A stretch of DNA of 64,000 nt, taken from assembly GCF_002240055.1 (NCBI RefSeq), contig NZ_CP016753.1, forward strand, positions 248,001 through 312,000, given 5' to 3'. The notes beneath the pieces were generated by a model. It was given only the letters and a program-made list of their open reading frames with translations, was not told where the DNA came from and ran no database searches. Below, piece after piece: positions 1 to 64,000 of the stretch; position 1 is the stretch's first letter, and each line of letters begins with the position of its first letter. The DNA is from Leptotrichia sp. oral taxon 498. Its GTDB lineage: Bacteria > Fusobacteriota > Fusobacteriia > Fusobacteriales > Leptotrichiaceae. The position numbers were made by a program, and so were the translations under genes.

Positions 1-339
1 ATGCTAATGTTATTATTAGGTAGTTTTGCTTTTGGTAAAAGTCTATCAATCAAAACTGGAAAATCAGATAGATGTGTTCCAGCAGATTCTAAAATTCATT
101 ATCAAGGAATAGATTCTTTTAATGAAGGATATTATGCTCATCTATATAATTATGCTAATTGTAAAATAAATGGGCATTATTTTAACAATGTACAATTAGT
201 AATAATTACAAATAGTAGCAATAAATTTACAGACACGCTTTCATCTTTATCATTTTATCCAAATAAAATTGTATACTATTCTCCAAGTGAAAATAAAATT
301 TCATTTAATATAAATAAAGTGGTATCATGGAAGCGTTAA
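1..339 (+). CDS. Hypothetical secreted protein, possibly 5'-truncated by the window edge
   Basis: The reading frame is open from base 1, so the true start may lie outside the window. The visible product (112 residues) begins with a short hydrophobic stretch (LMLLLGSFAFG) that looks like the end of a signal peptide, followed by a polar domain with two cysteines (about residues 25 and 54) that could form a disulfide. I do not recognise a family. A strong hairpin terminator follows within 30 bases, so it ends its own transcript. An envelope or secreted location is inferred from the N-terminus only. Confidence 0.5.
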   Translation: MLMLLLGSFAFGKSLSIKTGKSDRCVPADSKIHYQGIDSFNEGYYAHLYNYANCKINGHYFNNVQLVIITNSSNKFTDTLSSLSFYPNKIVYYSPSENKISFNINKVVSWKR

Positions 340-363
340 ATAACAATTAAAAAATTTTCGTTC

Positions 364-416
364 AAACCTCTGAATAATGTATAATAAAATAATTATACAT
401 ATTTGGAGGTTTTTAT
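364..416 (+). terminator. Intrinsic terminator
   Basis: A long nearly perfect hairpin has AACCTC pairing with GAGGTT at the base and TGTATAAT pairing with ATTATACA near the tip, followed by a T-rich tail. It separates the first gene from the next transcript. Confidence 0.75.
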
Positions 417-462
417 TTTGGATAATATAAATTAAAAGATATAAAAAAATTGCAAAAAAATA

Positions 463-471
463 TGATATAAT
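463..471 (+). promoter_or_regulatory. Extended -10 promoter
   Basis: TGATATAAT matches an extended -10 element about 38 bases before the next start codon. No good -35 is visible at the usual spacing, which is tolerated for extended -10 promoters. Confidence 0.45.
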
Positions 472-508
472 TTAAAAAAAATCAAAACAAAAGGAGATAA
501 AAATAAAA

Positions 509-1177
509 ATGAGTAAAAAATTTAATTACAAACCATTAATTGAATATACAAATTATGAAAGAAAAAAATATATAAAACCTGAAAAAGCTGGAGATTTAAA
601 AGAAGATATGGAGCTTTTTAGGAAAAATGGACAAAATGCTAGAAAAGTTTTTACGGAAATTGCAAAGGCTTTGAAAGAAAAAACAGATGGATTTCATTTG
701 CAAAAAGTTAGCAGCTGGATGAATCAGGCTCAGATTGCAAGACCTTATCTTTGGGTGTTTTTGCGACAAGATGGGGATAGTGAAAGTGAATCAGGGATTG
801 CGTTGAGAGTTTTTAAAAATGAGAAGACTAAGAAAATTGGGATTTCGCTTGAAGTGAGTTTTGTTGAGCGTAAAATTGGGGAAAATACGCTTGAAAATCA
901 GAATAAAGTTTTGCAAATGCCGATTGATGAACCGCTTTATTATTTTGTGCAATTTGCGAAAAGTAAGGAAAACTGTGCTTTGGATAGATTTGAAGGAAAT
1001 GAAAAAAATAGAGAAAAATTTCTTAAAAATTTGGAAAATGGGGAAATTAGAAAAGTTTTGGTTAAGTTTGATGTGGAAGAAATTGAGAGATTTGATAGTT
1101 TGGATGATCTTGTTGAGGAATTTTTGAAGGGATTTGAATTGTTAATACCGTTTTATTTGAAAACAAAGGAGATTTAG
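509..1177 (+). CDS. Hypothetical cytoplasmic protein, 222 aa
   Basis: A clear ribosome-binding site (AAAGGAGAT) precedes the ATG. The product is soluble, charged and without signal peptide or membrane segments; its N-terminal third is lysine/glutamate-rich helix, followed by a probable mixed alpha/beta part around YLWVFLRQDGD and a C-terminal acidic helix. I do not recognise a family. It is the first gene of a run (this gene, a membrane protein, a J-like membrane protein, then an Hsp70) separated by short gaps, which suggests a link to chaperone work, but that is inference from position only. Confidence 0.75.
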   Translation: MSKKFNYKPLIEYTNYERKKYIKPEKAGDLKEDMELFRKNGQNARKVFTEIAKALKEKTDGFHLQKVSSWMNQAQIARPYLWVFLRQDGDSESESGIALRVFKNEKTKKIGISLEVSFVERKIGENTLENQNKVLQMPIDEPLYYFVQFAKSKENCALDRFEGNEKNREKFLKNLENGEIRKVLVKFDVEEIERFDSLDDLVEEFLKGFELLIPFYLKTKEI

Positions 1178-1184
1178 GAAGAAA

Positions 1185-2093
1185 ATGATTTCGGATTTTG
1201 ATAAAATGTATAATTGGATATTGGAATTTACTAATTTTCTTTCATATGAAGTTCGTCCGTTAGAAAAATATGACAGATTTTTAAAAAATTTTCACCTTAA
1301 TTTCAATGCAAATGAAAAAAGAATGATTATTAAATTTATGAATGAAGATGGAATATTTAATCACACTTATAATTTAACGGATTTTGAAAAGAAACCATTA
1401 AAGTATAACTTAAATAATCTGAGTGAAATAGAAAACATGTCAAATTATTTACCTGATGAAGCTAAGGATTTAATTGAAATTTCTGAAAAAATTAAAAGTA
1501 AAAAGGAAGAAGATAATGAAAAAGGGTATGAAAAATTTATTGAAAATTTTTTGGATATTAAAATTTTTAAGCTGTTTGGAAAAAATATAACTTTGTATTC
1601 TAAAAAAGATGTGGAAAATTCAAATATATTAAAGAGAATAATCAAATTAATGACATACAGGTTAAAAAATGAATTTAATGTAATTAATAATTTGATGTAT
1701 ATTTTTGATATGAAATTTTCAAAAGATAGTATTGCATTGAAATTGTATGGTTGCTTATATGTTGGTGCGTTGATCTTTGGTTGTATTTTATATTTATTTT
1801 TTAATGAAATTATGATTATGTGGATACTTTTTATATTTTTCATAATATCAGAATATATAAATGTGTTGCTAAAAGAAAAAAATTTTGAATGGAATAAGAA
1901 TAATGAATCGAGTTTTTTAATGTTTTTTCTAATTACAGTAATATATATTTATACTATGTCTTTTAGATTTGAACTTGTATACCAGTATATGATTTTAAAT
2001 TTAATGATATTTTTTAAAACAATAGCAATTTCGTGTTTGAGATATAAACGATTGAAAAATTTTTCAAAGAAAGTTTTAGATGTGTTTATTTAA
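1185..2093 (+). CDS. Membrane protein related to the C-terminus of the neighbouring J-like protein
   Basis: The product has 302 residues: a soluble N-terminal part (about 1-175) and about four membrane segments from residue 180 on. Its end (RYKRLKNFSKKVLD) matches the end of the next protein (IKYLRLKNYAKKILD), and both have a short 'IFG' region before the first membrane helix, so the two share a homologous membrane domain; this copy lacks the J-like domain. It starts 7 bases after the preceding stop and ends about 20 bases before the next start, so the three genes are probably one operon. Function unknown; a membrane adaptor for the Hsp70 downstream is a guess. Confidence 0.75.
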   Translation: MISDFDKMYNWILEFTNFLSYEVRPLEKYDRFLKNFHLNFNANEKRMIIKFMNEDGIFNHTYNLTDFEKKPLKYNLNNLSEIENMSNYLPDEAKDLIEISEKIKSKKEEDNEKGYEKFIENFLDIKIFKLFGKNITLYSKKDVENSNILKRIIKLMTYRLKNEFNVINNLMYIFDMKFSKDSIALKLYGCLYVGALIFGCILYLFFNEIMIMWILFIFFIISEYINVLLKEKNFEWNKNNESSFLMFFLITVIYIYTMSFRFELVYQYMILNLMIFFKTIAISCLRYKRLKNFSKKVLDVFI

Positions 2094-2113
2094 AAAAGTA
2101 AGGAGTGATAATT

Positions 2114-3424
2114 TTGAATTTTGACGAAGCGTTTAAAATACTGGAAATAGAGCCGACAGATGATAAGAAGAAAATAAAAATTGCATATTCTAAAATGTTG
2201 AAGAAATATCATCCTGAGGAGTTTCCTGAGATGTTTATGAAGACTAGGGAAGCTTATCAGATTGCCTTAGAGTTTAAAGAATATAATTTTAATAAAATCA
2301 ATTTTAATAAAGAGAATTTTAAAAATAAAAATTTTTCTGAAATTGAACAAAAGTTGGAAAAAGATGGATATGAGGAAGTTTCTTTTGGAAATGATATTCC
2401 AAAATCAGAGATTGAAAATGAAGAATTTTCTGATATTTTTAATGGAAAATATGAATGGATGGAAAAAAATTTCAAATCTTGGCTAAAAGAAATTCATAGG
2501 ATTTTAAATGGGGAAAAAGTTTCTTTTATTTACTTAAAAGTTTTTTTGAAAAGATTTGATAAGTTTTCAGATGATGAAAAGTCTAGAATTAGAGATATTT
2601 TAGGATTGGAAAATAATGATTTTGAAGATAATTTGATTTTAAAATCAGAGAATCTTTTTGAATTTGAAAAAGAATACATTATTTCCTGTTTATCAAATAA
2701 TAAAAATGAATTTTGGGAAATAAAGGAGCTTTATAACAGTAAAGAAAAAAAAGATAATGACAAGGCTCTGAAAAATTTTGTGGAAAGATATTTTAATGTG
2801 AAAAAGTTGAATATTTTTGGATTTTTTATATTTTGGAATATTTATCGTGGAAATTATAAATATCTTGATATAAAAATAAATAAAAAAATTCACAATTTAT
2901 TTTTTGATTTGGCAAATAATTTATTTTTTAAAAGAATAATTTATAGTTATAAGAAAATAAAAAATATATTTTATCATTTGGAAATTACTTGTGAAGACGA
3001 TATTGGAGAAGATGACGCTTTTATACACACTCTAATATTTCTTCTTAGTTGTCTTGCGCTAATTTTTATTTGCATATTTAGTTTACCAGCAATAATAAAT
3101 ACAAAGGAAATAGATTATAGAAATGTTGTAAAAAGTTTTGAATTAGTGAAAATTTATTGGATTGTGCTTACAGTTACAAGAATTTATTTAGATTTTTCAC
3201 TTGCAAAACGTGGAAACAATTTAAACATGGCAAGTATGTTGAATATACAGATAATTTTGCTTGGTAGTTATTTAATTTCTATTTATTTTAATTATAAAAT
3301 TAAAGATTTTCTACTGTTCGGAATATTAATGTGGATGATTATAAAATTAATAATTGTAAATAGAATAAAATATTTAAGATTAAAAAATTATGCAAAAAAA
3401 ATTTTAGATAGAATATATAATTAA
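2114..3424 (+). CDS. J-domain-like membrane protein (HPE instead of HPD)
   Basis: The N-terminal 60 residues form a J-like domain: FDEAFKILEIEP (helix I), IKIAYSKMLKKYHPEEFPEMF (helix II and loop) and REAYQIALEF (helix III). The invariant HPD tripeptide is HPE here, as in a subset of bacterial J-like proteins. A long acidic/charged middle and about four C-terminal membrane helices follow, the latter shared with the preceding gene. I chose TTG at 2114 because AGGAG lies 8 bases upstream; the GTG at 2105 overlaps that site. J-domains stimulate Hsp70 ATPase, and an Hsp70 gene follows, so the likely role is recruiting that Hsp70 to the inner membrane. Confidence 0.75.
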   Translation: MNFDEAFKILEIEPTDDKKKIKIAYSKMLKKYHPEEFPEMFMKTREAYQIALEFKEYNFNKINFNKENFKNKNFSEIEQKLEKDGYEEVSFGNDIPKSEIENEEFSDIFNGKYEWMEKNFKSWLKEIHRILNGEKVSFIYLKVFLKRFDKFSDDEKSRIRDILGLENNDFEDNLILKSENLFEFEKEYIISCLSNNKNEFWEIKELYNSKEKKDNDKALKNFVERYFNVKKLNIFGFFIFWNIYRGNYKYLDIKINKKIHNLFFDLANNLFFKRIIYSYKKIKNIFYHLEITCEDDIGEDDAFIHTLIFLLSCLALIFICIFSLPAIINTKEIDYRNVVKSFELVKIYWIVLTVTRIYLDFSLAKRGNNLNMASMLNIQIILLGSYLISIYFNYKIKDFLLFGILMWMIIKLIIVNRIKYLRLKNYAKKILDRIYN

Positions 3425-3588
3425 AAAAATTACAGTTAATAAAAATAAAATTATTAAAAATCAAAGAATCGAGACTATTTATCAAAAAATAATAAAATAT
3501 AAAAAATAAAAATTGAAAAATGCTAAATTAGTAAAATTTTCTAAACTTTTATAAATAACCAAAATATTATTAAAGGAGAAAAATAAAA

Positions 3589-5403
3589 ATGGGAAGAATG
3601 ATTGGAATTGATTTGGGGACAACGAATAGTTTAGCTACATATATTGACGATAATGGGAAAATAGAGTTTGTAAAAAATGAATATGGAAATATTTTGATTC
3701 CGTCTGTTGTGGGAATTGATGAAAATGATGATATTATTGTAGGGGAATTAGCAAAAGAAAGGAGAATGATGAATGCTGGGGAAACTGCAAGTAATTTTAA
3801 AAGAAGAATTGGAACAGATGCAAAAATTAAAGTTAAAAATAAAACTTTTGATGCACAAATGTTATCTTCTTTTGTTTTGAAACATTTAAAGGAAAATGCT
3901 GAAAAACAGCTAAACGAAAAAATAAATAGGGCGATAATAAGTGTCCCCGCATATTTTAATGATAAACAGCGAAGAGATACAAAAATGGCAGCAGAATTGG
4001 CAGGACTTACAGTAGAAAGACTTATAAATGAACCAACAGCTGCAGCATTGTCACTTGGAAGCAATATTTTAAATCAAAATTTAAAGTTTATTGTGCTTGA
4101 TTTGGGCGGAGGGACATTTGATGTTACATTGCTTGAAACATTTGAGGATATTATGGAAGTGCTGTCAATAAGTGGAGATACAATGCTCGGTGGAGAGGAT
4201 TTTACTGCTAAAATTTGTGAAATTTTTCTAAAGAATATTAAATTATCAATAACAGACTTGAGCCATGATGAAAAGACAAAATTGTATACAAAAGCAGACA
4301 GAGCGAAAAAATTGATAAGTTTAAAAGATGTTGTAATTGAGCTAGAAATTAAAGGGAAAAATTATAAATCAGAAATTACACAAAAGGATTTTAGAGAGGC
4401 TGTAAAACCATTGCTTGTGAAAATGAAAGCTTCAATTGACAAGGCTTTACAGGATGGAAATACAGATGCCAGAGAAATTGAAAAGGTTATTTTAGTTGGA
4501 GGAGCTGTAAAATTAGGGATTATTGAAGAATTTACAGAAAAGTATTTTCATAAAATGCGTGGAGAAAAAATATATTTTAGTAGCGAGAATTTTATTGAAA
4601 ATAATAAACTTGTGTCAATAGTGGCAGATCCTGATACGGTTGTAGCTTATGGTGTTGGAGTTGCAGTTGGAATGAAAGAAAGAAACAAAATGTTCAAGGA
4701 GAGAATTTTAACTGATGTTTGTCCATTTACTTTAGGAACAGAACTCGTAGGAAAACGATTTGCACCAATTATTCCTAGAAATACAACTGTTCCAACAAGT
4801 AAATCCGAATATTTTTACACAATAGATGACTATCAGGATAAGGTGAATGTTGGAATTTATCAAGGAGAAAGCCTGAATATAGATGACAATTTGTTTTTGG
4901 GAAATTTTTTGATAGATGTGCCACGAAATATAGCAGGAAAGGAAGCTATAAATGTCAGATTTACTTATGATATAAACGGTATTTTGGAAGTGGAAGCGAC
5001 AGTTGTGAGTACAGGACTTAAAAAAAGTAAATTGATTATAAATGGAGATTTATCTGAAGAAGAAAAAAACGAGAAAATAAAAATGCTGGAAGAAATAAAA
5101 ATTCAGTCTGAAAATAAAAATAAGGATAAACTGCTGCTTGAGAGAGCAAATAGAATTTATGCTGAAATAGTAAATACAGAAATAAGAAATCATATTTCTG
5201 ATTATTTAGAAAATTATCAAATGGTTGTAGCAACAGGCGATAGAATCCGTATTCAAAAGGCGAAAGAAAGTTTCTCACAGTTTCTTGATAAAATTGATCC
5301 TGAAATTAATGATATGAGTATAGAAGATATTTTGAAAGATTTTGAAGATGAAACGGAAGAGGAAGATATGAAAGAAGAAGATGAACTAAAATTTTGGAAT
5401 TAA
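3589..5403 (+). CDS. Hsp70/DnaK-family chaperone
   Basis: The 604-residue protein has the Hsp70 ATPase signatures in order: GIDLGTTNS near residue 6, VPAYFND, INEPTAAALSLG, LDLGGGTFDVT (about residue 168), and VILVGGAVKLG (about 303). A beta-type substrate domain (CPFTLGTELVGK onward) and a shortened, acidic helical C-terminus follow, so it is likely a specialised paralogue and not the housekeeping DnaK (no EEVD-like tail; 'GGAVKLG' replaces the usual GGSTRMP). The ATG has AAAGGAG upstream. It sits behind a J-like membrane protein, which suggests a dedicated Hsp70-J pair. Confidence 0.9.
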   Translation: MGRMIGIDLGTTNSLATYIDDNGKIEFVKNEYGNILIPSVVGIDENDDIIVGELAKERRMMNAGETASNFKRRIGTDAKIKVKNKTFDAQMLSSFVLKHLKENAEKQLNEKINRAIISVPAYFNDKQRRDTKMAAELAGLTVERLINEPTAAALSLGSNILNQNLKFIVLDLGGGTFDVTLLETFEDIMEVLSISGDTMLGGEDFTAKICEIFLKNIKLSITDLSHDEKTKLYTKADRAKKLISLKDVVIELEIKGKNYKSEITQKDFREAVKPLLVKMKASIDKALQDGNTDAREIEKVILVGGAVKLGIIEEFTEKYFHKMRGEKIYFSSENFIENNKLVSIVADPDTVVAYGVGVAVGMKERNKMFKERILTDVCPFTLGTELVGKRFAPIIPRNTTVPTSKSEYFYTIDDYQDKVNVGIYQGESLNIDDNLFLGNFLIDVPRNIAGKEAINVRFTYDINGILEVEATVVSTGLKKSKLIINGDLSEEEKNEKIKMLEEIKIQSENKNKDKLLLERANRIYAEIVNTEIRNHISDYLENYQMVVATGDRIRIQKAKESFSQFLDKIDPEINDMSIEDILKDFEDETEEEDMKEEDELKFWN

Positions 5404-5565
5404 AAAATGATTCTTAATTATGAAGAAAAATAATTAAATGTTTAAATTTTAATAATTTTGAAATTACAAAAAATGAGGTAAAATATATTAAGAAACTGAA
5501 AATAAATAATAAATTAAAGTAAAATAAATTTGTTTGACAACTTTTTTAAAAGGAGTGAGATGGTT

Positions 5566-6462
5566 ATGAAAAGAAAAAATTTATTGAAAATATTGGGATT
5601 ATTGATCTTAGTAGGAAATGTTGCAAATGCTGAATATTCTGGGAAATTTGAGAAAACTTATTCTAAAAATTCAGATTATAAAATGAAAATTACGAGTGTT
5701 AAAAGTGGAAAAAGTAAGAGAAATGTTTCAAAAATATTAAGTAATCAAGAAATTGATTTGAAACTTATTGAAAAAATTGGGGATTCAAATTATTTTAGAA
5801 ATAAAAATGGGATTTATTATAAAAGTGGAGAAAAAGTTTTGAAATTGGATGGAGTTGATAAAGATAGTTTTGAAGTTATGAAATTTGGAAATTATGGGAA
5901 AGATAAGAATAGTGTTTTTTATCATAATAGAAAATTGGATGGTGTTAAACCAATTGGATTTGAGGAACTGGATGAAAGATTTGCGACATATGAAGGTGTT
6001 CTTTTTAATAATGGAAAAAAAGTTGAGGGAGTGAGAAGAATTGAGAGTGGCGATATGGATATGAATGGTCTTGAGAGAATTAGAGTTTCTGATCATTGGG
6101 ATCTAGGGTACTCAAATTATTTCAAAAATAAAGATGGAATTTATTATGCAGGGGAAAGTAAATTTCTTAAATTGAACGGTGCAGATAAAGATAGCTTTAG
6201 TGTGACTTTTAAAGGAAAATATGGAAAAGATAAAAACAGTGTCTATTATCAAGATAAAAAAATGGACGGTGTAAAACCAAGTGAATTTATAGAGTTAAAT
6301 GATATTTTTGCAAAAGATCGAAATAATATTTATATTGATGGGAAAAAACTTGAGAATTTTGAGGCAAGAGATTTTTTGATTTTGGATGAAAAGAGATTCG
6401 AGTATAAAAATAAGAAATATTATTATGATAAAAAAAGTAAAACTGTTAAAGAAGATAAATAA
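5566..6462 (+). CDS. Secreted DKN-x-VYY repeat protein (DKNYY family)
   Basis: A signal peptide (MKRKNLLKILGLLILVGNVANA, 22 residues, written here as a description of the first helix and AxA-type cleavage site) is followed by repeats of the type 'FRNKNGIYY...G..KVLKLDGVDKDSFEVM' and 'YGKDKNSVFYHNRKLDGVKP'. The family name comes from the conserved DKN-Y-Y core; molecular function is not established, but the proteins are exported and abundant in Leptotrichia and Fusobacterium. AGGAG lies 10 bases before this ATG and 4 bases before an alternative ATG at 5560; I prefer 5566 because it gives the same N-terminus as the paralogue that follows. Confidence 0.75.
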   Translation: MKRKNLLKILGLLILVGNVANAEYSGKFEKTYSKNSDYKMKITSVKSGKSKRNVSKILSNQEIDLKLIEKIGDSNYFRNKNGIYYKSGEKVLKLDGVDKDSFEVMKFGNYGKDKNSVFYHNRKLDGVKPIGFEELDERFATYEGVLFNNGKKVEGVRRIESGDMDMNGLERIRVSDHWDLGYSNYFKNKDGIYYAGESKFLKLNGADKDSFSVTFKGKYGKDKNSVYYQDKKMDGVKPSEFIELNDIFAKDRNNIYIDGKKLENFEARDFLILDEKRFEYKNKKYYYDKKSKTVKEDK

Positions 6463-6577
6463 ATTGAAAAAATTTTTTAAAGTTATCAGACAGAACTAAT
6501 ATTATTTTTTTTAAAGGATCTTGAATAAATTTACCATTTTAAATAGAAAAAAATTTAAAAATGACAAGGAGTAAAAT

Positions 6578-9500
6578 ATGAAAAGAAAAAGTTTACTAAA
6601 AATATTGGTTTTATTTATTTTAGCTGGAACTATTGCAAATGCTGAGTATTCGAAAAAGGATGGAGAAGTTTATTATGAAATGCCATATCTTGAAATTAAA
6701 TTGAAAGTGAAAGGTGCGGATGCGAAAACTTTTGAAAATTTGGGAGAAGATAAGATGAAAATTATCGGCTATTTTGGGAAAGATAGCAAAAATGTTTATT
6801 TTCTTGGGAAAAAATTAAAAGATGTTTCAACTAAAAAATTTGAAATTTTGGATGAAAAGTATGTGAAAGATTACAAAAATTTGTATAATCTTAAAACTGA
6901 TTCACTTTCTTTTTTCTCAATTGATGAAATAACACCGAAAAAAGTATCGATTGATGGACTTGATGTGAAAAGTTTTAAAGTTTTAGAAAATAAAAAAGCT
7001 TCTCTTACAGACTATTATACGGATAAAAATAGCGTTTATTTTCATAAAGATGATTTGAGAAAAATAACTGGAGCGGATAAAAATTCTTTTGAAATTTTGG
7101 AGGAGTATATTGCCAGAGATAAAAATAATGTTTATTCTAAAGGGGAAAAGCTAGGAAATATAGATATTAAAAGCTTTAAATATTTTGAAGATGGGCTAGC
7201 AAAAGATAAGAACAGAGTTTTTTATATTGAGGATAATAAAGATATTACAGGAGTAGATGCGAAAACTTTTGAAAGAATGGGAGAAAGTTATTATTTTAGA
7301 GATAAAAATAATATCTTTGGTTTAAAGGATTATAATCCTTATGATTTGGAAATGTTGAAAAATATTGATAGAAATAGTTTTAATACTTTGAGTAAGGAAA
7401 TTGGGAAGGATAGAAATGGAGTTTATTATTTTGGAGAAAAAATAGATGGAATTTCTTCGAATAATGCTAAAGTTGTTGAAGCGTTGGGAAATAGCGACTA
7501 TATTCTTCAAAGTGGCAATGACCATTATTTGATGACTGTAAATGAAAAGGATTCAGATAATAATGAAAGATTTGAAACAAAGAAAATAGATAGCTTGGAT
7601 ATTGATTTTGATACATTTAAATATTTTGAGATGTCTAATTTGTATAAAGATAAAAATAGTTTTTATTATCATTCAGATAGTGACTTGAAAAAAATTAAAA
7701 GCGATATTGATGTGAAAAGTGCCGAAAAAGTGCTGAAATTAAATGATTTTATAAAGGATAAAAATAACCTTTATTATTATTCTAACGGGAAAATTGAGAA
7801 GATTAATTTGAGAATAGATGTAAATAATTTGGAATACTTGGATGATGGAAATTCTAACTTTAGTAATTATTTGAGAGATGGGAAAAATGTTTACTTTGTG
7901 GATAATGAGTATGGAAAAGTAAAAATTGTGAAAAATGTTGATAGAAATACATTTAAAGTTGTAAACGGAAATTATGGAGTGGATAGTAAAAATGTTTATT
8001 CTTTTGGAGAAAAATTGGATTTTATAGGACTAGATGGGCTTAAAATCTTTAATGAGATTTATTTGAAAGATAAGAAAAATGTTTATGAAATTTCTGTAAA
8101 TGATAATGACAAAGTGAAAGTAGAACCAATTAAAAATCTTAATATTGATGTGGCAACTTTTGAAGATATTTTTGGTGGATTAAATTACAAAGATAAAAAT
8201 TCCGTTTATTATGTTGATGAAAATAATGGAAAAGTTTCTTTGAAAACATTAAAAGGAGCAGATCCGGCTACATTTGAGTTTGGAATTATTTCAAAAGATA
8301 AAAATAGTGTTTTTATTGGAAATCAAAAGTTGAAAGGTGTCAGTTCTAAAGGGTTTGAAGTATTAAATGATAGTTTAGATTTTGTAAAAGATTATAAGAA
8401 TGTTTACTATTTGGATAGAGAAAGTGATGGAATTACTTATAAAGTGGAAGTTTTAGATACAAAAGGAGTTGACATTCCGAGTTTTGAATTTTTGGGGAAT
8501 TCTTACAACAAGTATTACAGAGATAAGAATAACGTATATTTTTTGAATGATAGAGATGACAAAATGAAACTTGAAAAATTGGCTGGTGCGAATCCGAAAA
8601 CATTTGAAATTATGGATGGTAATTTTGCAAGAGATGATAAAAATCTTTACATTTTTGAGTACAAAGTGGATGGAGTTGATCCAAAGACATTTGAAGCATT
8701 GAACTATGAAATGATAAAAGATAAAAATGGAGTGTATTTTTTGGAAAATATTTCAGAAGAAAATGAAAATTCAGAAATAAAAACTAAAAAGTTGAACTTA
8801 AAAGGATTGGATTTGAGAAGTTTTAAAAAAGTTAATGATAGCGATTATTATTTTAAAGATAAAAATAGTATTTACTACGAGGATTCTGGAAATTTACATA
8901 AAATAGAAAATGCTGACTTGAGAACATTCAAAGACTTGGATTATAATTTTGCGAAAGATAAAAATAATATTTATTATAAAAATAAAAAATTGGATGGAAT
9001 CGATGCTGCAAGTTTTGAAAAAATAGAATTTAATTTTATAAAAGATAAAAACAGACTTTATAAAATCGACGAAGATGAAGAAAAAAATGAAATAAAATTA
9101 ATTCCAATCAATGAAAAAGTCAATCTTGAAAATTTTAAAGAAATAGGCGGAAATTATTATAAAGACGATAAAAATCTCTATTATTTTGGAGAAAATGAGT
9201 TTAAGAAAATAGAAAGAGCAGATCCAAATTCATTTAAATATGACAATGAAAATTATACTTTTATTGCAAAAGATAAAAACAATGTTTATTTTGAAGGAGA
9301 AAAAGTGAAAGGAATAGATGTTAAGAGTGCCGAAGGAATAGACGGATTTTGGATGAAAGATAAAAATAGTGTGTTTTATCGAGGGAAGAAATTGGAGAAA
9401 ATCAGTTCAAATAACTTTAACTATTTTGACGGTGGAATTTCGTATGATAAAATTTTGGTTGACAAAAATGGAGCTTACAAATTGCTGGAAAATGAAAATC

Positions 9501-9781
9501 AAAAAGACAAAATAATTCCACTTGATAGCAAAAACATTGATTTAAAAACTCTTGAAAGATTTGATACACCAATGGACGGTTCAAATTATTTCAAAGATAA
9601 AAACGGAGTTTATTTCTTGAACGGAGAAAAATTTGTGAAAATAAATGGAGCGGATAGAGATAGTTTTGATGTAACAATGAGTGGAAAATATGGGAAAGAT
9701 AAGAATAATGTTTATTTTGAAGGAAAGAAAATGGAAGGGAAAAATCCGATTGAATTTGAGGAGATTGATATTAATGATTAG
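6578..9781 (+). CDS. Large secreted DKN-x-VYY repeat protein (DKNYY family)
   Basis: The protein has 1067 residues: a signal peptide ending ...AGTIANA-EY, then the whole chain is built from tandem units of about 35-60 residues, each with a 'KDKNNVYY/KDKNSVFY' core, a 'GADAKTFE(V/I)L' connector and a short basic strand. AAGGAG lies 6 bases before the ATG. It is a paralogue of the gene upstream and of the frameshifted gene near 53 kb, so the family is expanded by duplication. The repeats look like short beta-hairpins and probably give an elongated surface or periplasmic solenoid; binding partners are unknown. Confidence 0.9.
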   Translation: MKRKSLLKILVLFILAGTIANAEYSKKDGEVYYEMPYLEIKLKVKGADAKTFENLGEDKMKIIGYFGKDSKNVYFLGKKLKDVSTKKFEILDEKYVKDYKNLYNLKTDSLSFFSIDEITPKKVSIDGLDVKSFKVLENKKASLTDYYTDKNSVYFHKDDLRKITGADKNSFEILEEYIARDKNNVYSKGEKLGNIDIKSFKYFEDGLAKDKNRVFYIEDNKDITGVDAKTFERMGESYYFRDKNNIFGLKDYNPYDLEMLKNIDRNSFNTLSKEIGKDRNGVYYFGEKIDGISSNNAKVVEALGNSDYILQSGNDHYLMTVNEKDSDNNERFETKKIDSLDIDFDTFKYFEMSNLYKDKNSFYYHSDSDLKKIKSDIDVKSAEKVLKLNDFIKDKNNLYYYSNGKIEKINLRIDVNNLEYLDDGNSNFSNYLRDGKNVYFVDNEYGKVKIVKNVDRNTFKVVNGNYGVDSKNVYSFGEKLDFIGLDGLKIFNEIYLKDKKNVYEISVNDNDKVKVEPIKNLNIDVATFEDIFGGLNYKDKNSVYYVDENNGKVSLKTLKGADPATFEFGIISKDKNSVFIGNQKLKGVSSKGFEVLNDSLDFVKDYKNVYYLDRESDGITYKVEVLDTKGVDIPSFEFLGNSYNKYYRDKNNVYFLNDRDDKMKLEKLAGANPKTFEIMDGNFARDDKNLYIFEYKVDGVDPKTFEALNYEMIKDKNGVYFLENISEENENSEIKTKKLNLKGLDLRSFKKVNDSDYYFKDKNSIYYEDSGNLHKIENADLRTFKDLDYNFAKDKNNIYYKNKKLDGIDAASFEKIEFNFIKDKNRLYKIDEDEEKNEIKLIPINEKVNLENFKEIGGNYYKDDKNLYYFGENEFKKIERADPNSFKYDNENYTFIAKDKNNVYFEGEKVKGIDVKSAEGIDGFWMKDKNSVFYRGKKLEKISSNNFNYFDGGISYDKILVDKNGAYKLLENENQKDKIIPLDSKNIDLKTLERFDTPMDGSNYFKDKNGVYFLNGEKFVKINGADRDSFDVTMSGKYGKDKNNVYFEGKKMEGKNPIEFEEIDIND

Positions 9782-9808
9782 TAAAAATGAAAGGAAAGGG
9801 TATTCGAT

Positions 9809-11098
9809 ATGAAAAACAACAAAAAAACAAAACTGCCAATTGGAGTTTCCAATTTTAAAGACATTATTGAAAAAAATTACTATTATTTTGATAAAACAAA
9901 ATTTATAGAAAATATTTTAGAAGATGGCTCTCAGGTGAAATTGTTTACTCGTCCTAGACGATTTGGAAAAACATTGAATATGTCGATGCTGAGATACTTT
10001 TTTGATGTTAAGAATAAAGATGAGAACAGGAGATTGTTTGAAGGGTTGAATATTTCTAAAAGTGATTATTTTGACATGCAGGGAAATTTTCCTGTGATTT
10101 CGATTTCATTTAGAAATTATGATGAAGAAAACTGGGAAAATGGATTCAAGGCTATCAAAGGAATTGTAAAAAGGTTATATTCAGATTATAAATTTTTAAT
10201 TGAAAAAATGGATGAGATTGAAATTGAAGAATTTAATTCTGTGCGAAGAGGATTAGATTCGGTAGAATGGGAGGCTTCTTTACTCAATCTGTCAAAATAT
10301 TTGTATGAATATTATGGAAAAAAGGTGATTGTGTTGATTGATGAATATGATCAGCCTATAATAAATTCGTATATAAAAGGGAATTATGAAAAAGCCATAA
10401 GTTTTTTTAAAAGTTTTTATGGATTAGTTTTAAAAGATAACGAATATCTTGAAATGGGAGTTATGACTGGAATTTTAAGGGTTGCAAAGGAAAATATTTT
10501 TTCTGGATTGAATAATTTAGAAGTTCACACAATTTTAGATGATGAATTTACAGAATATTTTGGGATTATGGAAGATGAAGTGGAGAAAGCGCTTGAAGAT
10601 TTTGGTTTGGAGTATGAATTGAAGGATGTCCAAAAATGGTATAATGGATATTTATTTGGAAATAGGAAGGTTTATAATCCGTGGTCTATTATCAATTTTT
10701 TAAAAAATGGAAAATTGAAACCTTATTGGGTAAATACAAGTGGAAATGCTCTTATTAAATTATATTTGAAAAAGCTAAGAGACAGTATTTTTGATGATTT
10801 CACAAAACTTTTGAATAAAAAAAGTATCTTAAAGATAATTAATGATAATATGACTTTTGGTAATTTAAAAGCTAATTTTGAAAAAAATATTTGGAATTTA
10901 TTTTTTCATAGCGGTTACTTGACTTTGGCAGAAAAATACAATGAAAATGATGTTTATTTGAAAATACCAAATGAAGAGATATTGAAAATGTTTTCGGAAA
11001 TGTTTATAGAAGTATACTTTGACGATTATGAAAAATTTTTGTATATGTCAGATGCTTTAAGAAAAGGAGATATTTCAAATTTTTTAGGTTATTTTTGA
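9809..11098 (+). pseudogene. AAA-ATPase-like/DUF1703-type protein, C-terminally truncated
   Basis: The N-terminus (KLPIGVSNFKDIIEKNYYYFDKT..RPRRFGKTLNMSML) is the characteristic AAA-ATPase-like domain: a degenerate P-loop RRFGKT near residue 51 and the Walker-B-like VIVLIDEYDQPI near residue 178. Full-length relatives run to more than 500 residues and end in a PD-(D/E)XK nuclease-like DUF1703 domain. Here the frame stops at residue 429 (ISNFLGYF), exactly where a hairpin-rich noncoding element and insertion sequences begin, so the nuclease domain is missing. The gene family is common in host-associated anaerobes; its role is uncertain. It could still be translated, but is probably a remnant. 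Confidence 0.75.
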
Positions 11099-11143
11099 TT
11101 ACAAGATGTTATTTTAATTTAGTATAGTTTTTTATTTTTTTAC

Positions 11144-11415
11144 ATAAGGGGAAAGGACCGCCATTTCCCCTTATAATCCCCACGCTCGTCTAAGCATTTT
11201 TTTGAAGCAAAGCCGAAACTCGCACTAAACGTGCTCAAACAGTCGTCTTTACTCCAAAAAAATCACGACACCTTTTGTATAACAGTAGAATTTAAACCGT
11301 CGGAGCATTTTTATGTGCTGACAAAACTGTCTGAGCACAATCAGTGCGAGTTTTTTGGCAGTGCATAAAAATGACGAAGACTAGCCGGGGTGCAGGGGTG
11401 CGGCGATGAGCACTT
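11144..11415. repeat. Hairpin-rich noncoding element
   Basis: Between the truncated ATPase and the insertion sequences lies a stretch less AT-rich than its surroundings with nested inverted repeats. TAAGGGGAAA pairs with TTTCCCCTTA (11144-11175). AAACTCGCACT at 11216 pairs with AGTGCGAGTTT at 11342, and directly inside this GTGCTCaaACAGT pairs with ACTGTcTGAGCAC, giving arms of about 28 bases with one small internal loop. I see no open frame with a start and ribosome site. It could be a small mobile repeat (MITE-like) or a structured RNA. Confidence 0.5.
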
Positions 11416-11617
11416 CTGCTTAAAAAAGAAAAAATTATTTTAGTAACTTTCTGGATTGAATGAAAAACTTAAAATAAGATTTTTTATTTATCCCTAACTA
11501 TTTTACTCTGTCTGATACTTTATATATTATTGCTTTTCATAAAAAAATGTTGTATAATTAACTTAAGAAATGAAATAAAAAAACTTATATTCATTGTTAA
11601 AAAAGGCCAATTTAAAG

Positions 11618-11641
11618 AGAGTTTCAAAACTCTCTTTATTT
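11618..11641. terminator. Hairpin, probable bidirectional terminator
   Basis: AAAGAGAGTTT and AAACTCTCTTT form a perfect stem with a tiny loop, flanked by A and T runs on both sides. Confidence 0.6.
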
Positions 11642-11696
11642 ATAAGGAAATTAAATTCATATTTTTTAGGCATTTACTGATATATTTGATAATTTT

Positions 11697-11719
11697 AAAA
11701 GAGGCGTCAGCCTCTTTTA
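11697..11719. terminator. Hairpin, probable bidirectional terminator
   Basis: AAAAGAGGC and GCCTCTTTT form a perfect stem around a four-base loop (GTCA), with T/A runs on each side. It lies about 60 bases from a similar hairpin, just before the decayed IS91-type gene. Confidence 0.55.
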
Positions 11720-11789
11720 CTCTTCTTTTGCCAAATAAATATATAAATGTCTACGACAAAATATCCAACCTAGTTGGATTAATAAAATA

Positions 11790-13000
11790 TTAATAGTATT
11801 TTTTGAGGGGCGGATATCTGTAATGATAAAATTCCCATACAATCATTTTAACCTTGCATGCTGGATAGTAAAAAGGATTCATCCCGAAAGTCTTGTACAT
11901 CTGCCTTTGATAAAATGAATATCTTGACACAACAATGTTTTTCCTGAAAGCATCAATTGTCTTTTTAAGCCTGTCAGAAATATGCCTTGAATAAAATCCG
12001 TAGCGGTTTACCATCTTAAAGTTCTTAGGGGGCAGATGAATTAAATATGGGAAATAAATTTCTCAGAAGACATAGTAATGTAAGTTTTCTTTTTATCATT
12101 AGCCAGGTCATTAAAAAATAAAGTAAACTCTTTATCAGTAATGTCAGTAATCTTGTATTCAGCAATGGGAGAACGTGCAAGGTATCGTCCAAGATATTTG
12201 ATAATACCTTTTGTGCTGTTAATATCACCATTGCCAACATTAAAGAAAAACCTTTTGTTTTCCTTGTAAAGCTTTGTAGGAGTATTTTTAGCGGCTTTTT
12301 CAATCTTCTTGCTGGGATAGCTGTCGTTTTCAATAATTTTAAGGACGTGGTATTTCCATTGCCCAGCAATAGTGTCAACGTTGAAGTATCTCATTTTCTT
12401 GAACTTAAGATTTTTATTGAAACCTCCTAATGAAACAATGGCATGAATCATTTCAGATCTCTGCCAAAAGTATGAATGACAGAAATGAGACCGTAATGTA
12501 CAATATCGGAATCAGTAAAGTAATATCTGGAATGTTCAGAAATTTTGTTTTTTCTTTTCCTACTGATATTGTGAAAGATGAACTTGAATACCTGGTTAAC
12601 AGTGGCAGAAAGTTTTAACAGAAAGGATCTGTCATAAAAGAAGAACTTTCTACATTCTTGAGGGATAGTAAAAAGGACATGGCGGTGTTCAATATTGAGA
12701 ATATGTTTTTGAATCTTTTCAGTCCATGTCATAGAATACCTGTAACCGCAAGAAGGACAGAGCTTAGACTTGCAAGTAATAGGGAACAGGTGTGTAACAG
12801 GACAGTGAGGACATTTGAACTTGACAAAACCTTTTGAAATATCCCTGCAGGCAAGAAATTTATCAATAGAAAGCTTAATATATTCAAGGGACTGTTGCCG
12901 ATATTATTTTTCTTGCAAAATTTTAAGGAATTTAGTAAAATATTGTTGTTACTGAAAATATATTTCAGTTTATCTTGTATAATGTATGTCATGAATATAT
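11790..13000 (-). pseudogene. IS91-family (Y2/HUH-type) transposase, decayed
   Basis: Read on the minus strand over three frames, the pieces assemble into one IS91-type transposase: an N-terminal zinc-binding part (about 13000-12735, ending CPSCGYRYSM), then MTWTEKIQKHILNIEHRHVLFTIP and VIHTFGRDLK (12732-12448), then IHAIVSLGGF...KYLGRYLARSPIA (12451-12041) and a C-terminal piece (12014-11790). Several frameshifts separate them. At about 12450 roughly ten bases are missing where relatives read WNPHIHAI, so the metal-binding HxH motif has lost its first histidine. The element cannot make an active transposase. Confidence 0.75.
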
Positions 13001-13011
13001 TATACAAAAAA

Positions 13012-13039
13012 ATCAGCCGAATTTCTATTCGGCTTTTTT
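13012..13039. terminator. Hairpin terminator
   Basis: AGCCGAAT and ATTCGGCT form a perfect 8-bp stem around TTCT, followed by seven T on the plus strand and preceded by seven A, so it can act in both directions. It separates the IS91 remnant from the IS1182 transposase. Confidence 0.65.
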
Positions 13040-14796
13040 TACAGTTATCTGATGAGAATTTTTTCTAATCAAAGAAAAACTGTACTAAAAAATTAGAGAA
13101 TCTTATTTCTCTTAAAACTTAATTAACGGCTAATTCATGAAGTTTCATACCTTCACGTTTCTGTACTTTTTTATGAACATATTTTCTTAAATTATATCCA
13201 ATAGCAAATAGTAAAACTTCAACTTTAGTTTTAGATCTTTCACGGTATTTAAAGCGTTTAAAGTTCATGTTCTGTTTTAACACTCCAAATGCCCCTTCTA
13301 CCTGAATACTTATGTTCACTCTAAGCATTATTCCTTTTTCTGTTGCTATATTTTCCTGTGACTGTTTTCTAAATCTTAAAAAATTATCTGATACATAAAG
13401 TTTTTTGTTATGAGATGTATTTTTACATTTTAATGCAAAAGGACATCCCTCACAATTGTTACATTCATATACTTTCTTTTCTGATATGTATCCACTTCTA
13501 TTTTTTTGTTTTAAAGTATATTTGAATTCAAGTTTCTGATTATTTGCACATGTGTATGTATCAGTTTCCTCATTAAATGACATATTTTCCGCCTTAGAAA
13601 TATCCTGTTTAAATTTTCGGGTTTTCTGCTTTTCATAATTTTGTGGCTTTATATATGGAGTATAATTATTATTAAAAAGATATTCATAGTTCTCTTCACT
13701 TTCATATCCTGCATCTGCAACAATATTTCTAAATTTTAAGTTTTTACTTTCCAATACTGACAAAAATGGAATAAGCGTTCTTACATCTGTAGGATTGGGA
13801 AACAAATCCAGACCCACGATATATTCAGAATTTACACCTATCTGTAAATTATATGCCGGTTTCAGCTGACCGTTTTTCATGTAGTCTTCCTTCATTCTCA
13901 TAAACATTGCATCCTTATCTGTTTTAGAGTAACTGTTTCTATTACCACAAATTTTAAGATGCATACTATACTCACTTTCCTTTGCTATGTAGGAAGTTAC
14001 AGTTTCATAATCTCTCTGCTGTTGAGTTTTACGGACTCCCTTTCCATAAACAAATTCAATATTCTTATCTAAGATTTCTTTTTCCAGATGCTTTTCTATT
14101 TCATAGATATCGTTAAATTCAGTATTGTTATTTTCATTAAATGAATGCCAGAAATCATTTACCTTAATTTTTAATTTTTCATAAAATTTGTTAACCGCCT
14201 TCTTCCATACAAATGTATATTTATTTGCATTGGCTTCAATTTTCGTACCGTCAATAAATACATTTTCCAAATCAATTTCATTTAATTCGATTAATTTATT
14301 TATCAGCTGATAGAACAGATCTTCAATTTCTATTTTACAGCTGGAAATAAATCTGGCAACTGTGTTATGATCAGGAGCAGAGCTTCCCCTTAAGATCCAC
14401 ATGTAATTAATATTTTCCCTACAATTTTTCTCTATAGCTCTAGTAGTACTGACACTGTCAAACATGGCATATGCAATGATAAAAAACATTTTATCAGCTT
14501 CAATTTTATGCTTACATCCTTTATTTTTAGAGTATGCTTGCATTAAATATCTATAGTCTAATCCCTCCAATAATTTGCTAATTACTCTAACAGGCGATGA
14601 TTCAGAGATATTCACTCCAATATCCATAGGCAAAAACAATTGATAATTTGGAAAAAATGTAGTAGAATTAGTTGAATGGTTATTGTTTTTTGTCATAATT
14701 CAATTATACCATTTTGCCGAGATTTTATCTCGGTTTTTTCTTTTTTCAGAAAAAAAGAAGCTGAATTCAAAATTTTAACCATTTTGAGACAGCCCC
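13040..14796 (-). mobile_element. IS1182-family insertion sequence, left end not found
   Basis: The right end is clear: bases 14770-14796 end in TTTTGAGACAGCCCC, the usual IS1182-type terminal repeat. I looked for its inverse (GGGGCTGTCTCAAAA) to the left of the transposase and did not find it, so the left border given here is only the end of the last unrelated hairpin. A hairpin CCGAGAT/ATCTCGG followed by six T (14718-14741) lies just inside the right end and would stop transcription entering or leaving the element. Confidence 0.6.
13119..14696 (-). CDS. IS1182-family transposase
   Basis: The 525-residue product has the order typical of IS1182: an N-terminal DUF772-like part with AIEKNCRENINYMWILRG and APDHNTVARF, a DDE catalytic core starting at VFIDGTKIEANANKY, the second conserved region around VADAGYESEENYEYL, a cysteine cluster (CNNCEGCPFALKCK) and the C-terminal ESQENIATEKG...VNISIQVEGAFGVLKQNMNFKRFKYR block carrying the final acidic residue. 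The gene appears complete. TATAAT lies close upstream of its start on the minus strand. It sits immediately beside the serine-recombinase module and may have joined or truncated two mobile elements. Confidence 0.9.
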   Translation of the reverse strand: MTKNNNHSTNSTTFFPNYQLFLPMDIGVNISESSPVRVISKLLEGLDYRYLMQAYSKNKGCKHKIEADKMFFIIAYAMFDSVSTTRAIEKNCRENINYMWILRGSSAPDHNTVARFISSCKIEIEDLFYQLINKLIELNEIDLENVFIDGTKIEANANKYTFVWKKAVNKFYEKLKIKVNDFWHSFNENNNTEFNDIYEIEKHLEKEILDKNIEFVYGKGVRKTQQQRDYETVTSYIAKESEYSMHLKICGNRNSYSKTDKDAMFMRMKEDYMKNGQLKPAYNLQIGVNSEYIVGLDLFPNPTDVRTLIPFLSVLESKNLKFRNIVADAGYESEENYEYLFNNNYTPYIKPQNYEKQKTRKFKQDISKAENMSFNEETDTYTCANNQKLEFKYTLKQKNRSGYISEKKVYECNNCEGCPFALKCKNTSHNKKLYVSDNFLRFRKQSQENIATEKGIMLRVNISIQVEGAFGVLKQNMNFKRFKYRERSKTKVEVLLFAIGYNLRKYVHKKVQKREGMKLHELAVN

Positions 14797-14828
14797 TAAT
14801 GTTACTACCTTGAAAGGAAGGTGAGTTG

Positions 14829-16387
14829 ATGAAAAGGATAACCAAAATAGATGCCTCGGTCACTGCGGAAGTGAAAAAGACTAGAGCAGCGGCATACTGC
14901 AGAGTATCCACGGCCAGTGATGAACAGCTGATAAGCCTTGAGGCACAAAAGACAAATTATGAAAGCTATATCCGGTCAAATGACGATTGGGAGTATGCAG
15001 GCTTGTATTATGACGAAGGAATCACTGGTACCAAGGCAGAAGTCAGAGACGGGCTGCAGGCTCTTCTTAGGGACTGCGAAGATGGGAAGATTGACCTCAT
15101 TATTACAAAATCCATCAGCCGTTTTTCAAGAAATACTACAGACTGTTTGGAGATGGTCAGAAAGCTTGTGGAAATGGGAGTGTTCATATTTTTCGAGAAG
15201 GAGAATATCAACACGGGATCAATGGAAAGTGAATTAATGCTTTCCATTCTCAGCAGTCTTGCCGAAAGCGAATCGGTATCGATTTTGGAAAACTCCAAGT
15301 GGAGCATCCGAAGAAGATACCGGAACGGAACATTTATTATTTCCTATCCGCCTTATGGATACGCAAATATAGAGGGTGAGATGAGAATTGTTCCGGAAGA
15401 AGCAGAAGTGGTAAAACGAATATTTGCTGAATGCCTGGCAGGGACGGGAACCTACACCATAGCAAAGAGGCTGAATGAGAATCATATCCCAACTAAAAAG
15501 AACGGCAAGTGGCATGGCGGAACCGTAAACGGAATTCTGACAAATGAAAAGTATACCGGCGATGTTTTATTCCAAAAGACCTATACGGATGACGGCTTTA
15601 ACCGACACACGAATTATGGCGAGGTTGACCAGTTCTTTTGTGAAACTCATCATGAAGCCATTATCAGCCATGAGGATTTTGAAAGGTGCAGGAGGTACTT
15701 GCTCAAAGAGTTGCAGAAAAAGGCAACGGCATCAATATATCAAGGTATCAGAACCGTTATACATTTTCAGGAAAGATTATATGTGGAGAATGTGGTACGA
15801 CCTTTAAGCGAAGAACCCATTATAAGCCAAGCGGAGATTATATTGCCTGGACTTGCGGACAACATATCGAAAACAGGCATGCCTGCACAATGCTTTATGT
15901 TGAAGAATCGGCAATCAAAAGTGCCTTTACAACAATGATAAATAAGCTGGTGTTTGGTCATCAAAGAATGCTGAAGCCGATGCTTTCATCACTGAAAGGT
16001 ACGGACGACAGAGACAGACTGATACAAATTCAAAGAATCGAGCAGGCAATTGAAGACAGTGCTCTAAGAAAGCAGACCTTGGTAAGCCTTGCATCACAGG
16101 GAATTTTGGAGCCTGCTGTTTACACCGAAGAGTGTACGGCACTGGCGCTTCAGCAAGAACGGCTGTTGGCAGAGAAAAAGACTCTGGTATCCGATATTGG
16201 CGGAGACAGAGAGAAACTGCATGAACTGGAAAAGCTGATGAAGTTTACAGGAAAAGGACAGATGATGGAACAGTTTGATGATGAGACATTTAACAGTTTT
16301 GCAGAAAAAATAGTAATTGCAGACAGAGAGACAGCCGTTATTCATCTGAAATGCGGATTAAAACTGAAGGAAAGGCTGGTGAGATAA
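14829..16387 (+). pseudogene. Large serine recombinase, one frameshift
   Basis: The N-terminus has the resolvase catalytic fold with the nucleophile in [13 protein letters not shown] (about residue 25), LYYDEGITGT and the ISRFSRNT motif. A Recombinase domain (PPYGYANIEG... NGILTNEKYTGDVLFQKTY) follows. At about 15682-15684 one A is missing from a GAAAGG run: the frame reads F-E-R-C while relatives read F-E-K-V-Q. The second frame continues with the zinc ribbon (CGECGTTF...CGQH...C) and the coiled-coil C-terminus to 16387. GGAAGGTGAG precedes the ATG at 14829. Large serine recombinases integrate and excise mobile elements; this one is inactive unless the shift is an assembly error. Confidence 0.8.
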
Positions 16388-16819
16388 ATGAGACATATTC
16401 CATATGGGTACGATATCATAGATGGAAAGGCAGTTATCAATGAAGAAGCGGCTGAACAGGTCAGAACCTTTTTTCAGCATTATTTGAATGGAGTGGCACT
16501 TACCAAGGCGGCAGAACTTGTTGGGATGACGCTGTTTCATGGAAGTGCAGGCAGAATGCTTAGAAATAAGCACTACCTGGGCGATGATTATTATCCGCAG
16601 ATTATTGATAAGGAAACCTTTGATAAGGCAGAGAAACTCAGACAAGAGAAAGCTGCAGGACTTGGAAGAATCAGAGAACTAAAGACAGCAGAAGAGAAAA
16701 TGCCTGACAAGGCGTTTATATTCAGACCTGCTGAAACAAAATATTCTGATCCATTCAGACAGGCAGAATATGTGTATGGATTGATTGAAAGTGAGGCGCA
16801 GACAGATGGCACAAACTAG
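16388..16819 (+). CDS. Recombinase-domain accessory protein of a serine recombinase module
   Basis: The 143-residue product resembles only the middle Recombinase domain of large serine recombinases ([26 protein letters not shown]...[26 protein letters not shown]), with no catalytic resolvase domain. Such short proteins sit between two full serine recombinases in several Firmicutes mobile elements, as here. It starts directly at the stop of the first recombinase and overlaps the start of the third gene by 14 bases, so the three are translationally coupled. It probably helps DNA binding or directionality; this is inferred from position. Confidence 0.75.
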
Positions 16820-18360
16820 AACTGTTACAATGATTCCTGCAAGAAGACGAGTGGGAAATACGGTGCGAGAAGAGGAAAGACCAAAGCTTAGAGTTGCTGC
16901 TTACTGCCGTGTTTCTACGGACAGTGACGAGCAGGCTACAAGCTATGAAACACAGGTGGAGCATTACATCAGTTATATTAAGAAGAATCCCGAATGGGAA
17001 TTTGCGGGAATATTTTCTGATGACGGTATCAGCGGCATCTACACCAAGAAACGAGAAGGCTTCAATAAAATGATTGATGAGTGTATGGATGGAAAAATCG
17101 ATATGATCATCACAAAATCGATCAGCCGATTTGCAAGAAACACTCTGGACTGCCTTAAATTCATAAGACAGTTAAAGGAAAAGAACATTCCCGTATTTTT
17201 TGAGAAGGAAAATATCAATACGATGGATGCAAGGGAGAGGTACTGCTTACCATCATGGCTTCTCTGGCACAGCAGGAAAGCCAGAGCTTATCACAGAATG
17301 TGCAGTACCGATACCAGAACGGGCAGATGAGCATTAATCATAATCGATTCCTTGGTTTTACGAAAGATGAAGATGGGCATTTGATTGTAAAGCCGGATGA
17401 GGCGGAAGTGGTAAAAAGAATTTACAGATAGTATCTGGAAGGGGCAAGCCTCCAGCAGATAGCAAAGGGGCTGGAAACTGACGGCATTCTAACAGGAGCC
17501 GGCAAGAAAAAGTGGAGACCGGAAACCTTGCACAAGATTCTGCGAAACGAAAAATATATCGGAGATGCCCTTCTTCAGAAAACCTATACGGTGGATTTTT
17601 TGAATAAAAAGCGAGTTCAGAACAAAGGAATTGTGCCGCAGTACTATGTGGAAAACAGTCATGAAGCCATTATTCCAAGGGATATCTTCATGAGAGTGCA
17701 GGAAGAAATGGTACGAAGGGCAAACCTTCACAGTGGAGAAAAGCGAAAGAAGAGAGTGTACAGCAGCAAGTATGCACTTTCCAGCATCGTGTGCTGCTCC
17801 AAGTGCGGAGACATTTATCGCAGAATAACAGAGGAAAGCGTTCCACAGTGTGGAGATGCTGCACCAGAGTTGATTTTGGCCCCGGCAAGTGCGATGCACC
17901 AACTATCAGCGAAGCAGAACTCCAAGATGCAGCTGTCAAGGCAATCAATAAGGCACTTAGTGGCAGAGAAGATATGATGAAAGGTTTGCAGGAGAACATC
18001 GAGAAAATATTGTCTGAGGGTTCTGATACGGCAGTTTAGGAAATCGACAGTCGATTATTGGAACTGCAGAAGGAACTGCTCAAGAAAGCCAATGCAAGGC
18101 AGAACTACGATGCTCTTGCTGATGAGATTGAAGCCTTGCGAGAACAGAAACATACAGTTATGGTAGAAAGTGCAGAACGGGAAGGCATAAAGAAGCGAGT
18201 AGCTGAGATGCAACAGTTTCTTGCGGAACAGAAAACGGAAATCACGGAATATGATGAAAGTCTGGTCAGACAGCTAATCGAGAAGATAACCGTGTATGAG
18301 GATCAATTCGAGGTGATGTTCAAGTCCCATACGACTGTGGAGATAAAAAGAATATTTTGA
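16806..18360 (+). pseudogene. Second large serine recombinase, several disabling mutations
   Basis: The intact start ([15 protein letters not shown]) leads into [21 protein letters not shown] and [11 protein letters not shown], a full resolvase domain. Then: a frameshift near 17235 (one G lost in AAGGGAGAGG); an in-frame TAG at 17428-17430 inside VVKRIYR[15 protein letters not shown]; another frameshift near 17826 within the zinc ribbon ([12 protein letters not shown]); and a TAG at 18037-18039 before EIDSRLLELQKELL. The coiled-coil tail continues to 18360. The accumulated lesions show the gene is dead, so this module can no longer move the element by itself. Confidence 0.85.
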
Positions 18361-18363
18361 TGG

Positions 18364-18397
18364 ATACCCTATGGCATTGCTGTGGGGTATTTTTTAT
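18364..18397 (+). terminator. Intrinsic terminator of the serine recombinase module
   Basis: ATACCC pairs with GGGTAT around a loop containing GGCATTGC, followed by six T, immediately after the recombinase stop. Confidence 0.6.
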
Positions 18398-18437
18398 GAC
18401 TTGACATTATTGTCCGGCAGAGTGATTTATATAGACG

Positions 18438-18470
18438 CAAAAAATCCGTTCTGGCGACACCAGAACGGAT
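18438..18470 (-). terminator. Minus-strand intrinsic terminator
   Basis: ATCCGTTCTGG and CCAGAACGGAT form a perfect 11-bp stem around CGACA (18444-18470). On the minus strand it is followed by a run of six T, so it stops transcripts from the integrase direction. Confidence 0.7.
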
Positions 18471-18493
18471 GAAAATGCAAAGTGTATATTTTA

Positions 18494-18516
18494 CGCAGAG
18501 TGTTTTACTCTATGAA
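18494..18516 (+). repeat. Inverted repeat, left copy, flanking the integrase and operon promoter
   Basis: Twenty-two of 23 bases match the reverse complement of 19890-19912. The core is AGAGTGTTTTACTCTATGAA, itself partly palindromic (AGAGT..ACTCT). It lies downstream of the integrase gene. Confidence 0.8.
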
Positions 18517-18521
18517 AAACA

Positions 18522-18554
18522 AGCCATTTCCTTCGATATTACAGGGAAATGGCT
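18522..18554 (-). terminator. Intrinsic terminator of the integrase gene
   Basis: AGCCATTTCC and GGAAATGGCT form a perfect 10-bp stem directly behind the integrase stop codon on the minus strand, followed by TTGTTTTTC. Confidence 0.7.
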
Positions 18555-19709
18555 CTAAATTTGACGATTTATTTGACGGCTAATAAAATCAGAAAGCATA
18601 TTCATGTTTTTCTGCTTCAGCTCCATTGACGGGTGGACATATCGGTTTAATGTTATGTTTACAGATGCGTGTCCTAAAATTTCACTCAGACTCTTAATGT
18701 CAAATCCAAGTTCTATGCACCTCGTGGCAAATGTATGCCTGAGTGCATGGAAGTTCGCCGGGGCAATTCCTGTTTTCTTAATCATAGATTTGAACCTGTT
18801 TTGCATGGTTCGTGGCTCCACATATAGAGTTGTCTTTCCGGTAAGGAAATAGGTATTAGGTGCATTTTGGCGTTCCTGAAGCATAAGCAGGAGCTTAATG
18901 GGAACATCTCTAACGGAGTACGCACTCTTAGGCGCAGAGATGATGATTTCTGATTTATGATCCGAGTTGCTTTTCACTTGAATTCTCTGCATTGTTTTAT
19001 GAACGTGGATACAATTATCTCGAAAAGATATATCTTCCCATTTCAACGCACATACTTCTCCAACACGGAGCCCTGTATAAAGACTTAGAAATATCCCAAT
19101 ACCTGTGTTGCTTGATTCTTTTAACAAATATTCTGTTAACAAGGATTGTTCGGCTTGACTGAGTATCCTCATCTGCTTTTGTGGCTGCTTGACATTTAAG
19201 CCGTTGAAACTGATAAGTGTGCATTGTTTTGTCTCTGCTGTGAACTCAAATATATTTTTCATAACAGAAATAATGCTGTTAACGGTCTTAGGGGCAAGAC
19301 CAGCATTATTTCTTCCACTACTCGTCAGCAATTTCGATATGTAAGATTGGATATCTGTCCTTGCAATATTTGTAATATTTCTCTGTCCAAATTCCGGAAG
19401 CAGATGATTGTTAAGGATATTTATATATTTTGCAGTGCTGGATTCCTTCCACTGCGATTTATTTGCTTGTATCCATTCATCGGATGCTCTGGAAAATGAA
19501 CAAATTAATAACTCTGAAGCTATAACAGGTACTGCAGAGGTGTTTGATGCAAGGCGAGTCTTAGCGTCCGTTAGCTTAATTTTTACTTCCTTATATGAGC
19601 GAGCAAATACATATCCATATTTTGCTTTGCCATTGATTCGATCTCGAATATATCGTCCTTCCCATCTGCCGTCTTTTCGCTTGTAAATATTTTCGCCTTT
19701 TCTCGGCAT
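18555..19709 (-). CDS. Tyrosine recombinase / integrase
   Basis: The 384-residue protein has the Tn916/phage-type architecture: an N-terminal AP2-like arm-binding part (YKRKDGRWEGRYIRD), a SAM-like core-binding domain (residues 75-165) and the catalytic domain with TGLRVGEVCALKW (first Arg), HALRHTFATR (His/Arg), and LGHASVNITLNRYVH (His/Trp position and Tyr nucleophile). No catalytic residue is missing and the gene looks intact. It reads away from the cargo operon. It probably moves the accessory region or part of it; alternatively, because of the inverted repeats on both sides, it may act as an invertase. No excisionase gene is visible next to it. Confidence 0.9.
   Translation of the reverse strand: MPRKGENIYKRKDGRWEGRYIRDRINGKAKYGYVFARSYKEVKIKLTDAKTRLASNTSAVPVIASELLICSFSRASDEWIQANKSQWKESSTAKYINILNNHLLPEFGQRNITNIARTDIQSYISKLLTSSGRNNAGLAPKTVNSIISVMKNIFEFTAETKQCTLISFNGLNVKQPQKQMRILSQAEQSLLTEYLLKESSNTGIGIFLSLYTGLRVGEVCALKWEDISFRDNCIHVHKTMQRIQVKSNSDHKSEIIISAPKSAYSVRDVPIKLLLMLQERQNAPNTYFLTGKTTLYVEPRTMQNRFKSMIKKTGIAPANFHALRHTFATRCIELGFDIKSLSEILGHASVNITLNRYVHPSMELKQKNMNMLSDFISRQINRQI
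18573..18585 (+). repeat. 13-bp direct repeat (TTGACGGCTAATA), copy 1
   Basis: An identical 13-mer occurs at 19737-19749 just outside the integrase start; this copy is inside the last codons of the integrase. Arm-type integrase binding sites would have such a layout. Confidence 0.6.
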
Positions 19710-19736
19710 AATATCACTCCTTTCATGACTCTATTA

Positions 19737-19749
19737 TTGACGGCTAATA
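19737..19749 (+). repeat. 13-bp direct repeat (TTGACGGCTAATA), copy 2
   Basis: This is identical to 18573-18585 and lies 28 bases beyond the integrase start codon. The two copies bracket the integrase gene. Confidence 0.6.
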
Positions 19750-19823
19750 TAGCAGTTTATACAAACTAACTGACATATTTTTGTAGTACACGACAAATTT
19801 CTGCACAATGAACTTGCGACATA

Positions 19824-19852
19824 TTGACAAATAATACGATAAGTTGTATAAT
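19824..19852 (+). promoter_or_regulatory. Sigma-70 promoter reading into the HTH gene and cargo operon
   Basis: TTGACA (19824-19829) and TATAAT (19847-19852) are perfect consensus hexamers with a 17-base spacer. The predicted start near 19859 gives a leader of about 120 bases containing the right inverted repeat (19890-19912). The promoter itself lies inside the segment bounded by the inverted repeats. Confidence 0.75.
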
Positions 19853-19889
19853 TTCAATAGTTATTCGTTGAATTGGTGCTAAAAAACGC

Positions 19890-19912
19890 TTCATAGAGTA
19901 AAACACTCTACG
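19890..19912 (+). repeat. Inverted repeat, right copy, in the operon leader
   Basis: This is the reverse complement of 18494-18516 with one mismatch. It lies between the operon promoter and the HTH gene, so it is also transcribed in the leader. Confidence 0.8.
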
Positions 19913-19977
19913 AATAAAGAATCATGATAAGGAATTACTTTAAAGCTGGCATCATAAATTTTATCTATGGAGGGAAT

Positions 19978-20277
19978 ATGAAAGCATTTGAGATGGAAGC
20001 AAAAAAAGAATTATGTTGTATTCAGCTAGTCAATGATTTGCCTGTACTACGTGCTCGTCTTGGTGTTTCACAAGAAGAAGTTGCAGAAAAAATAGGTGTT
20101 TCAAGACAAACTTATAATTCATATGAATCAAAGAAGGGAAAAATTCCATGGAATATATGCATAGCATTAGTTTCTTATTTTGTTAGTAACAGTAAGACTC
20201 TTGAAATGATAAAAGGCAATACGTACACTTTGGAACTCATGGAAGAAATCTTTAACTCAAACTTCCCACACCAATAA
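19978..20277 (+). CDS. Cro/CI-type HTH transcriptional regulator
   Basis: The 99-residue product has an HTH_3 domain: LRARLGVSQEEVAEKIGVSRQTYNSYES, at about residues 27-55. I start at ATG 19978 because GGAGGG lies 5 bases upstream; the upstream ATG at 19924 has no ribosome site. It is the first gene after the consensus promoter and precedes the GTPase/Hsp70 operon, so it probably controls that operon or its own promoter. No effector-binding domain is evident. Confidence 0.85.
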   Translation: MKAFEMEAKKELCCIQLVNDLPVLRARLGVSQEEVAEKIGVSRQTYNSYESKKGKIPWNICIALVSYFVSNSKTLEMIKGNTYTLELMEEIFNSNFPHQ

Positions 20278-20343
20278 GGTGCGAATCCCATTTTGGGTAT
20301 AGGAAGTCTTAGTCTTTAAATAAAAAGGAAGAGGGAAAAAATT

Positions 20344-21966
20344 ATGTTTGAACTAATAGCAGCCATTATACTTATTTATCTTGCATACTTACTGATTGTA
20401 AAAGTGTTGATACCAGTTGGTGCTGTTGTAGGTGGAATCGCTTTGGTTATAGTTGCAGGAGTAGCTGTAATTGTTGGCTTTTTCACAGCATTTGCAAACT
20501 ATATTAAGGCTGTGCGAGAAAATATTAATTTTAGAAATTGGGAATGGGAAAAGGATGATGAACCGGCAAAACGCAGCTATTTTTTTGGACCTGGATATGC
20601 TCAATTAACAGGAACCATTAAAAAAGCTTTTGAACTAAATGCACTATCAGGAGAAAAAGTTAGTACAATTGCAAAAGGGTTTAAGGGCGATAGCGATGGA
20701 ATATGGGGAGGAATTAAATCAATATATGGTGTTATATATCTGATTATTGCTGATATATGTATTTATGTTATTGGTTCTTTATTATGTGCTGTATTCGGAA
20801 TTATTCATGGAGCTATTACATCGGTAATAATGATATTAACTTATATTATTTTTATAATCGTATGGATAATTGACAGATTGTATTTGCTTAAAAATGAGAT
20901 TAGATCAGACTGTCCAGTTTGTCATAGTAGATTCTTGATCCCTACATTCATGTGTCCTGAATGTGGAGCAATGCACAAGAAACTTGTTCCAGGACCATAT
21001 GGAATATGGAAGCACAAGTGTACTTGTGGACATAAAATTCCATCAACTTTTCTTAGTGGTAGATCAAAACTTGATGCGTATTGTCCAGATTGTGGATCTC
21101 CTTTAGTTGCGTCAGATGCAAGACAGCTTGTCTTTCAGTTGATTGGTGGAAGTAAATCAGGAAAAACAGTATTTCTGTCAGCGTATTTCCATGAATATTT
21201 AGAAAAATTAAGAAAGAATCGAAATTTAGAGATTGAAATTTCAGACCAGTATCAGCCATTTTTTGCTGAATTAGAAGAATGGTATAGCGGTGTCGAGTGT
21301 CCTGCTACAGCGCAGCTTAATTCGCAAATGTACCCGCTGCTAATTAATAGTTCATTGGGAATAAAGCGTCAGTTTTCTATTTATGATATTGCGGGAGAAA
21401 TGTTTGATGGATTTACGGCAGAAAGTGAAATCCTTCAGCAACAATTTCATTATTGCAATGGCCTTTTATTCTTAATTGATCCTTTCAGTAGTGGAAATCT
21501 TCGTGAGGATAGAATCAACTCTGGTGAAGACATGTCGGACTTTAGTGATATGCCGGTTGAGGATGTGGTAACGAATTTTATAAATTATCTTGTTACTATA
21601 GGACATAAGAAAGCAAATGCGAGATGTACAATACCTATGGCAGTACTAATAGCAAAGGCTGATGTGAGAGAAATTAAAAGGGTAATTGGCCCTGCTAAAA
21701 TTTCGAGTGTGTTCAAGAATAATCAAAATGGATATACAAGTTATGATGAGGCTCGTGATGGTGAATGCAGAAAGTTTTTGATGGATATCGGTTTGTCTGC
21801 AACAGTAGAAAATCTAGAGACGGAGTTTTCAAATTTGCATTATTTCCCTGTAAGTGCTATGGGACATGCACCAGATGGAAGTGAATATGAACCGTGGGGT
21901 GTCACAGATGCAATTGATTGGATGTTGCCGTTAGCAGATAAGGAGTTGGCGGATCTGATTATGTAA
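20344..21966 (+). CDS. Membrane-anchored zinc-ribbon GTPase (double-GTPase/DO-GTPase-like)
   Basis: The 540-residue protein has two N-terminal membrane helices (about 1-50) and two more (about 128-180), then three paired-cysteine zinc ribbons (CPVCHSRF..CPECG, CTCG, CPDCG). A TRAFAC-type GTPase domain follows: P-loop GGSKSGKT (about residue 267), switch-II-like DIAGE (about 350) and AKAD (about 435) in place of NKxD. This layout fits the bacterial GTPases paired with GAP1-type proteins in conflict systems; a second GTPase and a GAP1-like gene lie downstream. It is the first structural gene of the operon and likely places the complex at the membrane. Exact family naming is from memory of motifs. 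Confidence 0.75.
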   Translation: MFELIAAIILIYLAYLLIVKVLIPVGAVVGGIALVIVAGVAVIVGFFTAFANYIKAVRENINFRNWEWEKDDEPAKRSYFFGPGYAQLTGTIKKAFELNALSGEKVSTIAKGFKGDSDGIWGGIKSIYGVIYLIIADICIYVIGSLLCAVFGIIHGAITSVIMILTYIIFIIVWIIDRLYLLKNEIRSDCPVCHSRFLIPTFMCPECGAMHKKLVPGPYGIWKHKCTCGHKIPSTFLSGRSKLDAYCPDCGSPLVASDARQLVFQLIGGSKSGKTVFLSAYFHEYLEKLRKNRNLEIEISDQYQPFFAELEEWYSGVECPATAQLNSQMYPLLINSSLGIKRQFSIYDIAGEMFDGFTAESEILQQQFHYCNGLLFLIDPFSSGNLREDRINSGEDMSDFSDMPVEDVVTNFINYLVTIGHKKANARCTIPMAVLIAKADVREIKRVIGPAKISSVFKNNQNGYTSYDEARDGECRKFLMDIGLSATVENLETEFSNLHYFPVSAMGHAPDGSEYEPWGVTDAIDWMLPLADKELADLIM

Positions 21967-22000
21967 ACTAATATGATAAACGAATAGGAAGGAGATAAAT

Positions 22001-23137
22001 ATGGCATTAGATAATAAGCTAAAGTCAGAAATGACAGGTAGTGGAACTTGTTCGAGTCAGAACAGTACAGCACCGGTTCCAAATTTCCAAAATACTCAAT
22101 CTGAATCTGAACCATCTGTACAGGGTACACGGATAGATGATGGGAAAGTTTCTCCGAAGGCGGTGCCGAAACCACAGCCAACAGTTCATCAGGAGTCTCA
22201 TGACTCCACGGAAATGCTTTTAATATCTATTGAAAAGCAACTAAAGTCATTAAATCAAAGTGTGGCAGATTTAGAGCAAGAAGTTAGTTCTTGTAAGAAT
22301 CCGGATTATAGAGTTGTATTTTCTAAAATTGATTCCGCAAGAAGTAGCATTGAGAAAATGATTTTGGGGATTAGTGAAAATCAAAATACTTCAAATGATA
22401 GCTGTTTAGTAGAAAAAATTGCAAAATTTGAAGAAATACTCATTGCGGTAACTGAAAAGCAAGATAAAAATGATAGACAGCTAGCACAGACATTAAGGGA
22501 AAATGCGAACTTCCAAATCCAGGTACGCCAAGGAATGCAAAAGGATCTCGATGTACTGAAAGAACAACAAAGCGGAGAACAATTTAATCCAATTTTAAAA
22601 GAAATTGCTTCAATGTATGTTGAGTATCAAACTTTACTTGAGGATGAAACTATCTCAGATTTATCTAAGAAAAATCTCAAAGCATTGTTTGAACAGATGG
22701 AAGATTTACTCATAGATTATGATGCAGAAATAACTCGTAGTGAGGTGGGAGACACTCGACAAACAAGAAGCACAAAGATTATTGAGAAGGTTTCTACTGC
22801 TGATCAGGAGAAGCACAATACTATAGCAACAAGCAGAAAACCGGGCGTTTTGAGAGGCAGAACAGTTTTATATCCTGAATTTGTAGATGTCTACGTATAT
22901 GATCCTACTATTATTCAAGAGGAAATATTTGATCAAGCTTCAACAGATCTGGATAATAATCTGGAAGAGGGGCTAGCAGGGAATATCATTACGGAAACTG
23001 TTGTTAGTGAAGCCCCATTAGAAAGTGCTAGTGATTGCGATGCTGTTGATGTAAATGAAGAGGCCACTTTAGAGAATTGGATAGATAAAGAAATTCTTGA
23101 GGAAGACGAAGAAAAACACATAGATAAGGAGAATTGA
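22001..23137 (+). CDS. Coiled-coil protein with GrpE-like C-terminal part
   Basis: The N-terminal 75 residues are disordered (Ser/Thr/Pro/Gln-rich), followed by a long coiled coil (about 75-235). Residues about 240-300 then resemble the GrpE head: a short helix pair, DTRQTRSTKIIEKVSTADQ and KPGVLRGRTVLYPEFVDVYV, matching the GrpE pattern 'G..L..RVLRPA.V.V'. An acidic tail follows. GrpE is the nucleotide-exchange factor of Hsp70, and two Hsp70 genes follow immediately (this stop and the next start are 1 base apart). I infer a dedicated exchange factor for the island's Hsp70s. The resemblance is by eye only. Confidence 0.6.
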   Translation: MALDNKLKSEMTGSGTCSSQNSTAPVPNFQNTQSESEPSVQGTRIDDGKVSPKAVPKPQPTVHQESHDSTEMLLISIEKQLKSLNQSVADLEQEVSSCKNPDYRVVFSKIDSARSSIEKMILGISENQNTSNDSCLVEKIAKFEEILIAVTEKQDKNDRQLAQTLRENANFQIQVRQGMQKDLDVLKEQQSGEQFNPILKEIASMYVEYQTLLEDETISDLSKKNLKALFEQMEDLLIDYDAEITRSEVGDTRQTRSTKIIEKVSTADQEKHNTIATSRKPGVLRGRTVLYPEFVDVYVYDPTIIQEEIFDQASTDLDNNLEEGLAGNIITETVVSEAPLESASDCDAVDVNEEATLENWIDKEILEEDEEKHIDKEN

Positions 23138-23138
23138 T

Positions 23139-24755
23139 ATGAGCACATATGGTATTGATTTAGGAACAACTTACTCTTGTATTGCAACTTTAGATCGTAA
23201 TGGTAATCCTGAAGTTGTTAGAAATCAAGCGGATGCAAGTGATACTTTGGCATCAGCAGTATTTTTTGAAAGTGCAGACAATGTTGTTATTGGTAATAGT
23301 GCCAAAGATATGGTTGAAACAGATGGAGAAAGAGTTGTCCAGTTTGTAAAACGCGAAATTGGAAAACCTAATGCACGCACTTATGAATTTGATGGAAAAA
23401 CATACACTCCAGTCGAGATTAGTGCACTTATTCTTGGCCGTTTGAAGCAGATGGTTGAAGAGCAGGGTGGTTCCGTAGATGATGTTGTTATTACCTGTCC
23501 TGCGTATTTTGGTCTTGAAGAGCGTAATGCAACAAAAGAGGCAGGCAAACTTGCGGGTATGAATGTTCGAAATTTAATTAACGAGCCTACAGCAGCGGCA
23601 CTTAGCTATTGTGCTCGTCAATTCCAAGAAGAAAAAACTATTTTAGTTTATGACCTTGGTGGTGGTACATTCGATGTTACTATTGTAAAAATGTCACTAG
23701 TAATGAATAGCGATGGAAACGAGGTTCAGATGGTTACTGTTATTACAACAGGTGGCAATGATGAACTTGGTGGTAAAGATTGGGATGATAAGCTTTTCGA
23801 TCACATTCTTCAGGCTTGCTGTGACGAAAATGGCCTCACACCAGACGAAATTGATGTTGAAACTCGTCAGCTGATTAGAAGTCGTGTAGAAATTACCAAG
23901 AAGAAGCTTAGTAATGCTGAGACAGCAAAAGTAAAGATAAATGTCAATGGTGCGATGACCACAATTAATATTACCCGTGAAGAGTTTGAAAATCTTACTT
24001 CGGATAAAGTGGCTCAAACTATGACATACGTTGAAGACACTCTGCAGAAAGCTGGAAATATTGAAATCGATACGGTGTTACTTGTGGGAGGTTCTACATT
24101 TATGCCGATGATTCGTAATGCAGTAGAAGCAAGATTTCCTGGAAAAGTGCAGATTGAGGATCCGGATAGAGCAGTTGCAAAGGGAGCTGCAATTTGTGCA
24201 AGTATGTTAGTTGAAGAAGCAGAAGCACCTTCGCCGGAACCTGTTGACCCGGAACCTCAGCCATCGCACGGAAGTGGTCTTTCTAAGAGATTTGTTGTTG
24301 TAGATCAGACTCCTCGTTCTTTCGGTCCTGGTGTATTAAATGAAGTTGGTGATTATATTATTGATAATATAATTAAAATGGGAGAAATTATACCAGCAAC
24401 AGCTGTGAAAACTTACTACACAGCGGCTGATAATATGGAGAAGATTGTTCTTCGTGCTTTTGAGAATATGTCACAGGACGAAATCCTTACACCTTGTGTG
24501 AATAACATGGGTGAACCACAGCAGACCGATCCGGCACATAACGTAAAGCTTCTGGGCGAACTTGAGATGCTTTTACCTCCTAACACAAAAAAGGGATCTC
24601 CTATAGAAGTTACTTTCCAGATAGATGCAGTTGGTGTATATGTAAAGGCTGTAAATCTTTCTACCGGTGAAATTGTGGAGACTACACTTAGAATGGAATC
24701 TGATGTTGATGCAGAAACAAGTGCAGTTAATCAGGTGAGTATTTCTGCCGAATAA
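23139..24755 (+). CDS. Hsp70/DnaK-family protein of the GTPase island
   Basis: The 538-residue protein carries GIDLGTTYSCIA, TCPAYFGLEERNATKEAG, INEPTAAALSY, YDLGGGTFDVTIV and LLVGGSTFMP, so the ATPase domain is complete. A Pro/Glu/Ser linker (PSPEPVDPEPQPS, about residue 365) replaces the usual hydrophobic interdomain linker, and the remaining about 155 residues form a beta-rich region without the helical lid. It is therefore not a standard DnaK. It follows the GrpE-like gene with overlapping control signals (AAGGAG inside the upstream coding end) and is followed by a hairpin terminator that may set its level above the next genes. Confidence 0.9.
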   Translation: MSTYGIDLGTTYSCIATLDRNGNPEVVRNQADASDTLASAVFFESADNVVIGNSAKDMVETDGERVVQFVKREIGKPNARTYEFDGKTYTPVEISALILGRLKQMVEEQGGSVDDVVITCPAYFGLEERNATKEAGKLAGMNVRNLINEPTAAALSYCARQFQEEKTILVYDLGGGTFDVTIVKMSLVMNSDGNEVQMVTVITTGGNDELGGKDWDDKLFDHILQACCDENGLTPDEIDVETRQLIRSRVEITKKKLSNAETAKVKINVNGAMTTINITREEFENLTSDKVAQTMTYVEDTLQKAGNIEIDTVLLVGGSTFMPMIRNAVEARFPGKVQIEDPDRAVAKGAAICASMLVEEAEAPSPEPVDPEPQPSHGSGLSKRFVVVDQTPRSFGPGVLNEVGDYIIDNIIKMGEIIPATAVKTYYTAADNMEKIVLRAFENMSQDEILTPCVNNMGEPQQTDPAHNVKLLGELEMLLPPNTKKGSPIEVTFQIDAVGVYVKAVNLSTGEIVETTLRMESDVDAETSAVNQVSISAE

Positions 24756-24780
24756 AACATTCTTAGTTAAATAAATGAAA

Positions 24781-24815
24781 ATGCGCTATGCGTCTGTGGC
24801 GCATAGCGTATTTTT
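24781..24815 (+). terminator. Internal hairpin terminator / attenuator
   Basis: ATGCGCTATGCG pairs with CGCATAGCGTAT (one G-T pair) around a short loop and is followed by TTTTT. It lies between two genes of the same direction and theme, so it probably lets only part of transcription through. Confidence 0.8.
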
Positions 24816-24884
24816 CGTTGAAAAGGATTTTTTTCTAATTAGCAATATGTTGAAAAGCTAAAATTATACTTAGGAGGATTATCA

Positions 24885-27140
24885 ATGGGAATAAAAGTTG
24901 GAATTGATTTAGGCACTACATTCTCAGCTGTTGCGATGATGGATGAGAAAAAAGGACAACCTGTTATTGTTTCTAATACATTGGGAGAAAGAATCACGCC
25001 ATCTGTTATTCAGTTTACAGAGGACGATGAGATAATTGTAGGTGCTGAGGCAAAGGAAGCTTTTGAAGCTGGCGAATCCGGATGTGCCTCTGTGTTTAAG
25101 AGAAGTATGGGAAGTAATGATACATACTGTTCTTTTAATGGGAAACAATATACAGCAGAAGATTTATCTGCAATTTTACTTCGTTATCTTAAAGAAGAGG
25201 CGGAAGCAGTAACGCATCAAAAGATTGATGAAGCTGTTGTGACCGTGCCTGCGTATTTTTATCACAAGGAGCGTCAAGCAACCATGAATGCTGCCAAAAA
25301 AGCAGGCTTAAATATTCGCCAGATTATTAACGAGCCAACAGCAGCAGCTATGAACTATGGTGTTAATCATTGGCGTGAAAATGCTCGTGTTTTGGTATAT
25401 GACCTTGGTGGAGGAACATTTGATGTAACTCTTGTACAAATGAAGAAAAACAATCAGATGGAATCTTTACAGACTACAGGAGATCATACACTTGGTGGAA
25501 AAGATTGGGACGCTCGTTTAAGTGCAGAAATTGAAAGCAAAATTGAGAGCGAAACAGGCTTCTATGTCTCAGAGTATCCAGAGATACATCAAACTGTAAT
25601 TCAAAATGCGGAAAATATAAAAAAACAGCTGACAACACGAAATGTTGCAAATGTCAGACTTAATCTTCCAAACTATGGTTGGTATTCAACAACTATATCA
25701 CTTGAAGAATTTGAACAGAGTACAACAGATTTGATTGAAAGAACTGGAACACTTTGTGAAAGTCTTCTAAGAGGATTAGGAATCGGATGGAGAGACATAA
25801 CAGATATTCTCTTGGTTGGTGGTTCTACAAGAATGCGTCAAGTGTCGTCGTATTTGAAAAGAATTAGCGGTCATACACCACTTGCCCAGGTAAATCCAGA
25901 TGAAGCGGTTGCATTAGGAGCTGCTATTCAAGTACATCTTCCATTACCAGAATACAGCGTAATCACTATGGCACCACCTAAACAAGAAAACACCAGCAAT
26001 TCAGAGTTCTTTAAGTTTAAAAGACAGGAGTTGAAAACTGCGTCGCAACAAGCACAGAAGTATACTTTGCCAGGCACTGTTGGAAAGGAAACTGCATTAA
26101 ATAATGCATTGTGTATGAGTCATGTTGATGTAGTTGCACATGCAATGGGGGTCATTGCGGTAAATGCGGAGGGAACGCATTATATCAATAAAACAATCGT
26201 GCCGGCCAATCAGAAAATACCTGTCAAATGTGCAGAAGCATTTCACTACTACACGTCAGCACGTGGAGATAATGAAGTAGAAATTTATGTTTTACAAGGA
26301 ACAAAAGCACCGTTAGACTGTGAAATTATTGGAAAATATGTTGTTTCTGGAATTAGCCATGATAGAACTGACAATCCTACAACAATAAAAATCCAGTATA
26401 GCTATGACATAAATGGCATGGTTCATGTTCAGGCTCGTCAGGGAAGTGGTACAACAGATTTGCCTATTAGAGAAGAGGCTGTTCCAGCTGACATGAGTAA
26501 ATTTGGAAGACCTATTGATCCACAAGAAATGAAGCCAATCGCAGAAGCCTTGTCAGTTGTAATGGCAGTGGATGTTTCGGGAAGTATGTCTGGAAAACCT
26601 ATAGAAGATGCTCGTAATGCAATGTGCCATTTTGTTGATAATTTTGAGGATTATCCAGGAGATGTTGAAATTGGTGTTATTGCAGTATCTGATTCATCAA
26701 AAGTAGTTCAGCCTTTAACTAGCAATTTACACAAGTGCAAAACATCTATCAGATCAATTACTGAGTGCATGACAGGTGTATGTAATGCAGGGCATCCATT
26801 TAATGACATTCAATCTATGCTTGGAAGCTTAGATGGGAAACGTCTAGGAATTGTCCTTGCAGATGGAATGTGGGAGAATCAGTCATTAGCAGTAAGTGAA
26901 GCGAAAAGTTGTCATCGTATGGGAATTGACATTACGGGAATCGGTTTTGGTAGTGCTGATGAAAAATTTTTACGTGATATAAGTTCAGGGGATATTGATT
27001 CCATGCTTGTTGACCAGAGCGAATTGACTCAAAGCTTTGGAAAGATTGCACAGGAAATTGGTGGAAGTAATACAGGAAAGCATGGGCGTACAGGTGCAGA
27101 AACATCAGTTGCTACATGGTTAGCAATTAATGAACAATAG
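24885..27140 (+). CDS. Hsp70-von Willebrand factor A fusion protein
   Basis: Residues 1-370 form an Hsp70 ATPase domain (GIDLGTTFSAVA, VPAYFYHKERQAT, INEPTAAAMNYG, YDLGGGTFDVTLV, LLVGGSTRMRQV). A beta substrate-binding-like region runs to about residue 540 (SYDINGMVHVQARQGSG). A vWA domain starts at about residue 560 with an intact MIDAS motif, AVDVSGSMSG. The fusion of a chaperone ATPase to a metal-dependent protein-binding domain is unusual. vWA domains in bacterial NTPase systems commonly dock partner proteins; here the partner may be the J-like/FN3 protein encoded next. AGGAGG lies before the ATG. Confidence 0.9.
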   Translation: MGIKVGIDLGTTFSAVAMMDEKKGQPVIVSNTLGERITPSVIQFTEDDEIIVGAEAKEAFEAGESGCASVFKRSMGSNDTYCSFNGKQYTAEDLSAILLRYLKEEAEAVTHQKIDEAVVTVPAYFYHKERQATMNAAKKAGLNIRQIINEPTAAAMNYGVNHWRENARVLVYDLGGGTFDVTLVQMKKNNQMESLQTTGDHTLGGKDWDARLSAEIESKIESETGFYVSEYPEIHQTVIQNAENIKKQLTTRNVANVRLNLPNYGWYSTTISLEEFEQSTTDLIERTGTLCESLLRGLGIGWRDITDILLVGGSTRMRQVSSYLKRISGHTPLAQVNPDEAVALGAAIQVHLPLPEYSVITMAPPKQENTSNSEFFKFKRQELKTASQQAQKYTLPGTVGKETALNNALCMSHVDVVAHAMGVIAVNAEGTHYINKTIVPANQKIPVKCAEAFHYYTSARGDNEVEIYVLQGTKAPLDCEIIGKYVVSGISHDRTDNPTTIKIQYSYDINGMVHVQARQGSGTTDLPIREEAVPADMSKFGRPIDPQEMKPIAEALSVVMAVDVSGSMSGKPIEDARNAMCHFVDNFEDYPGDVEIGVIAVSDSSKVVQPLTSNLHKCKTSIRSITECMTGVCNAGHPFNDIQSMLGSLDGKRLGIVLADGMWENQSLAVSEAKSCHRMGIDITGIGFGSADEKFLRDISSGDIDSMLVDQSELTQSFGKIAQEIGGSNTGKHGRTGAETSVATWLAINEQ

Positions 27141-27157
27141 TGAGAGGTACTTATCCG

Positions 27158-30100
27158 ATGGACAGACGAAATTATTTTGAGATTCTTGGACTTGACTTTG
27201 ATCCGCCTGAAAAAAACCAGCGACGTATAGATAAAGCAATTGCTGAGTGGAAAAAGCGTACAGAAGATATGCTTGCAAATGAAACAATTGCAACACGTAG
27301 AGCTGTACTTTCAGACGAATTGTCTCTTCATGATAATATGGTTGAGACTTTACGTGAGAACAAGACCAGAAATATAGAGGCGCGAGCTCTTAAAGAGATT
27401 CGCACTCAACAATTAGAAAAGTTGATTGATATTATGCTGATCGGACAATCGGGAACTCCTGAAGTGACAAATGCACAGATAAGAAATGTGCATTTAAAAT
27501 TAAAATTGTCCCCTAAAACAATAGAAGATACTTACGTAAAAAAAGGATTCGTTATACAGCAAGTAACTAAAACTGTCAATCTTAATGATGCGTTTTTGAC
27601 CACTGTGGTAGCAGGAAATATCAGTAGTAAGATTTCACAGCTTCAAACAATGGCAATACCTAAATATCCGTGGACACCGAATGTTTCAGATTTATATGAT
27701 TTAGCATGTTATTTTGGTGGGGGAAGTGATAGCGATACTGGAAGTTATCACAAAAAAAGAACAACAGAATTATATAGCATTATGGAATCTTGGGCAGCAC
27801 AATTTGCAAGTGATATGAGTACACAAGGTCATTTGTTGGCAGATTTGTTCACAGCTGGAACTACTCAAGTTTTCAACACTGAGGCAAATCGAAAAAAATA
27901 CGATCAGTCTCTAGAACGAGAAAAGATGAAAGAATTCTTTTCATTATTAAAAACTGCGCCAGAAGATTTCAAAAAAGATCGTTACTTTGCGGACAGTTGC
28001 ATTAGAACAATACAAAAGAGTTTTCCGGATTATAATTTATCACTGGCATTATATAATCAGGAAGCCGGACTAATGCAGGATCCATACGAACCGTTAGAAG
28101 CATTAATTCACTTGACGTGTAATTCGTGTAAAGCTCCAGCAGAGTTTAGAACTAGAGAGGACGCTGAACGAGGAAAATGTGCTGTCTGTGGGGCGTCACT
28201 TTATGTCGAGTGTCCAAAATGTCATAAGAAAGTACCAGCGACAGCGGATCGATGTTCTTGTGGATTCCTGATTTCAGAGATGCAATTCTTTGATGATTAT
28301 ATTAAAGCTGCTGAATTTGCTCTTAAAGAAATGGATTTAGGTAAAGCTAGTAAGCAGTTTGCAAATGCAGAAAATGCTTTTCCGGGACATCCAAAACTTT
28401 TAACCTTGTCGCAAAGAATAAAAGCAGAGCGAGACAAGTATGATAAGCCACTCAATGAATTAAAGGCTTTAATAGCTGCGCGTATGTTTAGTAAGGCACA
28501 AACATTATTGGGAGCATTAAGTGCCTCAATGCCTCAATTAAAACTAGATAGTCAGAAGAAAGTGATAGATGAAAAAATGGCAGAAGTTAAACGCTTGATG
28601 CCATCTGGATCACTATCACCTGTTGACAAAGCAAATAGATGCGTAGAAATCCTTCAAATTGTGGAAGATTATCAGCCAGCAATAGATGTATTGATTGCTT
28701 CGAGACCAAGGAAACCTTTAAACTTAAATGCAGCAGTAACGGGAACATCTTCATTGATATGTACTTTATCGTGGAATGCAACTGGTGATAAGGGTATTAA
28801 ATATCAAGTTGTAAGAAAGAAGAATGGTGTTCCGCAAAGACAGGCAGATGGTGAAGTTTTGGCTGCGGATATTGGGGATCTTAGTTATAAGGATACTTCT
28901 TTGCAACCAGGTATTAGCTATGGGTATGCAGTTTTTGCATGCAGAAGAAATGTTTTTTCAGATCCATCTGTATGTGAGATTGCAAACTTTAGTGAATTAG
29001 ATACAAAACATCTTCGAACTTCGGCTGAGAATGGTATTTGTCGTTTTAGTTGGGTTTTACCTCCAAATTGCATTGGAGTCCGTATTCTTAGAAGTACGAA
29101 TGCGATTCCATCAGAAAATGTTACTTCTGGAAGTACTGTTGTAGCTGCTAAGGCATCAGCAAACTTTGATGACTCTGGAGTTTCAAATAACAATACATAT
29201 GGTTATCGTTTACAATGCGTATATCTATATGAAAATAGCTTTAGGTATAGTAAGGGTGTTACTGTCATGCTAACGCCAGAACAACCACCTGTAGCATTAA
29301 GAAATATTACATCACGTATCGAAGGCCGATTAGTTACTATTCGCTGGAATTCACCAGATAATGCACAGAGATCTGTTCTTATCAGGGAAGTTTCTTCAAA
29401 TGCAGCGGCTAATCTTATTGGTCAGGTAATTCCTGCGTCAGATATTAACTCAATGCTTGGAAATGGAAGAAATTATGCGAATACAATGAGTACAACATTG
29501 CAAGCACAGTTTGAAATTCCGCCAAACATGTCGTGTGCATTGGCAATAATATGTGTTGCAGGCTCTAAGGGAATTATTTCAGATATTGTTCGTGTTTCTA
29601 GTGTTGAAAAATGTGAAATTGATAAACGCCAGACGAGAATAGAAGGAAACAGATTAAGAATTGTCCTTGCAAATAAACTTAAAAATTTGGAAAGAATTCA
29701 CTACATTGTCGCAAAGAAGACTGGTTCTACAGTTCCATGGGCAACGATTGAAGATGCGAAACATAAATCGCTATCTATTGTATCATTGAGAGACTATGAA
29801 CGAGATGGGATGATTCTTGTAGAAATGCTTCCTAAAACTGATCTTTATATATCAGTGATTGGACAGTATAAAATGCCAGATGGCAGTACTATTTACTCGG
29901 AACCTTCGAAATTGAGATTAAGTAATAAACCCAAGGAAAAAATAACATATCGATTTAGCTGGAGAACAGGAGGTTTCTTCAGTCGAGCAAAAGCAAAAAA
30001 TTGCAAATTAGTGGTTTATTCGAATGCAGAAGAAACTCCGGAAATATATGTGGTATATAAATCGGACGGGCATATTCCTATGAAATTGCAAGATCCAAAA

Positions 30101-30289
30101 GCAGTTATTATCCATACTATTCCGGAATCGGATAGTGGATTTAATAATGGAGAATACGTATATCAGTTTTCAGATAGTACATGGAATGGAATTTCATCTG
30201 CTACACCAATGAGACTTTTTATTCAAGATGATGATATGACAGAATTTGAAATTGTACCGAGCGATATTGAAAGCTGTAAGGTACCATAA
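27158..30289 (+). CDS. J-like domain, zinc ribbons and FN3-like repeats protein
   Basis: The first 70 residues (MDRRNYFEILGLDFDPPEKN...AIAEWKKR) look like a J-type helical hairpin but no HPD tripeptide is present. The middle (about residues 320-375) has paired zinc ribbons (CNSCKAP..CAVCGAS..CPKCHKK..CSCGF). A helical stretch follows, then at least three beta-sandwich FN3-like repeats (for example LSWNATGDKGIKYQVVRKK and IRWNSPDNAQRSVLIREV). I prefer ATG 27158, with GAGAGG upstream, over the GTG overlapping the previous stop. It probably works as the co-chaperone-like scaffold of the Hsp70-vWA fusion; this is inference. Confidence 0.75.
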   Translation: MDRRNYFEILGLDFDPPEKNQRRIDKAIAEWKKRTEDMLANETIATRRAVLSDELSLHDNMVETLRENKTRNIEARALKEIRTQQLEKLIDIMLIGQSGTPEVTNAQIRNVHLKLKLSPKTIEDTYVKKGFVIQQVTKTVNLNDAFLTTVVAGNISSKISQLQTMAIPKYPWTPNVSDLYDLACYFGGGSDSDTGSYHKKRTTELYSIMESWAAQFASDMSTQGHLLADLFTAGTTQVFNTEANRKKYDQSLEREKMKEFFSLLKTAPEDFKKDRYFADSCIRTIQKSFPDYNLSLALYNQEAGLMQDPYEPLEALIHLTCNSCKAPAEFRTREDAERGKCAVCGASLYVECPKCHKKVPATADRCSCGFLISEMQFFDDYIKAAEFALKEMDLGKASKQFANAENAFPGHPKLLTLSQRIKAERDKYDKPLNELKALIAARMFSKAQTLLGALSASMPQLKLDSQKKVIDEKMAEVKRLMPSGSLSPVDKANRCVEILQIVEDYQPAIDVLIASRPRKPLNLNAAVTGTSSLICTLSWNATGDKGIKYQVVRKKNGVPQRQADGEVLAADIGDLSYKDTSLQPGISYGYAVFACRRNVFSDPSVCEIANFSELDTKHLRTSAENGICRFSWVLPPNCIGVRILRSTNAIPSENVTSGSTVVAAKASANFDDSGVSNNNTYGYRLQCVYLYENSFRYSKGVTVMLTPEQPPVALRNITSRIEGRLVTIRWNSPDNAQRSVLIREVSSNAAANLIGQVIPASDINSMLGNGRNYANTMSTTLQAQFEIPPNMSCALAIICVAGSKGIISDIVRVSSVEKCEIDKRQTRIEGNRLRIVLANKLKNLERIHYIVAKKTGSTVPWATIEDAKHKSLSIVSLRDYERDGMILVEMLPKTDLYISVIGQYKMPDGSTIYSEPSKLRLSNKPKEKITYRFSWRTGGFFSRAKAKNCKLVVYSNAEETPEIYVVYKSDGHIPMKLQDPKAVIIHTIPESDSGFNNGEYVYQFSDSTWNGISSATPMRLFIQDDDMTEFEIVPSDIESCKVP

Positions 30290-30302
30290 GGGAGGAAAAA
30301 AC

Positions 30303-31412
30303 ATGGCTTTATTACACTCAGATGTTCTTTGTCCATATTGCTTACAAGAACTCAGAAGTAGAGATTTGAAAACATTTTGCAATATTTGTGGACATTCAGT
30401 GACACCAACAAGAACAGAGTCGTTATTAAAAAAAATACCAAAATGTAAAGAACCAGGATGTAGAGGATTTGGAAGTGTAAAACAGTGTTCTTATTGTGAT
30501 AGTAATTTGCCTTCAGATATTTTGGATTATGAGAAATATCTGCGTTTCAGTATTTTAGGAATTACGGGTTCTGGAAAAACAAACTTTTTGACAACTATGC
30601 TTCATGAATTGCGTCATACAAGTGGCTCACCATGGGTTCTTTCACCGATGGATGCCAATACAACTGCTATTTTCCAGCAAAATGACAGAGCAATTTATAG
30701 TATGAGACAGCCGGTTGCTGCAACAGCCGCAGGTATGACACCGCCACCCCAGTTGTGGAAAATTAAAGATAAAAATCGAATGACTAATACAGTTATCCCA
30801 TCATATTCTATGACTATTTTTGATGGAGCAGGTGAAGATTGCGAACACATTGTTCCAGTTATCAGCAGATATATTAAGGAATCTAAGGTGCTGGTTATTT
30901 TGATTGACCCTCTTGCGTTACATGGAGTCGCATCTAGTATTCCGCAAAATATTCTGAATTGGTCTACTTCTGCTTCTCATGATACGGATGCGTCTGCAGA
31001 TATGGTAGATGGATTAGCTACATATATTAGACAGAACTGTGGAATTGCACCTGGAAAACTGATAAATAAAGATGTTGCTGTTGTGTTTACAAAAATTGAT
31101 GCTGTAAAAGATACCTTTGGTTCAGCCACAGTTATGCAGCCTAGTCCACATTTGGCACGTAAAGGTTTTGTTAAAGCAGATGCAGATGCAGTTGATGCAG
31201 AGATTAGGGATTGGCTAGAGAGTCAGGGGGAAAATACATTCTTGGATGCGATTGACACAAACTTTAAAAAAGGCGGTGTTAGATTCTTTGGTGTATCAAG
31301 TTTTGGACAGCCACCTACGGGTAGCTATCAGTTAGGAAAAGTAATGCCTCACAGAGTTTTAGATCCTCTAATTTGGATGCTCTCAAAGGAAGGTATTGTA
31401 CCCACGCTTTGA
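30303..31412 (+). CDS. Zinc-ribbon GTPase (double-GTPase-like), soluble
   Basis: Two N-terminal zinc ribbons (CPYCLQE..CNICG and CKEPGC..CSYC) are followed by a GTPase domain with P-loop GITGSGKT (about residue 87), switch-II-like DGAGE (about 178) and TKID (about 265), which reads as the guanine-specificity motif. No membrane helices. I start at ATG 30303 because GGAGG lies 8 bases before it. It is a paralogue in design of the membrane GTPase at 20.3 kb, so the operon encodes one anchored and one soluble GTPase, directly followed by the GAP1-like gene. Confidence 0.8.
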   Translation: MALLHSDVLCPYCLQELRSRDLKTFCNICGHSVTPTRTESLLKKIPKCKEPGCRGFGSVKQCSYCDSNLPSDILDYEKYLRFSILGITGSGKTNFLTTMLHELRHTSGSPWVLSPMDANTTAIFQQNDRAIYSMRQPVAATAAGMTPPPQLWKIKDKNRMTNTVIPSYSMTIFDGAGEDCEHIVPVISRYIKESKVLVILIDPLALHGVASSIPQNILNWSTSASHDTDASADMVDGLATYIRQNCGIAPGKLINKDVAVVFTKIDAVKDTFGSATVMQPSPHLARKGFVKADADAVDAEIRDWLESQGENTFLDAIDTNFKKGGVRFFGVSSFGQPPTGSYQLGKVMPHRVLDPLIWMLSKEGIVPTL

Positions 31413-31449
31413 AACTAGTGTTTTATTTTAAAGAAAGGAAGGCAATATA

Positions 31450-34176
31450 ATGCTAAATCAACTTATTTACACACGGTGTATGCCACATCGTGAGTTGAAA
31501 AATAAAGGGCAAGTGGTTCGTGCAGATGGATTTGGTGTATTTTCTATGAGTCAAGAGTTGATTACCAATCCACCTGTACCTAACTATGATTTTCTTCAGA
31601 CTCGTTTAGCTGTACAGAATGGAGCAAAAGAAACATCGGCTACTGGTTTATTTAATTCATATGATTACACTGCAATTTCTTCCAAGGTATATGCTTTGTC
31701 ATTTGAAGTTGCAAGACCACATTGTAAAGAAGTAAGAAAAAATGGACAGGGCCATAGAACGGGAACATACATTAAGCAGTGCCTTGTTGGAAATCCAGGC
31801 GATTATCCTTTCAAATGGTTTGGTGCATCTGTGTGGGATGCACATTTGAAGTCTGAAAATGACTATTATCTTGATGAAAATCCTAGTGCTGAACCTGTAT
31901 GGCTTAATACGGTGCAGGATATACCAAATGGTTCATACGTTTCTATTGAGAGCGTTAAAAAGTTTGTAAATGCAGGTCGTGCAGAAGCTGTTAAAGCTGG
32001 AATTTGGTTTCTGTTACACGAATATGCAAAACCTGAAAATGAGAGAAAAGTTCTTTTGATTAAGGATATTCCTGAAAATGTGGAATTATGGATTGCAGCC
32101 ATTGAATATGCATTCAGTGCAGAAATGGCACAAAAAATTACTTTCTCAACGAATAAAACAAAACTTGGTACACAGATTGATAATATTTTGTTTTTCTATA
32201 CAGATGAATCTGGAAAGTTTTATCCGATGCGTAACAATAGTATGACGCAGATTAGACATCCGTACAATATGATTGTTGGATATCATCCTAGGGATAATTT
32301 CTGCGCTTCCGTCAAGCAGATGCCGACAAGTAATTTTGTAATGATTGATGGCACTAATAATATGGTATCTTTTGCAACAGACGAAAGCATAAAATCAGCA
32401 TACTACTCTGCGGCTGTTCAGTATGATGCAGATATTATTGATTTTACAAGCGTTGTTTTGCCTAGTTTACCTATTGATATGATAACGGATAAAATTCCGG
32501 AATTGTATGATGCATATAAGTACCTGTTGGATTCCAATCACCGAGTGGAAAAATGGACATACAGAGAAGCAATTGCTGAATTACAGTCTATTACTCAGTA
32601 TGGTATTTCTAAAAATGACGTATTGAATAAGTATATCTTTGATGAGGGGATGCGTGGGTATCAGCGTTTTGCAACAGAAGATGAAAAAAACAATTTTAAA
32701 CTTCTTAAGATTTTCTGGAACATTGCTAAAGTAACAAAACGCACAGGAGAAGTTACAGGATGTTTAGCTGATCTTCTGAGTACAGGAATGATGAACTTAA
32801 AAGTATCCGGAAATACTTTGACAGGTACATGGAATGCAATAAAAGCAGGTGAAGTTCAGAGCATTATTCGTCCTGCATTACAAGATTTGTTCAATGATAG
32901 TGAGTTGACAAGCTATAGTAGTCAGTTTGAAAATGCCCCTGCTTCTGTTGTTAGCACAGTGATGGAAATGTATTTTGATATGCTCTCGCTCGAAAGGAAC
33001 GGTATTAAGTCTATTTTAGAAAGTCAAGCAAAATATCAGTTTGTTTGTCATGCTTTGACTGCATTGATTGATAATAGAAATGCATTACATGCTGTGTTAA
33101 ACGGAATTAGTATTTCAGATGATGTTATAAATGCGGTCGCTTTGTCAGTTTCTGAACATCTTGAAGAATATAAACCGGGAAAAACCGAGGCATGGTGGGA
33201 TTCTATTATTGATCTTTCCGGTGGAAATGTCATGGAATTGTGTAGGACACTTTGTAAGTCTACTCAAACTAATATTGACATGATTGAACATTTACTAGCG
33301 AATACAATTTTAAAAGCAGGAAAATGTGATCGAGATATTTATCGTGCATTTGAGGATTCCATAAAGCAGCTTGGCAAGAGCAAAAATACAGGTATTGCAT
33401 TCTTTAATGCTTGGATTAAAGTTGAAAATTCTTCACACCTTAATAATATCATTCGGAATATTAGAGGGAATAGATTGTCCTCTTCCGCAGAAAAAGAATT
33501 ATTCCACCTTGTTGATAAACAGGTTCCATATGAATCTACGTCAGGAAAAATTTCTATTATATTTAGAGAAATTAAGGAATGGGCAAATGATATTGGGGAG
33601 ATGTCTCAAAGTGCGGCACTTTATGATTTGCGTAAAAATATGGAACGTGAGCGCAAAGCAGAAAAAGTTTTATCAACAATGTATGAATTTTCTGATTTGA
33701 AATTAGAGATACCAGATAACTATTTAAGGAGTCAATATTTTGAAAACTTGGCTCAAACTGCTGCAGATTTTTGCGATCCAGAAGTTCACATGGCTTTCCT
33801 GCATCTTTTTGATATACAAGATATCGGAATAAAGCAGGAATATATTAAGGCTTATGTTGATGAAGTGCTTAATGGTTCAAAAGGAAAACAGTTGGCTTAT
33901 TCAATGCTTAGCTTATGTGAGGCATTCTATTACGAATATAAGATTCCGGGGAAAAAAGCAGTTCAGGTAAAAGAGTCTGCAGATATGCTAAAGGCTTACT
34001 TTGTAAAAACGTTACCAAATCATTACAAACCTAATCTTCCGGATCAGGTTGCAAAAGCTAATTATGATGAGAATCAAGTGAAGAAAATGCTTATAACTAT
34101 GCTTCAGGATGCTGCTAAAAAAGCTCCAAGGAGTGGATTGAGAAGTATCTTGGGTGGATTATTTGGAAGAAAGTAA
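31450..34176 (+). CDS. GTPase-associated protein 1 (GAP1)-like protein
   Basis: The 908-residue protein opens with QLIYTRCMPHRELKNKGQVV, which fits the start of the GAP1-N domain family, continues through an N-terminal alpha/beta region (to about residue 310, including a FSTNKTKLGTQIDNILFF segment) and ends in about 550 residues of helical repeat-like sequence (GAP1-M/C-type). These proteins are encoded next to zinc-ribbon GTPases in bacterial conflict systems and are thought to regulate or couple them; no enzymatic motif is visible. The assignment rests on the N-terminal motif and on the neighbouring GTPase, not on a search. Confidence 0.65.
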   Translation: MLNQLIYTRCMPHRELKNKGQVVRADGFGVFSMSQELITNPPVPNYDFLQTRLAVQNGAKETSATGLFNSYDYTAISSKVYALSFEVARPHCKEVRKNGQGHRTGTYIKQCLVGNPGDYPFKWFGASVWDAHLKSENDYYLDENPSAEPVWLNTVQDIPNGSYVSIESVKKFVNAGRAEAVKAGIWFLLHEYAKPENERKVLLIKDIPENVELWIAAIEYAFSAEMAQKITFSTNKTKLGTQIDNILFFYTDESGKFYPMRNNSMTQIRHPYNMIVGYHPRDNFCASVKQMPTSNFVMIDGTNNMVSFATDESIKSAYYSAAVQYDADIIDFTSVVLPSLPIDMITDKIPELYDAYKYLLDSNHRVEKWTYREAIAELQSITQYGISKNDVLNKYIFDEGMRGYQRFATEDEKNNFKLLKIFWNIAKVTKRTGEVTGCLADLLSTGMMNLKVSGNTLTGTWNAIKAGEVQSIIRPALQDLFNDSELTSYSSQFENAPASVVSTVMEMYFDMLSLERNGIKSILESQAKYQFVCHALTALIDNRNALHAVLNGISISDDVINAVALSVSEHLEEYKPGKTEAWWDSIIDLSGGNVMELCRTLCKSTQTNIDMIEHLLANTILKAGKCDRDIYRAFEDSIKQLGKSKNTGIAFFNAWIKVENSSHLNNIIRNIRGNRLSSSAEKELFHLVDKQVPYESTSGKISIIFREIKEWANDIGEMSQSAALYDLRKNMERERKAEKVLSTMYEFSDLKLEIPDNYLRSQYFENLAQTAADFCDPEVHMAFLHLFDIQDIGIKQEYIKAYVDEVLNGSKGKQLAYSMLSLCEAFYYEYKIPGKKAVQVKESADMLKAYFVKTLPNHYKPNLPDQVAKANYDENQVKKMLITMLQDAAKKAPRSGLRSILGGLFGRK

Positions 34177-34184
34177 TAATTAAC

Positions 34185-34244
34185 TTGGGGATCACAGCGT
34201 TAGTAGGTATTCTGGCAGCTGTGATTCTCAGAAAAAAGGTGTAA
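34185..34244 (+). other. Possible tiny membrane ORF or frameshifted tail of the GAP1-like protein
   Basis: From TTG 34185 the frame reads LGITALVGILAAVILRKKV and stops, a textbook single membrane helix with a basic tail. The same frame is open upstream into the end of the GAP1-like gene (KVIIN before the TTG), so it could be reached by a -1-type frameshift just before that gene's stop. No clear ribosome site of its own. Coding is uncertain. Confidence 0.3.
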
Positions 34245-34246
34245 GT

Positions 34247-34507
34247 ATGGCAGAAGCAAAAAAACTAACGCAAAAAGAATATGAAGCAATTCGTGCGGAT
34301 TATGAAAAACGTTATGGTTACGATTCAAGAAGTCCTGAAGAGAAAGCTGCATTTGATAAGAAATTTGATGAACATTATCAGACTGATAAAAAAAGCGATG
34401 CTACTGATGACGATACAACTGAACCTAACGAAGATATTAACAAAGGACATGAGCGAGAACGTGGCAGACGTGGATTCCGTGAGATAGACGATGGCGATGA
34501 ACGATAA
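34247..34507 (+). CDS. Small acidic protein with the EYxxxxxxYxxxYGYD repeat, copy 1
   Basis: The 86-residue protein holds one repeat, KLTQKEYEAIRADYEKRYGYD-type, continuing SRSPEEKAAFDKKFDE, followed by an acidic/arginine-rich low-complexity tail. Two more genes follow with the same repeat. I do not recognise the family. Its ATG has AAAAAGGTG upstream. The repeat looks like two short helices joined at GYD, plausibly a docking module for the ATPase or GTPases encoded beside it. Confidence 0.7.
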   Translation: MAEAKKLTQKEYEAIRADYEKRYGYDSRSPEEKAAFDKKFDEHYQTDKKSDATDDDTTEPNEDINKGHERERGRRGFREIDDGDER

Positions 34508-34536
34508 ATGTTTCGATAATAGGAAGGAGAATTGAT

Positions 34537-34797
34537 ATGGTAGGTCCTAAAAAAGTGACTCAGGAAGAGTATGATGAATTTCGTTCCAATATGGAGAAAA
34601 AATATAATTATGATGAAATGTCTGATGAAGAGAAAGAACGTTTTGATTCAAAAATAGATGAGGTTGCAGTTGTAGGAGATAAGGCTGAAGAGTCAGATAA
34701 GAATGATGGCACTGATGATGAAGAAGCAGAGAAGGGCGAATTTGAAGATGGTCATCCTCATGAACACGAAAGAGATGATGACGAGGATATAAGATAG
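34537..34797 (+). CDS. Small acidic protein with the same repeat, copy 2
   Basis: The repeat reads KVTQEEYDEFRSNMEKKYNYDEMSDEEKERF in two halves (EEY...YNYD, then EMSDEEKERFDSKIDE), followed by a strongly acidic tail (DDEEAEKGEFEDG). GGAAGGAG lies before the ATG. Same length (86 residues) as the previous gene, so a recent tandem duplication is likely, although the sequences have clearly diverged. Confidence 0.7.
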   Translation: MVGPKKVTQEEYDEFRSNMEKKYNYDEMSDEEKERFDSKIDEVAVVGDKAEESDKNDGTDDEEAEKGEFEDGHPHEHERDDDEDIR

Positions 34798-34819
34798 TAA
34801 TAAAGGATGGACACATTTT

Positions 34820-35194
34820 ATGGAGAAGATGAAGTTATCACGTAATGAATATGATGCAGTAGTAGAGAAATATCGAGAACAAAATGGATATGATGAGATG
34901 TCAGATGAAGAAAAAGCTGCATTTAACGAAAAGTTAGATAAAGTAGTGGAGTGTTCAGAAGTTGAAAAACAACCTGAAGAAAGTGAAACAACAGATTCTC
35001 CATCTGAAGAAACATCCGATAGTGATAAATTACGGTCAGAATTAAAAGAAAAATATGGATATGATGAAATGTCTGATGAACAAAAACAAGCATTCAATGA
35101 AAAACTGGACGAGATAGTAGGAACTGAGGACAGCGGAGAAGATGATCCAGGAGATAATGAAATTGGTGCAAAGGTCTTGAGGAGAAGTAGATAA
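34820..35194 (+). CDS. Small acidic protein with two copies of the same repeat, copy 3
   Basis: The 124-residue product contains the repeat twice: KLSRNEYDAVVEKYREQNGYD + EMSDEEKAAFNEKLD at the N-terminus, and DKLRSELKEKYGYDEMSDEQ + KQAFNEKLDEIVG near the C-terminus, separated by an acidic Ser/Thr/Glu linker. Hence four repeat copies occur in three consecutive genes directly upstream of the HerA-type ATPase. Family not recognised. Confidence 0.7.
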   Translation: MEKMKLSRNEYDAVVEKYREQNGYDEMSDEEKAAFNEKLDKVVECSEVEKQPEESETTDSPSEETSDSDKLRSELKEKYGYDEMSDEQKQAFNEKLDEIVGTEDSGEDDPGDNEIGAKVLRRSR

Positions 35195-35215
35195 GTGGAA
35201 AGGAGATGAAATTTT

Positions 35216-38200
35216 ATGCCTTCATATTCAAGTTCAAGTGGTGCTTCACGTGCAGCTAGAAGACCTACTGGTTCATCTGGTGGAAACCTACCGACTCCTA
35301 AACCTGTAGGAGCTGGAAGTTCAATGCCTATCGAAAATCCAGATGGGACTAAGCAAAGACAAGCAAAAAAAATGTTAATGGATGCGACTCAGCTATCTCT
35401 ATTACAGAATAATCTTCGTATTACAAGTTTATATGTGAATAGTCGACATCTAGAGATGTTGTCTCCTGCACCAACTGGTAGTTTGTATACTAGTGAAGCC
35501 TGTAAGTTCAATTCTATTCAAGGAGGAAGAACTGGTATTGCAGTGTATCAGATTACAAAACTTATGTATAACGAAGAAGAAAATTCTTTCGAAAAACTTG
35601 TTAGTGTCTACTCTGCCTTAAACAGTTTTGGTGGCATCGTTGCATTGATTCTTCAGGGTGATGGAAACTCCACAAGACTTTATTTATGTACGAATACTAG
35701 CGGTGATGGCAAAGTTGCAGGAGGATTATTAGCTAACAATCTTAGGGGACAATTTCCAGGATGTGAAATAGATGAGTTGAATGATATTGACAAAAATAAA
35801 CTTTTGGATTCTTGTGGAATGGTTGGTTCAATATCTACAAGTCGAACAGTTCGTTCGTTAAGTATGATACCTAGCAGGCGTGAAGATGAACGTCAGCATG
35901 ATAAAGAATTTAGTGCACAGGGATATGAAAAATTTGTTGATGCGATGAATGGACATCGTTATACCTTGGTTGTTTTATCACAACGGGTCTCACCAGATGC
36001 AATGGATGGATGCTTAGAAGGTTTGGAAGCAATATATACATCGTTATCGCCATATGCAAAAGAAACGGCTTCTTACGGAGAGAGTGATTCGGATTCTGTT
36101 AACTACTCTATATCTAATAACGTAAATAGTTCAATCAGTAGATCTGTTTCAAAATCATTTGGCACTTCTCACACAAACAGTGTTTCTGAGGGGCGAAGTT
36201 CAAACAGTGGACATGGATATGAGTTATTTGATATTCATTTTAATTCTGGTTCGGGAAGATCATCTGGAACATCTTCAGCAAGCGGAACATCCACGGGTAC
36301 TAGTTCTAGTACATCATCTTCAGATAGTTATGGAAGTGGAGATAGCCAAAGTTCAGGTACAACAACAGGTACAAACCGTTCGATAACTGTGAACAGAGAT
36401 AATAAAGCTGTTCAAAATTTGCTTGCAAAAATTGAAGAGCACATCAAGAGAATTAATTTAAGTCAAACATTTGGTATGTGGAATAGTGCTTGTTATATTA
36501 TTGCGGATGATGTAGCAACGGCAACAATGGGAACAAGTACGCTTGCGGCACTTTTTTCGGGTGATTCTCAGGCAGCACCTAGAGCGTATTATAATCAATG
36601 GGATGCTACAAATCCAAAAGAAAGAAAAAATGTGCTAGATTATATTTCTAATCTTCAGCATCCAGAAATAAATCTTACAATGCTTCAACAGATTACAGAT
36701 GGTAGCGGAAATACAACCACAACACCATATCAAACAGAAAAAATCACACCGGCTATGATGATCAGCGGTAAAGAAATTCCTACTCTTATGGGCTTGCCTC
36801 GAAAATCTGTTCCCGGTATTGTTGTTGATAGCATGGCTGAATTCGGAAGAAACATACCTGAAAAATGGAAAAGAAAAGTTAAACGTCCTATTTTATTTGG
36901 AAACATATATCACATGGGACAAGAAGAGAAAACGAAAACATTTCTTGACTTGGATACTTTTGCTTCACATATGTTTATTTGTGGTTCATCTGGTTCGGGT
37001 AAGAGTAATACTACATATAATCTGCTCCAAAAACTCATTGAGAATAAGGTTCCATTCTTAGTGGTCGAACCAGCAAAAGGTGAATACAAAATTGAATTTG
37101 CAGATTTGCCAGGAATTAATATTTTTACGGCAGATGAGTCTCCATATAGATTGTTACAAATCAACCCATTTGAATTCAGTGCAGGCATCCATATTCGAGA
37201 ACATCTAGATAATATTGTCCAGGTAGTTAGTGCATGTTGGCCACTGTATGGAGCAATGCCGGGACTTTTGAAAAAGGCGTTTGAGCAAGTGTATCTAGAT
37301 CATGGATGGGATTTGGAACATTCTGAAAGAATTATTAATAGAGGAAGTAAATTCCCTGTATTTTCAGACCTTGTGAAAGTTCTTGAACGAATCATTAACG
37401 AATCTCCGTACTCTGCTCAAACTAAGGGTGACTACAAGGGAGCATTATTAAATCGAGTTTCTTCGCTCTGTAATGGATTTGAAGGTCAAATCTTTGGGAG
37501 AAGTATTGGAATTCCTGATACAACTCTTTTTAATAAAAATACAATAATTGATTTGAGTAGTATTGGATCTGATGAAACTCGTTCTCTGATAATGGGAATT
37601 TTGATTATTAAATTGAAGAATTATCGAAAAACAGTTACAACTGGTCCTAATAGTGATCTTGTGCATGTGACAGTTTTAGAAGAAGCTCATAATATTTTGA
37701 AGAGATGTTCGCAGGAAACTAGTGTCGACTCTGGAAATGTACAAGGTGCTGCAGTCGGTAGCTTATGCAGATGTATTGCTGAAATGCGAAGTGCTGGAGA
37801 GGGATTTATGATTATAGATCAGTCGCCTGGTGCAGTAGATGAGGCGGCAATAAAAAATACTGCAATTAAAGTATGTATGAGACTTCCTTCTAAAAATGAC
37901 TGTGAGGAAATTGGTGCTGCGTTAAGTCTGAACGAAAATCAAATCAGAGAATTGAGTAGACTTGACATTGGAGTTGCTGCTATTTTTCATGCGGGATGGA
38001 CGGATACGTTACTGGCTAGAATGGGAGACATATGGGATAAAAGATATCGACTAAAAAGTGCTCCGATTTTGGATAATGGAACTTATACCAAAATTCAAGG
38101 CGCAATTGTTCAGTTAATATATCAAGATATCCAAGAGGGTAATTTTTTTAGTATATATGATGATGTACAGGAATTATTGAATCTCTTGTGTAAGGAAGTT

Positions 38201-38689
38201 AGTGCAATTAAACCGATACTACCAAAATCAAAACAGCAGGAATTATTAGATGAAGTACAGGTATTCTTGGAAAATAATGATGTATTAATTAAAGGAAAAC
38301 GGCTGAAAGAATTGAGACGTAAATTTTTTGATTTTGTGTCTCAATTTGTGCGTTTGGAAAGTGTTATGAAAATATTCACATTATCTGGCGTTAATACAAA
38401 AATGACGCTAGATCCATTAACAGCGAAAGAAGTACGAGCTGTATTAAAATGGGAAAAAGAATTGCGAAGTGGTGTTTTAAGGTATTTGTATATGCCGGAA
38501 GAATGTGATCCTGCAAGAGCATACAGATGGCCATTAGATGCTTCAAAAGCAGAGTATTTTTGGGAAATATACGATGGTATTCTTAAGCGTTATGGTATTA
38601 GATATACAGCTGATGAGCGTTATGCCAATGCGTATAATTATCTGAAATCCGTCAATTATTTTAGCACAAGTGCTGGTGGAAGGAAGTGA
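35216..38689 (+). CDS. HerA/FtsK-type DUF87 ATPase with Ser/Gly-rich insert
   Basis: The 1157-residue protein has a Ser/Gly-rich start, an N-terminal domain (about 40-280), a low-complexity Ser/Thr/Gly region (about 285-395), and a RecA-like motor: Walker A GSSGSGKSNTTYNLL near residue 590, VVEPAKGEYK just after it (typical of HerA/VirB4-like DUF87 proteins), Walker B VTVLEEAHNIL near 818 and a sensor-like MIIDQSPGAVDEA near 865. A helical C-terminus follows. HerA-type ATPases are ring translocases that move DNA or protein. In this operon it is the likely motor or effector-delivery component. GGAGATG precedes the ATG. Confidence 0.85.
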   Translation: MPSYSSSSGASRAARRPTGSSGGNLPTPKPVGAGSSMPIENPDGTKQRQAKKMLMDATQLSLLQNNLRITSLYVNSRHLEMLSPAPTGSLYTSEACKFNSIQGGRTGIAVYQITKLMYNEEENSFEKLVSVYSALNSFGGIVALILQGDGNSTRLYLCTNTSGDGKVAGGLLANNLRGQFPGCEIDELNDIDKNKLLDSCGMVGSISTSRTVRSLSMIPSRREDERQHDKEFSAQGYEKFVDAMNGHRYTLVVLSQRVSPDAMDGCLEGLEAIYTSLSPYAKETASYGESDSDSVNYSISNNVNSSISRSVSKSFGTSHTNSVSEGRSSNSGHGYELFDIHFNSGSGRSSGTSSASGTSTGTSSSTSSSDSYGSGDSQSSGTTTGTNRSITVNRDNKAVQNLLAKIEEHIKRINLSQTFGMWNSACYIIADDVATATMGTSTLAALFSGDSQAAPRAYYNQWDATNPKERKNVLDYISNLQHPEINLTMLQQITDGSGNTTTTPYQTEKITPAMMISGKEIPTLMGLPRKSVPGIVVDSMAEFGRNIPEKWKRKVKRPILFGNIYHMGQEEKTKTFLDLDTFASHMFICGSSGSGKSNTTYNLLQKLIENKVPFLVVEPAKGEYKIEFADLPGINIFTADESPYRLLQINPFEFSAGIHIREHLDNIVQVVSACWPLYGAMPGLLKKAFEQVYLDHGWDLEHSERIINRGSKFPVFSDLVKVLERIINESPYSAQTKGDYKGALLNRVSSLCNGFEGQIFGRSIGIPDTTLFNKNTIIDLSSIGSDETRSLIMGILIIKLKNYRKTVTTGPNSDLVHVTVLEEAHNILKRCSQETSVDSGNVQGAAVGSLCRCIAEMRSAGEGFMIIDQSPGAVDEAAIKNTAIKVCMRLPSKNDCEEIGAALSLNENQIRELSRLDIGVAAIFHAGWTDTLLARMGDIWDKRYRLKSAPILDNGTYTKIQGAIVQLIYQDIQEGNFFSIYDDVQELLNLLCKEVSAIKPILPKSKQQELLDEVQVFLENNDVLIKGKRLKELRRKFFDFVSQFVRLESVMKIFTLSGVNTKMTLDPLTAKEVRAVLKWEKELRSGVLRYLYMPEECDPARAYRWPLDASKAEYFWEIYDGILKRYGIRYTADERYANAYNYLKSVNYFSTSAGGRK

Positions 38690-38694
38690 TATGA

Positions 38695-39246
38695 ATGATA
38701 AAGCATAATCCAGAAGAGGATATTTTAGAAGATTCAGAGGAACTGATTGAATCTGAATCTGAACGCAGGCAGTCAGAAAAAGAACACTTTGCTTCTACAT
38801 ATACTTTAAAGCCGAATGAAAATTATGATGCAAATGGATATAGTTATGAGACTGATAAACTTGGGCGAATTACAAGATGTGAAGGAATACTTAGATTAGA
38901 GGATGGAAAGAGAAATACAGCACATCAAATTCGAGCTGGTGGAGAATATCGTTTGGAAAATGATGAGGGTGGACATCTAATTGGTAGAAGGTTTGGTGGG
39001 TCTGAAAAAGTTGATAATTTAGTTCCGATGGACAGTCATGTTAATGGTGTTGAATATAAAGAATTAGAAGACGATTGGGCTGCAGAACTTAATAAAGGTA
39101 GTACGGTTGATGTTAAAATCCAATGTAGATATTCTGGGAACTCTACCCGTCCAACAGATTTCATCGTAAAATATAAAATAACGGACAATGATGGATTTAC
39201 ACGAAATGAAACCAAACGAATTCATAATCAGGAAAGAGGAAAGTAA
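38695..39246 (+). CDS. DNA/RNA non-specific endonuclease toxin domain (Endonuclea_NS_2-like)
   Basis: Residues about 80-150 match the beta-beta-alpha-metal nuclease of YeeF-type toxins: AHQIRAGGEYRLENDEGGHL with the catalytic His in GGHLIGRRFGG, then NLVPMDSHVNGVEYKELEDDWA and a C-terminal beta region (RPTDFIVKYKI). The usual DRGH is EGGH here. There is no LXG or other secretion domain; the 70-residue N-terminus is acidic. It is followed 1 base later by a YezG-type immunity gene, the normal partner of this nuclease. It probably is the toxic effector of the island, cleaving nucleic acid when released or activated. Confidence 0.85.
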   Translation: MIKHNPEEDILEDSEELIESESERRQSEKEHFASTYTLKPNENYDANGYSYETDKLGRITRCEGILRLEDGKRNTAHQIRAGGEYRLENDEGGHLIGRRFGGSEKVDNLVPMDSHVNGVEYKELEDDWAAELNKGSTVDVKIQCRYSGNSTRPTDFIVKYKITDNDGFTRNETKRIHNQERGK

Positions 39247-39247
39247 A

Positions 39248-39658
39248 ATGTCAGATATACGAGAAAACAAGCAAGCATTGAACAACTTAATGCAAAAAAT
39301 TGGAAATGCAGTCCTGCCTGTGTTGGAAAATGGTTGGGAAAAAGTTGTGATCGGGTATTTTATTGAAATATCTAATGTAACGCATCTTCAATTCTTTGTG
39401 TTGAATAAAGATGAGGATGATTATTCCGATTTGGTTAAGTTATCATGGGATACAGAACGATATGATGATGCCATTATTAATATTGAAGATTTGTGTAAGG
39501 AATTACACACTCTGTGTAAACAAGTAAATGATTCTTGGACATCGTTTAGCTATATCCTTGAGGGAGATGGTACATATAATGCTGATTATGGATATGATGA
39601 TATAGAAAGCTATGATTCACGCTTTATTATGGAGTGGCAAAGCAAGTATTTAGATTGA
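39248..39658 (+). CDS. YezG/DUF600-type immunity protein
   Basis: The 136-residue product (start at ATG 39248, with GAGGAAAG upstream) has the family pattern: NLMQKIGNAVLPVLENGWEKVVIGYFIE, then a beta strand part, a WTSFSYILEGDGTYNADYGYDD motif and the final ESYDSRFIMEWQSKYLD. In Bacillus YezG neutralises the YeeF nuclease, and here the gene directly follows a nuclease of that class, so it should bind and block it. The pair indicates toxin-immunity and not a housekeeping nuclease. Confidence 0.85.
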   Translation: MSDIRENKQALNNLMQKIGNAVLPVLENGWEKVVIGYFIEISNVTHLQFFVLNKDEDDYSDLVKLSWDTERYDDAIINIEDLCKELHTLCKQVNDSWTSFSYILEGDGTYNADYGYDDIESYDSRFIMEWQSKYLD

Positions 39659-39673
39659 GAGGTGATGTGCGGT

Positions 39674-40774
39674 ATGGGAATTATTACTTCTCCAGAGGAT
39701 ACTCTGATTAGTGCAATGTCATCTAAACAAGCACAGGTGAAATTACAGCATTGTGTTGGTTCATTGGGCACTGTATTTAAGAATGCGCTCAAAAAGGAAC
39801 CACGTTTGCTGGCATATTTATCAAGTTACCAATATTCATATATGAAAAAAGGTCTTTTACAGATTATGTATGATTATGATGTGACTATTACATATCAAGA
39901 TGACTGCCCAGATTCATTGGATGATATTGTAGTGGATTCAGGAGAATGGGATGCTACAACAATCTTAGAAAAAGGAAATCCTAAACCAATCCAACTGGTT
40001 ACTTTAGATATGAATAAGGTTGCTTCTAAGTTGTCTGAGCAAATGAGTAAACTTTTAAGTTATTATGAGGGTATTAATGGATGGAATACACAAAGTAGTT
40101 CATTTGATAAGTTGACAGATATGACTTTATGCAAAATCGGTTATAATTACATGCTTCCATTACCGGAACTTAGACAATACCAAGGAAAAGCAATATTTGC
40201 TGCAAAGAATATTTGGAAAAAAATACTTGGTAGAGCCAAAGTTCCACAATTTGTAAAGCCGTTTCTTGCGTTGAGTTATATAACACAAGAATGTTGTTAT
40301 GATCACAGAGCTTTTGATGAAGTGGAAAGTAATCCGGAAAAAACACCATCAGATCCAATTCCACATTTAGCATATGGTCCATTGGTCGAACTTCGTGGTA
40401 TTTGTAGCGGTCTTGCATGGGCATTTAAAACTTTAATGGACGAAGCAAACATTGAATGTATTTGTGTTAGTGGATTTTTAAAAGAAGACTTGAAAACGGG
40501 GCATATGTGGAATCTTGTAAAATTAGATGGACAATATTATCATGTTGATCCGACTTGGGGAATTAAGGACGATGGTGTTTATATTAGTGGCCTGTTGCAA
40601 CCAGATAGTATGATGAAGATAACTCATATTTGGGAATTATCCGATTATCCTACAGCAAGAGGAATGAGATTTGACTATGATTTTATCGAAGATTTTCTTG
40701 TTGAAAATGGTAATGATTTTCTCGATGATGGTGCAAATGAGAAATATTTTTTCCCTGAAGAAATCATAGACTAA
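39674..40774 (+). CDS. Transglutaminase-like (papain-fold) protein
   Basis: The C-terminal half carries the transglutaminase-like triad: ELRGICSGLAWAF (Cys), GHMWNLVKLDGQYYHVDPTWG (His and Asp). The N-terminal about 190 residues are helical and unassigned. GAGAGG lies 11 bases before ATG 39674; an earlier ATG at 39665 is too close to it. Enzymes of this fold cleave, crosslink or amidate proteins; in a conflict island it may process the toxin, modify a target or activate a partner. The substrate cannot be told from sequence. Confidence 0.8.
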   Translation: MGIITSPEDTLISAMSSKQAQVKLQHCVGSLGTVFKNALKKEPRLLAYLSSYQYSYMKKGLLQIMYDYDVTITYQDDCPDSLDDIVVDSGEWDATTILEKGNPKPIQLVTLDMNKVASKLSEQMSKLLSYYEGINGWNTQSSSFDKLTDMTLCKIGYNYMLPLPELRQYQGKAIFAAKNIWKKILGRAKVPQFVKPFLALSYITQECCYDHRAFDEVESNPEKTPSDPIPHLAYGPLVELRGICSGLAWAFKTLMDEANIECICVSGFLKEDLKTGHMWNLVKLDGQYYHVDPTWGIKDDGVYISGLLQPDSMMKITHIWELSDYPTARGMRFDYDFIEDFLVENGNDFLDDGANEKYFFPEEIID

Positions 40775-40795
40775 TAACTAATAGAAGGGATGTGA

Positions 40796-41164
40796 GTGTC
40801 CATGTGTTTTATTAGCAACATAATATGGTTTCTTTCTGGAGGTGGGGTCATGGGATTATTCTGGTATTTTGCAGGAATATTTTGGACAATAACAATTATT
40901 GGTATTCCGCTTGGAAAACAATGTTTTAAGATTGGAACACTTTGTCTGTCACCATTTGGAAAATATGTTTTAAGTCCCGTGGGAGGAACAGGGAATTTTT
41001 TGTTAAATCTATTTTGGATTTGTATTACTGGTTTACCATTAGCGATTATTGAAATAACAATTGGTATGATTTTATGTTGTACAATAGTTGGCATTCCTTT
41101 TGGTAAGCAACATTTTAAAATTGCAAGACTGTCGTTAACTCCATTTGGTTCCACGATAGCATAA
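40796..41164 (+). CDS. YccF-domain (DUF307) membrane protein
   Basis: The 122-residue protein has the duplicated YccF signature: NIIWFLSGGGVMGLFWYFAGIFWTITIIGIPLGKQCFKI and a second half with LIL-type helices ending IVGIPFGKQHFKIARLSLTPFG. About four membrane helices. YccF proteins are inner-membrane proteins of unknown function. GTG 40796 has GAAGGG at 7 bases; ATG 40802 is the alternative. It probably gives the island a second membrane component. Confidence 0.8.
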   Translation: MSMCFISNIIWFLSGGGVMGLFWYFAGIFWTITIIGIPLGKQCFKIGTLCLSPFGKYVLSPVGGTGNFLLNLFWICITGLPLAIIEITIGMILCCTIVGIPFGKQHFKIARLSLTPFGSTIA

Positions 41165-41188
41165 TACAGTGAGTGGAGGTGATTTTTC

Positions 41189-41782
41189 ATGGTAAAAAAT
41201 AAAGTGACTGTTATTGTAATGGCAATAATCAGTTTTCTGATCATGCCATATGCATGTAATAAAGGGATATCCAATCTTTATGGAATGTGGGATACAGTTG
41301 AAAGCATAAAAGGAAGTGTTATGACAATTATGCCGTTCAATTGGTCCATCTATATTGCAAATATCAGTATTGAAACCGTCCTAAAAGGATTTAATTGGTT
41401 TTTAAATGGATTACGTGGTGTAGGTTTTGCTACGATGATATATTGCGTTTCAAGACATGCTCCTGGATATGGATTTATAATTGCTGCAATGGCAGATGGA
41501 ATGAATATCTTTAATCACATTATTTACGGGTATGGATGGTCATTTGATAAATATCAATTAATATATTTGGCTATACCATTTGCTATGTGGCTGATATGCA
41601 TCATTGCAGGATCTGTTATCAAGGGAAAAGCTCAAATATTAGTTGTGTCAGTTATTTCAATGCTTACATATTGGGGTATTTGCTCATTATTGTATAGTGA
41701 CTTATACTTTGATATCGATTTGATAATACTTGCTAGTTTAACTATCCTTAGTAGTTTAGCTATGAAACAGATGGACATGTAG
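41189..41782 (+). CDS. Integral membrane protein, unknown
   Basis: The 197-residue product has about five hydrophobic helices (IVMAIISFLIMPYA, GVGFATMIYCVS, GFIIAAMADGM, LIYLAIPFAMWLICIIAG, and a C-terminal pair) with short loops. AGTGGAGGTGAT lies upstream of the ATG. It is the last gene of the GTPase/Hsp70 operon. No family recognised. Confidence 0.7.
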   Translation: MVKNKVTVIVMAIISFLIMPYACNKGISNLYGMWDTVESIKGSVMTIMPFNWSIYIANISIETVLKGFNWFLNGLRGVGFATMIYCVSRHAPGYGFIIAAMADGMNIFNHIIYGYGWSFDKYQLIYLAIPFAMWLICIIAGSVIKGKAQILVVSVISMLTYWGICSLLYSDLYFDIDLIILASLTILSSLAMKQMDM

Positions 41783-41845
41783 AAAAATTGTGTGAATATA
41801 TAATATAATTTTTTAGGTGTTCTGTCGATATGATTACAAGATAGA

Positions 41846-41876
41846 TTGAAAAACACATTATGACTTTATAATGTGT
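41846..41876 (+). promoter_or_regulatory. Promoter-like elements overlapping a palindrome
   Basis: TTGAAA (41846-41851) and TATAAT (41867-41872) are separated by 15 bases. ACACATTAT and ATAATGTGT form a perfect 9-bp inverted repeat overlapping the -10. It may be the regulated promoter of the radical SAM cluster, or a weak terminator of the upstream operon (no T run). Confidence 0.4.
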
Positions 41877-42027
41877 GATTGTATCATAAATAAGTATGAT
41901 AGAAGATGCAGTATCAGGAAAAGTTGATAAGATATCCATCAGTCTATAATAGAAAAAGAAGAAGTTATAAAAGCTGAATGGATTTTGAGAAAAAAACGCT
42001 TTCTTAAAAGTTTGGGGGTGTGCATAG

Positions 42028-42696
42028 TTGGAAGAAATAGAAAATTATTATTGTAAAATACCGGATACATTAAAAAGTTATTGTTCCTACTTTGATAATT
42101 TCGTAGTGGAGGATGTTCCAAGCTTTATATTTGAAGAAGAAAATTACAAATGTTTACATGAATATGCTGTCTTTAGAATGGGTTTTTCGGTTGTGACAAA
42201 AAGAAATTGCAGAATTCTTGCTCAGATTATTAATGGGAAAAAAGTTTTAGAAGTTATGTGTGGATTAGGAAGCTACGCATCTACGTTACGAAGCTGTGGA
42301 GTTGATGTTATTGCAACAGATGATATGTCGTGGATAAATTATGATACAAGCAAATACCAAGATTGGAAAACACATGCATGGATCCATGATATAATTAGTA
42401 TGGATGCAATTGAAGCGGTAAAAAAATATGGTAAGGAAGTAGGGTTTATAATTATGAGTTGGCCTCCTCAAAATAGTGACTTAGCATATAAGGTTTTGCA
42501 AACAATGAGAAAAGTCAACCCTGAATGTATACTTATTTATATAGGCGAAAAGAAAGGTGGTTGCACCGCAGATGATCGTTTTTTTGACGATTATATTGAT
42601 ATAAGCAGTAATTTTGCTGAACTGCAAGATTTAAAAAAGAGTTATCATAATTGGAAAAACAATCAATATTTTGATACACAGCTTTTGTTAAAATAG
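42028..42696 (+). CDS. SAM-dependent methyltransferase-like protein of the RiPP cluster
   Basis: The 222-residue protein has a class I methyltransferase motif I, KVLEVMCGLGSYASTLRSCG (about residue 72), an acidic motif II (VIATDDMSW) and a motif-IV-like FIIMSWPPQNSD (about 147), which recalls the [ND]PP[YF] of N-methyltransferases with W in front. I chose TTG 42028, preceded by GGGGGTG. The gene lies 15 bases before the radical SAM gene, so it belongs to the peptide cluster and may methylate the peptide; alternatively it is a resistance or small-molecule enzyme. Confidence 0.7.
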   Translation: MEEIENYYCKIPDTLKSYCSYFDNFVVEDVPSFIFEEENYKCLHEYAVFRMGFSVVTKRNCRILAQIINGKKVLEVMCGLGSYASTLRSCGVDVIATDDMSWINYDTSKYQDWKTHAWIHDIISMDAIEAVKKYGKEVGFIIMSWPPQNSDLAYKVLQTMRKVNPECILIYIGEKKGGCTADDRFFDDYIDISSNFAELQDLKKSYHNWKNNQYFDTQLLLK

Positions 42697-42711
42697 AGGG
42701 AGGTGATGTGA

Positions 42712-44010
42712 ATGAAGTATAAAAAATCGATGTATACGAGAATATTAAAAATTGACGATGATTCTTGGATGGTACATAATCTCTCTTCTGGTTCGGAATG
42801 TATACTTGACAGTCAAGAACTTAAAATTTTGAACAACTGTAGTATGCCTCAGGAAGATTCAAAAGAATTACTTTGCCAGTTATATGAAATGGGTATTATC
42901 GTAAATGACAAAGTTGATGAAATTGCATGCCTTGAATTAGAAAGAAAAATCAGCATGTATTCCTTTACATCCGATGAGGCAGGCTTTGTGATTGCACCAA
43001 CGATGGATTGCAATGCGTATTGTTTTTACTGTTATGAAAATGAGACAAGAAAATCTTGCTATATGGATGAAAGAACAGAAAAAGCTCTTGTTGAATATAT
43101 AAAAAATATAGCATTAGGAAAGAAACGTATGTATATTTCCTGGTTTGGAGGCGAACCGTTACTTTGTAGAGATTTAATAGTTCGAATTAGCAACGAGCTA
43201 ACTCGTTTTGCTGATGAGAACAAAATTGATTATCATTGTGAAATTACGACAAATGGATATTATTTGGACAAAATAATAGATAATATACATGATTTAAGAA
43301 TTTCGGATATACAGGTAACATTAGATGGATTTAAGGAAGAACATGAAAAGAGAAAGCATTTTCTTCAGAATGATTCTTGGGAAAGAATTGTGAATAATAT
43401 ATATGATTTTTCGAGACGGGGAATTCATATTACGTTAAGATTTAACTTTGATAAAGGCAACATACAAAGTATTAAAGAAATGGTGGAATTTCTGATAAAG
43501 CAAGAGAGATGGAATAAGAATATTACGATATATTTTTATCCATTGGAGCCTAATAGCATTCAAGAAAAACTCTATTTTAAAGAAAAAGAATACGAACAGG
43601 TTATGCATAATCTATATACATTCCTTTATAATACGGGATACTACAACGATCGTAAATATGCACTTGATTTTCGTAAATTATCTTTGCCATGCTACGGTGC
43701 AACATTAGGAACTGTTGCCATAGACTATAAAGGATTAATATACCAATGTCAGCATTTACTATGCCGCGAAGAGTATTCAATAGGCGATGTATTTGAAGGC
43801 GTAATTGTAACTGAAAAAGTAAATTCTTGGTATGATGGCACTGTGAGTGACAAATGTAAGAAGTGCGAAGTACTACCTTTATGCCAAGGTGGATGTGTAG
43901 CTAAGCCCCAATTAGGAAAAAATGAGTATGTATGCCATATGATGAAGTACAGAATAAAAACTCAAGAGCAACTTAAAGTTCAAGCCTACATGGATTCGCT
44001 ATTGGAATAA
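42712..44010 (+). CDS. Radical SAM/SPASM peptide maturase
   Basis: The 432-residue enzyme begins with a RiPP-recognition-like N-terminal region (about 1-85), then the radical SAM cluster motif CNAYCFYC (C100, C104, C107), which binds the 4Fe-4S cluster and SAM. WFGGEPLL and TTNGYYL are further family motifs. The C-terminus is a SPASM domain: YQCQHLLC...IGDVFEG...CKKCEVLPLCQGGC with auxiliary iron-sulfur ligands. Such enzymes modify ribosomal peptides (thioether, C-C or other crosslinks). A Cys/His-repeat peptide gene follows. GGGAGGTGATG is a strong ribosome site. Confidence 0.92.
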   Translation: MKYKKSMYTRILKIDDDSWMVHNLSSGSECILDSQELKILNNCSMPQEDSKELLCQLYEMGIIVNDKVDEIACLELERKISMYSFTSDEAGFVIAPTMDCNAYCFYCYENETRKSCYMDERTEKALVEYIKNIALGKKRMYISWFGGEPLLCRDLIVRISNELTRFADENKIDYHCEITTNGYYLDKIIDNIHDLRISDIQVTLDGFKEEHEKRKHFLQNDSWERIVNNIYDFSRRGIHITLRFNFDKGNIQSIKEMVEFLIKQERWNKNITIYFYPLEPNSIQEKLYFKEKEYEQVMHNLYTFLYNTGYYNDRKYALDFRKLSLPCYGATLGTVAIDYKGLIYQCQHLLCREEYSIGDVFEGVIVTEKVNSWYDGTVSDKCKKCEVLPLCQGGCVAKPQLGKNEYVCHMMKYRIKTQEQLKVQAYMDSLLE

Positions 44011-44165
44011 ACTTAAGCTTCAAATTGAAGACAGATGGAAGTCAAATAAGAAAATTAATTAAAAAAATTTTATTTATATAATTACCTGCGGTTCTTGAAT
44101 TGGGAGTGATGTTTAATGTCTTTAATAGGCGTTGATCATAATTAATTATTGGAAGGAGGAAAATC

Positions 44166-44276
44166 ATGAAGGTTGTAAAAGAAAAAAAGAATACTACAAA
44201 GTTAACGAATATCGTTAAAAATGTAGCAGAAATGTCTTGCCATGAGCATTGTCATGAACATTGCCATGAGCATTAA
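44166..44276 (+). CDS. Candidate RiPP precursor with three CHEH repeats
   Basis: A 36-residue ORF starts at ATG 44166 behind an excellent ribosome site (GGAAGGAGG, 5 bases away). The leader-like part is basic and polar (MKVVKEKKNTTKLTNIV..), the core is MS-CHEHCHEHCHEH at the very C-terminus. The three CHEH units use different codons (TGC/TGT, GAG/GAA), so the repeat is kept at protein level. It lies between a radical SAM/SPASM maturase and an ATP-grasp gene, both typical of peptide maturation. The four-residue Cys spacing recalls CXXX-repeat peptides modified by radical SAM enzymes. A metal-binding product is also possible. Confidence 0.75.
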   Translation: MKVVKEKKNTTKLTNIVKNVAEMSCHEHCHEHCHEH

Positions 44277-44299
44277 TTTCTGGACTGTTTGAAAAGAGG

Positions 44300-44333
44300 C
44301 ACCTATTGAGATGATAAATCTCAATAGGTGTTT
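44300..44333 (+). terminator. Hairpin between precursor and ATP-grasp gene (attenuator)
   Basis: CACCTATTGAGA and TCTCAATAGGTG form a perfect 12-bp stem around a 7-base loop, followed by only three T. It likely stops part of transcription so that precursor mRNA exceeds enzyme mRNA, a common arrangement in peptide clusters. Confidence 0.75.
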
Positions 44334-44358
44334 CACAATAATGAAAGAGGAGTGTGTT

Positions 44359-45150
44359 GTGAAATTTCTATGGGTTATTCAATATTCGAATGGAAAACAT
44401 TATAATTGGGTTGCGTTAGCACAAGCAATCGAAAAATTAGATTCAAGATATATAATAAAACGTAAAGAAGAACTGAGCACTATTGATATAAATGAGGCAG
44501 ATTTTCCTATAGTAATAGGGGGAGATGATTTTTTGCTAGAGGCAAAAAAGAACATCAAATTAATTAATGGAATTTTTGAATCTACTTGTTTTTTTAGGGT
44601 AGATACTTATATGAGTATATGGAAGGATGATTATCTTAATTTTCATACAGCCGTGGTAACAAGAAAAAAATTAGATACGATTATTAGCGAAAAACAAGAG
44701 TTCTTTGTAAGACCTCTTTTGGATATAAAGTGCTTTGACGGTCAGGTGATGGATAAAATAAAGGTAGATGAGATTTTGTACATATGCCGGTCTTGTTCTA
44801 AGTATGGAAAGAAATGTTTATGCGTATCTCCGGTTCAAGAAATAGAAAAAGAATGGAGAAGTGTTATAGTTAACAATGAAGTGGTTTCGATATGCAGGTA
44901 TTTGAAAAACGGTAAAAGAGATGTCTCTGAAACTGATGTACCGGAGAAATTGGTTGAATCTTGTACAAAAGCATGTAGTGGAATAAAGGCGCCAGTTGCC
45001 TGGGTAATGGATGTAGCTAAGGTCAAAAATCGATACTATGTATTAGAATGTAATATTTTTAATGCATCAAATTTTTATGACTGTAATAGGGAAAATATAG
45101 TTAAGTCCCTGGAAAATGTTATAAGAAAAGAAAACAAGAATTGCCTCTGA
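44359..45150 (+). CDS. ATP-grasp protein (R2K-type), RiPP cluster
   Basis: The 263-residue product (from GTG 44359) has ATP-grasp features of the R2K clade: FFVRPLLDIKCFDGQVM, SPVQEIEKEWRSVIVNNEVVS and WVMDVAKVKNRYYVLECNIFNAS, where the late Glu/Asn pair binds Mg-ATP. I chose the GTG because AAAGAGGAG is 6 bases upstream; earlier ATGs at 44311 and 44341 lie in the hairpin or overlap that site. ATP-grasp enzymes form amide or ester bonds, so it may tag, cyclise or extend the CHEH peptide. It could instead act on a tRNA-like or amino-acid substrate. Confidence 0.75.
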   Translation: MKFLWVIQYSNGKHYNWVALAQAIEKLDSRYIIKRKEELSTIDINEADFPIVIGGDDFLLEAKKNIKLINGIFESTCFFRVDTYMSIWKDDYLNFHTAVVTRKKLDTIISEKQEFFVRPLLDIKCFDGQVMDKIKVDEILYICRSCSKYGKKCLCVSPVQEIEKEWRSVIVNNEVVSICRYLKNGKRDVSETDVPEKLVESCTKACSGIKAPVAWVMDVAKVKNRYYVLECNIFNASNFYDCNRENIVKSLENVIRKENKNCL

Positions 45151-45199
45151 ATTTTATCTAGCTTCAATTTGCAGTTAGCCACAATATGATGTTAAAGAA

Positions 45200-45395
45200 A
45201 TAGTAGATATGTTCCCACAAACGACCAAATTGTAAAAACAGGGCAAAATCCTTATTGATATGTTTCCACATACGGTCAAATGGGCTAAAATGGCAGTTGA
45301 TATGTTTCCGAACACGACAAAGTGAGATTTGACATTCTTGCTATCCACTCGAGCCATGTGGAGGTTGTGGGATTGATACAGAAAGAGTGATAGTG
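45200..45395 (+). repeat. Tandem remnants resembling a rumA/rlmD 3' end (integration scars)
   Basis: Three in-frame copies of a VDMFP-(Q/H/N)-T coding unit begin at 45206, 45257 and 45299 (DNA core GATATGTTTCC). Further on, at about 45347-45391, another frame reads SHVEVVGLIQKE-stop. Both strings are typical of the last codons of RlmD/RumA-type 23S rRNA methyltransferases (VDMFPHTSHVE...), whose 3' end is a known integration site of conjugative elements. The copies are separated by unrelated bases and stops, which fits repeated integration and imprecise loss. No gene is intact here. Confidence 0.55.
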
Positions 45396-45422
45396 AAAAG
45401 ATTTTTTTCAATTTTTTAAATG

Positions 45423-45463
45423 TTGACTTTTGTTCTTATAAATAATATAATTTAAGAACAAAA
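45423..45463 (+). promoter_or_regulatory. AbiE promoter with overlapping operator
   Basis: TTGACT (45423-45428) and TATAAT (45446-45451) are spaced 17 bases. TTTTGTTCTTA (45428-45438) and TAAGAACAAAA (45453-45463) form a perfect 11-bp inverted repeat enclosing the -10. AbiEi-type antitoxins repress their own operon through such inverted repeats, so this is the probable AbiEi operator. Confidence 0.8.
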
Positions 45464-45471
45464 AGGTGGTG

Positions 45472-46077
45472 ATGGAAATTAGAAAACGTGAACTTCTAAT
45501 TAGAAAAATAAAAGAAAATAATGGAATTATAACTACTAAAGAAGTTATAAATCTTGGTATTCATAAAGATGTACTAAAAGAATTAACTATAAAAAAGGAA
45601 CTTGAAAAAATAACAAATGGACTCTATGCACTTCCAAGTGAGAATATTGATGAGTATCTTTATTTCTCATACAGAATACCCAAAGGTATTTTTTCTCACG
45701 AAACAGTGGCGTATTTACAAGGATTATCAACACGAATGCCCCTTGTTTATGTGATGACTGTAAAGGTAGGAGATAATGTCAGCAGAGTTAAGTCGGCAAG
45801 AGATAATATTATTTTTAAGTATGTAAAAAAAGATTATTACGATATTGGGAAAATAACTATAACCAGTCCTTTTGGTAGAGAAATATCAGTATATGACAAA
45901 GAAAGAACCATACTTGATATTATCAAAGATAAGGACAGAATAGATGCACAAGTATTTAGTGAAGTGATAAAGTCTTACTTTGCGAGCAAGGAGAAAAATT
46001 TATTAAAACTATCGAAATACGCTATTATGATGAATATGGAATATGCTTTAAAACAATATTCGGAGGTGTTGCTGTGA
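45472..46077 (+). CDS. AbiEi-family antitoxin/repressor (type IV TA)
   Basis: The 201-residue protein has the AbiEi layout: an N-terminal winged-helix (KIKENNGIITTKEVINLGIHKDVLKELTIKKELEKITNGLYALP) and a C-terminal domain beginning YRIPKGIFSHETVAYLQGLSTRMP. It binds its own promoter and counters the AbiEii nucleotidyltransferase. The frame also allows GTG 45466. The gene overlaps the following toxin gene by 4 bases (TGA within GTGA), the usual coupling. The antitoxin looks intact although the toxin is broken. Confidence 0.9.
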   Translation: MEIRKRELLIRKIKENNGIITTKEVINLGIHKDVLKELTIKKELEKITNGLYALPSENIDEYLYFSYRIPKGIFSHETVAYLQGLSTRMPLVYVMTVKVGDNVSRVKSARDNIIFKYVKKDYYDIGKITITSPFGREISVYDKERTILDIIKDKDRIDAQVFSEVIKSYFASKEKNLLKLSKYAIMMNMEYALKQYSEVLL

Positions 46078-46749
46078 AAACACCGGAACAAATAAAAGGA
46101 GCGATTAGGAACATATCTAAGAAAACAGGAGTTAATCCGAACTCTCTGCTTCAGATGTGCTTATTTGAAGGAATACTTGGAAAACTCTCCAAATCAAAAT
46201 ATAGTGAGAATTTTATATTAAAAGGTGGACTTCTTATATCCTCTCTTATCGGTGTTGATATGCGTAGTACGATGGATATGGATACCACGCTTAGAGGTAT
46301 TCCAGTAAATGAAGAGTCTATATCAAATATTTTAAATGAATTATTCCTATTCAAAAATCTTAGAGGAAGGTACAATACCAATTATAACCTATACCATAGA
46401 AACTATACTCGCTGAAAAATTTGAAACCATTTCAAGCAGAAATATTACCACAACAAGAGCAAGGGATTTCTACGATTTGTATATGATATACAGCATTTAT
46501 AAAGATAAAATTGATAAAGACATATTAAGAAAAGCAATAGAAAGAACGAGTAAATACAGAGGTTCTTTTGAAACAGTTTTACAGCATAAGGAAATAGTAG
46601 AGTTATTCTGGAAAAGTGAAACATCAAAAGAACTATGGAAAAAATATACACAGAATAACCCATATGTTAAAGATATTGATTTTTTAGATACTATATCAGT
46701 CTATGAAGAAATAGGTACTGTATTAAATGTGAATGATGATACTAAATAG
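46074..46749 (+). pseudogene. AbiEii-family toxin, internal deletion and frame change
   Basis: The first piece (46074-46345 or so) has the AbiEii start MKTPEQIKGAIRNISKKTG, the nucleotidyltransferase region NFILKGGLLISSLIGVDMRSTMDMDTTLRG and stops making sense after ELFLFKN. The second piece resumes in another frame at GTIPIITYTIETILAEKFETISSR and RARDFYDLYMIYS to the end. Relatives have roughly 70-80 more residues between these, so part of the catalytic domain was deleted and the frame shifted. AbiEii transfers nucleotides to stop growth during phage infection; this copy should be inactive. Confidence 0.85.
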
Positions 46750-46861
46750 TCTTATGGTTGGTGTGGTCTTTAGGGCAGCAGCGGATCTTTTTTATTTACA
46801 TAATCAAGGAGAAAATCTCTAATCAATTATCCATTGTCATCAAAAAAAGAGGAGATAAAGA

Positions 46862-47505
46862 TTATCTCTCCATCTTCTTACTCATATAAATTCCATAGTT
46901 CTTTCATATTCGGTAAAGCTCGTCCATAGTAGATTTTGAGGAAGAATACTCTTGCATAATAAGGGTATTCTTTTTTTCTTGTAATTTGTCAAGTTTATCT
47001 AAAATATGCCTTGAATTTGGCATCTTGAAATAGGATTTTTTAAGCTCTGAGAGAGCATTTTCGTAGAGGGTAATCTAAGCTTTGTGCTCCTCAAAAAATG
47101 CCTTATCAGATGGATTAGCCTTATATTCCTTGTAGTATTGCCTATATTTTTTTATGGCATGAACTCGTTCCATGGTGGCAGAAAGCTCCTGCATTTCCTT
47201 ATCAATAGCCTTGATTTTATCTTGTAAATTTTGCCTTTCATCGGCTGCTTTTTGGATATACGCATCAAGTTGCTTAACGGATTTAATACCTTGTTCTTTA
47301 AGGAAGATAACAGACTCAGCCATTGTATTAAGGTTATGTTTGGTTGCCCAATATTCGTAGCCTTTGCTTTTCCTTACCTTTGTATTGGTGTTCATGTCAA
47401 TAACATTGCCGATGCGTTTTTTGACGGCAGGTGTCTTGATATACTCTCTTTCTGTAATGCGTTCTTTTAATCTTTCTTCGGTATAATCTTCTCCGATTAT
47501 TTTAT
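46862..47505 (-). pseudogene. Relaxase/mobilisation protein, C-terminal fragment
   Basis: On the minus strand the frame runs KIIGEDYTEERLKERI, VIDMNTNTKVRKSKGYEYW, NLNTMAESVIFLKEQGIK, then a coiled coil (KADERQNLQDKIK-like) to YKANPSDKAFFEEHKA. A TAG at 47075-47077 interrupts it, after which ITLYENALSELKKSYFKMP and KKNTLIMQEYSSSKSTMDELYRI continue, with a second stop near 46911 and a natural end at 46862. This is the C-terminal part of a relaxase found in Firmicutes conjugative transposons. The N-terminal nicking domain is absent; the fragment ends at the IS630 border. Confidence 0.75.
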
Positions 47506-47506
47506 A

Positions 47507-48615
47507 CTAAACCCCGTTAAACTAACTGAATATAATGTGGTATAATGTAATAGGGTGATAAAAATGGCAAAAGCATATAAAATAACAGAAGAAATTTCAA
47601 ATGAGATAAGAATGATTAGAAAAAAAATAAAAAACAAAAGTGAAGACATAAGGCTACATGCAGTAGAATTAAGAGGCTTAGGAAAAAAGAATAAGGAAAT
47701 AGCTGAAATTTTAGAGGTCCACGAAAAAGTTGTCAGTAAATGGATATGCATATTTTCAAATCAGGGAACACAAGGACTAATGAACAAGCCAAAAGGTGGA
47801 AATCATAGAAATATGACATTTGAGCAGGAAGAAGAATTTTTGAAGCAGTTTGAGGAACGGGCAAAGAAAGGTGAACTGTTAAGCACAAATGAAATAAAGG
47901 AGGCGTATATTGAATCAGTTGGACATAGCATTGGGCATGAGCAGATATACAGAGTTTTAAAACGCCATGGTTACAGAAAAATAATGCCTAGGAGCAGACA
48001 TCCAAAGAAAGCAAGTGATGAAGAAATTGAGCAGTCTAAAAAAAAATTGCTAATCTGGTGCAGAAAACAAAAATAGGAAATCCAGATAAGACAGTAAGAT
48101 TATTGTTTGAAGACAAAGCAAGTTTTGGAAGAATTAACAAGCCTAAGTATTAGCTGGTGCAGCAATAAGTTTAGACCCTGTGTTCCCTGTCATCATATGA
48201 GGGAGTACAGGTATGTTTTTGGTGCGGTGGAGCCTTTAACGGGGGAAAGATTTTTTTTAGTTATGCCAAACTGCAATACCAATAATATGAGTATTTTTTT
48301 AAAGGAATTATCTAAAACTTATAGCGAGGATATTATGATTCTAGTCTGTGATGGGGCAGCATGGCACAAATCAAAGAATCTAGAAATTTCAGGAAACATC
48401 ATAATAACACATATACCGCCATATACACCAGAAATGAACCCCATTGAACAAATCTGGAAACAAATAAGACAGATGGGGTTCGGCAATAAGATATTCAGGA
48501 TATTAAAAGCTGTAGTTGACAGGCTATGCGACACTATAAATTTACTTACAGATGAACTAGTAAAAAGTATAACTCTTCGTGAATGGATTTATTCTGTTGT
48601 TTAAACGGGGTTTAG
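47507..48615 (+). mobile_element. IS630-family insertion sequence
   Basis: The ends CTAAACCCCGTTAAAC (47507) and GTTTAAACGGGGTTTAG (to 48615) are imperfect inverted repeats, and each is flanked by TA, the target IS630/Tc1 elements duplicate. A second, degenerate right end of the same element lies at about 52879-52899. Confidence 0.85.
47564..48604 (+). pseudogene. IS630-family transposase in two frames
   Basis: The N-terminal half has the helix-turn-helix (HAVELRGLGKKNKEIAEILEVHEKVVSKWI) and ends RKQK-stop at 48076. A -1 shift at CAAAAATA continues IGNPDKTVRLLFEDKASFGRINKPKY, and an extra base near 48154 shifts again into SWCSNKFRPCVP...ILVCDGAAWHKSKNL..THIPPYTPEMNPIEQIWKQIR, with the DDE motif residues in FEDKAS, CDGAAWH and MNPIEQ. 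The first shift resembles the programmed A-run frameshift of some IS630 elements; the second is probably decay. So this copy may not be active alone. Confidence 0.8.
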
Positions 48616-48661
48616 TATGAAATAAAGTTTAAAAGAGAATAATAGAAAATAGTTTTTAAGA

Positions 48662-48710
48662 TATGCTTTTAAAGCATAACTGGTTATAAAAAATAAGTAT
48701 TTGATATAAT
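48662..48710 (+). promoter_or_regulatory. Palindrome and -10 box upstream of the flavodoxin gene
   Basis: TATGCTTT-T-AAAGCATA (48662-48678) is a perfect palindrome with 8-base arms, followed by TGATATAAT whose TATAAT is at 48705-48710. The palindrome is a plausible operator for a dimeric regulator of the redox cluster. Confidence 0.45.
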
Positions 48711-48785
48711 AGGATAAATATTGTAAAATAAATCATAAGAAAATAAAAAATTTAGATTTTATCTAATTTTAAGAGGTGATTTTTC

Positions 48786-49268
48786 ATGAATAAAGTATTA
48801 GTGGCTTACTTTTCAGCGACAGGGACAACAAAAAAAGTTGCAGAAAAATTGGCGAAAGCAACTGGGGGAAATTTGTTTGAGATAAAACCGCAAGTTGAGT
48901 ATACTTCTGAGGATTTGAATTGGAACGACAAAAAAAGTAGAAGTTCAGTGGAAATGAATGATGAATTTAGCCGTCCAGAAATTGAAAATGTTGTAGAGAA
49001 TATTGATGATTATGATACTGTGTTTGTTGGATTTCCAGTTTGGTGGTATATTCCGCCTCGTATTATTCAGACTTTTATTGAAAAACATAATTTGAGCGGA
49101 AAAAAGATAATCACTTTTGCGACATCAGGTGGAAGCGGGATAAAAGGCTCAACAGATTTTTTGAAAAAAAATTATTCGGATTTGAATATTATTGAAGGCA
49201 AAAGATTTGGTTGGAATGAAAGCTTGGAAAGCATTGGAGCTTGGGTAGAAAAAATAAAAAAATTTTAA
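48786..49268 (+). CDS. Flavodoxin-family protein
   Basis: The 160-residue protein has the flavodoxin FMN phosphate loop AYFSATGTTKKVAEKLAKATGG (residues 6-27, read as the S/T-x-T-G-x-T motif), NWNDKKSRSSVEMND, the FVGFPVWWYIPPRIIQTFIE flavin-contact region and FATSGGSGIKGS. It matches the flavodoxin_4/'NAD(P)H-dependent' type encoded near aldo/keto reductases and cupins. AGAGGTGAT precedes the ATG. Likely electron carrier or quinone-type reductase in oxidative-stress handling. Confidence 0.9.
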   Translation: MNKVLVAYFSATGTTKKVAEKLAKATGGNLFEIKPQVEYTSEDLNWNDKKSRSSVEMNDEFSRPEIENVVENIDDYDTVFVGFPVWWYIPPRIIQTFIEKHNLSGKKIITFATSGGSGIKGSTDFLKKNYSDLNIIEGKRFGWNESLESIGAWVEKIKKF

Positions 49269-49311
49269 TGAGAAAGAGAAATATTTTTTGATTAAACAGA
49301 GGTGAAAGAAA

Positions 49312-49746
49312 ATGAGTAAAAAAATTACAGCTGATCCTGTAAGCAGCTTGTTTGGCAAAGGCGATTATAACGAGGCTTATGCAAAATATTTTAATGGGAA
49401 AACTTATCTAAAAACATTAGTTGAGCCGAATGACACTTCAAAAGTTGGTATTCATAATGTTGTTTTCGAGCCGGGAGTTATAAATAACTGGCATTCTCAT
49501 TCAAATGGACAAATATTGTTGGTTACAGATGGGCATGGATGGTATCAAGAAGACGGGAAAGAAGCGATAGAATTACATCCAGGAGATGTTGTGAATATTC
49601 CTAAAAATGTTAAGCACTGACATGGAGCGGCAAAAGATAGTTGGTTTACGCATATTGCCTTGTCAGATGGCGGTTCGACTGAATGGTTTGGGATATTGTC
49701 AGAAGATGAATATGAAAAGTTGCCAAAAGCAGTGAATGCTAGATAA
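49312..49746 (+). pseudogene. Cupin-domain protein interrupted by one in-frame TGA
   Basis: The frame encodes a single-domain cupin: VVFEPGVINNWHSHSNGQILLVTDGHGWYQEDG (metal His residues in HSH) and ELHPGDVVNIPKNVKH. It then meets TGA at 49618-49620 and continues in the same frame as HGAAKDSWFTHIALSDGGSTEWFGIL to a TAA at 49744. Relatives read KHWHGA here, so one TGG to TGA change replaces a conserved Trp and removes the last metal-site histidine strand. Nothing else is damaged. GAGGTGAAAG lies upstream of the ATG. Confidence 0.85.
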
Positions 49747-49884
49747 TTAAATAATTAAAAAAAGTAAAATAAATAGTAAAAAGAAATAAAAATATAAAAT
49801 TTCTTTCTAATATTAATTTGATTCGGTATAACTTAATGTTGAGAGGATTTCATTATAAATAAAATAAAAAATGAATGAGGATTT

Positions 49885-50766
49885 ATGGAATTAAGAATTT
49901 TAAAATATTTTTTAATGGTTGCAAAAGAGGAAAATATAACAAAAGCGGCAAAATCACTTTATATCACACAACCGACATTATCACGACAATTGGCACAGCT
50001 CGAGGAAGAGCTGGGAGTTAAACTTTTTACGAGAAGTAATCATAAAATTTTATTGACTGAAGATGGGAAGTTTTTGCAGCGAAGGGCGAGGGAAATACTT
50101 TATTTAACGGAAAAAACGAAAAAAGAGCTGTCTTATGACAATGAAATTGTTGCTGGAGAAATATCTATTGGATGTGGCGAATTTTTGGGAATGAATGAAG
50201 TTGCAAAATTACTCTCGGAATTTCAGGAAAAGTATCCAAATGTTAAATTTGACATTTATAGTGGGACAGCCGAAGATATTATTTATAGAATTGAACACGG
50301 TTTTTTAGATATGGGGCTTGTGTTTGACTATATAAATAAGGAAAAGTATAAATTTATAAGATTGAAACAGATTGAAGAATGGGGACTTTTGCTTAGAAAA
50401 GACCATAAATTGGCTTCAAATAAATTTATTTATCCAGAAGAAATCAAAAAAGAATCGGTAATTATTTCTAAAAATAAATTAATTCAAAATGAATTTTCAA
50501 ATTGGATGGGAATTCCTATGGAGAAATTAAATGTTGGTGCTACTTTCACACTGGTTTATAATGCTGCGATGATGGTGAAAAATGGAATGGGAATGGCAGT
50601 TTGCTTAAAATTAGAGAATAATTTTGAAGATTTGAAATTTATTCCATTTTATAAAGCAGCAATTTCTAAGACAATTTTGGCTTGGAAGCCGTGTTTGAAA
50701 TATTCGGTGGCGACGGGAAAATTTATTAAATTTATTGAGGAGAAAAGAAATGCTACTAATTTTTAA
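49885..50766 (+). CDS. LysR-family transcriptional regulator
   Basis: The 293-residue protein begins with the LysR winged helix MELRILKYFLMVAKEENITKAAKSL and TQPTLSRQLAQLEEELGVKLFTRSN, followed by a substrate-binding domain (ISIGCGEFLGMNEVAKLL...). It overlaps the next gene by 17 bases, and the cluster around it (flavodoxin, cupin, ABM protein, aldo/keto reductase) is its likely regulon. The inducer is unknown, but the genes suggest electrophile or oxidative stress. Confidence 0.92.
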   Translation: MELRILKYFLMVAKEENITKAAKSLYITQPTLSRQLAQLEEELGVKLFTRSNHKILLTEDGKFLQRRAREILYLTEKTKKELSYDNEIVAGEISIGCGEFLGMNEVAKLLSEFQEKYPNVKFDIYSGTAEDIIYRIEHGFLDMGLVFDYINKEKYKFIRLKQIEEWGLLLRKDHKLASNKFIYPEEIKKESVIISKNKLIQNEFSNWMGIPMEKLNVGATFTLVYNAAMMVKNGMGMAVCLKLENNFEDLKFIPFYKAAISKTILAWKPCLKYSVATGKFIKFIEEKRNATNF

Positions 50767-51397
50767 TATTTTTGAACTTGGTATCAAAGAAGGCGAAAAA
50801 AATGCATATGTGGCAGTTGGTAAAAATAATATTACAAAATCAGTTTTTAATGATAAAGGGACACTTGGGATGTATTTGGTTCAGGAAAAAGAAAATCCCA
50901 ATATGACTTATATGTTTGAAGTTTATGAAGATGAGAAAAGTTACCAGGAACATATCAAGTCAGAACAATATAAAGAATTTTTAAGACAATCACCAATAAT
51001 CTTGACTAATCATAAAAAGAAAATTCAAGTAATGCCAGAGTATATGGGAGATAAAAAGTTTGTGCAAACAAGAAATACTCGTGTAAATTATGTTACAGTT
51101 GATGTAAAAGAAGGATTTAATGATGCTTTCAGGGAAATTGTACTTGATGAAATGAAGCAGTCGATAAAAAAAGAAGAAGGTGTTTATGTGATTTATGCTG
51201 CAACAGCAATAGGAAATCCGAATAAATGGTACTTTTTTGAAATTTATGAAAATGAAAAAGCGTATCAAAAACATAGGAAAACAGCTCATTTTAAAAAATA
51301 TATTGAGCAAACGGAAAATATAATTGAAAACAAAGAATTTATAAATATTGAAGGTATAAAATTATTAAATAAAGGTAATTTAAATTATGTAAAATAA
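50750..51397 (+). CDS. Tandem antibiotic biosynthesis monooxygenase (ABM) domain protein
   Basis: From ATG 50750 (GAGGAGA 6 bases upstream, inside the LysR gene) the 215-residue product shows two ferredoxin-like ABM domains: FNIFELGIKEGEKNAYV...MTYMFEVYEDEKSYQEHIKSEQYKEFL and VNYVTVDVKEGFNDAFREIV...KWYFFEIYENEKAYQKHRKTAHFKKYI. ABM proteins include quinol and haem-degrading monooxygenases; this pair of domains in one chain is usual for YgiN-like fusions. A role in quinone or oxidant detoxification is inferred from neighbours. Confidence 0.85.
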   Translation: MLLIFNIFELGIKEGEKNAYVAVGKNNITKSVFNDKGTLGMYLVQEKENPNMTYMFEVYEDEKSYQEHIKSEQYKEFLRQSPIILTNHKKKIQVMPEYMGDKKFVQTRNTRVNYVTVDVKEGFNDAFREIVLDEMKQSIKKEEGVYVIYAATAIGNPNKWYFFEIYENEKAYQKHRKTAHFKKYIEQTENIIENKEFINIEGIKLLNKGNLNYVK

Positions 51398-51450
51398 AAA
51401 TATTAATTTTGAACTTTGGAAAAATATATGAAAAATGGAGATGATTTTAA

Positions 51451-52416
51451 ATGAAAAAAACAAAAATACAAGAAATAGAAATACCTAAAGTAGCATTAGG
51501 AACTTGGTCTTGGGGATTTGGAGGAATCGCTGGAGGAGATTCGATTTTTGGAAATAAATTAGGAAAAGATGAATTGAAACCTGTTTTTGATAGAGCAATG
51601 GATTTGGGACTAAAATTGTGGGATACTGCTACTGTTTATGCGAGTGGTCAATCTGAAACTATTTTGGGAGAATTTGTAAAAGATAGAAGTGATGCGATAA
51701 TTTCTACAAAATTTACACCTGAACTTGCAGAAGGAAGAGGAGATAATGCAATTTTTGAATTTCTTGATGAAAGTTTAGAAAGATTAAATAAGAAAGTTAT
51801 TGATATTTATTGGATACACAATACAAAAGATATGGAGAAATGGGCACCTAAATTGGTTGAGGTGTTAAGATCAGGAAAAGTGAAAAAAGTAGGAGTTTCT
51901 AACCACAATTTGGAACAAATAAAATATGTGAATAATCTTTTAAAAGAAGCTGGATTTCAGTTGCATGCTATTCAAAATCATTTTAGCTTACTTTACAAAA
52001 CAATTGAAACAACTGGAATTTTAGATTATTGCAAGGAAAACAATATCGCAGTGTTTTCATACATGGTACTTGAACAAGGCGCTTTATCTGGAAAATATAC
52101 AAAAGAAAATCCATTGCCAGCTGGAACAAGAAGGGGTGAAGCATTCCCGCCTGAAACTTTGGCAAAATTAGAGTCGTTATTTTATGAAATGAAAATTTTA
52201 GGTGGAAAATATTCTGCAACAATTCCTGAAATTGCAATTGCCTGGGCAATAGCAAAAGGAACTATTCCAATAATCGGAGTTACAAAACCTAATCAAGTTG
52301 ACGATGCCAAAAGGGCTGCAAGTGTTGAATTAAGTGATGAAGATGTTGAGCTTATGGATAGAGTAGCTATTAGTACAGGTGTTACTGTGAAAGGTGAATG
52401 GGAAAGTTCGATGTAG
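51451..52416 (+). CDS. Aldo/keto reductase
   Basis: The 321-residue barrel enzyme has the AKR motifs: DTATVYASGQSE (catalytic Asp and Tyr), ISTKFTP (Lys), IDIYWIHNTKD (His) and a C-terminal NADPH-binding part (PIIGVTKPNQVDDAKRAA). GGAGATGAT lies upstream of the ATG. It reduces aldehydes or ketones with NADPH. It is the last gene of the LysR-linked redox cluster; a hairpin (GCACC/GGTGC) with a T run follows about 150 bases later. Confidence 0.92.
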   Translation: MKKTKIQEIEIPKVALGTWSWGFGGIAGGDSIFGNKLGKDELKPVFDRAMDLGLKLWDTATVYASGQSETILGEFVKDRSDAIISTKFTPELAEGRGDNAIFEFLDESLERLNKKVIDIYWIHNTKDMEKWAPKLVEVLRSGKVKKVGVSNHNLEQIKYVNNLLKEAGFQLHAIQNHFSLLYKTIETTGILDYCKENNIAVFSYMVLEQGALSGKYTKENPLPAGTRRGEAFPPETLAKLESLFYEMKILGGKYSATIPEIAIAWAIAKGTIPIIGVTKPNQVDDAKRAASVELSDEDVELMDRVAISTGVTVKGEWESSM

Positions 52417-52562
52417 TTTATTCATAGAGTAAGCTTTATATCTGGTGTTTATAGAAACGGATAGTTTGAAGGAATAAGAATAAAAGCGTTGAAATATGCT
52501 AAAAAATTGTGAAATTAGTTAAACAAATTTAAAATATATTGTTAAAAAATAATGTTATTAAA

Positions 52563-52611
52563 CAGCACCAAAAATTTTGGATACAAACAAGATTAGAGGT
52601 GCATTTTTTTG
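52563..52611 (+). terminator. Probable terminator after the aldo/keto reductase
   Basis: AGCACC pairs with GGTGCA across a spacer that itself contains the palindrome CCAAAAATTTTGG, followed by seven T. Apart from this and an IS630 end relic, the 510-base gap to the next gene holds nothing I can assign. Confidence 0.5.
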
Positions 52612-52878
52612 TTAAAAAAGTAAGTTTATTTTCAAAAACTTGATTTTATTACAATATATACTCGAATCTATTTAAAATAAAACTATTAAAAATTATATAA
52701 ATTTAGGGTTTGAGTAAAATAGTCATAGCTTTTGAGTTCGCTTTTGAGGCAGTTTTACTATACAATAAAAATCATTAGAAATATAGAAATTTAATAGGGT
52801 AAATTTCAAAAAAATGATATAATAAAACCAGAAATTGAAAAGAAAAAAAGATAATATGTATAACAAAAAATTACTGTA

Positions 52879-52899
52879 TTTTAAACGAGGTTTTAGTAT
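52879..52899 (+). mobile_element. Solo IS630 right-end relic
   Basis: TTTTAAACGAGGTTTTAGTA differs by few bases from the right end of the intact IS630 at 48.6 kb (GTTTAAACGGGGTTTAGTA). No transposase lies beside it; it sits just upstream of the DKN-repeat gene and its A-rich leader. Confidence 0.55.
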
Positions 52900-52928
52900 A
52901 AGAATTAGATATTTAAAAAGGAGTCGAT

Positions 52929-54757
52929 ATGAAAATTAGGAAAAATTTGTTAAAAATTTTAACATTGCTTATTTTATCAGGAAACATTATAAATGCGGGC
53001 TATATTAAAGAAAAAATAAAATTTATTTTACTGATGAAGCTACAGAACCTGAAAGAAAGGAAATTGTAAAAAATGTAGATTTCAGGACTTTTAAAATTTT
53101 TGAGGAAAATGATGATTTTGCAAGTGATAAAAATAATATTTATTACAAAAATAAAAAGTTAGAAAATGTAGATGCGGACTCTTTTCAAATAGAAAATTCT
53201 TTTATTGCAAAAGATAAAGATAATGTTTTTTATATTGCAAATAATGAGATTATAAAAATTAAAGGCTTTAGTCCAGAAAAAAGTAAGGTTATTGTTCAGT
53301 TTTACGTACCAGCTGTATTAATTAATAAAAATGGTATTTATACTTTTGATAAATATGAAAATGGAGAAATTACGATAAAGTCAATAAAACCTGCGGGAAT
53401 AGATATGAATACTCTAGAAGTCGTGGACGGAGAAAACATGACGATGCTTTTGTACTTAAAAGATAAAAATAACGTTTATTTTATTAATTATAAAGAAAGT
53501 GAACAGAAAATTTCAGATATTGATGTCGGAAATGCAGAAGATGCGGGAAATGATAACTATAATATCGATATTGAAATAAAAAAATTAGAGAGTGCAAATA
53601 GCGGCAGTTTTAAAATAGATTCTATATACGGGAAAGATAAAAATAACTTATACTTTTTAAATAAAAAAATAACAGGTGTAAATCCTAAAACTTTTAAAGT
53701 TGTTGGCTCAAATAAACTTATTATCAAAGATGATAAAGGGGTTTATTATCTTGGAAGAGAAGAAGTGAAAAAAATCCAAAATGCTGATTTAAATACTTTT
53801 GAAGAAGTATCGAAAGAGTATTATCGAGATAAAAATAATGTTTATTATTATGATAATTATGATGGCGATGTAAAAAAAGTTAAAGGGGCAGATGCAAAAA
53901 CTTTTGAAGTAATAGATGGTGGTTATGCGATAGGAAGAGATAAAAATGCTGTTTATGACAGAGGAAAACAGATAAAAGGCTTGGATCCCGTGACATTTGA
54001 AGATTTGAGCGGAAATTTTTACAAAGATAAGAATGGAGTTTACTATGAGGGAATGCTGATGAAGGGAATTGATCCAAAATCTTTTGAGCCATTTGTCAAT
54101 TATACACATGTGAAAGATAAAAATGGAATACACCACTTTTATCAAAAGAGCAATAACGTTGTTGTTGAAAAAGTTGAAATTTCTCCAGAAATTGATTTGA
54201 AAACTTTACAACCTATTGAAAATTATTCTGAATATTCAAAAGATAAAAATAATGTCTATTATAATTTTAAAAAAATAGAAGATGCAGATGTAAAAACTTT
54301 TGAGCCTGAAGGATATTCCATTGGGAAAGATAAAACAGGAGTTTATTATGGAACACATAAAGTAAGTGGTGTAGATGTAAATAGTCTTGAAGTTTTGAAA
54401 AATGATTTTTTCAAGGATAAAGACAATGTTTATTATAAAAATAAAAAAATAGAAAATTTTAAGCCAAAAAACTTTGAAGTAATAGACTATTCTTTAGTAA
54501 AACAAAATGAAGATTTGTACTATTTTACTGAAGATGAAAATGATAATACAAAATTTGTCCTATTAGAAAGTAAAAATGTCGATATTGATACTTTTCAAAT
54601 TCTTGATGAAGATTATACAAAAGATAAGAATAATACCTATTACAAAGGTAAAATTTTTAAGGAATCAGATGCAAAAACTCTTGATATACATTATAATGAA
54701 AATGATAAGGGGTATAAAATAAGGGATAAGAAAAAAGTGTATAAAACAAAGAAATGA
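52929..54757 (+). pseudogene. DKN-x-VYY repeat secreted protein, one-base frameshift after the signal peptide
   Basis: The ATG at 52929 (AAGGAG upstream) starts a signal peptide KIRKNLLKILTLLILSGNI then INAGYIKEK. At the six-A run 53011-53016 the frame is lost; one more A would give KEKNKIYFTDEA and join the long downstream frame, which continues to 54757 with about a dozen 'KDKNNVYY' units (for example YRDKNNVYYYDN, YKDKNGVYYEG). Everything after the shift is open, so this is either a phase-off state or very young decay. It is a paralogue of the genes at 5.6 and 6.6 kb. Confidence 0.8.
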
Positions 54758-54771
54758 TATTTATTTTGCGA

Positions 54772-54798
54772 TTGACTTTTTTTAAAATATGATATAAT
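54772..54798 (+). promoter_or_regulatory. Promoter of the candidate RNA
   Basis: TTGACT (54772-54777) and an extended -10 TGATATAAT (TATAAT at 54793-54798) are spaced 15 bases. The predicted start near 54805 coincides with the 5' end of a structured noncoding stretch. Confidence 0.65.
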
Positions 54799-54804
54799 TA
54801 AATT

Positions 54805-55025
54805 GTTAAAAACCCTAAGGGGAATTTATGATATGTAATAAAATTAGGATTAAAAGCTAGATTTTTCTAGCTTATCCCAATACTTAAATTACATATCAAG
54901 AAGGTTTAGAACCGTGGATAGCAATGAACTTATTAGACTTCTAAGTTATTATGTATATTATTTACAGATTGACTAGACAGTCGAAAAATATCGAACTTCA
55001 CCTCTGACTCTACCCTTAGGTGAGC
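54805..55025 (+). ncRNA. Candidate structured noncoding RNA, class unknown
   Basis: There is no open frame, but many paired segments: the ends pair (CCTAAGGG near 54813 with CCCTTAGG near 55013); TGATATGTAAT pairs with ATTACATATCA (11 bp) enclosing AAGCTAG/CTAGCTT; further hairpins are GGTTtagAACC, AACTTA/TAAGTT and GACT/AGTC; CACCT/AGGTG can compete with the closing stem. A consensus promoter precedes it. Length and closed ends recall 6S-like RNAs, but I cannot match a known consensus. No clear T-run terminator is visible before the convergent gene. Confidence 0.45.
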
Positions 55026-55034
55026 AAGTTAAAA

Positions 55035-55735
55035 TCAGCAGTTTTCTACAAGCCATACAAATCCTTTTCCCATTCGTATATCAGAATTTCTAAAATGATT
55101 TCCTTCATTCCATTCCAAAACATATTTTTCCAAATCTTCATAATTTCTCAAAATCTCAAAATATTCTCCTATATTATCACCAATCTTCGATAAAACCTGA
55201 TGTTTAGTCTTTTCTTCTAAATCTCCAAGACTTAAATAAACATTTTTTACCAAAATCTTGTTATTTTTCACAAAATCTAGCCAATCCTTATACCAAACCG
55301 ATGGTGAAACTCCAGCTATTCCATCAAAAATATCTGTCTGATAACCGCTCCAAAGTGAAAAAATAACCCAGCAAGAGAATATCCGCCTAAAATATACTTC
55401 ACATTATTTTCTTGAATATTCACAAGTTTTACCAAATTTGGAATCAATTTTTCCTTTATAAACTCTAATGTTTTACCAGCTCCATCTCCAAAATTTCCTT
55501 TTCCACGAAGAAGTGGCATTTCCCAAGGTGTCAGCTCGCTATTCCAGTCTTCTATTTTGAAAGCTGCCAAACTAAAATTTTTATCCGTATTTTCAGAAAT
55601 ATATTTCACTTCATTGTCTAAAAGTTGCATATCATGCTCATCGACAGGCTGTATTAGGATATATTCTATCTTTTTATTTTCATTTGTATATAAAATACAT
55701 TCTTTTTCTTCTATTTTGAAATTTAATTTTTTCAT
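55035..55735 (-). pseudogene. Alpha/beta-hydrolase (esterase-like), one homopolymer frameshift
   Basis: The first part (55735-55358) ends ...VKYILGGYSLAGLF, containing the nucleophile elbow G-Y-S-L-A-G. At a run of six T on the coding strand (plus-strand A at 55358-55363) the frame changes; in the other frame SLWSGYQTDIFDGIAGVSPSVWY and DWLDFVKNNKILVKNVYLSLGD follow to WNEGNHFRNSDIRMGKGFVWLVENC, where the His may be catalytic. One extra T would restore a single protein of about 233 residues. Otherwise undamaged; substrate unknown. Confidence 0.75.
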
Positions 55736-55986
55736 ATTTGCTCCTTTTTTAATATTTTTTGAATATTGAATTTATTTTAAATAGATTTTGATTAATATAA
55801 TTAATTATAGCATATGTTTTTAAAAATTTTATTCAATTTATTTATACTATTTTTATAATTTTTTTCTTTGCTTAAATATATTTAATTTTTTTTTAAATTA
55901 TGGTAAAATAAACTAAAATACTTGATAAAATCTGGAATTTTTGTAAACTCTATCAACAAAAGAATATTTATAGAGAGGATAATGAA

Positions 55987-56283
55987 ATGTTTAGAAGGAA
56001 AAAAGAAATTTTTTATGTTGGAAAAGTTAAAATTATTATTAATGAATCAACCCTTGATGTATTTAGAAATACAATCTATTATGTAGATGTGCAGAATGCC
56101 CTGTGTATTAAAGATGTTCCGTTTATTACCTGTGATATTTACGAAGATGAATTTTCTGACCATTTAATTGCTCAGGTAGGACTGGAAGATGATGAGGAAA
56201 ATGATACATTACCAAGTATAGAGGAACTGAAAAATAAAAAAATTGTTTGCTTTATTCAGTTAGATGAGCATATAATAAGATAA
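55987..56283 (+). CDS. Hypothetical protein, 98 aa
   Basis: A small soluble protein with a basic start (MFRRKKEIFYVGKVKI), beta-strand-like middle and an acidic stretch (LEDDEENDTL). GAGAGG precedes the ATG. I do not recognise the family. It is followed by two more unknown genes in the same direction, possibly an immunity-like or small regulatory cluster. Confidence 0.65.
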   Translation: MFRRKKEIFYVGKVKIIINESTLDVFRNTIYYVDVQNALCIKDVPFITCDIYEDEFSDHLIAQVGLEDDEENDTLPSIEELKNKKIVCFIQLDEHIIR

Positions 56284-56337
56284 AATTGTTGAAGTGTCCA
56301 AAATTATATACAAAATATTCAAATGGAGGTTATTTTT

Positions 56338-57111
56338 ATGAATATAGAAATTGTACAAATTTGTGATATTACATTAGCCGTAAAATTTGCCTTAAAAACA
56401 AAAACTAAAATCGAATATTTTCCTTTTGAATATGAAAAAAATATTGAATTTCTATTCTCTAAAAACAAAGTGGATTTTTTAGAAAATAGCTACAAAGCTG
56501 AAAATATTGAAGAATGGTTTGACTATTGTTTAAATTTAGGATTAGAAGACATAAAAATTTTATTACCTGTCTTATCTAAAAATTTAAATATTCCCGACGA
56601 TTTAAATTCAAATAAGATTAAACTTATTTGCTATTTTAAAAATAATTTGATTCTTTATTTTACACCAAAATGGAAGAAAATAAGTGGTGGCTGGAATATT
56701 ATTTATACTGCTCGCAAATATGAGAGTTCTATCAATGGAAAACTTAAATTTTATGATAATACAGAAGGTTTTAAAAATGTATTAAATAAAATAGCAATTT
56801 TGGCTGATAAAATTAATTTTTCAAATTTTGGAAATATCTTTAGAAAAGCTTTTAGCATTTTAAATGGGGAAAGTTTTGAAAATATAAGAAATACTTTTTA
56901 TGGACAAACTCTTTTTAAAATACCTAAAATAAATGCAAGACTTTTTTATTCCGCCAAAATTTCTAATGTTTTTGGTGGAATGGGTTCCTGGAATGACAGT
57001 CCTCCTTATTATGCACACGAAAAGGGGCTTGAAAGTAAATATGACAGTCTTACGGAAGAACTTTTGACACAAATTAGGCTTGCTCTTTTATATTCTGTAA
57101 ATGAATGGTAA
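56338..57111 (+). CDS. Hypothetical protein, 257 aa
   Basis: I start at ATG 56338 because GGAGG lies 8 bases upstream; the ATG at 56323 is part of that site. The soluble product has no signal peptide; notable segments are WFDYCLNLGLEDIKILLPVLSK, FTPKWKKISGGWNIIYTARKYESS and a C-terminal VFGGMGSWNDSPPYYAHEKGLE, the last of which recalls proteins of polymorphic toxin immunity loci. Function not recognised. Confidence 0.7.
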   Translation: MNIEIVQICDITLAVKFALKTKTKIEYFPFEYEKNIEFLFSKNKVDFLENSYKAENIEEWFDYCLNLGLEDIKILLPVLSKNLNIPDDLNSNKIKLICYFKNNLILYFTPKWKKISGGWNIIYTARKYESSINGKLKFYDNTEGFKNVLNKIAILADKINFSNFGNIFRKAFSILNGESFENIRNTFYGQTLFKIPKINARLFYSAKISNVFGGMGSWNDSPPYYAHEKGLESKYDSLTEELLTQIRLALLYSVNEW

Positions 57112-57132
57112 AATATAGTAAAATTATAATGA

Positions 57133-57231
57133 ATGATTTATGGAATTACGGAATTTTTTCAAAATATACTTATTATTGTAGTTGTAGTAACAATTCTTTT
57201 TCTAATTTCTCAAAAAAAAAGAAAAAAATAG
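57133..57231 (+). CDS. Small membrane ORF, 32 aa
   Basis: From ATG 57133 the frame reads a polar start (MIYGITEFFQ), one strongly hydrophobic helix (NILIIVVVVTILFLIS) and a basic tail (QKKRKK) before TAG at 57229. It stops 20 bases before the next gene's start and lies in a different frame. No good ribosome site is visible. It looks like a single-pass membrane peptide, or a detached membrane anchor of the following protein. Confidence 0.45.
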   Translation: MIYGITEFFQNILIIVVVVTILFLISQKKRKK

Positions 57232-57251
57232 TAGAAAAGGGGAATAAAAAA

Positions 57252-58703
57252 TTGGAAAACAAAAATTTATCCATATATGAATTAATAAAATCTTCTATTC
57301 GAGAGTGTGGAAAATTACCTGAAGATTTTGCTTTGCCTCAAGAAGAGGATAATGGAATTCTTTGGGCAGATGGTGCAATGGATGGCGTTTTTTTGTATCA
57401 TACTGCTATAAATGAAGAAAATATAGAAACTTTGAAGAATATTGTATTTCAAATTTCAGAGGGAAAATTTAAAGAAGCTCAAAATAATTTAGACCATTTA
57501 GATTTTTTAATGGTTTCATCAAGAACTTCCTTGCTAAATTGGATTATTCAAGAAAGTGAAAAAATAAATTCCAATAATTTGTATAAATTTACTATCTCTC
57601 AATTGAAAACTTCTAAAAATAAAGAAAGTATAAAATTTTCTTTAGCTGTATTATTATTAATGGGAGTTGAGAATGATGTTAAAGCAATGGAAATAATAAA
57701 AATTTTAGCTCTTTCTAACGAGTTTACCTTATTTTGTTTAGATATAATAGCTAGGCTAGAAAATTCAAATGAAGAGATTTTTGAAATTGTCAAAAAGGTT
57801 AAAGGATGGGGAAGAGTACATTCCATCGCATATTTAGAAGTTACTAATGATGAAATAAAAGATTGGTTATTAGAAGAAGGTTGTCATAATGAAATAGACC
57901 CAGCTGCTCTAACTTGTGCAAAAAAAATAAATTTACTAGAATTACTAGATGAAGAAAATATTTCTAATAAAAAATTTAATGATATTTCATATTTAATTAC
58001 TGCTTTATTAAATGAAGGACCTGTTTCTGGAATTTCATCCTTAGAAAATAAAGAAATGCTGATTGAAAGATATTTAAAAAAAGCAAAATATTTATCTTTA
58101 ACAGAAAACGATTATCGTGCTGTTATGATGATTCAAGAATATATAAAAGATGATGAAAAAATCAATAATAATTTTATAAAAATTTGCAATGAGATTTTAA
58201 ATTCTGAAAGAACTGTAAATAATATAAAAGAATTAATGAAAAAAGGATATTCTTATGATATAGCAAAATATATAAAAATAGACATTGAACCGTATGCTTT
58301 AGAATATTTACAAAGTAATCTTTTAAAAAATCCCTATATAATATACGATATATCAAAAAAAGAAAATATAGAAAAACTTGTCTTACTCGTAGAAAAAAGA
58401 TTACCATTAGAAAAAATGAAAGGATCTCCTACTGATAAAATCAATTTTAGAAATGAAGAATTTACAGTTTTAGATGTTGCAGTTAGAACTCTAGAAAATT
58501 TTGAAGGGATAGGAAAAAGCCTAATTATATATGCTTTAAATTCTCCGTATGTAAATGTGCGATATGGAGCAGCTAATACATTGGAAAAATGGAAAAATAT
58601 GGGATATATTTTTCCTGATGAAATAATGGAAAATATAGAAAACTTAGAAAAAATTGAAGTTGATGATGAGTTGAAAGAAAAATTAAATAAATTAGTAAAA
58701 TGA
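57252..58703 (+). CDS. HEAT-like helical repeat protein
   Basis: From TTG 57252 (AAAAGGGG upstream) the product has about 483 residues, all predicted helical, with repeats of paired helices such as SIKFSLAVLLLMGVENDVKAMEI and a final NSPYVNVRYGAANTLEKWK, which is typical of HEAT/PBS-type repeats. An earlier ATG at 57129 extends the frame through a Lys-run without ribosome site. Such proteins are scaffolds for protein binding. Partner unknown; the preceding unknown proteins may belong with it. Confidence 0.7.
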   Translation: MENKNLSIYELIKSSIRECGKLPEDFALPQEEDNGILWADGAMDGVFLYHTAINEENIETLKNIVFQISEGKFKEAQNNLDHLDFLMVSSRTSLLNWIIQESEKINSNNLYKFTISQLKTSKNKESIKFSLAVLLLMGVENDVKAMEIIKILALSNEFTLFCLDIIARLENSNEEIFEIVKKVKGWGRVHSIAYLEVTNDEIKDWLLEEGCHNEIDPAALTCAKKINLLELLDEENISNKKFNDISYLITALLNEGPVSGISSLENKEMLIERYLKKAKYLSLTENDYRAVMMIQEYIKDDEKINNNFIKICNEILNSERTVNNIKELMKKGYSYDIAKYIKIDIEPYALEYLQSNLLKNPYIIYDISKKENIEKLVLLVEKRLPLEKMKGSPTDKINFRNEEFTVLDVAVRTLENFEGIGKSLIIYALNSPYVNVRYGAANTLEKWKNMGYIFPDEIMENIENLEKIEVDDELKEKLNKLVK

Positions 58704-58732
58704 CATTCTATATTACTAAAGAAGAATTTAAA

Positions 58733-58762
58733 AGAAAAAAAGGATGATAAAAATACCATCCT
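58733..58762 (-). terminator. Intrinsic terminator of the tamB-bamA-lpxD transcript
   Basis: On the minus strand AGGATGG pairs with the CATCCT downstream around a T-rich loop and is followed by seven T. It lies about 75 bases after the lpxD stop codon. Confidence 0.65.
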
Positions 58763-58835
58763 GAACCATATATTATATTTTGAGTTTACACAAAATTCTG
58801 GACACTCTCACACAAAATTTCAAACACTCTTAAAT

Positions 58836-59849
58836 TTATTTATCTTCTAATTTTCTTTCCAATTTTTTTACTTTCTTTACCAGTTCTGGAACTCTTCCCA
58901 TAGACATTTTTATTCGCAAATCATCTATATGCTCTCTTAGTGGGAATCCTGACATTTGTTTTCCATCTGGTACATTATTCGTAACACCTGATTTTGCAGC
59001 AATTACAACATTGTTTCCTATTTTTAAGTGACCTGCCACTCCCACTTGACCTGCAAGAATTGTATTATTTCCAACTTCTACGCTTCCAGAAATTCCCACT
59101 TGTGCTATTATAAAACAATTTGACCCTATTATGTCATTGTGAGCGATATGAACTAAATTGTCGATTTTAGTTCCTTTCTTTATTATCGTATCGCCAATTG
59201 CTCCTCTGTCAACACAAGTATTTGCTCCTATTTCTACTTCATCTTCTAAAATTACATTTCCAATTTGCTCTATTTTTACATTGTTCCCTTTTACTTTTAT
59301 ATAACCAAATCCATCTGAACCAATTACTGCTCCTGGCTGAAAAATACATCTTTTTCCAATTTTACAAAATTCTCTGATTGTAACATTTGGATATACAATT
59401 GTCCCATCACCAATTTCTGTACCTTCAAAGATTGAAACATTTGGATAAATAACAACATTTTTTCCTATTTTTACATTATGACCTATGTACGTATTAATTT
59501 TTGAAATATTTGCTGTTTTATCTATCACTGCTGAATCTTCTATTGCTTTTTCAAAAGGCTTTATTTTAGGCTTAAAGTAATTTAACAAGATTGGCATTAT
59601 TTCTCTTGGATTTTCATCTACCACGATAAACGTCTTATTTTCTGGCAAATTTGGAATTTCGGGAATTATTAACGCTCCAGCATTACATTTTTCGATATTT
59701 TTTAACATTTTTTCATCTGCGGCAAAAGCCAGTTCTTCTTCATTTGCATTAAAAAAAGGAGCTAGCCTTGTAAATTTTATTTCATTATTTCCGATAATTT
59801 TTCCATTTATTAAGTTTGCTATCTCTTTTATATTATACATCTTTTCCAT
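58836..59849 (-). CDS. lpxD: UDP-3-O-(3-hydroxyacyl)glucosamine N-acyltransferase
   Basis: The 337-residue protein has the LpxD N-terminal domain ([27 protein letters not shown]) and a left-handed beta-helix of hexapeptide repeats ([22 protein letters not shown]...). The catalytic His lies in the [16 protein letters not shown] region, and the C-terminus is the usual helix. It transfers a second hydroxyacyl chain during lipid A synthesis, so the cell makes LPS or LOS and has an outer membrane. It follows bamA with a hairpin between them. Confidence 0.95.
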
Positions 59850-59879
59850 TTTTCATACCTCTTTTTATTTTTTAAAAAA

Positions 59880-59908
59880 TTAACAGGGAACTTTTAAATC
59901 CCCTGTTT
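59880..59908 (-). terminator. Hairpin between bamA and lpxD
   Basis: On the minus strand AACAGGGG pairs with CCCTGTT around a short A/T loop and is followed by AATTTTTT. It may reduce lpxD transcription relative to bamA or end the bamA transcript. Confidence 0.6.
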
Positions 59909-59953
59909 TATAAAATAACTTTGTCCTTATAATTTTTAGCTGTAAATTATATT

Positions 59954-62341
59954 TTAGAATGATTGTCCAAAGCTGAAATAAAATTTACCTTTGTCTTTTT
60001 TCTTACCAGGTTTTTCAGGGTCCATTGGCCAACCGTAATCAAATCTTAATGGTCCAACTGGCGTATTTAATCTAAGTCCTACTCCATAACCTTTTTTAAG
60101 ATCTTTGAATTTGTGTGAATTTTTTCTGTCAGGTGAATAAGTTCTTCTTCCAGTCGCTGGGTTTATTCCCTCCTTTTGCCAAGCGTTTCCTATATCAAAG
60201 AATGCAACCAATTGCACTGTGTCATTGATTTTTGTTCTATTTTCAATACTTGCATAAAATTGATCATATCCATCAAATGCTCCATATTCATATCCACGAA
60301 GTGTTTCAGCTCCTCCAACACTAAATCTCATTGCATCAGGAGTTCCGCTTCCTGTAGAACCCCAAACTGCTCTATATGCCATTACATTTCTCTTACCAAA
60401 TAATGGATGAAATGCTCTTAAATCAGCTTCAAATCTATCATATTTTCTAGGGTCTTTCAAAAGATCCCCTCTTTCATAAGTAAAATCTGCATAAAGCCCT
60501 TTTGTCGGGTCATTTACATTATCTCTTGTATCATAAATTAACTCTGGAGTTGCTGCTATTAAATTATATTTATCTTTAACATCTCCTCCTGAATAAATTT
60601 CTTTTTTGTGATCATATCTCGCTGAAAGTCTTACATAAATATCTTTATTTAATCCTTTACCTATTGTCCATCTTGTTCCTATTGTTTTAACTTTTTCAAG
60701 TTCGTCCCAGTCAGCGTCATCGTCAACAGATTGTGTCCAATAAACAGAACTACCCATTTGAACTCTTTCAGTTCCTTTTACCCAAGGATCAAACCAGTCT
60801 ATTGAAAATGTTTTATCCCCTTTATTTGATGCTTCCAAATTAATTGAAGCCTGTTGATCTCTTCCTAAAAAGTTATCATCCGCTAATTTAAGTCCTCCAA
60901 CTAATCCAACTGAAGTACCGTAAGAAATACTTCCATTAATTGTTGTTGTAGGTCTTTCTTCCACTATAAATTTTATATTTCTTTCATTTGGGTCAGTTTC
61001 ACTTCCATAAAGCTCTGGTGTTACTCTTGTAAAAATACCTGTTCTGTACAATTCTCTTATTGAACTTTCTAAATCACTATTATTTAATACTTGTCCTGGT
61101 TTTACTTCCAAATATCTTTCCAAAACGTAATCTTTTGTTCTTAATTTGGTTCTTTTACTACTCTGTCTGTCATTATCATTTTTAGGTGTAGATTTTTCAA
61201 AAGATATATCTTTAACTATACCTTCACTAAGACCAATATTTACATCTCCAGTTTCTCCAACAGTTATTGACTCAATTCTTGCAGTTGAATACCCATTTTT
61301 AGAATATAATCCGATTATTCCATTTGAATCAGGATTTAATAAATTACCATTTAAAATTTCTCCTTTTTTTATTCCCAATGCTTCTTCCAATTGAGCATTA
61401 GTAAATAAAGTATTTCCTTGGATATTTATACTTTGAACAGCTGGATTTTCTTGTACTTCATACATTATTGAAACTGTATTGTCAGCTTTTCTATCTATTT
61501 TTGGCTCTACGGTTGAGAAATAACCTGACTTAAATAATTCTTGAGCTCCATCAATTGCTTTTTGTGGAATAAGTTTATCTCCCACTTTTACTGGAAGATT
61601 ATTTAAATAATCTTCTTTGTTTAAAGTTTTAATTCCTTGAATATCTACACTTGTTATTGTAAAATTTGTTTCTTTTTGATTTTCTTCATACTGTAATTGT
61701 GACTGAAGAACTTCTTGTGCATTTGGATTTTCATCAACTGCAATATCAATATCTACCGCATCTCCATTAATATTTGGAACTGTGTTTACATTTGAGATAT
61801 ATCGCTCTCTTTTTAACGCTAAGTAAATATCGCTCAAATCTTTATTCGAGTAGTTTTCTCCAGTTTGAACTGGAATTTTTGACCTAATCAAATCTTCTGG
61901 CAACTGTTTTAAATTAGAAATGTTTATTTTTCCGACTTTTAAATCACTTCTGTTTACTACTGCTTGATTTCTTTCTTTTTTTTCTTTAGATTTTTTTACT
62001 TTTTTCTTTTTATCTTTTTTTCCCTGTTCCTGAACTTCTTCATCAGAATCTGTCGAAGAATAAGTTTCTTCGTCAGTAGACTTTAGTTCTTCACTCTGTT
62101 CTTGAGATGTTACCGCTCCCGATGTTTCGTCTTCTTCATTTTCAGTTGCTGTTGTTGCCGATGATGTTGATGAAGAACTTGTTGTGGTGTTTGCTGCTAA
62201 TGTTGTTGATTCTGGCTTTTTTTGTCTTATTTCATTTTTACTTTCAACCGTTTTTTCTCCTTCTTCAGCTGCTTGCGACATATTATTCATAGAAACGAAT
62301 AATGTAACCACCACAATTAAAGCATAAATTTTATTTCTCAT
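59954..62341 (-). CDS. bamA: Outer membrane protein assembly factor BamA
   Basis: The 795-residue protein has a signal peptide (ALIVVVTLFVSMNNMSQA), a long acidic Ser/Glu/Lys low-complexity region (about 25-125), then POTRA domains (ITSVDIQGIKTLNKEDYL and VQSINIQGNTLFTNAQLEEALG are two), and a C-terminal beta-barrel ending FYFSFGQSF with the terminal Phe used for barrel insertion. The RGY..GAFDGYD region matches the conserved barrel loop. It inserts outer-membrane proteins. GGAGGAAAA lies just before the ATG. The charged insert between signal peptide and POTRA is unusually long. Confidence 0.95.
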   Translation of the reverse strand: MRNKIYALIVVVTLFVSMNNMSQAAEEGEKTVESKNEIRQKKPESTTLAANTTTSSSSTSSATTATENEEDETSGAVTSQEQSEELKSTDEETYSSTDSDEEVQEQGKKDKKKKVKKSKEKKERNQAVVNRSDLKVGKINISNLKQLPEDLIRSKIPVQTGENYSNKDLSDIYLALKRERYISNVNTVPNINGDAVDIDIAVDENPNAQEVLQSQLQYEENQKETNFTITSVDIQGIKTLNKEDYLNNLPVKVGDKLIPQKAIDGAQELFKSGYFSTVEPKIDRKADNTVSIMYEVQENPAVQSINIQGNTLFTNAQLEEALGIKKGEILNGNLLNPDSNGIIGLYSKNGYSTARIESITVGETGDVNIGLSEGIVKDISFEKSTPKNDNDRQSSKRTKLRTKDYVLERYLEVKPGQVLNNSDLESSIRELYRTGIFTRVTPELYGSETDPNERNIKFIVEERPTTTINGSISYGTSVGLVGGLKLADDNFLGRDQQASINLEASNKGDKTFSIDWFDPWVKGTERVQMGSSVYWTQSVDDDADWDELEKVKTIGTRWTIGKGLNKDIYVRLSARYDHKKEIYSGGDVKDKYNLIAATPELIYDTRDNVNDPTKGLYADFTYERGDLLKDPRKYDRFEADLRAFHPLFGKRNVMAYRAVWGSTGSGTPDAMRFSVGGAETLRGYEYGAFDGYDQFYASIENRTKINDTVQLVAFFDIGNAWQKEGINPATGRRTYSPDRKNSHKFKDLKKGYGVGLRLNTPVGPLRFDYGWPMDPEKPGKKKDKGKFYFSFGQSF

Positions 62342-62349
62342 TTTTCCTC

Positions 62350-64000
62350 CTATTTTCTTAATGTATCCAATTTTCTTTTTTTAAATATTTTCTTGAATAA
62401 ATCACCAATGCTATCAGCTTTTGTTGAAAAATCAATTCCAAAATAATAATTTATTTTATTTTGTTTTTTATTTGATGCTCTTAAATTTATTTTGCTACTT
62501 TTTGGCGCTGTTTCCCCTCCAGCTCTAAGATCAAATCCAGTTGCTATATTATAGCTTAACCAGGCGTTGTATCCTATTGGATTTTCCTCTTTTTCTCCCG
62601 AAGATTGGAAAGGGAATTTTATAGCCAAATTCCAATAAATTTTATCTTTGTATAATTTATCTTTCAAGCTTAATGTTGTAGAAGCATTGTATTTACCAGT
62701 TTTATTTGATTTATCTATATTTGTTGATACAGACACTTTAGACAGTCCAAAAACCCCTTCAATTTTATCAGTTATTGAAGAAAAAATCAACTCATTTAAT
62801 GCAGTGCTTAAAAGTGAACCTGCTACGACCACTCCATCTTCTGAATTATCTTTTGGACCTTTTTTATCTTTGCTTCCATTTCCAACAACTTTGTCAAAAG
62901 CTAAAAGTGAAATTATTTCCTCCTCTGTCTTTCCAGAACTTGAACTAAACCTGATATCAGGATTATTCACATTTCCTGTAACACTTACTTCTATTCTCTC
63001 AGAGCCAACTTTCGTACTCGCTTCAAAATTAACAAATGTATTCGACATAAAATCTGTTTCTGAAGTCGATTTTGAAAGACTAACTATTGAATTATCAATT
63101 TTAAATTCATTTCCATTTAAGTAGAATGACCCTTTTGAAATATCGAAATCTCCCATTAAGCCAATTGCCCCATTTTCAAAGGAAATTTCAGTTGCTCCTT
63201 TTATTGTACCTTTTATATTTTTAACAAGGCTGACACTAGGAATATTTAATTTTACTTTTTCTCCGACTTGAACATTCAAATTAACTGTATATTGTTTCAA
63301 AATTTTGTCCAAAACTTCTTCAACTACACCTTCCACAATGCTTTTATCTTTTTCCTGTTTTTGAAGTTCAGAATTTTTTGAATTATCTTTATTTACAAAA
63401 TCAGGTATTTTTCTAATTTCAGCATCACTTACAACCAAATTTCCAAACAATCTGTCTTCAGTCAACATCAAATCTCCTGTAACTGCATAGTCAATATCAT
63501 TTCCATAATGAAGTCCCAATTTATTCAAATTCGCATTCAACTCAAATTTACCCAGTTGCAAACGCTTAGTTTTCATAAAGTCTGGCGGTATTGTTGGCAC
63601 ATCCAAATTTCCTGTTACATTAAATGTCCCATTATTAAAGCCACCATCTAATCTGTTTACTATAAGTTTTGTCCCCTTTAAATCAATATTGGCATTGATA
63701 TTGTCAACTAAAGTCCGTTCATCTTTTGTCTTATAATTAAAGTTATTTAACAAAATATGCCCTGAAGTTCCATGACTACTTGAAAGAATAGCGTCAATAT
63801 TAGCAATTCCACTTGCACTAGCCACATCTTTATTAGCTTCTAAAAAGTTCAAGTTAAAGTTTTGTGCCAATACCGAAATATCGTATTTTATTGGCGAATA
63901 ATCGAAATATCCGCTGACTATAAGTGGGTTGTTTTCATAATTCAGATTAAATAGACCAATATTTACTGTCTTTTCATTTCCTTGAAGATCTATGTCAAGA
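62350..64000 (-). CDS. tamB: TamB/DUF490-type translocation and assembly module protein, C-terminal part
   Basis: The frame is open to the window edge on the minus strand, so the N-terminus is missing. The visible part is beta-rich AsmA/TamB-type repeat (NFNYKTKDERTLVDNIN, GGFNNGTFNVTGNLDVP) and ends with the DUF490 C-terminal domain: ITGNVNNPDIRFSSSSGKTEEEIISLLAF and GFDLRAGGE...FKKRKL. TamB is a periplasm-spanning protein that acts with Bam/Tam in outer-membrane biogenesis and lipid transport. It stops 8 bases before bamA, so the two are co-transcribed. Confidence 0.9.
   Translation of the reverse strand, partial: LDIDLQGNEKTVNIGLFNLNYENNPLIVSGYFDYSPIKYDISVLAQNFNLNFLEANKDVASASGIANIDAILSSSHGTSGHILLNNFNYKTKDERTLVDNINANIDLKGTKLIVNRLDGGFNNGTFNVTGNLDVPTIPPDFMKTKRLQLGKFELNANLNKLGLHYGNDIDYAVTGDLMLTEDRLFGNLVVSDAEIRKIPDFVNKDNSKNSELQKQEKDKSIVEGVVEEVLDKILKQYTVNLNVQVGEKVKLNIPSVSLVKNIKGTIKGATEISFENGAIGLMGDFDISKGSFYLNGNEFKIDNSIVSLSKSTSETDFMSNTFVNFEASTKVGSERIEVSVTGNVNNPDIRFSSSSGKTEEEIISLLAFDKVVGNGSKDKKGPKDNSEDGVVVAGSLLSTALNELIFSSITDKIEGVFGLSKVSVSTNIDKSNKTGKYNASTTLSLKDKLYKDKIYWNLAIKFPFQSSGEKEENPIGYNAWLSYNIATGFDLRAGGETAPKSSKINLRASNKKQNKINYYFGIDFSTKADSIGDLFKKIFKKRKLDTLRK

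Follow-up and report, generated by a model that had tools for sequence, protein, structure and literature searches.

Does a gene block that encodes its own Hsp70 proteins also bring its own nucleotide exchange factor, and would its chaperone set then be independent of the host? Reviews hold that eubacteria have a single exchange factor for Hsp70, namely GrpE (PMC4753570). A precedent for a second GrpE is Myxococcus xanthus, for which two GrpE proteins, one of them GrpS, are described in the accessible part of the source (PMC10313047). The question arises for a long coiled-coil protein encoded in a 64,000-nucleotide stretch of the genome of Leptotrichia sp. oral taxon 498 (the window), for which an original prediction had proposed a GrpE layout and a role as exchange factor that would free the chaperone set from the host. 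Here, we computed the fold, homology, gene linkage and interface changes of this protein and its partners.

The GrpE-like gene and its parts

The open reading frame at 22001–23137 (+ strand) is a genuine gene with its own Shine-Dalgarno sequence (AAGGAG) and a product of 378 aa. It is not a chance reading frame, because it has a relative with 71% identity over residues 1–307 on an Aerococcaceae contig (L002), the one close relative found in a genome scan, and relatives at ~50% identity in ~60 genomes belonging to a single class. When 380 genomes from one bacterial class were searched with a profile, 69 gave matches, most with E < 1e-40; some of the weakest are ordinary GrpE, as in genome G724, whose match is part of a heat-shock operon alongside DnaK and J-domain genes. 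No relative turned up in collections of plasmids, phages and viruses, and the gene is therefore not phage- or plasmid-linked in those collections.

As predicted, the gene stops one base ahead of an Hsp70 start, with TGA at 23135–23137 and the ATG of the Hsp70 at 23139. The Shine-Dalgarno sequence of this Hsp70 (AAGGAG) sits within the 3' end of the GrpE-like gene, an arrangement in the sequence that suggests translational coupling of the two genes. The protein has the following parts:

22001–23137, +: divergent GrpE, 378 aa, with a disordered N-terminus (~residues 1–70), extra N-terminal helices, GrpE core and acidic tail
22400–22642, +: long GrpE stalk helix, residues 134–214 (65–145 in model numbering), from the AlphaFold2 model
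22658–22717, +: short helix of the GrpE helix bundle, residues 220–239, from the AlphaFold2 model
22724–22900, +: predicted beta head, residues 242–300, including KPGVLRGRTVLYPEFVDVYV at 280–299; equivalents of Val190 and Val192 kept
22913–23134, +: acidic tail of 74 aa at the C-terminus, which canonical GrpE and most relatives lack

The proposed GrpE layout was right as to the fold, described below, and wrong in taking KPGVLRGRTVLYPEFVDVYV for the C-terminus, because a tail of ~74 residues (25 D/E, 3 K/R) comes after it.

Predicted fold and descent from GrpE

Is the protein a GrpE? Searches of the window protein itself against Pfam (E up to 1), NCBIfam and PADLOC gave no GrpE match. We modelled residues 70–312 with AlphaFold2, using an alignment of relatives only, without canonical GrpE. 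The model (mean pLDDT 88) contains a long helix (65–145), a short helix (151–170) and six strands (173–231, all in model numbering), and two additional N-terminal helices precede this GrpE core. The top 12 Foldseek matches in the PDB were GrpE without exception (12/12), bacterial as well as human mitochondrial; every match with E < 0.03 was GrpE, and no other fold appeared below E 1. VIA-align gave a Z-score of 12.6 over 158/158 residues of 1DKG_A, the best unrelated fold reaching 5.6. Structure prediction, named beforehand as the test that could overturn the assignment, thus returned the GrpE helices and beta head in AlphaFold2, Foldseek and VIA-align.

A search of the family HMM against the PDB ranked GrpE 4ANI first (E 1.9e-6, nearly full length). 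Aligned with hhalign to canonical GrpE, the window clade alone gave a weak E of 0.04, collinear from end to end, and reversed and column-shuffled controls were worse (0.15–0.81); with distant relatives added, E fell to 7e-6. Relatives also pass or come near the Pfam GrpE cut-off of 25.8 bits (PF01025), with 42 bits at locus L007, 28 bits at L006 and 30.1 bits for a 54.7%-identical relative in genome G605. Descent of the GrpE-like protein from GrpE is well supported, and the window protein is a divergent GrpE, its fold being predicted by the model and its sequence tie running through relatives.

With canonical GrpE (PF01025; 1DKG, 4ANI) it has in common the long stalk helix, the short helix, the six-strand beta head, a disordered N-terminus, the Val-x-Val core of the head and an adjoining Hsp70 gene. 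It differs in the extra N-terminal helices, the 74-aa acidic tail, the loss of Gly122 and of the FDP-H stretch and the change of Arg186 to Tyr; moreover, the island gene is a second copy in addition to the housekeeping gene, and its partner Hsp70 lacks the GrpE signature. The disordered N-terminal tails of E. coli GrpE bind the Hsp70 substrate site (PMC12915176), and by analogy the long N-terminus of the GrpE-like protein could have a similar role.

Linkage to Hsp70 and the surrounding operon

An Hsp70 gene lies directly 3' of the GrpE-like gene on the same strand in 39 of 41 loci, at a gap of at most 243 bases and mostly at most 50; one of the two remaining loci reaches the end of its contig. 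At three loci (L038, L040 and L045) the GrpE-like/Hsp70 pair stands with no other operon part nearby. In the window two Hsp70 genes adjoin the GrpE-like gene (Pfam HSP70 1e-84 and 4e-101). That the GrpE-like protein is dedicated to the adjacent Hsp70 is well supported. The neighbouring features are:

18555–19709, −: tyrosine integrase next to the block (Pfam PF00589, 9e-27)
20344–21966, +: DO-GTPase A, with zinc ribbons and with TM segments at the N-terminus (Pfam PF19975, 2e-7)
23139–24755, +: Hsp70, 538 aa, NBD and SBD-beta without full lid; GrpE-signature loop deleted, Arg167 changed to Asn
24885–27140, +: Hsp70–vWA fusion, 751 aa; GrpE-signature loop deleted, Arg167 changed to Gln
27158–30289, +: J-like/zinc-ribbon/FN3 protein; frame opens at GTG 27140, weak Pfam FN3 match
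30303–31412, +: DO-GTPase B with zinc ribbons; weak Pfam PF19975 match, frame opens at 30246, likely start 30303
31450–34176, +: GAP1-like protein, diverged (GAP1-M 20.1 bits, cut-off 24)
34247–35194, +: three small acidic proteins with a common KYGYDEMSDEEK-type motif
35216–38689, +: HerA/FtsK-type ATPase with serine-rich insert (Pfam DUF87, 2e-11)
38695–39246, +: DNA/RNA non-specific endonuclease domain protein, probable effector (Pfam PF13930, 1e-35), conserved in L074
39188–39658, +: YezG-like immunity protein (Pfam PF04634, 1e-8)
39662–40774, +: transglutaminase-like protein at the distal end of the shared block (Pfam PF01841, 5e-5), also in L074

The PF19975 match of the window DO-GTPase (30.8 bits) is over the cut-off of 27, and syntenic homologs of DO-GTPase B exceed or come close to the cut-off of the DO-GTPase2 model. 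Loci L043 and L044 have the order of the window (DO-GTPase, GrpE-like, Hsp70, Hsp70–vWA, FN3 protein, DO-GTPase, GAP1); there, the positional homologs of the GAP1-like protein pass the GAP1-N2 and GAP1-M cut-offs, and the DO-GTPase2 model is also over its cut-off. The Aerococcaceae contigs (L002/L074) share the entire block, from the first GTPase through the transglutaminase-like gene, at ~78–82% DNA identity over ~20.3 to 41.8 kb of the window, and integrase and serine-recombinase genes lie upstream of it in both the window and the Aerococcaceae contig. Among the block genes compared, the GrpE-like gene (71%) and the immunity gene (76%) are the least conserved, the others reaching mostly 80–94%.

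Several further observations concern the block and its surroundings. The window's serine-recombinase genes (14826–18360) look broken into several frames, the Aerococcaceae copies (L002:2939–6471) being intact. All three small acidic proteins carry a YGYDEMSDEEK motif, as does the Aerococcaceae copy, and belong to no family. The long insert of the HerA-type ATPase is rich in Ser and Gly, and the protein also matches the NCBIfam 'serine-rich protein' NF033849. The endonuclease and YezG-like immunity genes overlap (38695–39658) at the end of the operon, with an Aerococcaceae copy at L074:8803–9764. Outside the shared block, 42712–45150 encodes a protein that by eye looks Radical-SAM-like (CxxxCxxC, Cys-rich C-terminus), with a frame of 279 aa after it, and host proteins built from DKNNVYY-type motif repeats lie at 5530–9781 and 53405–54757.

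Is this arrangement new? In outline it is not, the Hsp70–GrpE arrangement being known from Kaur et al. 2020, the accessible part of which (PMC7159879) is the basis of the following comparison. Among the DO-GTPase/GAP1 systems described there, HSP70 and GrpE genes occur in ~14% of the GAP1-N2 neighbourhoods; a second HSP70 is present in some of these, and the FN3 protein bears a DnaJ or TPR domain. The window has in common with this theme two DO-GTPases, of which one has TM segments, a GAP1-like protein, GrpE, an Hsp70, a second Hsp70 and an FN3 protein with a J-like domain. It differs in its second Hsp70, a vWA fusion that retains an SBD-like part, and it adds the HerA-type ATPase, an Endonuclea_NS_2 nuclease, the YezG immunity protein and the transglutaminase-like protein. 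The operon is a diverged member of the DO-GTPase/GAP1-N2 HSP70–GrpE theme. GrpS of Myxococcus xanthus is likewise a second GrpE, a likeness drawn by description; no DO-GTPase operon is reported for it in the accessible part of the source (PMC10313047).

Changed contacts on the GrpE, Hsp70 and J sides

Which contacts are available to the pair? In DnaK, residues 290–295 form the GrpE signature, whose loss, along with that of cleft salt bridges, marks GrpE-independent Hsp70s; loss of this loop accompanies GrpE independence in HscA and HscC, and Arg167 of DnaK touches the Asp of the J-domain HPD (PMC8215388). We aligned the operon Hsp70s with 15 canonical DnaKs, mostly encoded in the same genomes, and added DnaK, HscA and HscC of E. 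coli. The GrpE-signature loop is absent from every operon Hsp70 and present in 15/15 canonical DnaKs. Position 167 is N, Q, S, A, T or E in the operon proteins, never R, while R167 is kept in all canonical DnaKs and in HscA and HscC. K70, E171 and T199, the catalytic residues, are kept in every operon Hsp70, as is the lower of the cleft salt bridges (K55–E267); the upper bridge R56–E264 is lost in every one, and by analogy the island Hsp70s may release ADP faster unaided. With HscA and HscC they thus share the missing loop and the loss of cleft salt bridges; however, Arg167 is retained in HscA and HscC, which have no GrpE, whereas the island Hsp70s have lost Arg167 and have a linked GrpE.

On the GrpE side, G122, V190 and V192 are residues for DnaK contact and head stability, and G122D (the grpE280 mutation) impairs binding to DnaK (PMC6987454). 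Gly122 is invariant in 16/16 canonical GrpEs and absent from 37/37 divergent ones; in the window protein its equivalent is Asn, in the helix region upstream of the beta head. The divergent proteins keep the equivalents of Val190 and Val192 in nearly all cases and conserve Gly177; in the window protein, Arg186 is replaced by Tyr and the FDP-H stretch is lost.

On the J side, the N-terminal region of the FN3 partner (residues 1–79, possibly repeated at 174–252) placed J-domains on top in the second-look aligner, at Z-scores of 5.7–8.7 that fall within the range where this aligner cautions on helical models. Foldseek alone gave no significant match and Pfam no convincing DnaJ (best E 0.19, one member). 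We assign this region a J-like fold from its model with moderate confidence. No HPD motif is present in it, in the window protein or in any relative examined, and for this reason we dropped the idea that a host-independent set would require a standard J-domain of its own. The FN3 and GrpE-like proteins co-occur (59 genomes shared of 61/64), in closely related genomes whose counts are not independent.

The paired interface changes are absent from the description in the accessible part of Kaur et al. 2020 (PMC7159879), and the rewiring of both partners' contact points appears to be unreported so far.

Host chaperones

Does the island replace the host machinery? A canonical GrpE exists besides the divergent one in 16/16 genomes tested. 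In the window genome, a single canonical GrpE and DnaK lie at ~193 kb of the contig, and the host DnaK carries the canonical GrpE site.

The window also encodes a host-like Hsp70 without GrpE-signature loop and with Arg167 present (3589–5403), adjoined by a J-like protein in which HPE takes the place of HPD (2105–3424); this pair (2105–5403) resembles the HscC/DjlC type and is separate from the island. Elsewhere, two clusters (L080:5278–11069 and L081:8492–14065) encode consecutively a protein-kinase-like protein, vWA, a PP2C-like protein, a GrpE-domain protein (Pfam GrpE 44.8 and 38.9 bits) and Hsp70, in genomes that also carry the GrpE-like/Hsp70 pair.

Discussion

We propose, with a probability of roughly 0.6, that the GrpE-like protein is a dedicated exchange factor for the neighbouring Hsp70 in a private Hsp70 cycle of a mobile system. 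It would dimerise via its long helix and press its beta head on the Hsp70 nucleotide-binding domain, leading to ADP release. The cycle would comprise two Hsp70s (one with vWA), the J-like/FN3 protein, two membrane-associated DO-GTPases and GAP1, and the GrpE-like protein would set how long a sensed protein or an effector stays bound to the Hsp70s; the nuclease gene downstream possibly encodes that protein. We regard exchange as the most likely function, because the entire head and core are kept and the lower, ADP-slowing salt bridge remains. Against it stand the lost signature loop, Gly122 and upper bridge, and the weak hhalign result of the window clade (E 0.04). The absence of the loop bears on the mode of action, not on descent: with Gly122 and the loop lost, the contact would be changed or the protein would be a non-exchanging scaffold, and for an Hsp70 without this loop either a different contact or a lost exchange has to be considered.

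As a scaffold of GrpE fold, the protein would use stalk and head to bring the Hsp70s to the DO-GTPases or GAP1, the Hsp70s exchanging unaided. The loss of loop and upper bridge in the Hsp70s and of Gly122 in their partner would suit this role, as would the extra N-terminal helices and acidic tail of the window protein. However, the beta head is fully kept with Val190/Val192 and Gly177 conserved, the K55–E267 bridge persists in the partner Hsp70s, so that exchange may still need help, and the GrpE-like/Hsp70 pair persists without the GTPases; we consider a pure scaffold less likely than an exchange factor, yet a serious rival. Alternatively, the protein could target the host DnaK, as competitor or modulator, rather than the island Hsp70s. 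A host DnaK with a canonical GrpE site is indeed present, but the residues used by canonical GrpE (Gly122, Arg186, FDP motif) are altered and linkage to a rewired Hsp70 is near-universal, which makes this reading very improbable. An unrelated coiled-coil protein of chance GrpE likeness, for which speak the missing Pfam match of the window protein and the readiness of coiled coils to match each other, is already contradicted by the beta-head match, along with the fold searches and the Pfam matches of relatives, and is hardly credible.

If the GrpE-like protein is a dedicated exchange factor, is its set separate from that of the host? The set is probably insulated from host DnaK–DnaJ–GrpE, because the classical contacts of both partners are changed (Gly122 with the signature loop; HPD with Arg167). 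The host-independent exchange factor originally envisaged fits these paired changes and the constant Hsp70 linkage. Going further, we see a somewhat less than even chance that a mobile conflict island holds a naturally orthogonal Hsp70 machine, in which GrpE acts on signature-less Hsp70s, an HPD-less J-like partner meets Hsp70s that have lost Arg167, both co-chaperone contacts were replaced together and the host chaperones are neither used nor disturbed. We suspect that the mobile gene cluster is part of a bacterial conflict system; the nuclease–immunity pair is compatible with such a role but no proof of it.

In summary, a second, remodelled GrpE sits beside Hsp70s without the loop that marks dependence on GrpE, and the contact on the J side is changed too. 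If the pair works, it would be a natural test of how contacts between Hsp70 and its co-chaperones can be rewired, and it would give a lever on the proposed role of DO-GTPase/GAP1 systems in conflict, with assembly through Hsp70.

Follow-up and report, generated by a model that had tools for sequence, protein, structure and literature searches.

The closest described systems are the GTPase-centric conflict systems of the GAP1-N2 type, which include an HSP70/GrpE theme (Kaur et al. 2020, PMC7159879). In the consulted parts of that paper, the theme is described as a mobile operon with DO-GTPases (carrying zinc ribbons, hydrophobic segments and a Walker B glutamate), GAP1, an FNIII protein fused to DnaJ or TPR, HSP70 and GrpE. 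Cytoskeleton-like or multimeric assemblies are proposed there for these systems, with tubulin and HSP70 variants. In other themes the vWA domain is encoded by genes of its own or occurs in fusions with other parts. The consulted text makes no mention of a fusion between Hsp70 and vWA, and no other report of one was found in the open-access literature.

Hsp70-like and vWA domains also occur within one predicted defence locus in the CoCoNuT/TerY-P systems, as in the locus studied here. In the consulted parts of their description (PMC11090510) Hsp70 and vWA belong to different proteins, and the fusion partner of Hsp70 is McrB or McrC, whereas in our locus Hsp70 and vWA are fused to each other. 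No McrB-type GTPase was matched among the scanned cassette genes.

The RavA-ViaA type is a MoxR-vWA chaperone pair. Such pairs and the present fusion would work alike, as an NTP-driven chaperone with a vWA partner, but the fusion uses Hsp70 and not an AAA+ MoxR ATPase, and is one protein. MoxR-vWA pairs are named in the consulted parts of PMC7159879; no MoxR-type AAA+ ATPase was matched among the scanned cassette genes.

The operon and its conservation

The window, that is, the whole stretch of 64,000 nucleotides that was analysed, contains an operon that fits the HSP70/GrpE theme of the GAP1-N2 systems well. Its features are as follows.

20344 to 21966, plus strand: DO-GTPase with hydrophobic N-terminal segments and zinc-ribbon cysteines (PF19975, 30.8 bits, cut-off 27; hydropathy; sequence)
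22001 to 23137, plus strand: candidate GrpE-like nucleotide exchange factor, 378 aa (hhalign to the L085 protein)
23139 to 24755, plus strand: companion Hsp70 without lid, 538 aa (PF00012, E 1e-84; own clade in the ATPase-domain tree)
24885 to 27140, plus strand: Hsp70-vWA fusion, one uninterrupted ORF, 751 aa
26571 to 26585, plus strand: first MIDAS motif of the fusion, D563-V-S565-G-S567 (DVSGS; alignment)
27158 to 30289, plus strand: J-like/FN3-like protein, 1043 aa from its ATG, with a J-like N-terminus without HPD and zinc-ribbon-like and FN3-like parts (the listed ORF starts at 27140)
30303 to 31412, plus strand: second DO-GTPase-like protein with zinc-ribbon cysteines (PF19975, ~18 bits, under cut-off; ATG inferred from the G033 homologue; the listed ORF starts at 30246)
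31450 to 34176, plus strand: candidate GAP1 protein, 908 aa (PF20014, GAP1-M, 20.1 bits, under the cut-off of 24)
34247 to 35194, plus strand: small proteins with a repeated KKLTQKEYEAIR..YEKRYGYDSRS..EEK-like motif

As in the published theme, the window has DO-GTPases with zinc ribbons, hydrophobic segments and a Walker B glutamate, which in the first DO-GTPase lies in the motif DIAGE; the second, under the Pfam cut-off, contains GxxxxGKT and DGAGE. The two HSP70s with a GrpE-like protein are a further likeness, as are an NBD-only extra HSP70 in the relative L055 and a mobile neighbourhood with variable neighbours (an NS_2 nuclease here and a TNT-type domain beside L063), both of which could be variable effectors. 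The window differs from the theme, as set out in the consulted parts of its description, in having vWA fused to HSP70 and in the HerA-like ATPase, nuclease and immunity protein that follow.

The GrpE-like protein of the window gave no direct GrpE match. It aligned by hhalign (91%) with the L085 protein, which is a PF01025 GrpE (E 8.1e-11); GrpE is over the cut-off in L085 and L063 and below it in L056. Likewise, GAP1-N2 was not matched by Pfam in the window GAP1 protein, while in the L085 GAP1 both GAP1-N2 and GAP1-M are over the cut-off, and the two proteins align by hhalign at 96.7% over 131 columns. The putative GrpE-like and GAP1 assignments in the window rest on these relatives. The J-like part was supported with two bridging rows from other operons and lost without them (hhalign 61% over 21 columns); its model consists of two helices only, and the HPD motif is absent. 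The FN3-like part was matched only via NCBIfam CbhB (E 2e-4). In other operons, paired lidless Hsp70s were found (L087-L090), and in two of these loci (L088 and L089) they adjoin a gene for a J-like protein that has NAP at the HPD position.

The order DO-GTPase, GrpE-like, Hsp70, Hsp70-vWA, J-like/FN3-like, DO-GTPase is conserved in the five loci with the whole stretch visible (the window, L008, L055, L056 and L085). A GAP1 match comes next in four of the five (the window, L008, L055 and L085), and in L056 a 950-aa frame at this place has no match to the window GAP1. The middle three genes are present on the short contig of L084. L057 contains two tandem fusion copies, with no DO-GTPase match in 3.9 kb downstream, and L009 retained the fusion and lost nearly everything else, with no counterpart of window positions 27504-41034. 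Beside the unfused operon L063, a frame with a TNT-type toxin domain (PF14021; 16435-17463, minus strand) lies directly upstream of the GrpE-like gene and runs to the contig end. The extra NBD-only Hsp70 of L055 (12347-13483, minus strand), located between the companion Hsp70 and the fusion, has an altered phosphate loop, GYS versus the usual GTT, and resembles the HSP70 described by Kaur et al. that lacks a peptide-binding domain.

The class of the system is thus already published, and the exchange of a lid for vWA appears undescribed in the open-access literature, of which PMC7159879 and PMC11090510 were consulted in part. The earlier note on this DNA, which drew attention to the fusion, had missed this published class, as well as the mobile island, the absence of lid and linker, and the presence of co-chaperones and GTPases in the operon.

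Architecture of the fusion protein

Hsp70 and vWA are joined in frame without stop or shift, as the earlier note had read them: the ORF is open from 24885 to 27140, and both Pfam domains are over their cut-offs, with HSP70 (PF00012) at residues 5-355 (whole-protein E 4.4e-101) and VWA (PF00092) at residues 558-711 (E 1.1e-12). The domain order is an ATPase domain (~1-355), a low-confidence linker (~356-411), a beta substrate domain (~412-535), the vWA domain (~555-711) and a polar C-terminal tail. A further HSP70 stretch falls on the beta substrate domain (~residues 434-524, genome 274184-274456). An assembly artefact or frameshift was ruled out, the frame being open and conserved across other assemblies.

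The ATPase-site residues DLGTT, K72, E150 and GGGTFD with T178 were located by alignment with relatives and with the DnaK of the host itself, and we assume for them the roles known from DnaK. They are conserved in all eight fused rows that have an ATPase domain. In the vWA domain all five MIDAS positions (D563, S565, S567, T630 and D660) were found in the alignment, so that the description of the MIDAS as intact was borne out for its residues, and metal binding is predicted. DxSxS and the last D are present in nine of nine aligned vWA rows and are retained at overall identities as low as ~35%; the threonine is V in the paralogue L057b and alignment-shifted in L085, L056 and L086. With both sets of residues kept, the proposed coupling of ATP-driven chaperoning to metal-dependent docking is possible.

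Like DnaK, the fusion has an ATPase domain with catalytic residues and a beta substrate domain; unlike DnaK, it has neither a helical lid nor a DVLLLD-type linker, and vWA stands at the lid position. Of the "ATPase and substrate domain" described previously, the ATPase domain was upheld and the substrate domain is the beta half only, because no lid columns align with relatives or with host DnaK and vWA follows directly after the beta substrate domain. The DVLLLD-type hydrophobic linker is absent, and a variable stretch of ~55 residues (pLDDT < 50) is found instead. With both the DnaK-type linker and the helical lid lost, vWA occupies the place of the lid.

An AlphaFold model of the fusion, built from seven sequences, gave pLDDT values of ~80-95 for the ATPase domain, ~65-85 for the beta domain and < 50 for vWA, the last of which we think is due to the few relatives in the model input. 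The top Foldseek ranks for this model were DnaK and BiP structures.

Compared with L008, dN/dS (NG86) was 0.037 for the whole frame and 0.059 for the vWA part, values that are rough because dS > 1, indicating purifying selection on the whole fusion frame. NG86 dS was saturated for L055, whose ATPase part gave no value.

Between the companion Hsp70 and fusion genes, the window has a strong terminator-like hairpin (24776-24816; -25.4 kcal/mol, z -6.2). The corresponding gap is shorter in L008 (9952 to 10001), and the fusion gene may be separately controlled in the window.

Distribution, descent and genomic island

Public genomes were searched for relatives of the fused protein, and an initial scan gave three loci. 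Within the family of the host, the full-length fusion was present in one of 33 genomes, the host's own; its absence from the other 32, 12 of them of the same genus, rules out a vertically inherited host gene. Among 391 genomes sampled from the class of G034, the C-terminal half was matched in 9, and the substrate domain and vWA were both covered in three (G034, G219 and G269). In a sample of its phylum, the profile was matched in 11 of 398, with both parts covered in four (G034, G532, G689 and the divergent G792); G034 is common to the two samples. Five of 250 genomes from the class of G033 were matched, and both parts were covered in G033 alone, which was the starting genome.

The cassette-type fusion is thus found in eight assemblies, G035 and the host included, plus G792. 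This figure counts whole and cut copies (the L009 fusion lacks its first 181 residues at a contig end, and L010, from the same assembly as L057, is cut before vWA), and L086 is counted apart. The domain search and taxonomic survey that had been proposed therefore confirmed the fusion, with relatives in seven other assemblies, most of them with the same gene order; the doubt that it might be unique to one assembly and split in all relatives did not hold. The fusion is rare and scattered among genomes, and it is real and old.

An ATPase-domain tree was built with 26 rows, in which L010 is labelled as fused despite its cut before vWA and from which L009 was left out. Eight cassette rows, L010 among them, form one clade (support 98/99). 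The companion Hsp70s form a separate clade (support 96/94), to which the only Hsp70 of the unfused operon L063 also belongs. The L086 fusion is placed elsewhere, beside another Hsp70 of the same locus, with long branches there. Judging from these positions, the fusion probably has a single origin within the cassette lineage and another, separate one in L086. The L086 gene (9580-11655, minus strand) encodes an independent-looking Hsp70-vWA fusion of 692 aa in a different context, with two further divergent Hsp70-like genes.

GAP1-M was present in 12 genomes, and an Hsp70 match was found in two of their 12 loci (L055 and L063); the absence of Hsp70 in several of these loci says little, because the contigs are only 3-9 kb. 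The fusion had no match in phages, nor in viral contigs by protein or profile search, and the matches in plasmids (three records, 29-30%) were to vWA only; carriage by phages or plasmids was therefore rejected.

The operon of the window lies in an island with the following further features.

14811 to 41781, no strand: island collinear with G033 (blastn pieces at 67-81% DNA identity, gaps on the left; GC above flanks)
18555 to 19709, minus strand: tyrosine integrase of the island (PF00589, E 9.4e-27)
35216 to 38689, plus strand: HerA/FtsK-like ATPase, 1157 aa (PF01935, E 1.9e-11; common to G033 and G219)
38695 to 39246, plus strand: NS_2 DNA/RNA nuclease, candidate effector (PF13930, E 1.1e-35)
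39248 to 39658, plus strand: YezG-like immunity protein (PF04634, E 1e-8; ATG inferred from the G033 homologue; the listed ORF starts at 39188)
39662 to 40774, plus strand: transglutaminase-like protein (PF01841, 23.9 bits, cut-off 23)

GC content is 0.33-0.44 across 15 to 41 kb, with one 1-kb bin of 0.31 at 41 kb; it is 0.22-0.33 to the left of the island and declines gradually from ~0.35 to 0.25 to the right. A homologue of the integrase precedes the G033 cassette. The island was acquired horizontally, its right end is not fixed, and the fusion has spread horizontally. A search for exact 15-base direct repeats between 14300-20400 and 41000-52000 found none. Frames at 14814-18357, which we take to be of the serine-recombinase family from their similarity to G033 frames, look broken in the window and are whole in G033; they mark the left side of the island. 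Close to its right edge is a Radical SAM/SPASM peptide maturase-like gene (42712-44010).

The island also encodes YccF and another hydrophobic protein, and the HerA-nuclease-immunity-transglutaminase-YccF block, or most of it, is present on the G033 and G219 contigs as well. Another transglutaminase-like gene is found near the L056 operon. The nuclease carries the motif EGGHLIG..FGG...DNLVP, presumably its catalytic motif. Scanning of the cassette genes with PADLOC gave weak Hsp70-like and HerA matches only, except that the ATPase at 35216 had a stronger match of the HerA/mad8 type.

Possible role of the fusion

The reading that we prefer, at about even probability, is that a mobile DO-GTPase conflict system of the GAP1-N2 type has two Hsp70s dedicated to it, of which the fusion is one; vWA would dock a partner, the GTPases and GAP1 would act as a switch and the nuclease would be the likely effector. 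The fusion would then most likely be a chaperone dedicated to handling the effector, with ATP and GTP as its switches, and we infer the following mechanism. The long variable linker and the C-terminal vWA would have taken the places of the conserved hydrophobic linker and the helical lid. With the GrpE-like protein recharging the ATPase and the J-like/FN3-like protein engaging it, the ATPase would drive cycles in which the open beta substrate domain binds and releases a client encoded in the operon. A lidless Hsp70 would hold clients loosely, so vWA may give a second grip on a specific partner; with bound metal it would dock a partner peptide, taking over part of the work of the lid. Near the membrane, the two DO-GTPases and GAP1 would form the switch that times the reset of this grip; when they sense an invader, they would allow the effector to be released or activated by the chaperone assembly.

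The likeliest candidate effector is the NS_2 nuclease encoded nearby, which would otherwise be restrained by the YezG-like immunity protein. No nuclease was found among the eight flanking genes scanned of the distant fused operons L085/L093 and L056/L095.

It seems rather unlikely that the fusion is an assembly scaffold whose two parts, vWA and Hsp70, build NTP-driven multimers at the membrane, and that it does not handle a single client effector. The presence of two Hsp70s, the NBD-only third copy in L055, the tandem fusion copies in L057 and the hydrophobic N-terminal segments of the DO-GTPase would agree with this, as would the multimeric or cytoskeleton-like assemblies proposed in the consulted parts of PMC7159879; however, the beta substrate domain is retained under purifying selection, which pure scaffolding does not demand.

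The integrase-borne island, the patchy distribution and the effector-like neighbours make it improbable that the operon acts in stress of the membrane or envelope, or helps to fold a secreted or surface product, with the nuclease-immunity pair as mere island cargo. Such a role could account for YccF and the other hydrophobic protein on the island, and for the related operon L063, which adjoins a gene that we take from its sequence to be recA-like and is thus not obviously mobile. DO-GTPase is, moreover, placed in envelope-stress operons in the consulted parts of a paper on the PSP response (PMC11237479).

Unfused lidless relatives (L063 and the companion Hsp70s) and the loss of the MIDAS threonine in one paralogue could suggest that vWA adds nothing essential to a lidless Hsp70, but this is very improbable given the dN/dS of 0.06 for the vWA part and the retention of DxSxS and D down to ~35% overall identity.

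A narrower form of the reading as an effector-handling chaperone, which we hold tentatively and consider doubtful, is that vWA is a metal-gated substitute lid, the helical lid having been exchanged in a bacterial Hsp70 lineage for a vWA that clamps one specific partner and so makes a general chaperone into a dedicated GTPase-controlled latch on the nuclease effector. No experimental test of an Hsp70-vWA fusion protein was found in the open-access literature, nor was an experimental study of the predicted conflict-system class, of which the fusion, if the reading is right, would be a concrete component. A single protein would then also combine the cycling of Hsp70 with the docking of vWA, which are two chaperone logics, and the lid of Hsp70 would be exchangeable for an unrelated domain.

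Elsewhere in the window, positions 509-11098 hold a further chaperone-like cluster with a DnaJ-domain protein (2105), a full-length Hsp70 (3589), DKNYY proteins and an AAA-ATPase_like protein. Hsp70s of ~610 aa related to this cluster are present in the same genus.

Follow-up and report, generated by a model that had tools for sequence, protein, structure and literature searches.

A putative RiPP cluster with a CHEH-repeat peptide, a radical SAM/SPASM maturase, and an R2K-type ATP-grasp gene in Leptotrichia sp. oral taxon 498

Closest described systems

The Clo7bot system (TIGR04334, ctpM) comprises a maturase and adjoining short precursors with an MKxIK-type start and a Cys-rich C-terminal tail. 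The locus described here lies in a stretch of 64,000 nucleotides, the whole of which is called the window. It resembles Clo7bot in these features, and the Clo7bot model is the best-scoring one for its enzyme. In contrast, Clo7bot cores contain Cys with Ser, Thr, Asn, and Gly, whereas the window core consists of CHEH units. The multiple precursors and the ABC transporters of Clo7bot are absent from the window cluster.

The PapB ranthipeptide system (freyrasin; NF047865) also has a radical SAM/SPASM maturase and a substrate with Cys and acidic repeats. The links made by PapB run from Cys to Asp or Glu across 0-6 intervening residues; Glu is accepted, as are various Cys-Xn-acid spacings, n=1 among them (PMC9413430). 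A bond of this type in the window peptide would be assigned by analogy. PapA motifs are CX3D, whereas the window repeat is CHEH and contains no Asp.

The CXXX-repeat maturases (TIGR04115) are radical SAM enzymes whose target peptides have Cys at every fourth residue, as does the window peptide. They are, however, much more distant from the window enzyme than the Clo7bot maturases.

Graspetide loci, like the window cluster, have an ATP-grasp next to a short peptide in which Glu recurs. A graspetide survey reports SPASM enzymes among the frequent neighbours of other ATP-grasps, and the terms R2K, DUF4343, and CDC123 do not occur in it (PMC8939145). Graspetide identity was rejected for the window cluster. 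Its ATP-grasp belongs to R2K family 2, and the core CHEHCHEHCHEH, although it contains Glu, lacks any Ser, Thr, or Lys after the first Cys as acceptor for an ester or amide bond.

R2K genes have been described from phages and beside other ligases, with no mention of a radical SAM or RiPP precursor partner; Sebaldella termitidis is among the carriers, and a role in phage-host conflict has been proposed (PMC4431377). The window ATP-grasp passes the Pfam cut-off for R2K family 2 and has the active site common to its phage and plasmid relatives. It differs in lying beside a radical SAM enzyme and a putative RiPP precursor; no such partner was found for the other R2K genes searched. The literature searched includes no paper joining an R2K ATP-grasp with radical SAM, and the term 'radical SAM' is absent from the main R2K paper (PMC4431377).

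Layout of the cluster

The cluster comprises a methyltransferase gene, a radical SAM/SPASM gene, a short ORF, and an ATP-grasp gene (Table 1). The first-pass annotation had described a 36-residue ORF between the two latter enzymes and a methyltransferase upstream, and all four were found as it had placed them. They share one strand, and their GC3 is similar (0.24-0.30). The intergenic gaps are 15 bp between methyltransferase and radical SAM, 155 bp between radical SAM and peptide, and 82 bp between peptide and ATP-grasp (GTG at 44359). The 155 bp gap exceeds that in many related loci. For the ATP-grasp, the GTG start with its own AGAGGAG site is preferred over the ATG at 44311, which lies within a hairpin. 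The cluster has no protease and no exporter gene; several related loci do have them. Both the wide gap and this lack count against the RiPP pathway proposed below.

Table 1. Features of the cluster and their positions in the window.
Feature	Position	Strand	Remarks
Class I SAM-dependent methyltransferase-like protein	42028..42696	+	222 aa, TTG start
Radical SAM/SPASM peptide maturase	42712..44010	+	432 aa; CX3CX2C and seven SPASM cysteines
Shine-Dalgarno site AAGGAGG of the short ORF	44152..44158	+	Strong
Putative precursor peptide	44166..44276	+	36 aa; predicted leader MKVVKEKKNTTKLTNIVKNVAEMS, predicted core CHEHCHEHCHEH at the C-terminal end
Stem-loop, 17 bp, between precursor and ATP-grasp	44296..44334	+	-26.5 kcal/mol, z -6.4
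ATP-grasp, R2K clade family 2 (DUF4343-type)	44359..45150	+	263 aa from GTG; Pfam PF18299

The hairpin between peptide and ATP-grasp had been overlooked in the earlier annotation. It has no clear U-tract, and an Rfam search of the window gave no match. It is possibly a partial terminator or an mRNA stabiliser.

The short CHEH-repeat ORF

The translation of the 36-residue ORF is MKVVKEKKNTTKLTNIVKNVAEMSCHEHCHEHCHEH, and the upstream sequence is GGAAGGAGGAAAATC-ATG. The strong ribosome site claimed for it earlier is borne out by an AAGGAGG at ideal spacing. The three repeats are encoded by TGC CAT GAG CAT, TGT CAT GAA CAT, and TGC CAT GAG CAT. The codons vary only between TGC and TGT and between GAG and GAA, at third positions, and thus all differences between the repeats are synonymous. 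In 100 shuffles of the window, a DNA pattern of two repeats had 0 matches even when 3 mismatches were allowed, which indicates that the repeat is not due to chance. The core contains two His for every Glu, and its ratio of acids to Cys is 1.0.

No homologue of the peptide was found among 96 genomes of the order and 84,980 species genomes, and its coding status and predicted division into leader and core thus draw no support from conservation. A singleton of this kind could be a spurious ORF. This is very improbable in view of the ideally spaced AAGGAGG, the exact three-fold repeat with synonymous differences only, the lack of any match in shuffled sequence, and a position like that of the precursors in related loci.

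The pattern CHxHCHxH matches this site only among the 96 genomes of the order. In the 84,980 species genomes, CH[ED]HCH[ED]H has 45 matches, as an exact pattern that misses single or degenerate units. The in-frame matches fall in unrelated ORFs or in His-rich parts of longer proteins, many of the remaining ones are in a frame without an ORF, and none of the 45 adjoins a radical SAM gene. No second CHEH-repeat cluster was found in these species genomes, a sample that does not cover further strains and metagenomes. In viral contigs, the strict CHEH and CH[ED]H repeat patterns had no match. The looser CHxHCHxHCH gave at least 120 matches in viral contigs and was set aside, as those examined were low-complexity His/Cys repeats.

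Elsewhere, CHEH/CHDH repeats often occur in His-rich loops of metal-handling-like proteins (e.g., at loci L172 and L194), as would fit an unmodified metal-binding peptide, a zinc, copper, or nickel buffer, in place of a RiPP precursor. Proteins of the L172/L194 type are long, whereas the window ORF is short and has a very strong ribosome site. It also adjoins a radical SAM/SPASM maturase whose kin often have Cys-rich peptides alongside, and the buffer is thus an improbable explanation.

The radical SAM/SPASM enzyme

The enzyme matches Radical_SAM PF04055 with E=8e-19. This upholds the earlier domain call, as does the R2K_2 match above cut-off for the ATP-grasp; the matches of the methyltransferase are weak. 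The cysteines C100, C104, and C107, and the SPASM cysteines C327, C346, C382, C385, C391, C395, and C408, are conserved in 17 of the 17 enzymes checked.

Among the NCBIfam models, Clo7bot TIGR04334 gives 196.6 bits against a cut-off of 600, with a match that spans almost the full protein; the maturase of P. bifermentans Clo7bot, used as positive control, gives 731.6 bits. TIGR04463 follows with 189 bits, CefB with 140, geopeptide with 139, and PapB NF047865 with 121.1 (cut-off 340). The window enzyme does not reach the curated cut-off of any named maturase model. The earlier comparison with CXXX-repeat peptides did not hold when the maturase model was run. TIGR04115 gives 60.4 bits (cut-off 350), some 136 bits under Clo7bot, and membership in the CXXX-repeat family was rejected on this score. 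In its sequence the cluster resembles the Clo7bot/ranthipeptide sort of radical SAM/SPASM RiPP, and by curated cut-off it is outside the named families. The sole PDB relative found for the enzyme is 5wgg/5why, entitled 'Radical SAM domain protein', which we take to be CteB, the radical SAM maturase of the ranthipeptide thermocellin.

A viperin-like defence reading (PADLOC, E 1e-11) was rejected, since the SPASM maturase models align near full length and the viperin match comprises the radical SAM core only. An AlphaFold model made without an alignment had a mean pLDDT of 45 and was left unused.

Single-sequence protein searches of genome contigs and viral contigs gave no relatives of the enzyme, and these were therefore gathered by whole-genome search. 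Relatives are present in 19 of 397 Lachnospiraceae genomes (E<=1e-25; identity 25-34%) and in 21 of 391 Clostridia genomes (profile, E<=1e-45). No relative of the enzyme exceeds 34% identity.

Short ORFs beside related enzymes

Beside related radical SAM genes in Clostridia there is often a short Cys-rich ORF, about 3-160 bp downstream and preceded by an AGGAGG-type site of its own. These ORFs often start with M-K/R-hydrophobic, as the window peptide does with MKVV; examples are MKVVNRC..., MKVMRLA..., MRLIIEA..., MKKLMKP..., and MKFIKKP... of Clo7bot. Many other relatives have no short Cys-rich ORF detectable by the same criteria. The first-pass annotation had held that its reading would fail if homologous clusters consistently lacked the short ORF; many related loci have one and many have none.

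The window locus has both features of the broad radical SAM/SPASM RiPP maturase kind, a full cysteine set and a short Cys-containing ORF alongside. The shared layout of related loci is the strongest evidence that the window peptide is a precursor, and from it we infer that the peptide would be the substrate of the enzyme. Since Cys-rich ORFs are common beside relatives and the ten Fe-S cysteines are kept, the layout of enzyme and precursor is of a known kind. The CHEH repeat core and the gene neighbourhood are previously unseen. The earlier interpretation is supported for a RiPP-type pair, and not for the likeness to CXXX-repeat systems.

The subclade and its Cys/acid targets

In a tree of 43 enzymes, the window enzyme groups with those of loci L235, L236, L237, L238, L241, L245, L246, and L294, in a clade of 9 members (support 96/92). 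Besides the window, 6 of the 8 clade loci have Cys/acid-rich targets, with Cys and Asp or Glu in alternation. The targets are short peptides at L238 (CDPEQCPKCRCSDG; also given as ACDPEQCPKCRCSDG), L237 (CDSSECPDCSDD), L235 (CSCDTESCMCDGQCHEG, with the C-terminal end CHEG), and L294 (CCDDCDWGID), and tails of SH3-domain lipoproteins at L236 and L246. The exceptions are L241 and L245, whose partners are CC-rich, acid-poor proteins. The clade has a median of 1.04 acids per Cys, compared with 0.18 for 20 loci outside it (Mann-Whitney test, one-sided, p=1.7e-4, a guide only, as the core stretches were hand-picked and the loci are phylogenetically non-independent). The survey of the subclade suggests a testable rule, namely that its maturases act on targets that contain Cys and Asp/Glu, SH3-domain lipoprotein tails among them.

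The Cys and Asp/Glu targets of the subclade resemble those of PapB, which are converted to Cys-Xn-Asp/Glu thioethers. By analogy with PapB, the window product likely contains Cys-to-Glu thioethers inside the CHE units. Another radical SAM chemistry would be a bond from Cys to an alpha-carbon (sactionine), a Cys-His crosslink, or a C-C bond on His, with Glu as a spacer or metal ligand. The excess of His over Glu in the core would suit it, as would the low identity of the enzyme to its relatives (at most 34%). The nearest named families, Clo7bot, TIGR04463, CefB, and geopeptide, have no established chemistry in the literature searched. The targets of the subclade are rich in Asp/Glu and not in His, which makes such a chemistry unlikely and argues for the Cys-to-Glu thioether.

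The ATP-grasp and the methyltransferase

The ATP-grasp scores 54.3 bits with R2K_2 PF18299, against a cut-off of 26.2. Its active-site residues FVRP...K (FxRP...K), EWR (ExR), D, and ECN (ExN) are aligned with those of phage and plasmid relatives. The R2K family is rare, with phrog_7313 matches in 2 of 391 Clostridia genomes, and neither of these two loci adjoins a radical SAM gene. A protein search of 397 Lachnospiraceae genomes with the ATP-grasp gave no match, a weak result from a search without any positive. An R2K gene was found in another genome of the same family (4.5 Mb). The relatives of the methyltransferase, at 29-40% identity, are in Bacillales plasmids and jumbo phages, share LEVM-G-G and (S/A)WP motifs, and had no radical SAM partner in the loci searched.

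It is about an even bet that the methyltransferase and the ATP-grasp act on the peptide, because gene order and the shared strand are their only links to it. The pair of radical SAM enzyme and peptide may be real and the other two enzymes unrelated neighbours, as mobile-element or phage-type cargo. Both enzymes are missing from all of about 45 related radical SAM loci, and the genes of their relatives stand alone, on megaplasmids and in jumbo phages. The phage-host conflict role proposed for R2K genes (PMC4431377), and an AbiE module located after the cluster, are in line with cargo of this type. In contrast, the methyltransferase ends only 15 bp before the radical SAM gene, a single strand is used throughout, GC3 is alike in the four genes, and the R2K active site is intact. 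Unrelated neighbours come a little short of an even chance.

Proposed pathway

We consider it somewhat probable that the locus is a small RiPP cluster on a foreign island, in which the radical SAM enzyme would form Cys-to-Glu thioethers and the other two enzymes are candidates for tailoring. The 36-residue peptide would be the precursor, with the N-terminal MKVV stretch as recognition leader and the C-terminal CHEHCHEHCHEH as core. The radical SAM/SPASM enzyme would most likely join each Cys sulfur to a Glu side chain. The bond would be a ranthipeptide-type non-alpha thioether, either nested or with CxE spacing. As many as three rings would form, at a mass loss of up to 6 Da. The histidines would be left free for metal. 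The methyltransferase is a candidate for methylation of His or Glu, and the R2K ATP-grasp for attaching an amino acid at the C-terminus or at a Glu.

A more extended proposal is a hybrid RiPP, in which the Cys-Glu thioether rings would be followed by action of the R2K ATP-grasp and the methyltransferase on the same peptide, for example by ligating an amino acid to the C-terminal His and N-methylating His, to yield a crosslinked metal-binding peptide. This is put forward tentatively, as a rather unlikely outcome. If true, no earlier RiPP would have an R2K-clade ligase, and this ligase family would, to our knowledge, gain its first defined substrate. The clade was put forward in 2015 purely from sequences, and would acquire a defined substrate if the ATP-grasp acts on the peptide. 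As a scaffold for metal binding, a thioether-locked peptide of Cys, His, and Glu would be new. Because the core is unusually simple and periodic, a single expression experiment would reveal the chemistry of this uncharacterised radical SAM subclade.

Genomic setting

The source genome is a single contig of 2.15 Mb. The cluster is within a block with a GC content of about 0.31-0.43, compared to 0.22-0.28 in both flanks, and the radical SAM gene had no match in 12 congeners sampled. The foreign GC and the missing match suggest that the cluster was probably acquired from elsewhere. The block opens with serine recombinases and a tyrosine integrase. Its foreign base composition had been overlooked in the first-pass annotation.

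Protein neighbours of the radical SAM genes

Two loci with relatives of the window radical SAM/SPASM enzyme, L236 and L246, have lipoprotein-like neighbours with C-terminal tails rich in cysteine and aspartate, and here the possible substrates are large proteins instead of short precursors. The neighbours at L241 and L245 are related to each other and carry the CC-x3-CC motifs GCCVGNCCVANCC and GCCIKNCC, and their cysteine-rich N-termini may be modified. In the window, the 9-codon ORF preceding the precursor comes with a ribosome-site-like stretch.

Features of the window and of related loci
Locus	Position	Feature	Context
L236	3691-4443	lipoprotein-like, probable SH3-domain protein	adjoins radical SAM/SPASM gene
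L246	6234-7643	lipoprotein-like, probable SH3-domain protein	adjoins radical SAM/SPASM gene
L241	6843-7595	~245-250-aa protein, CC-x3-CC start	adjoins radical SAM gene of same subclade
L245	3639-4373	~245-250-aa protein, CC-x3-CC start	adjoins radical SAM gene of same subclade
Window	14826-19709	several serine recombinase ORFs side by side, tyrosine integrase	integrase on opposite strand
Window	20344-40774	foreign-composition gene block	
Window	44087-44145	9-codon ORF, MSLIGVDHN	between radical SAM gene and precursor
Window	45466-46749	AbiEi/AbiEii toxin-antitoxin module	directly downstream of cluster

Surrounding foreign block

The foreign-composition genes encode a DO-GTPase1 protein and two Hsp70s (one with a VWA fusion), along with a HerA-type ATPase, a transglutaminase-like protein and a non-specific endonuclease, and there is a weak match to GAP1-M. 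Together this looks like a conflict system centred on GTPase/Hsp70. The AbiEii gene appears broken, since it is split across two overlapping frames (46074-46415 and 46336-46749). The foreign block has the recombinase/integrase group at its left edge, with GC as high as 0.43 at the serine recombinase ORFs.
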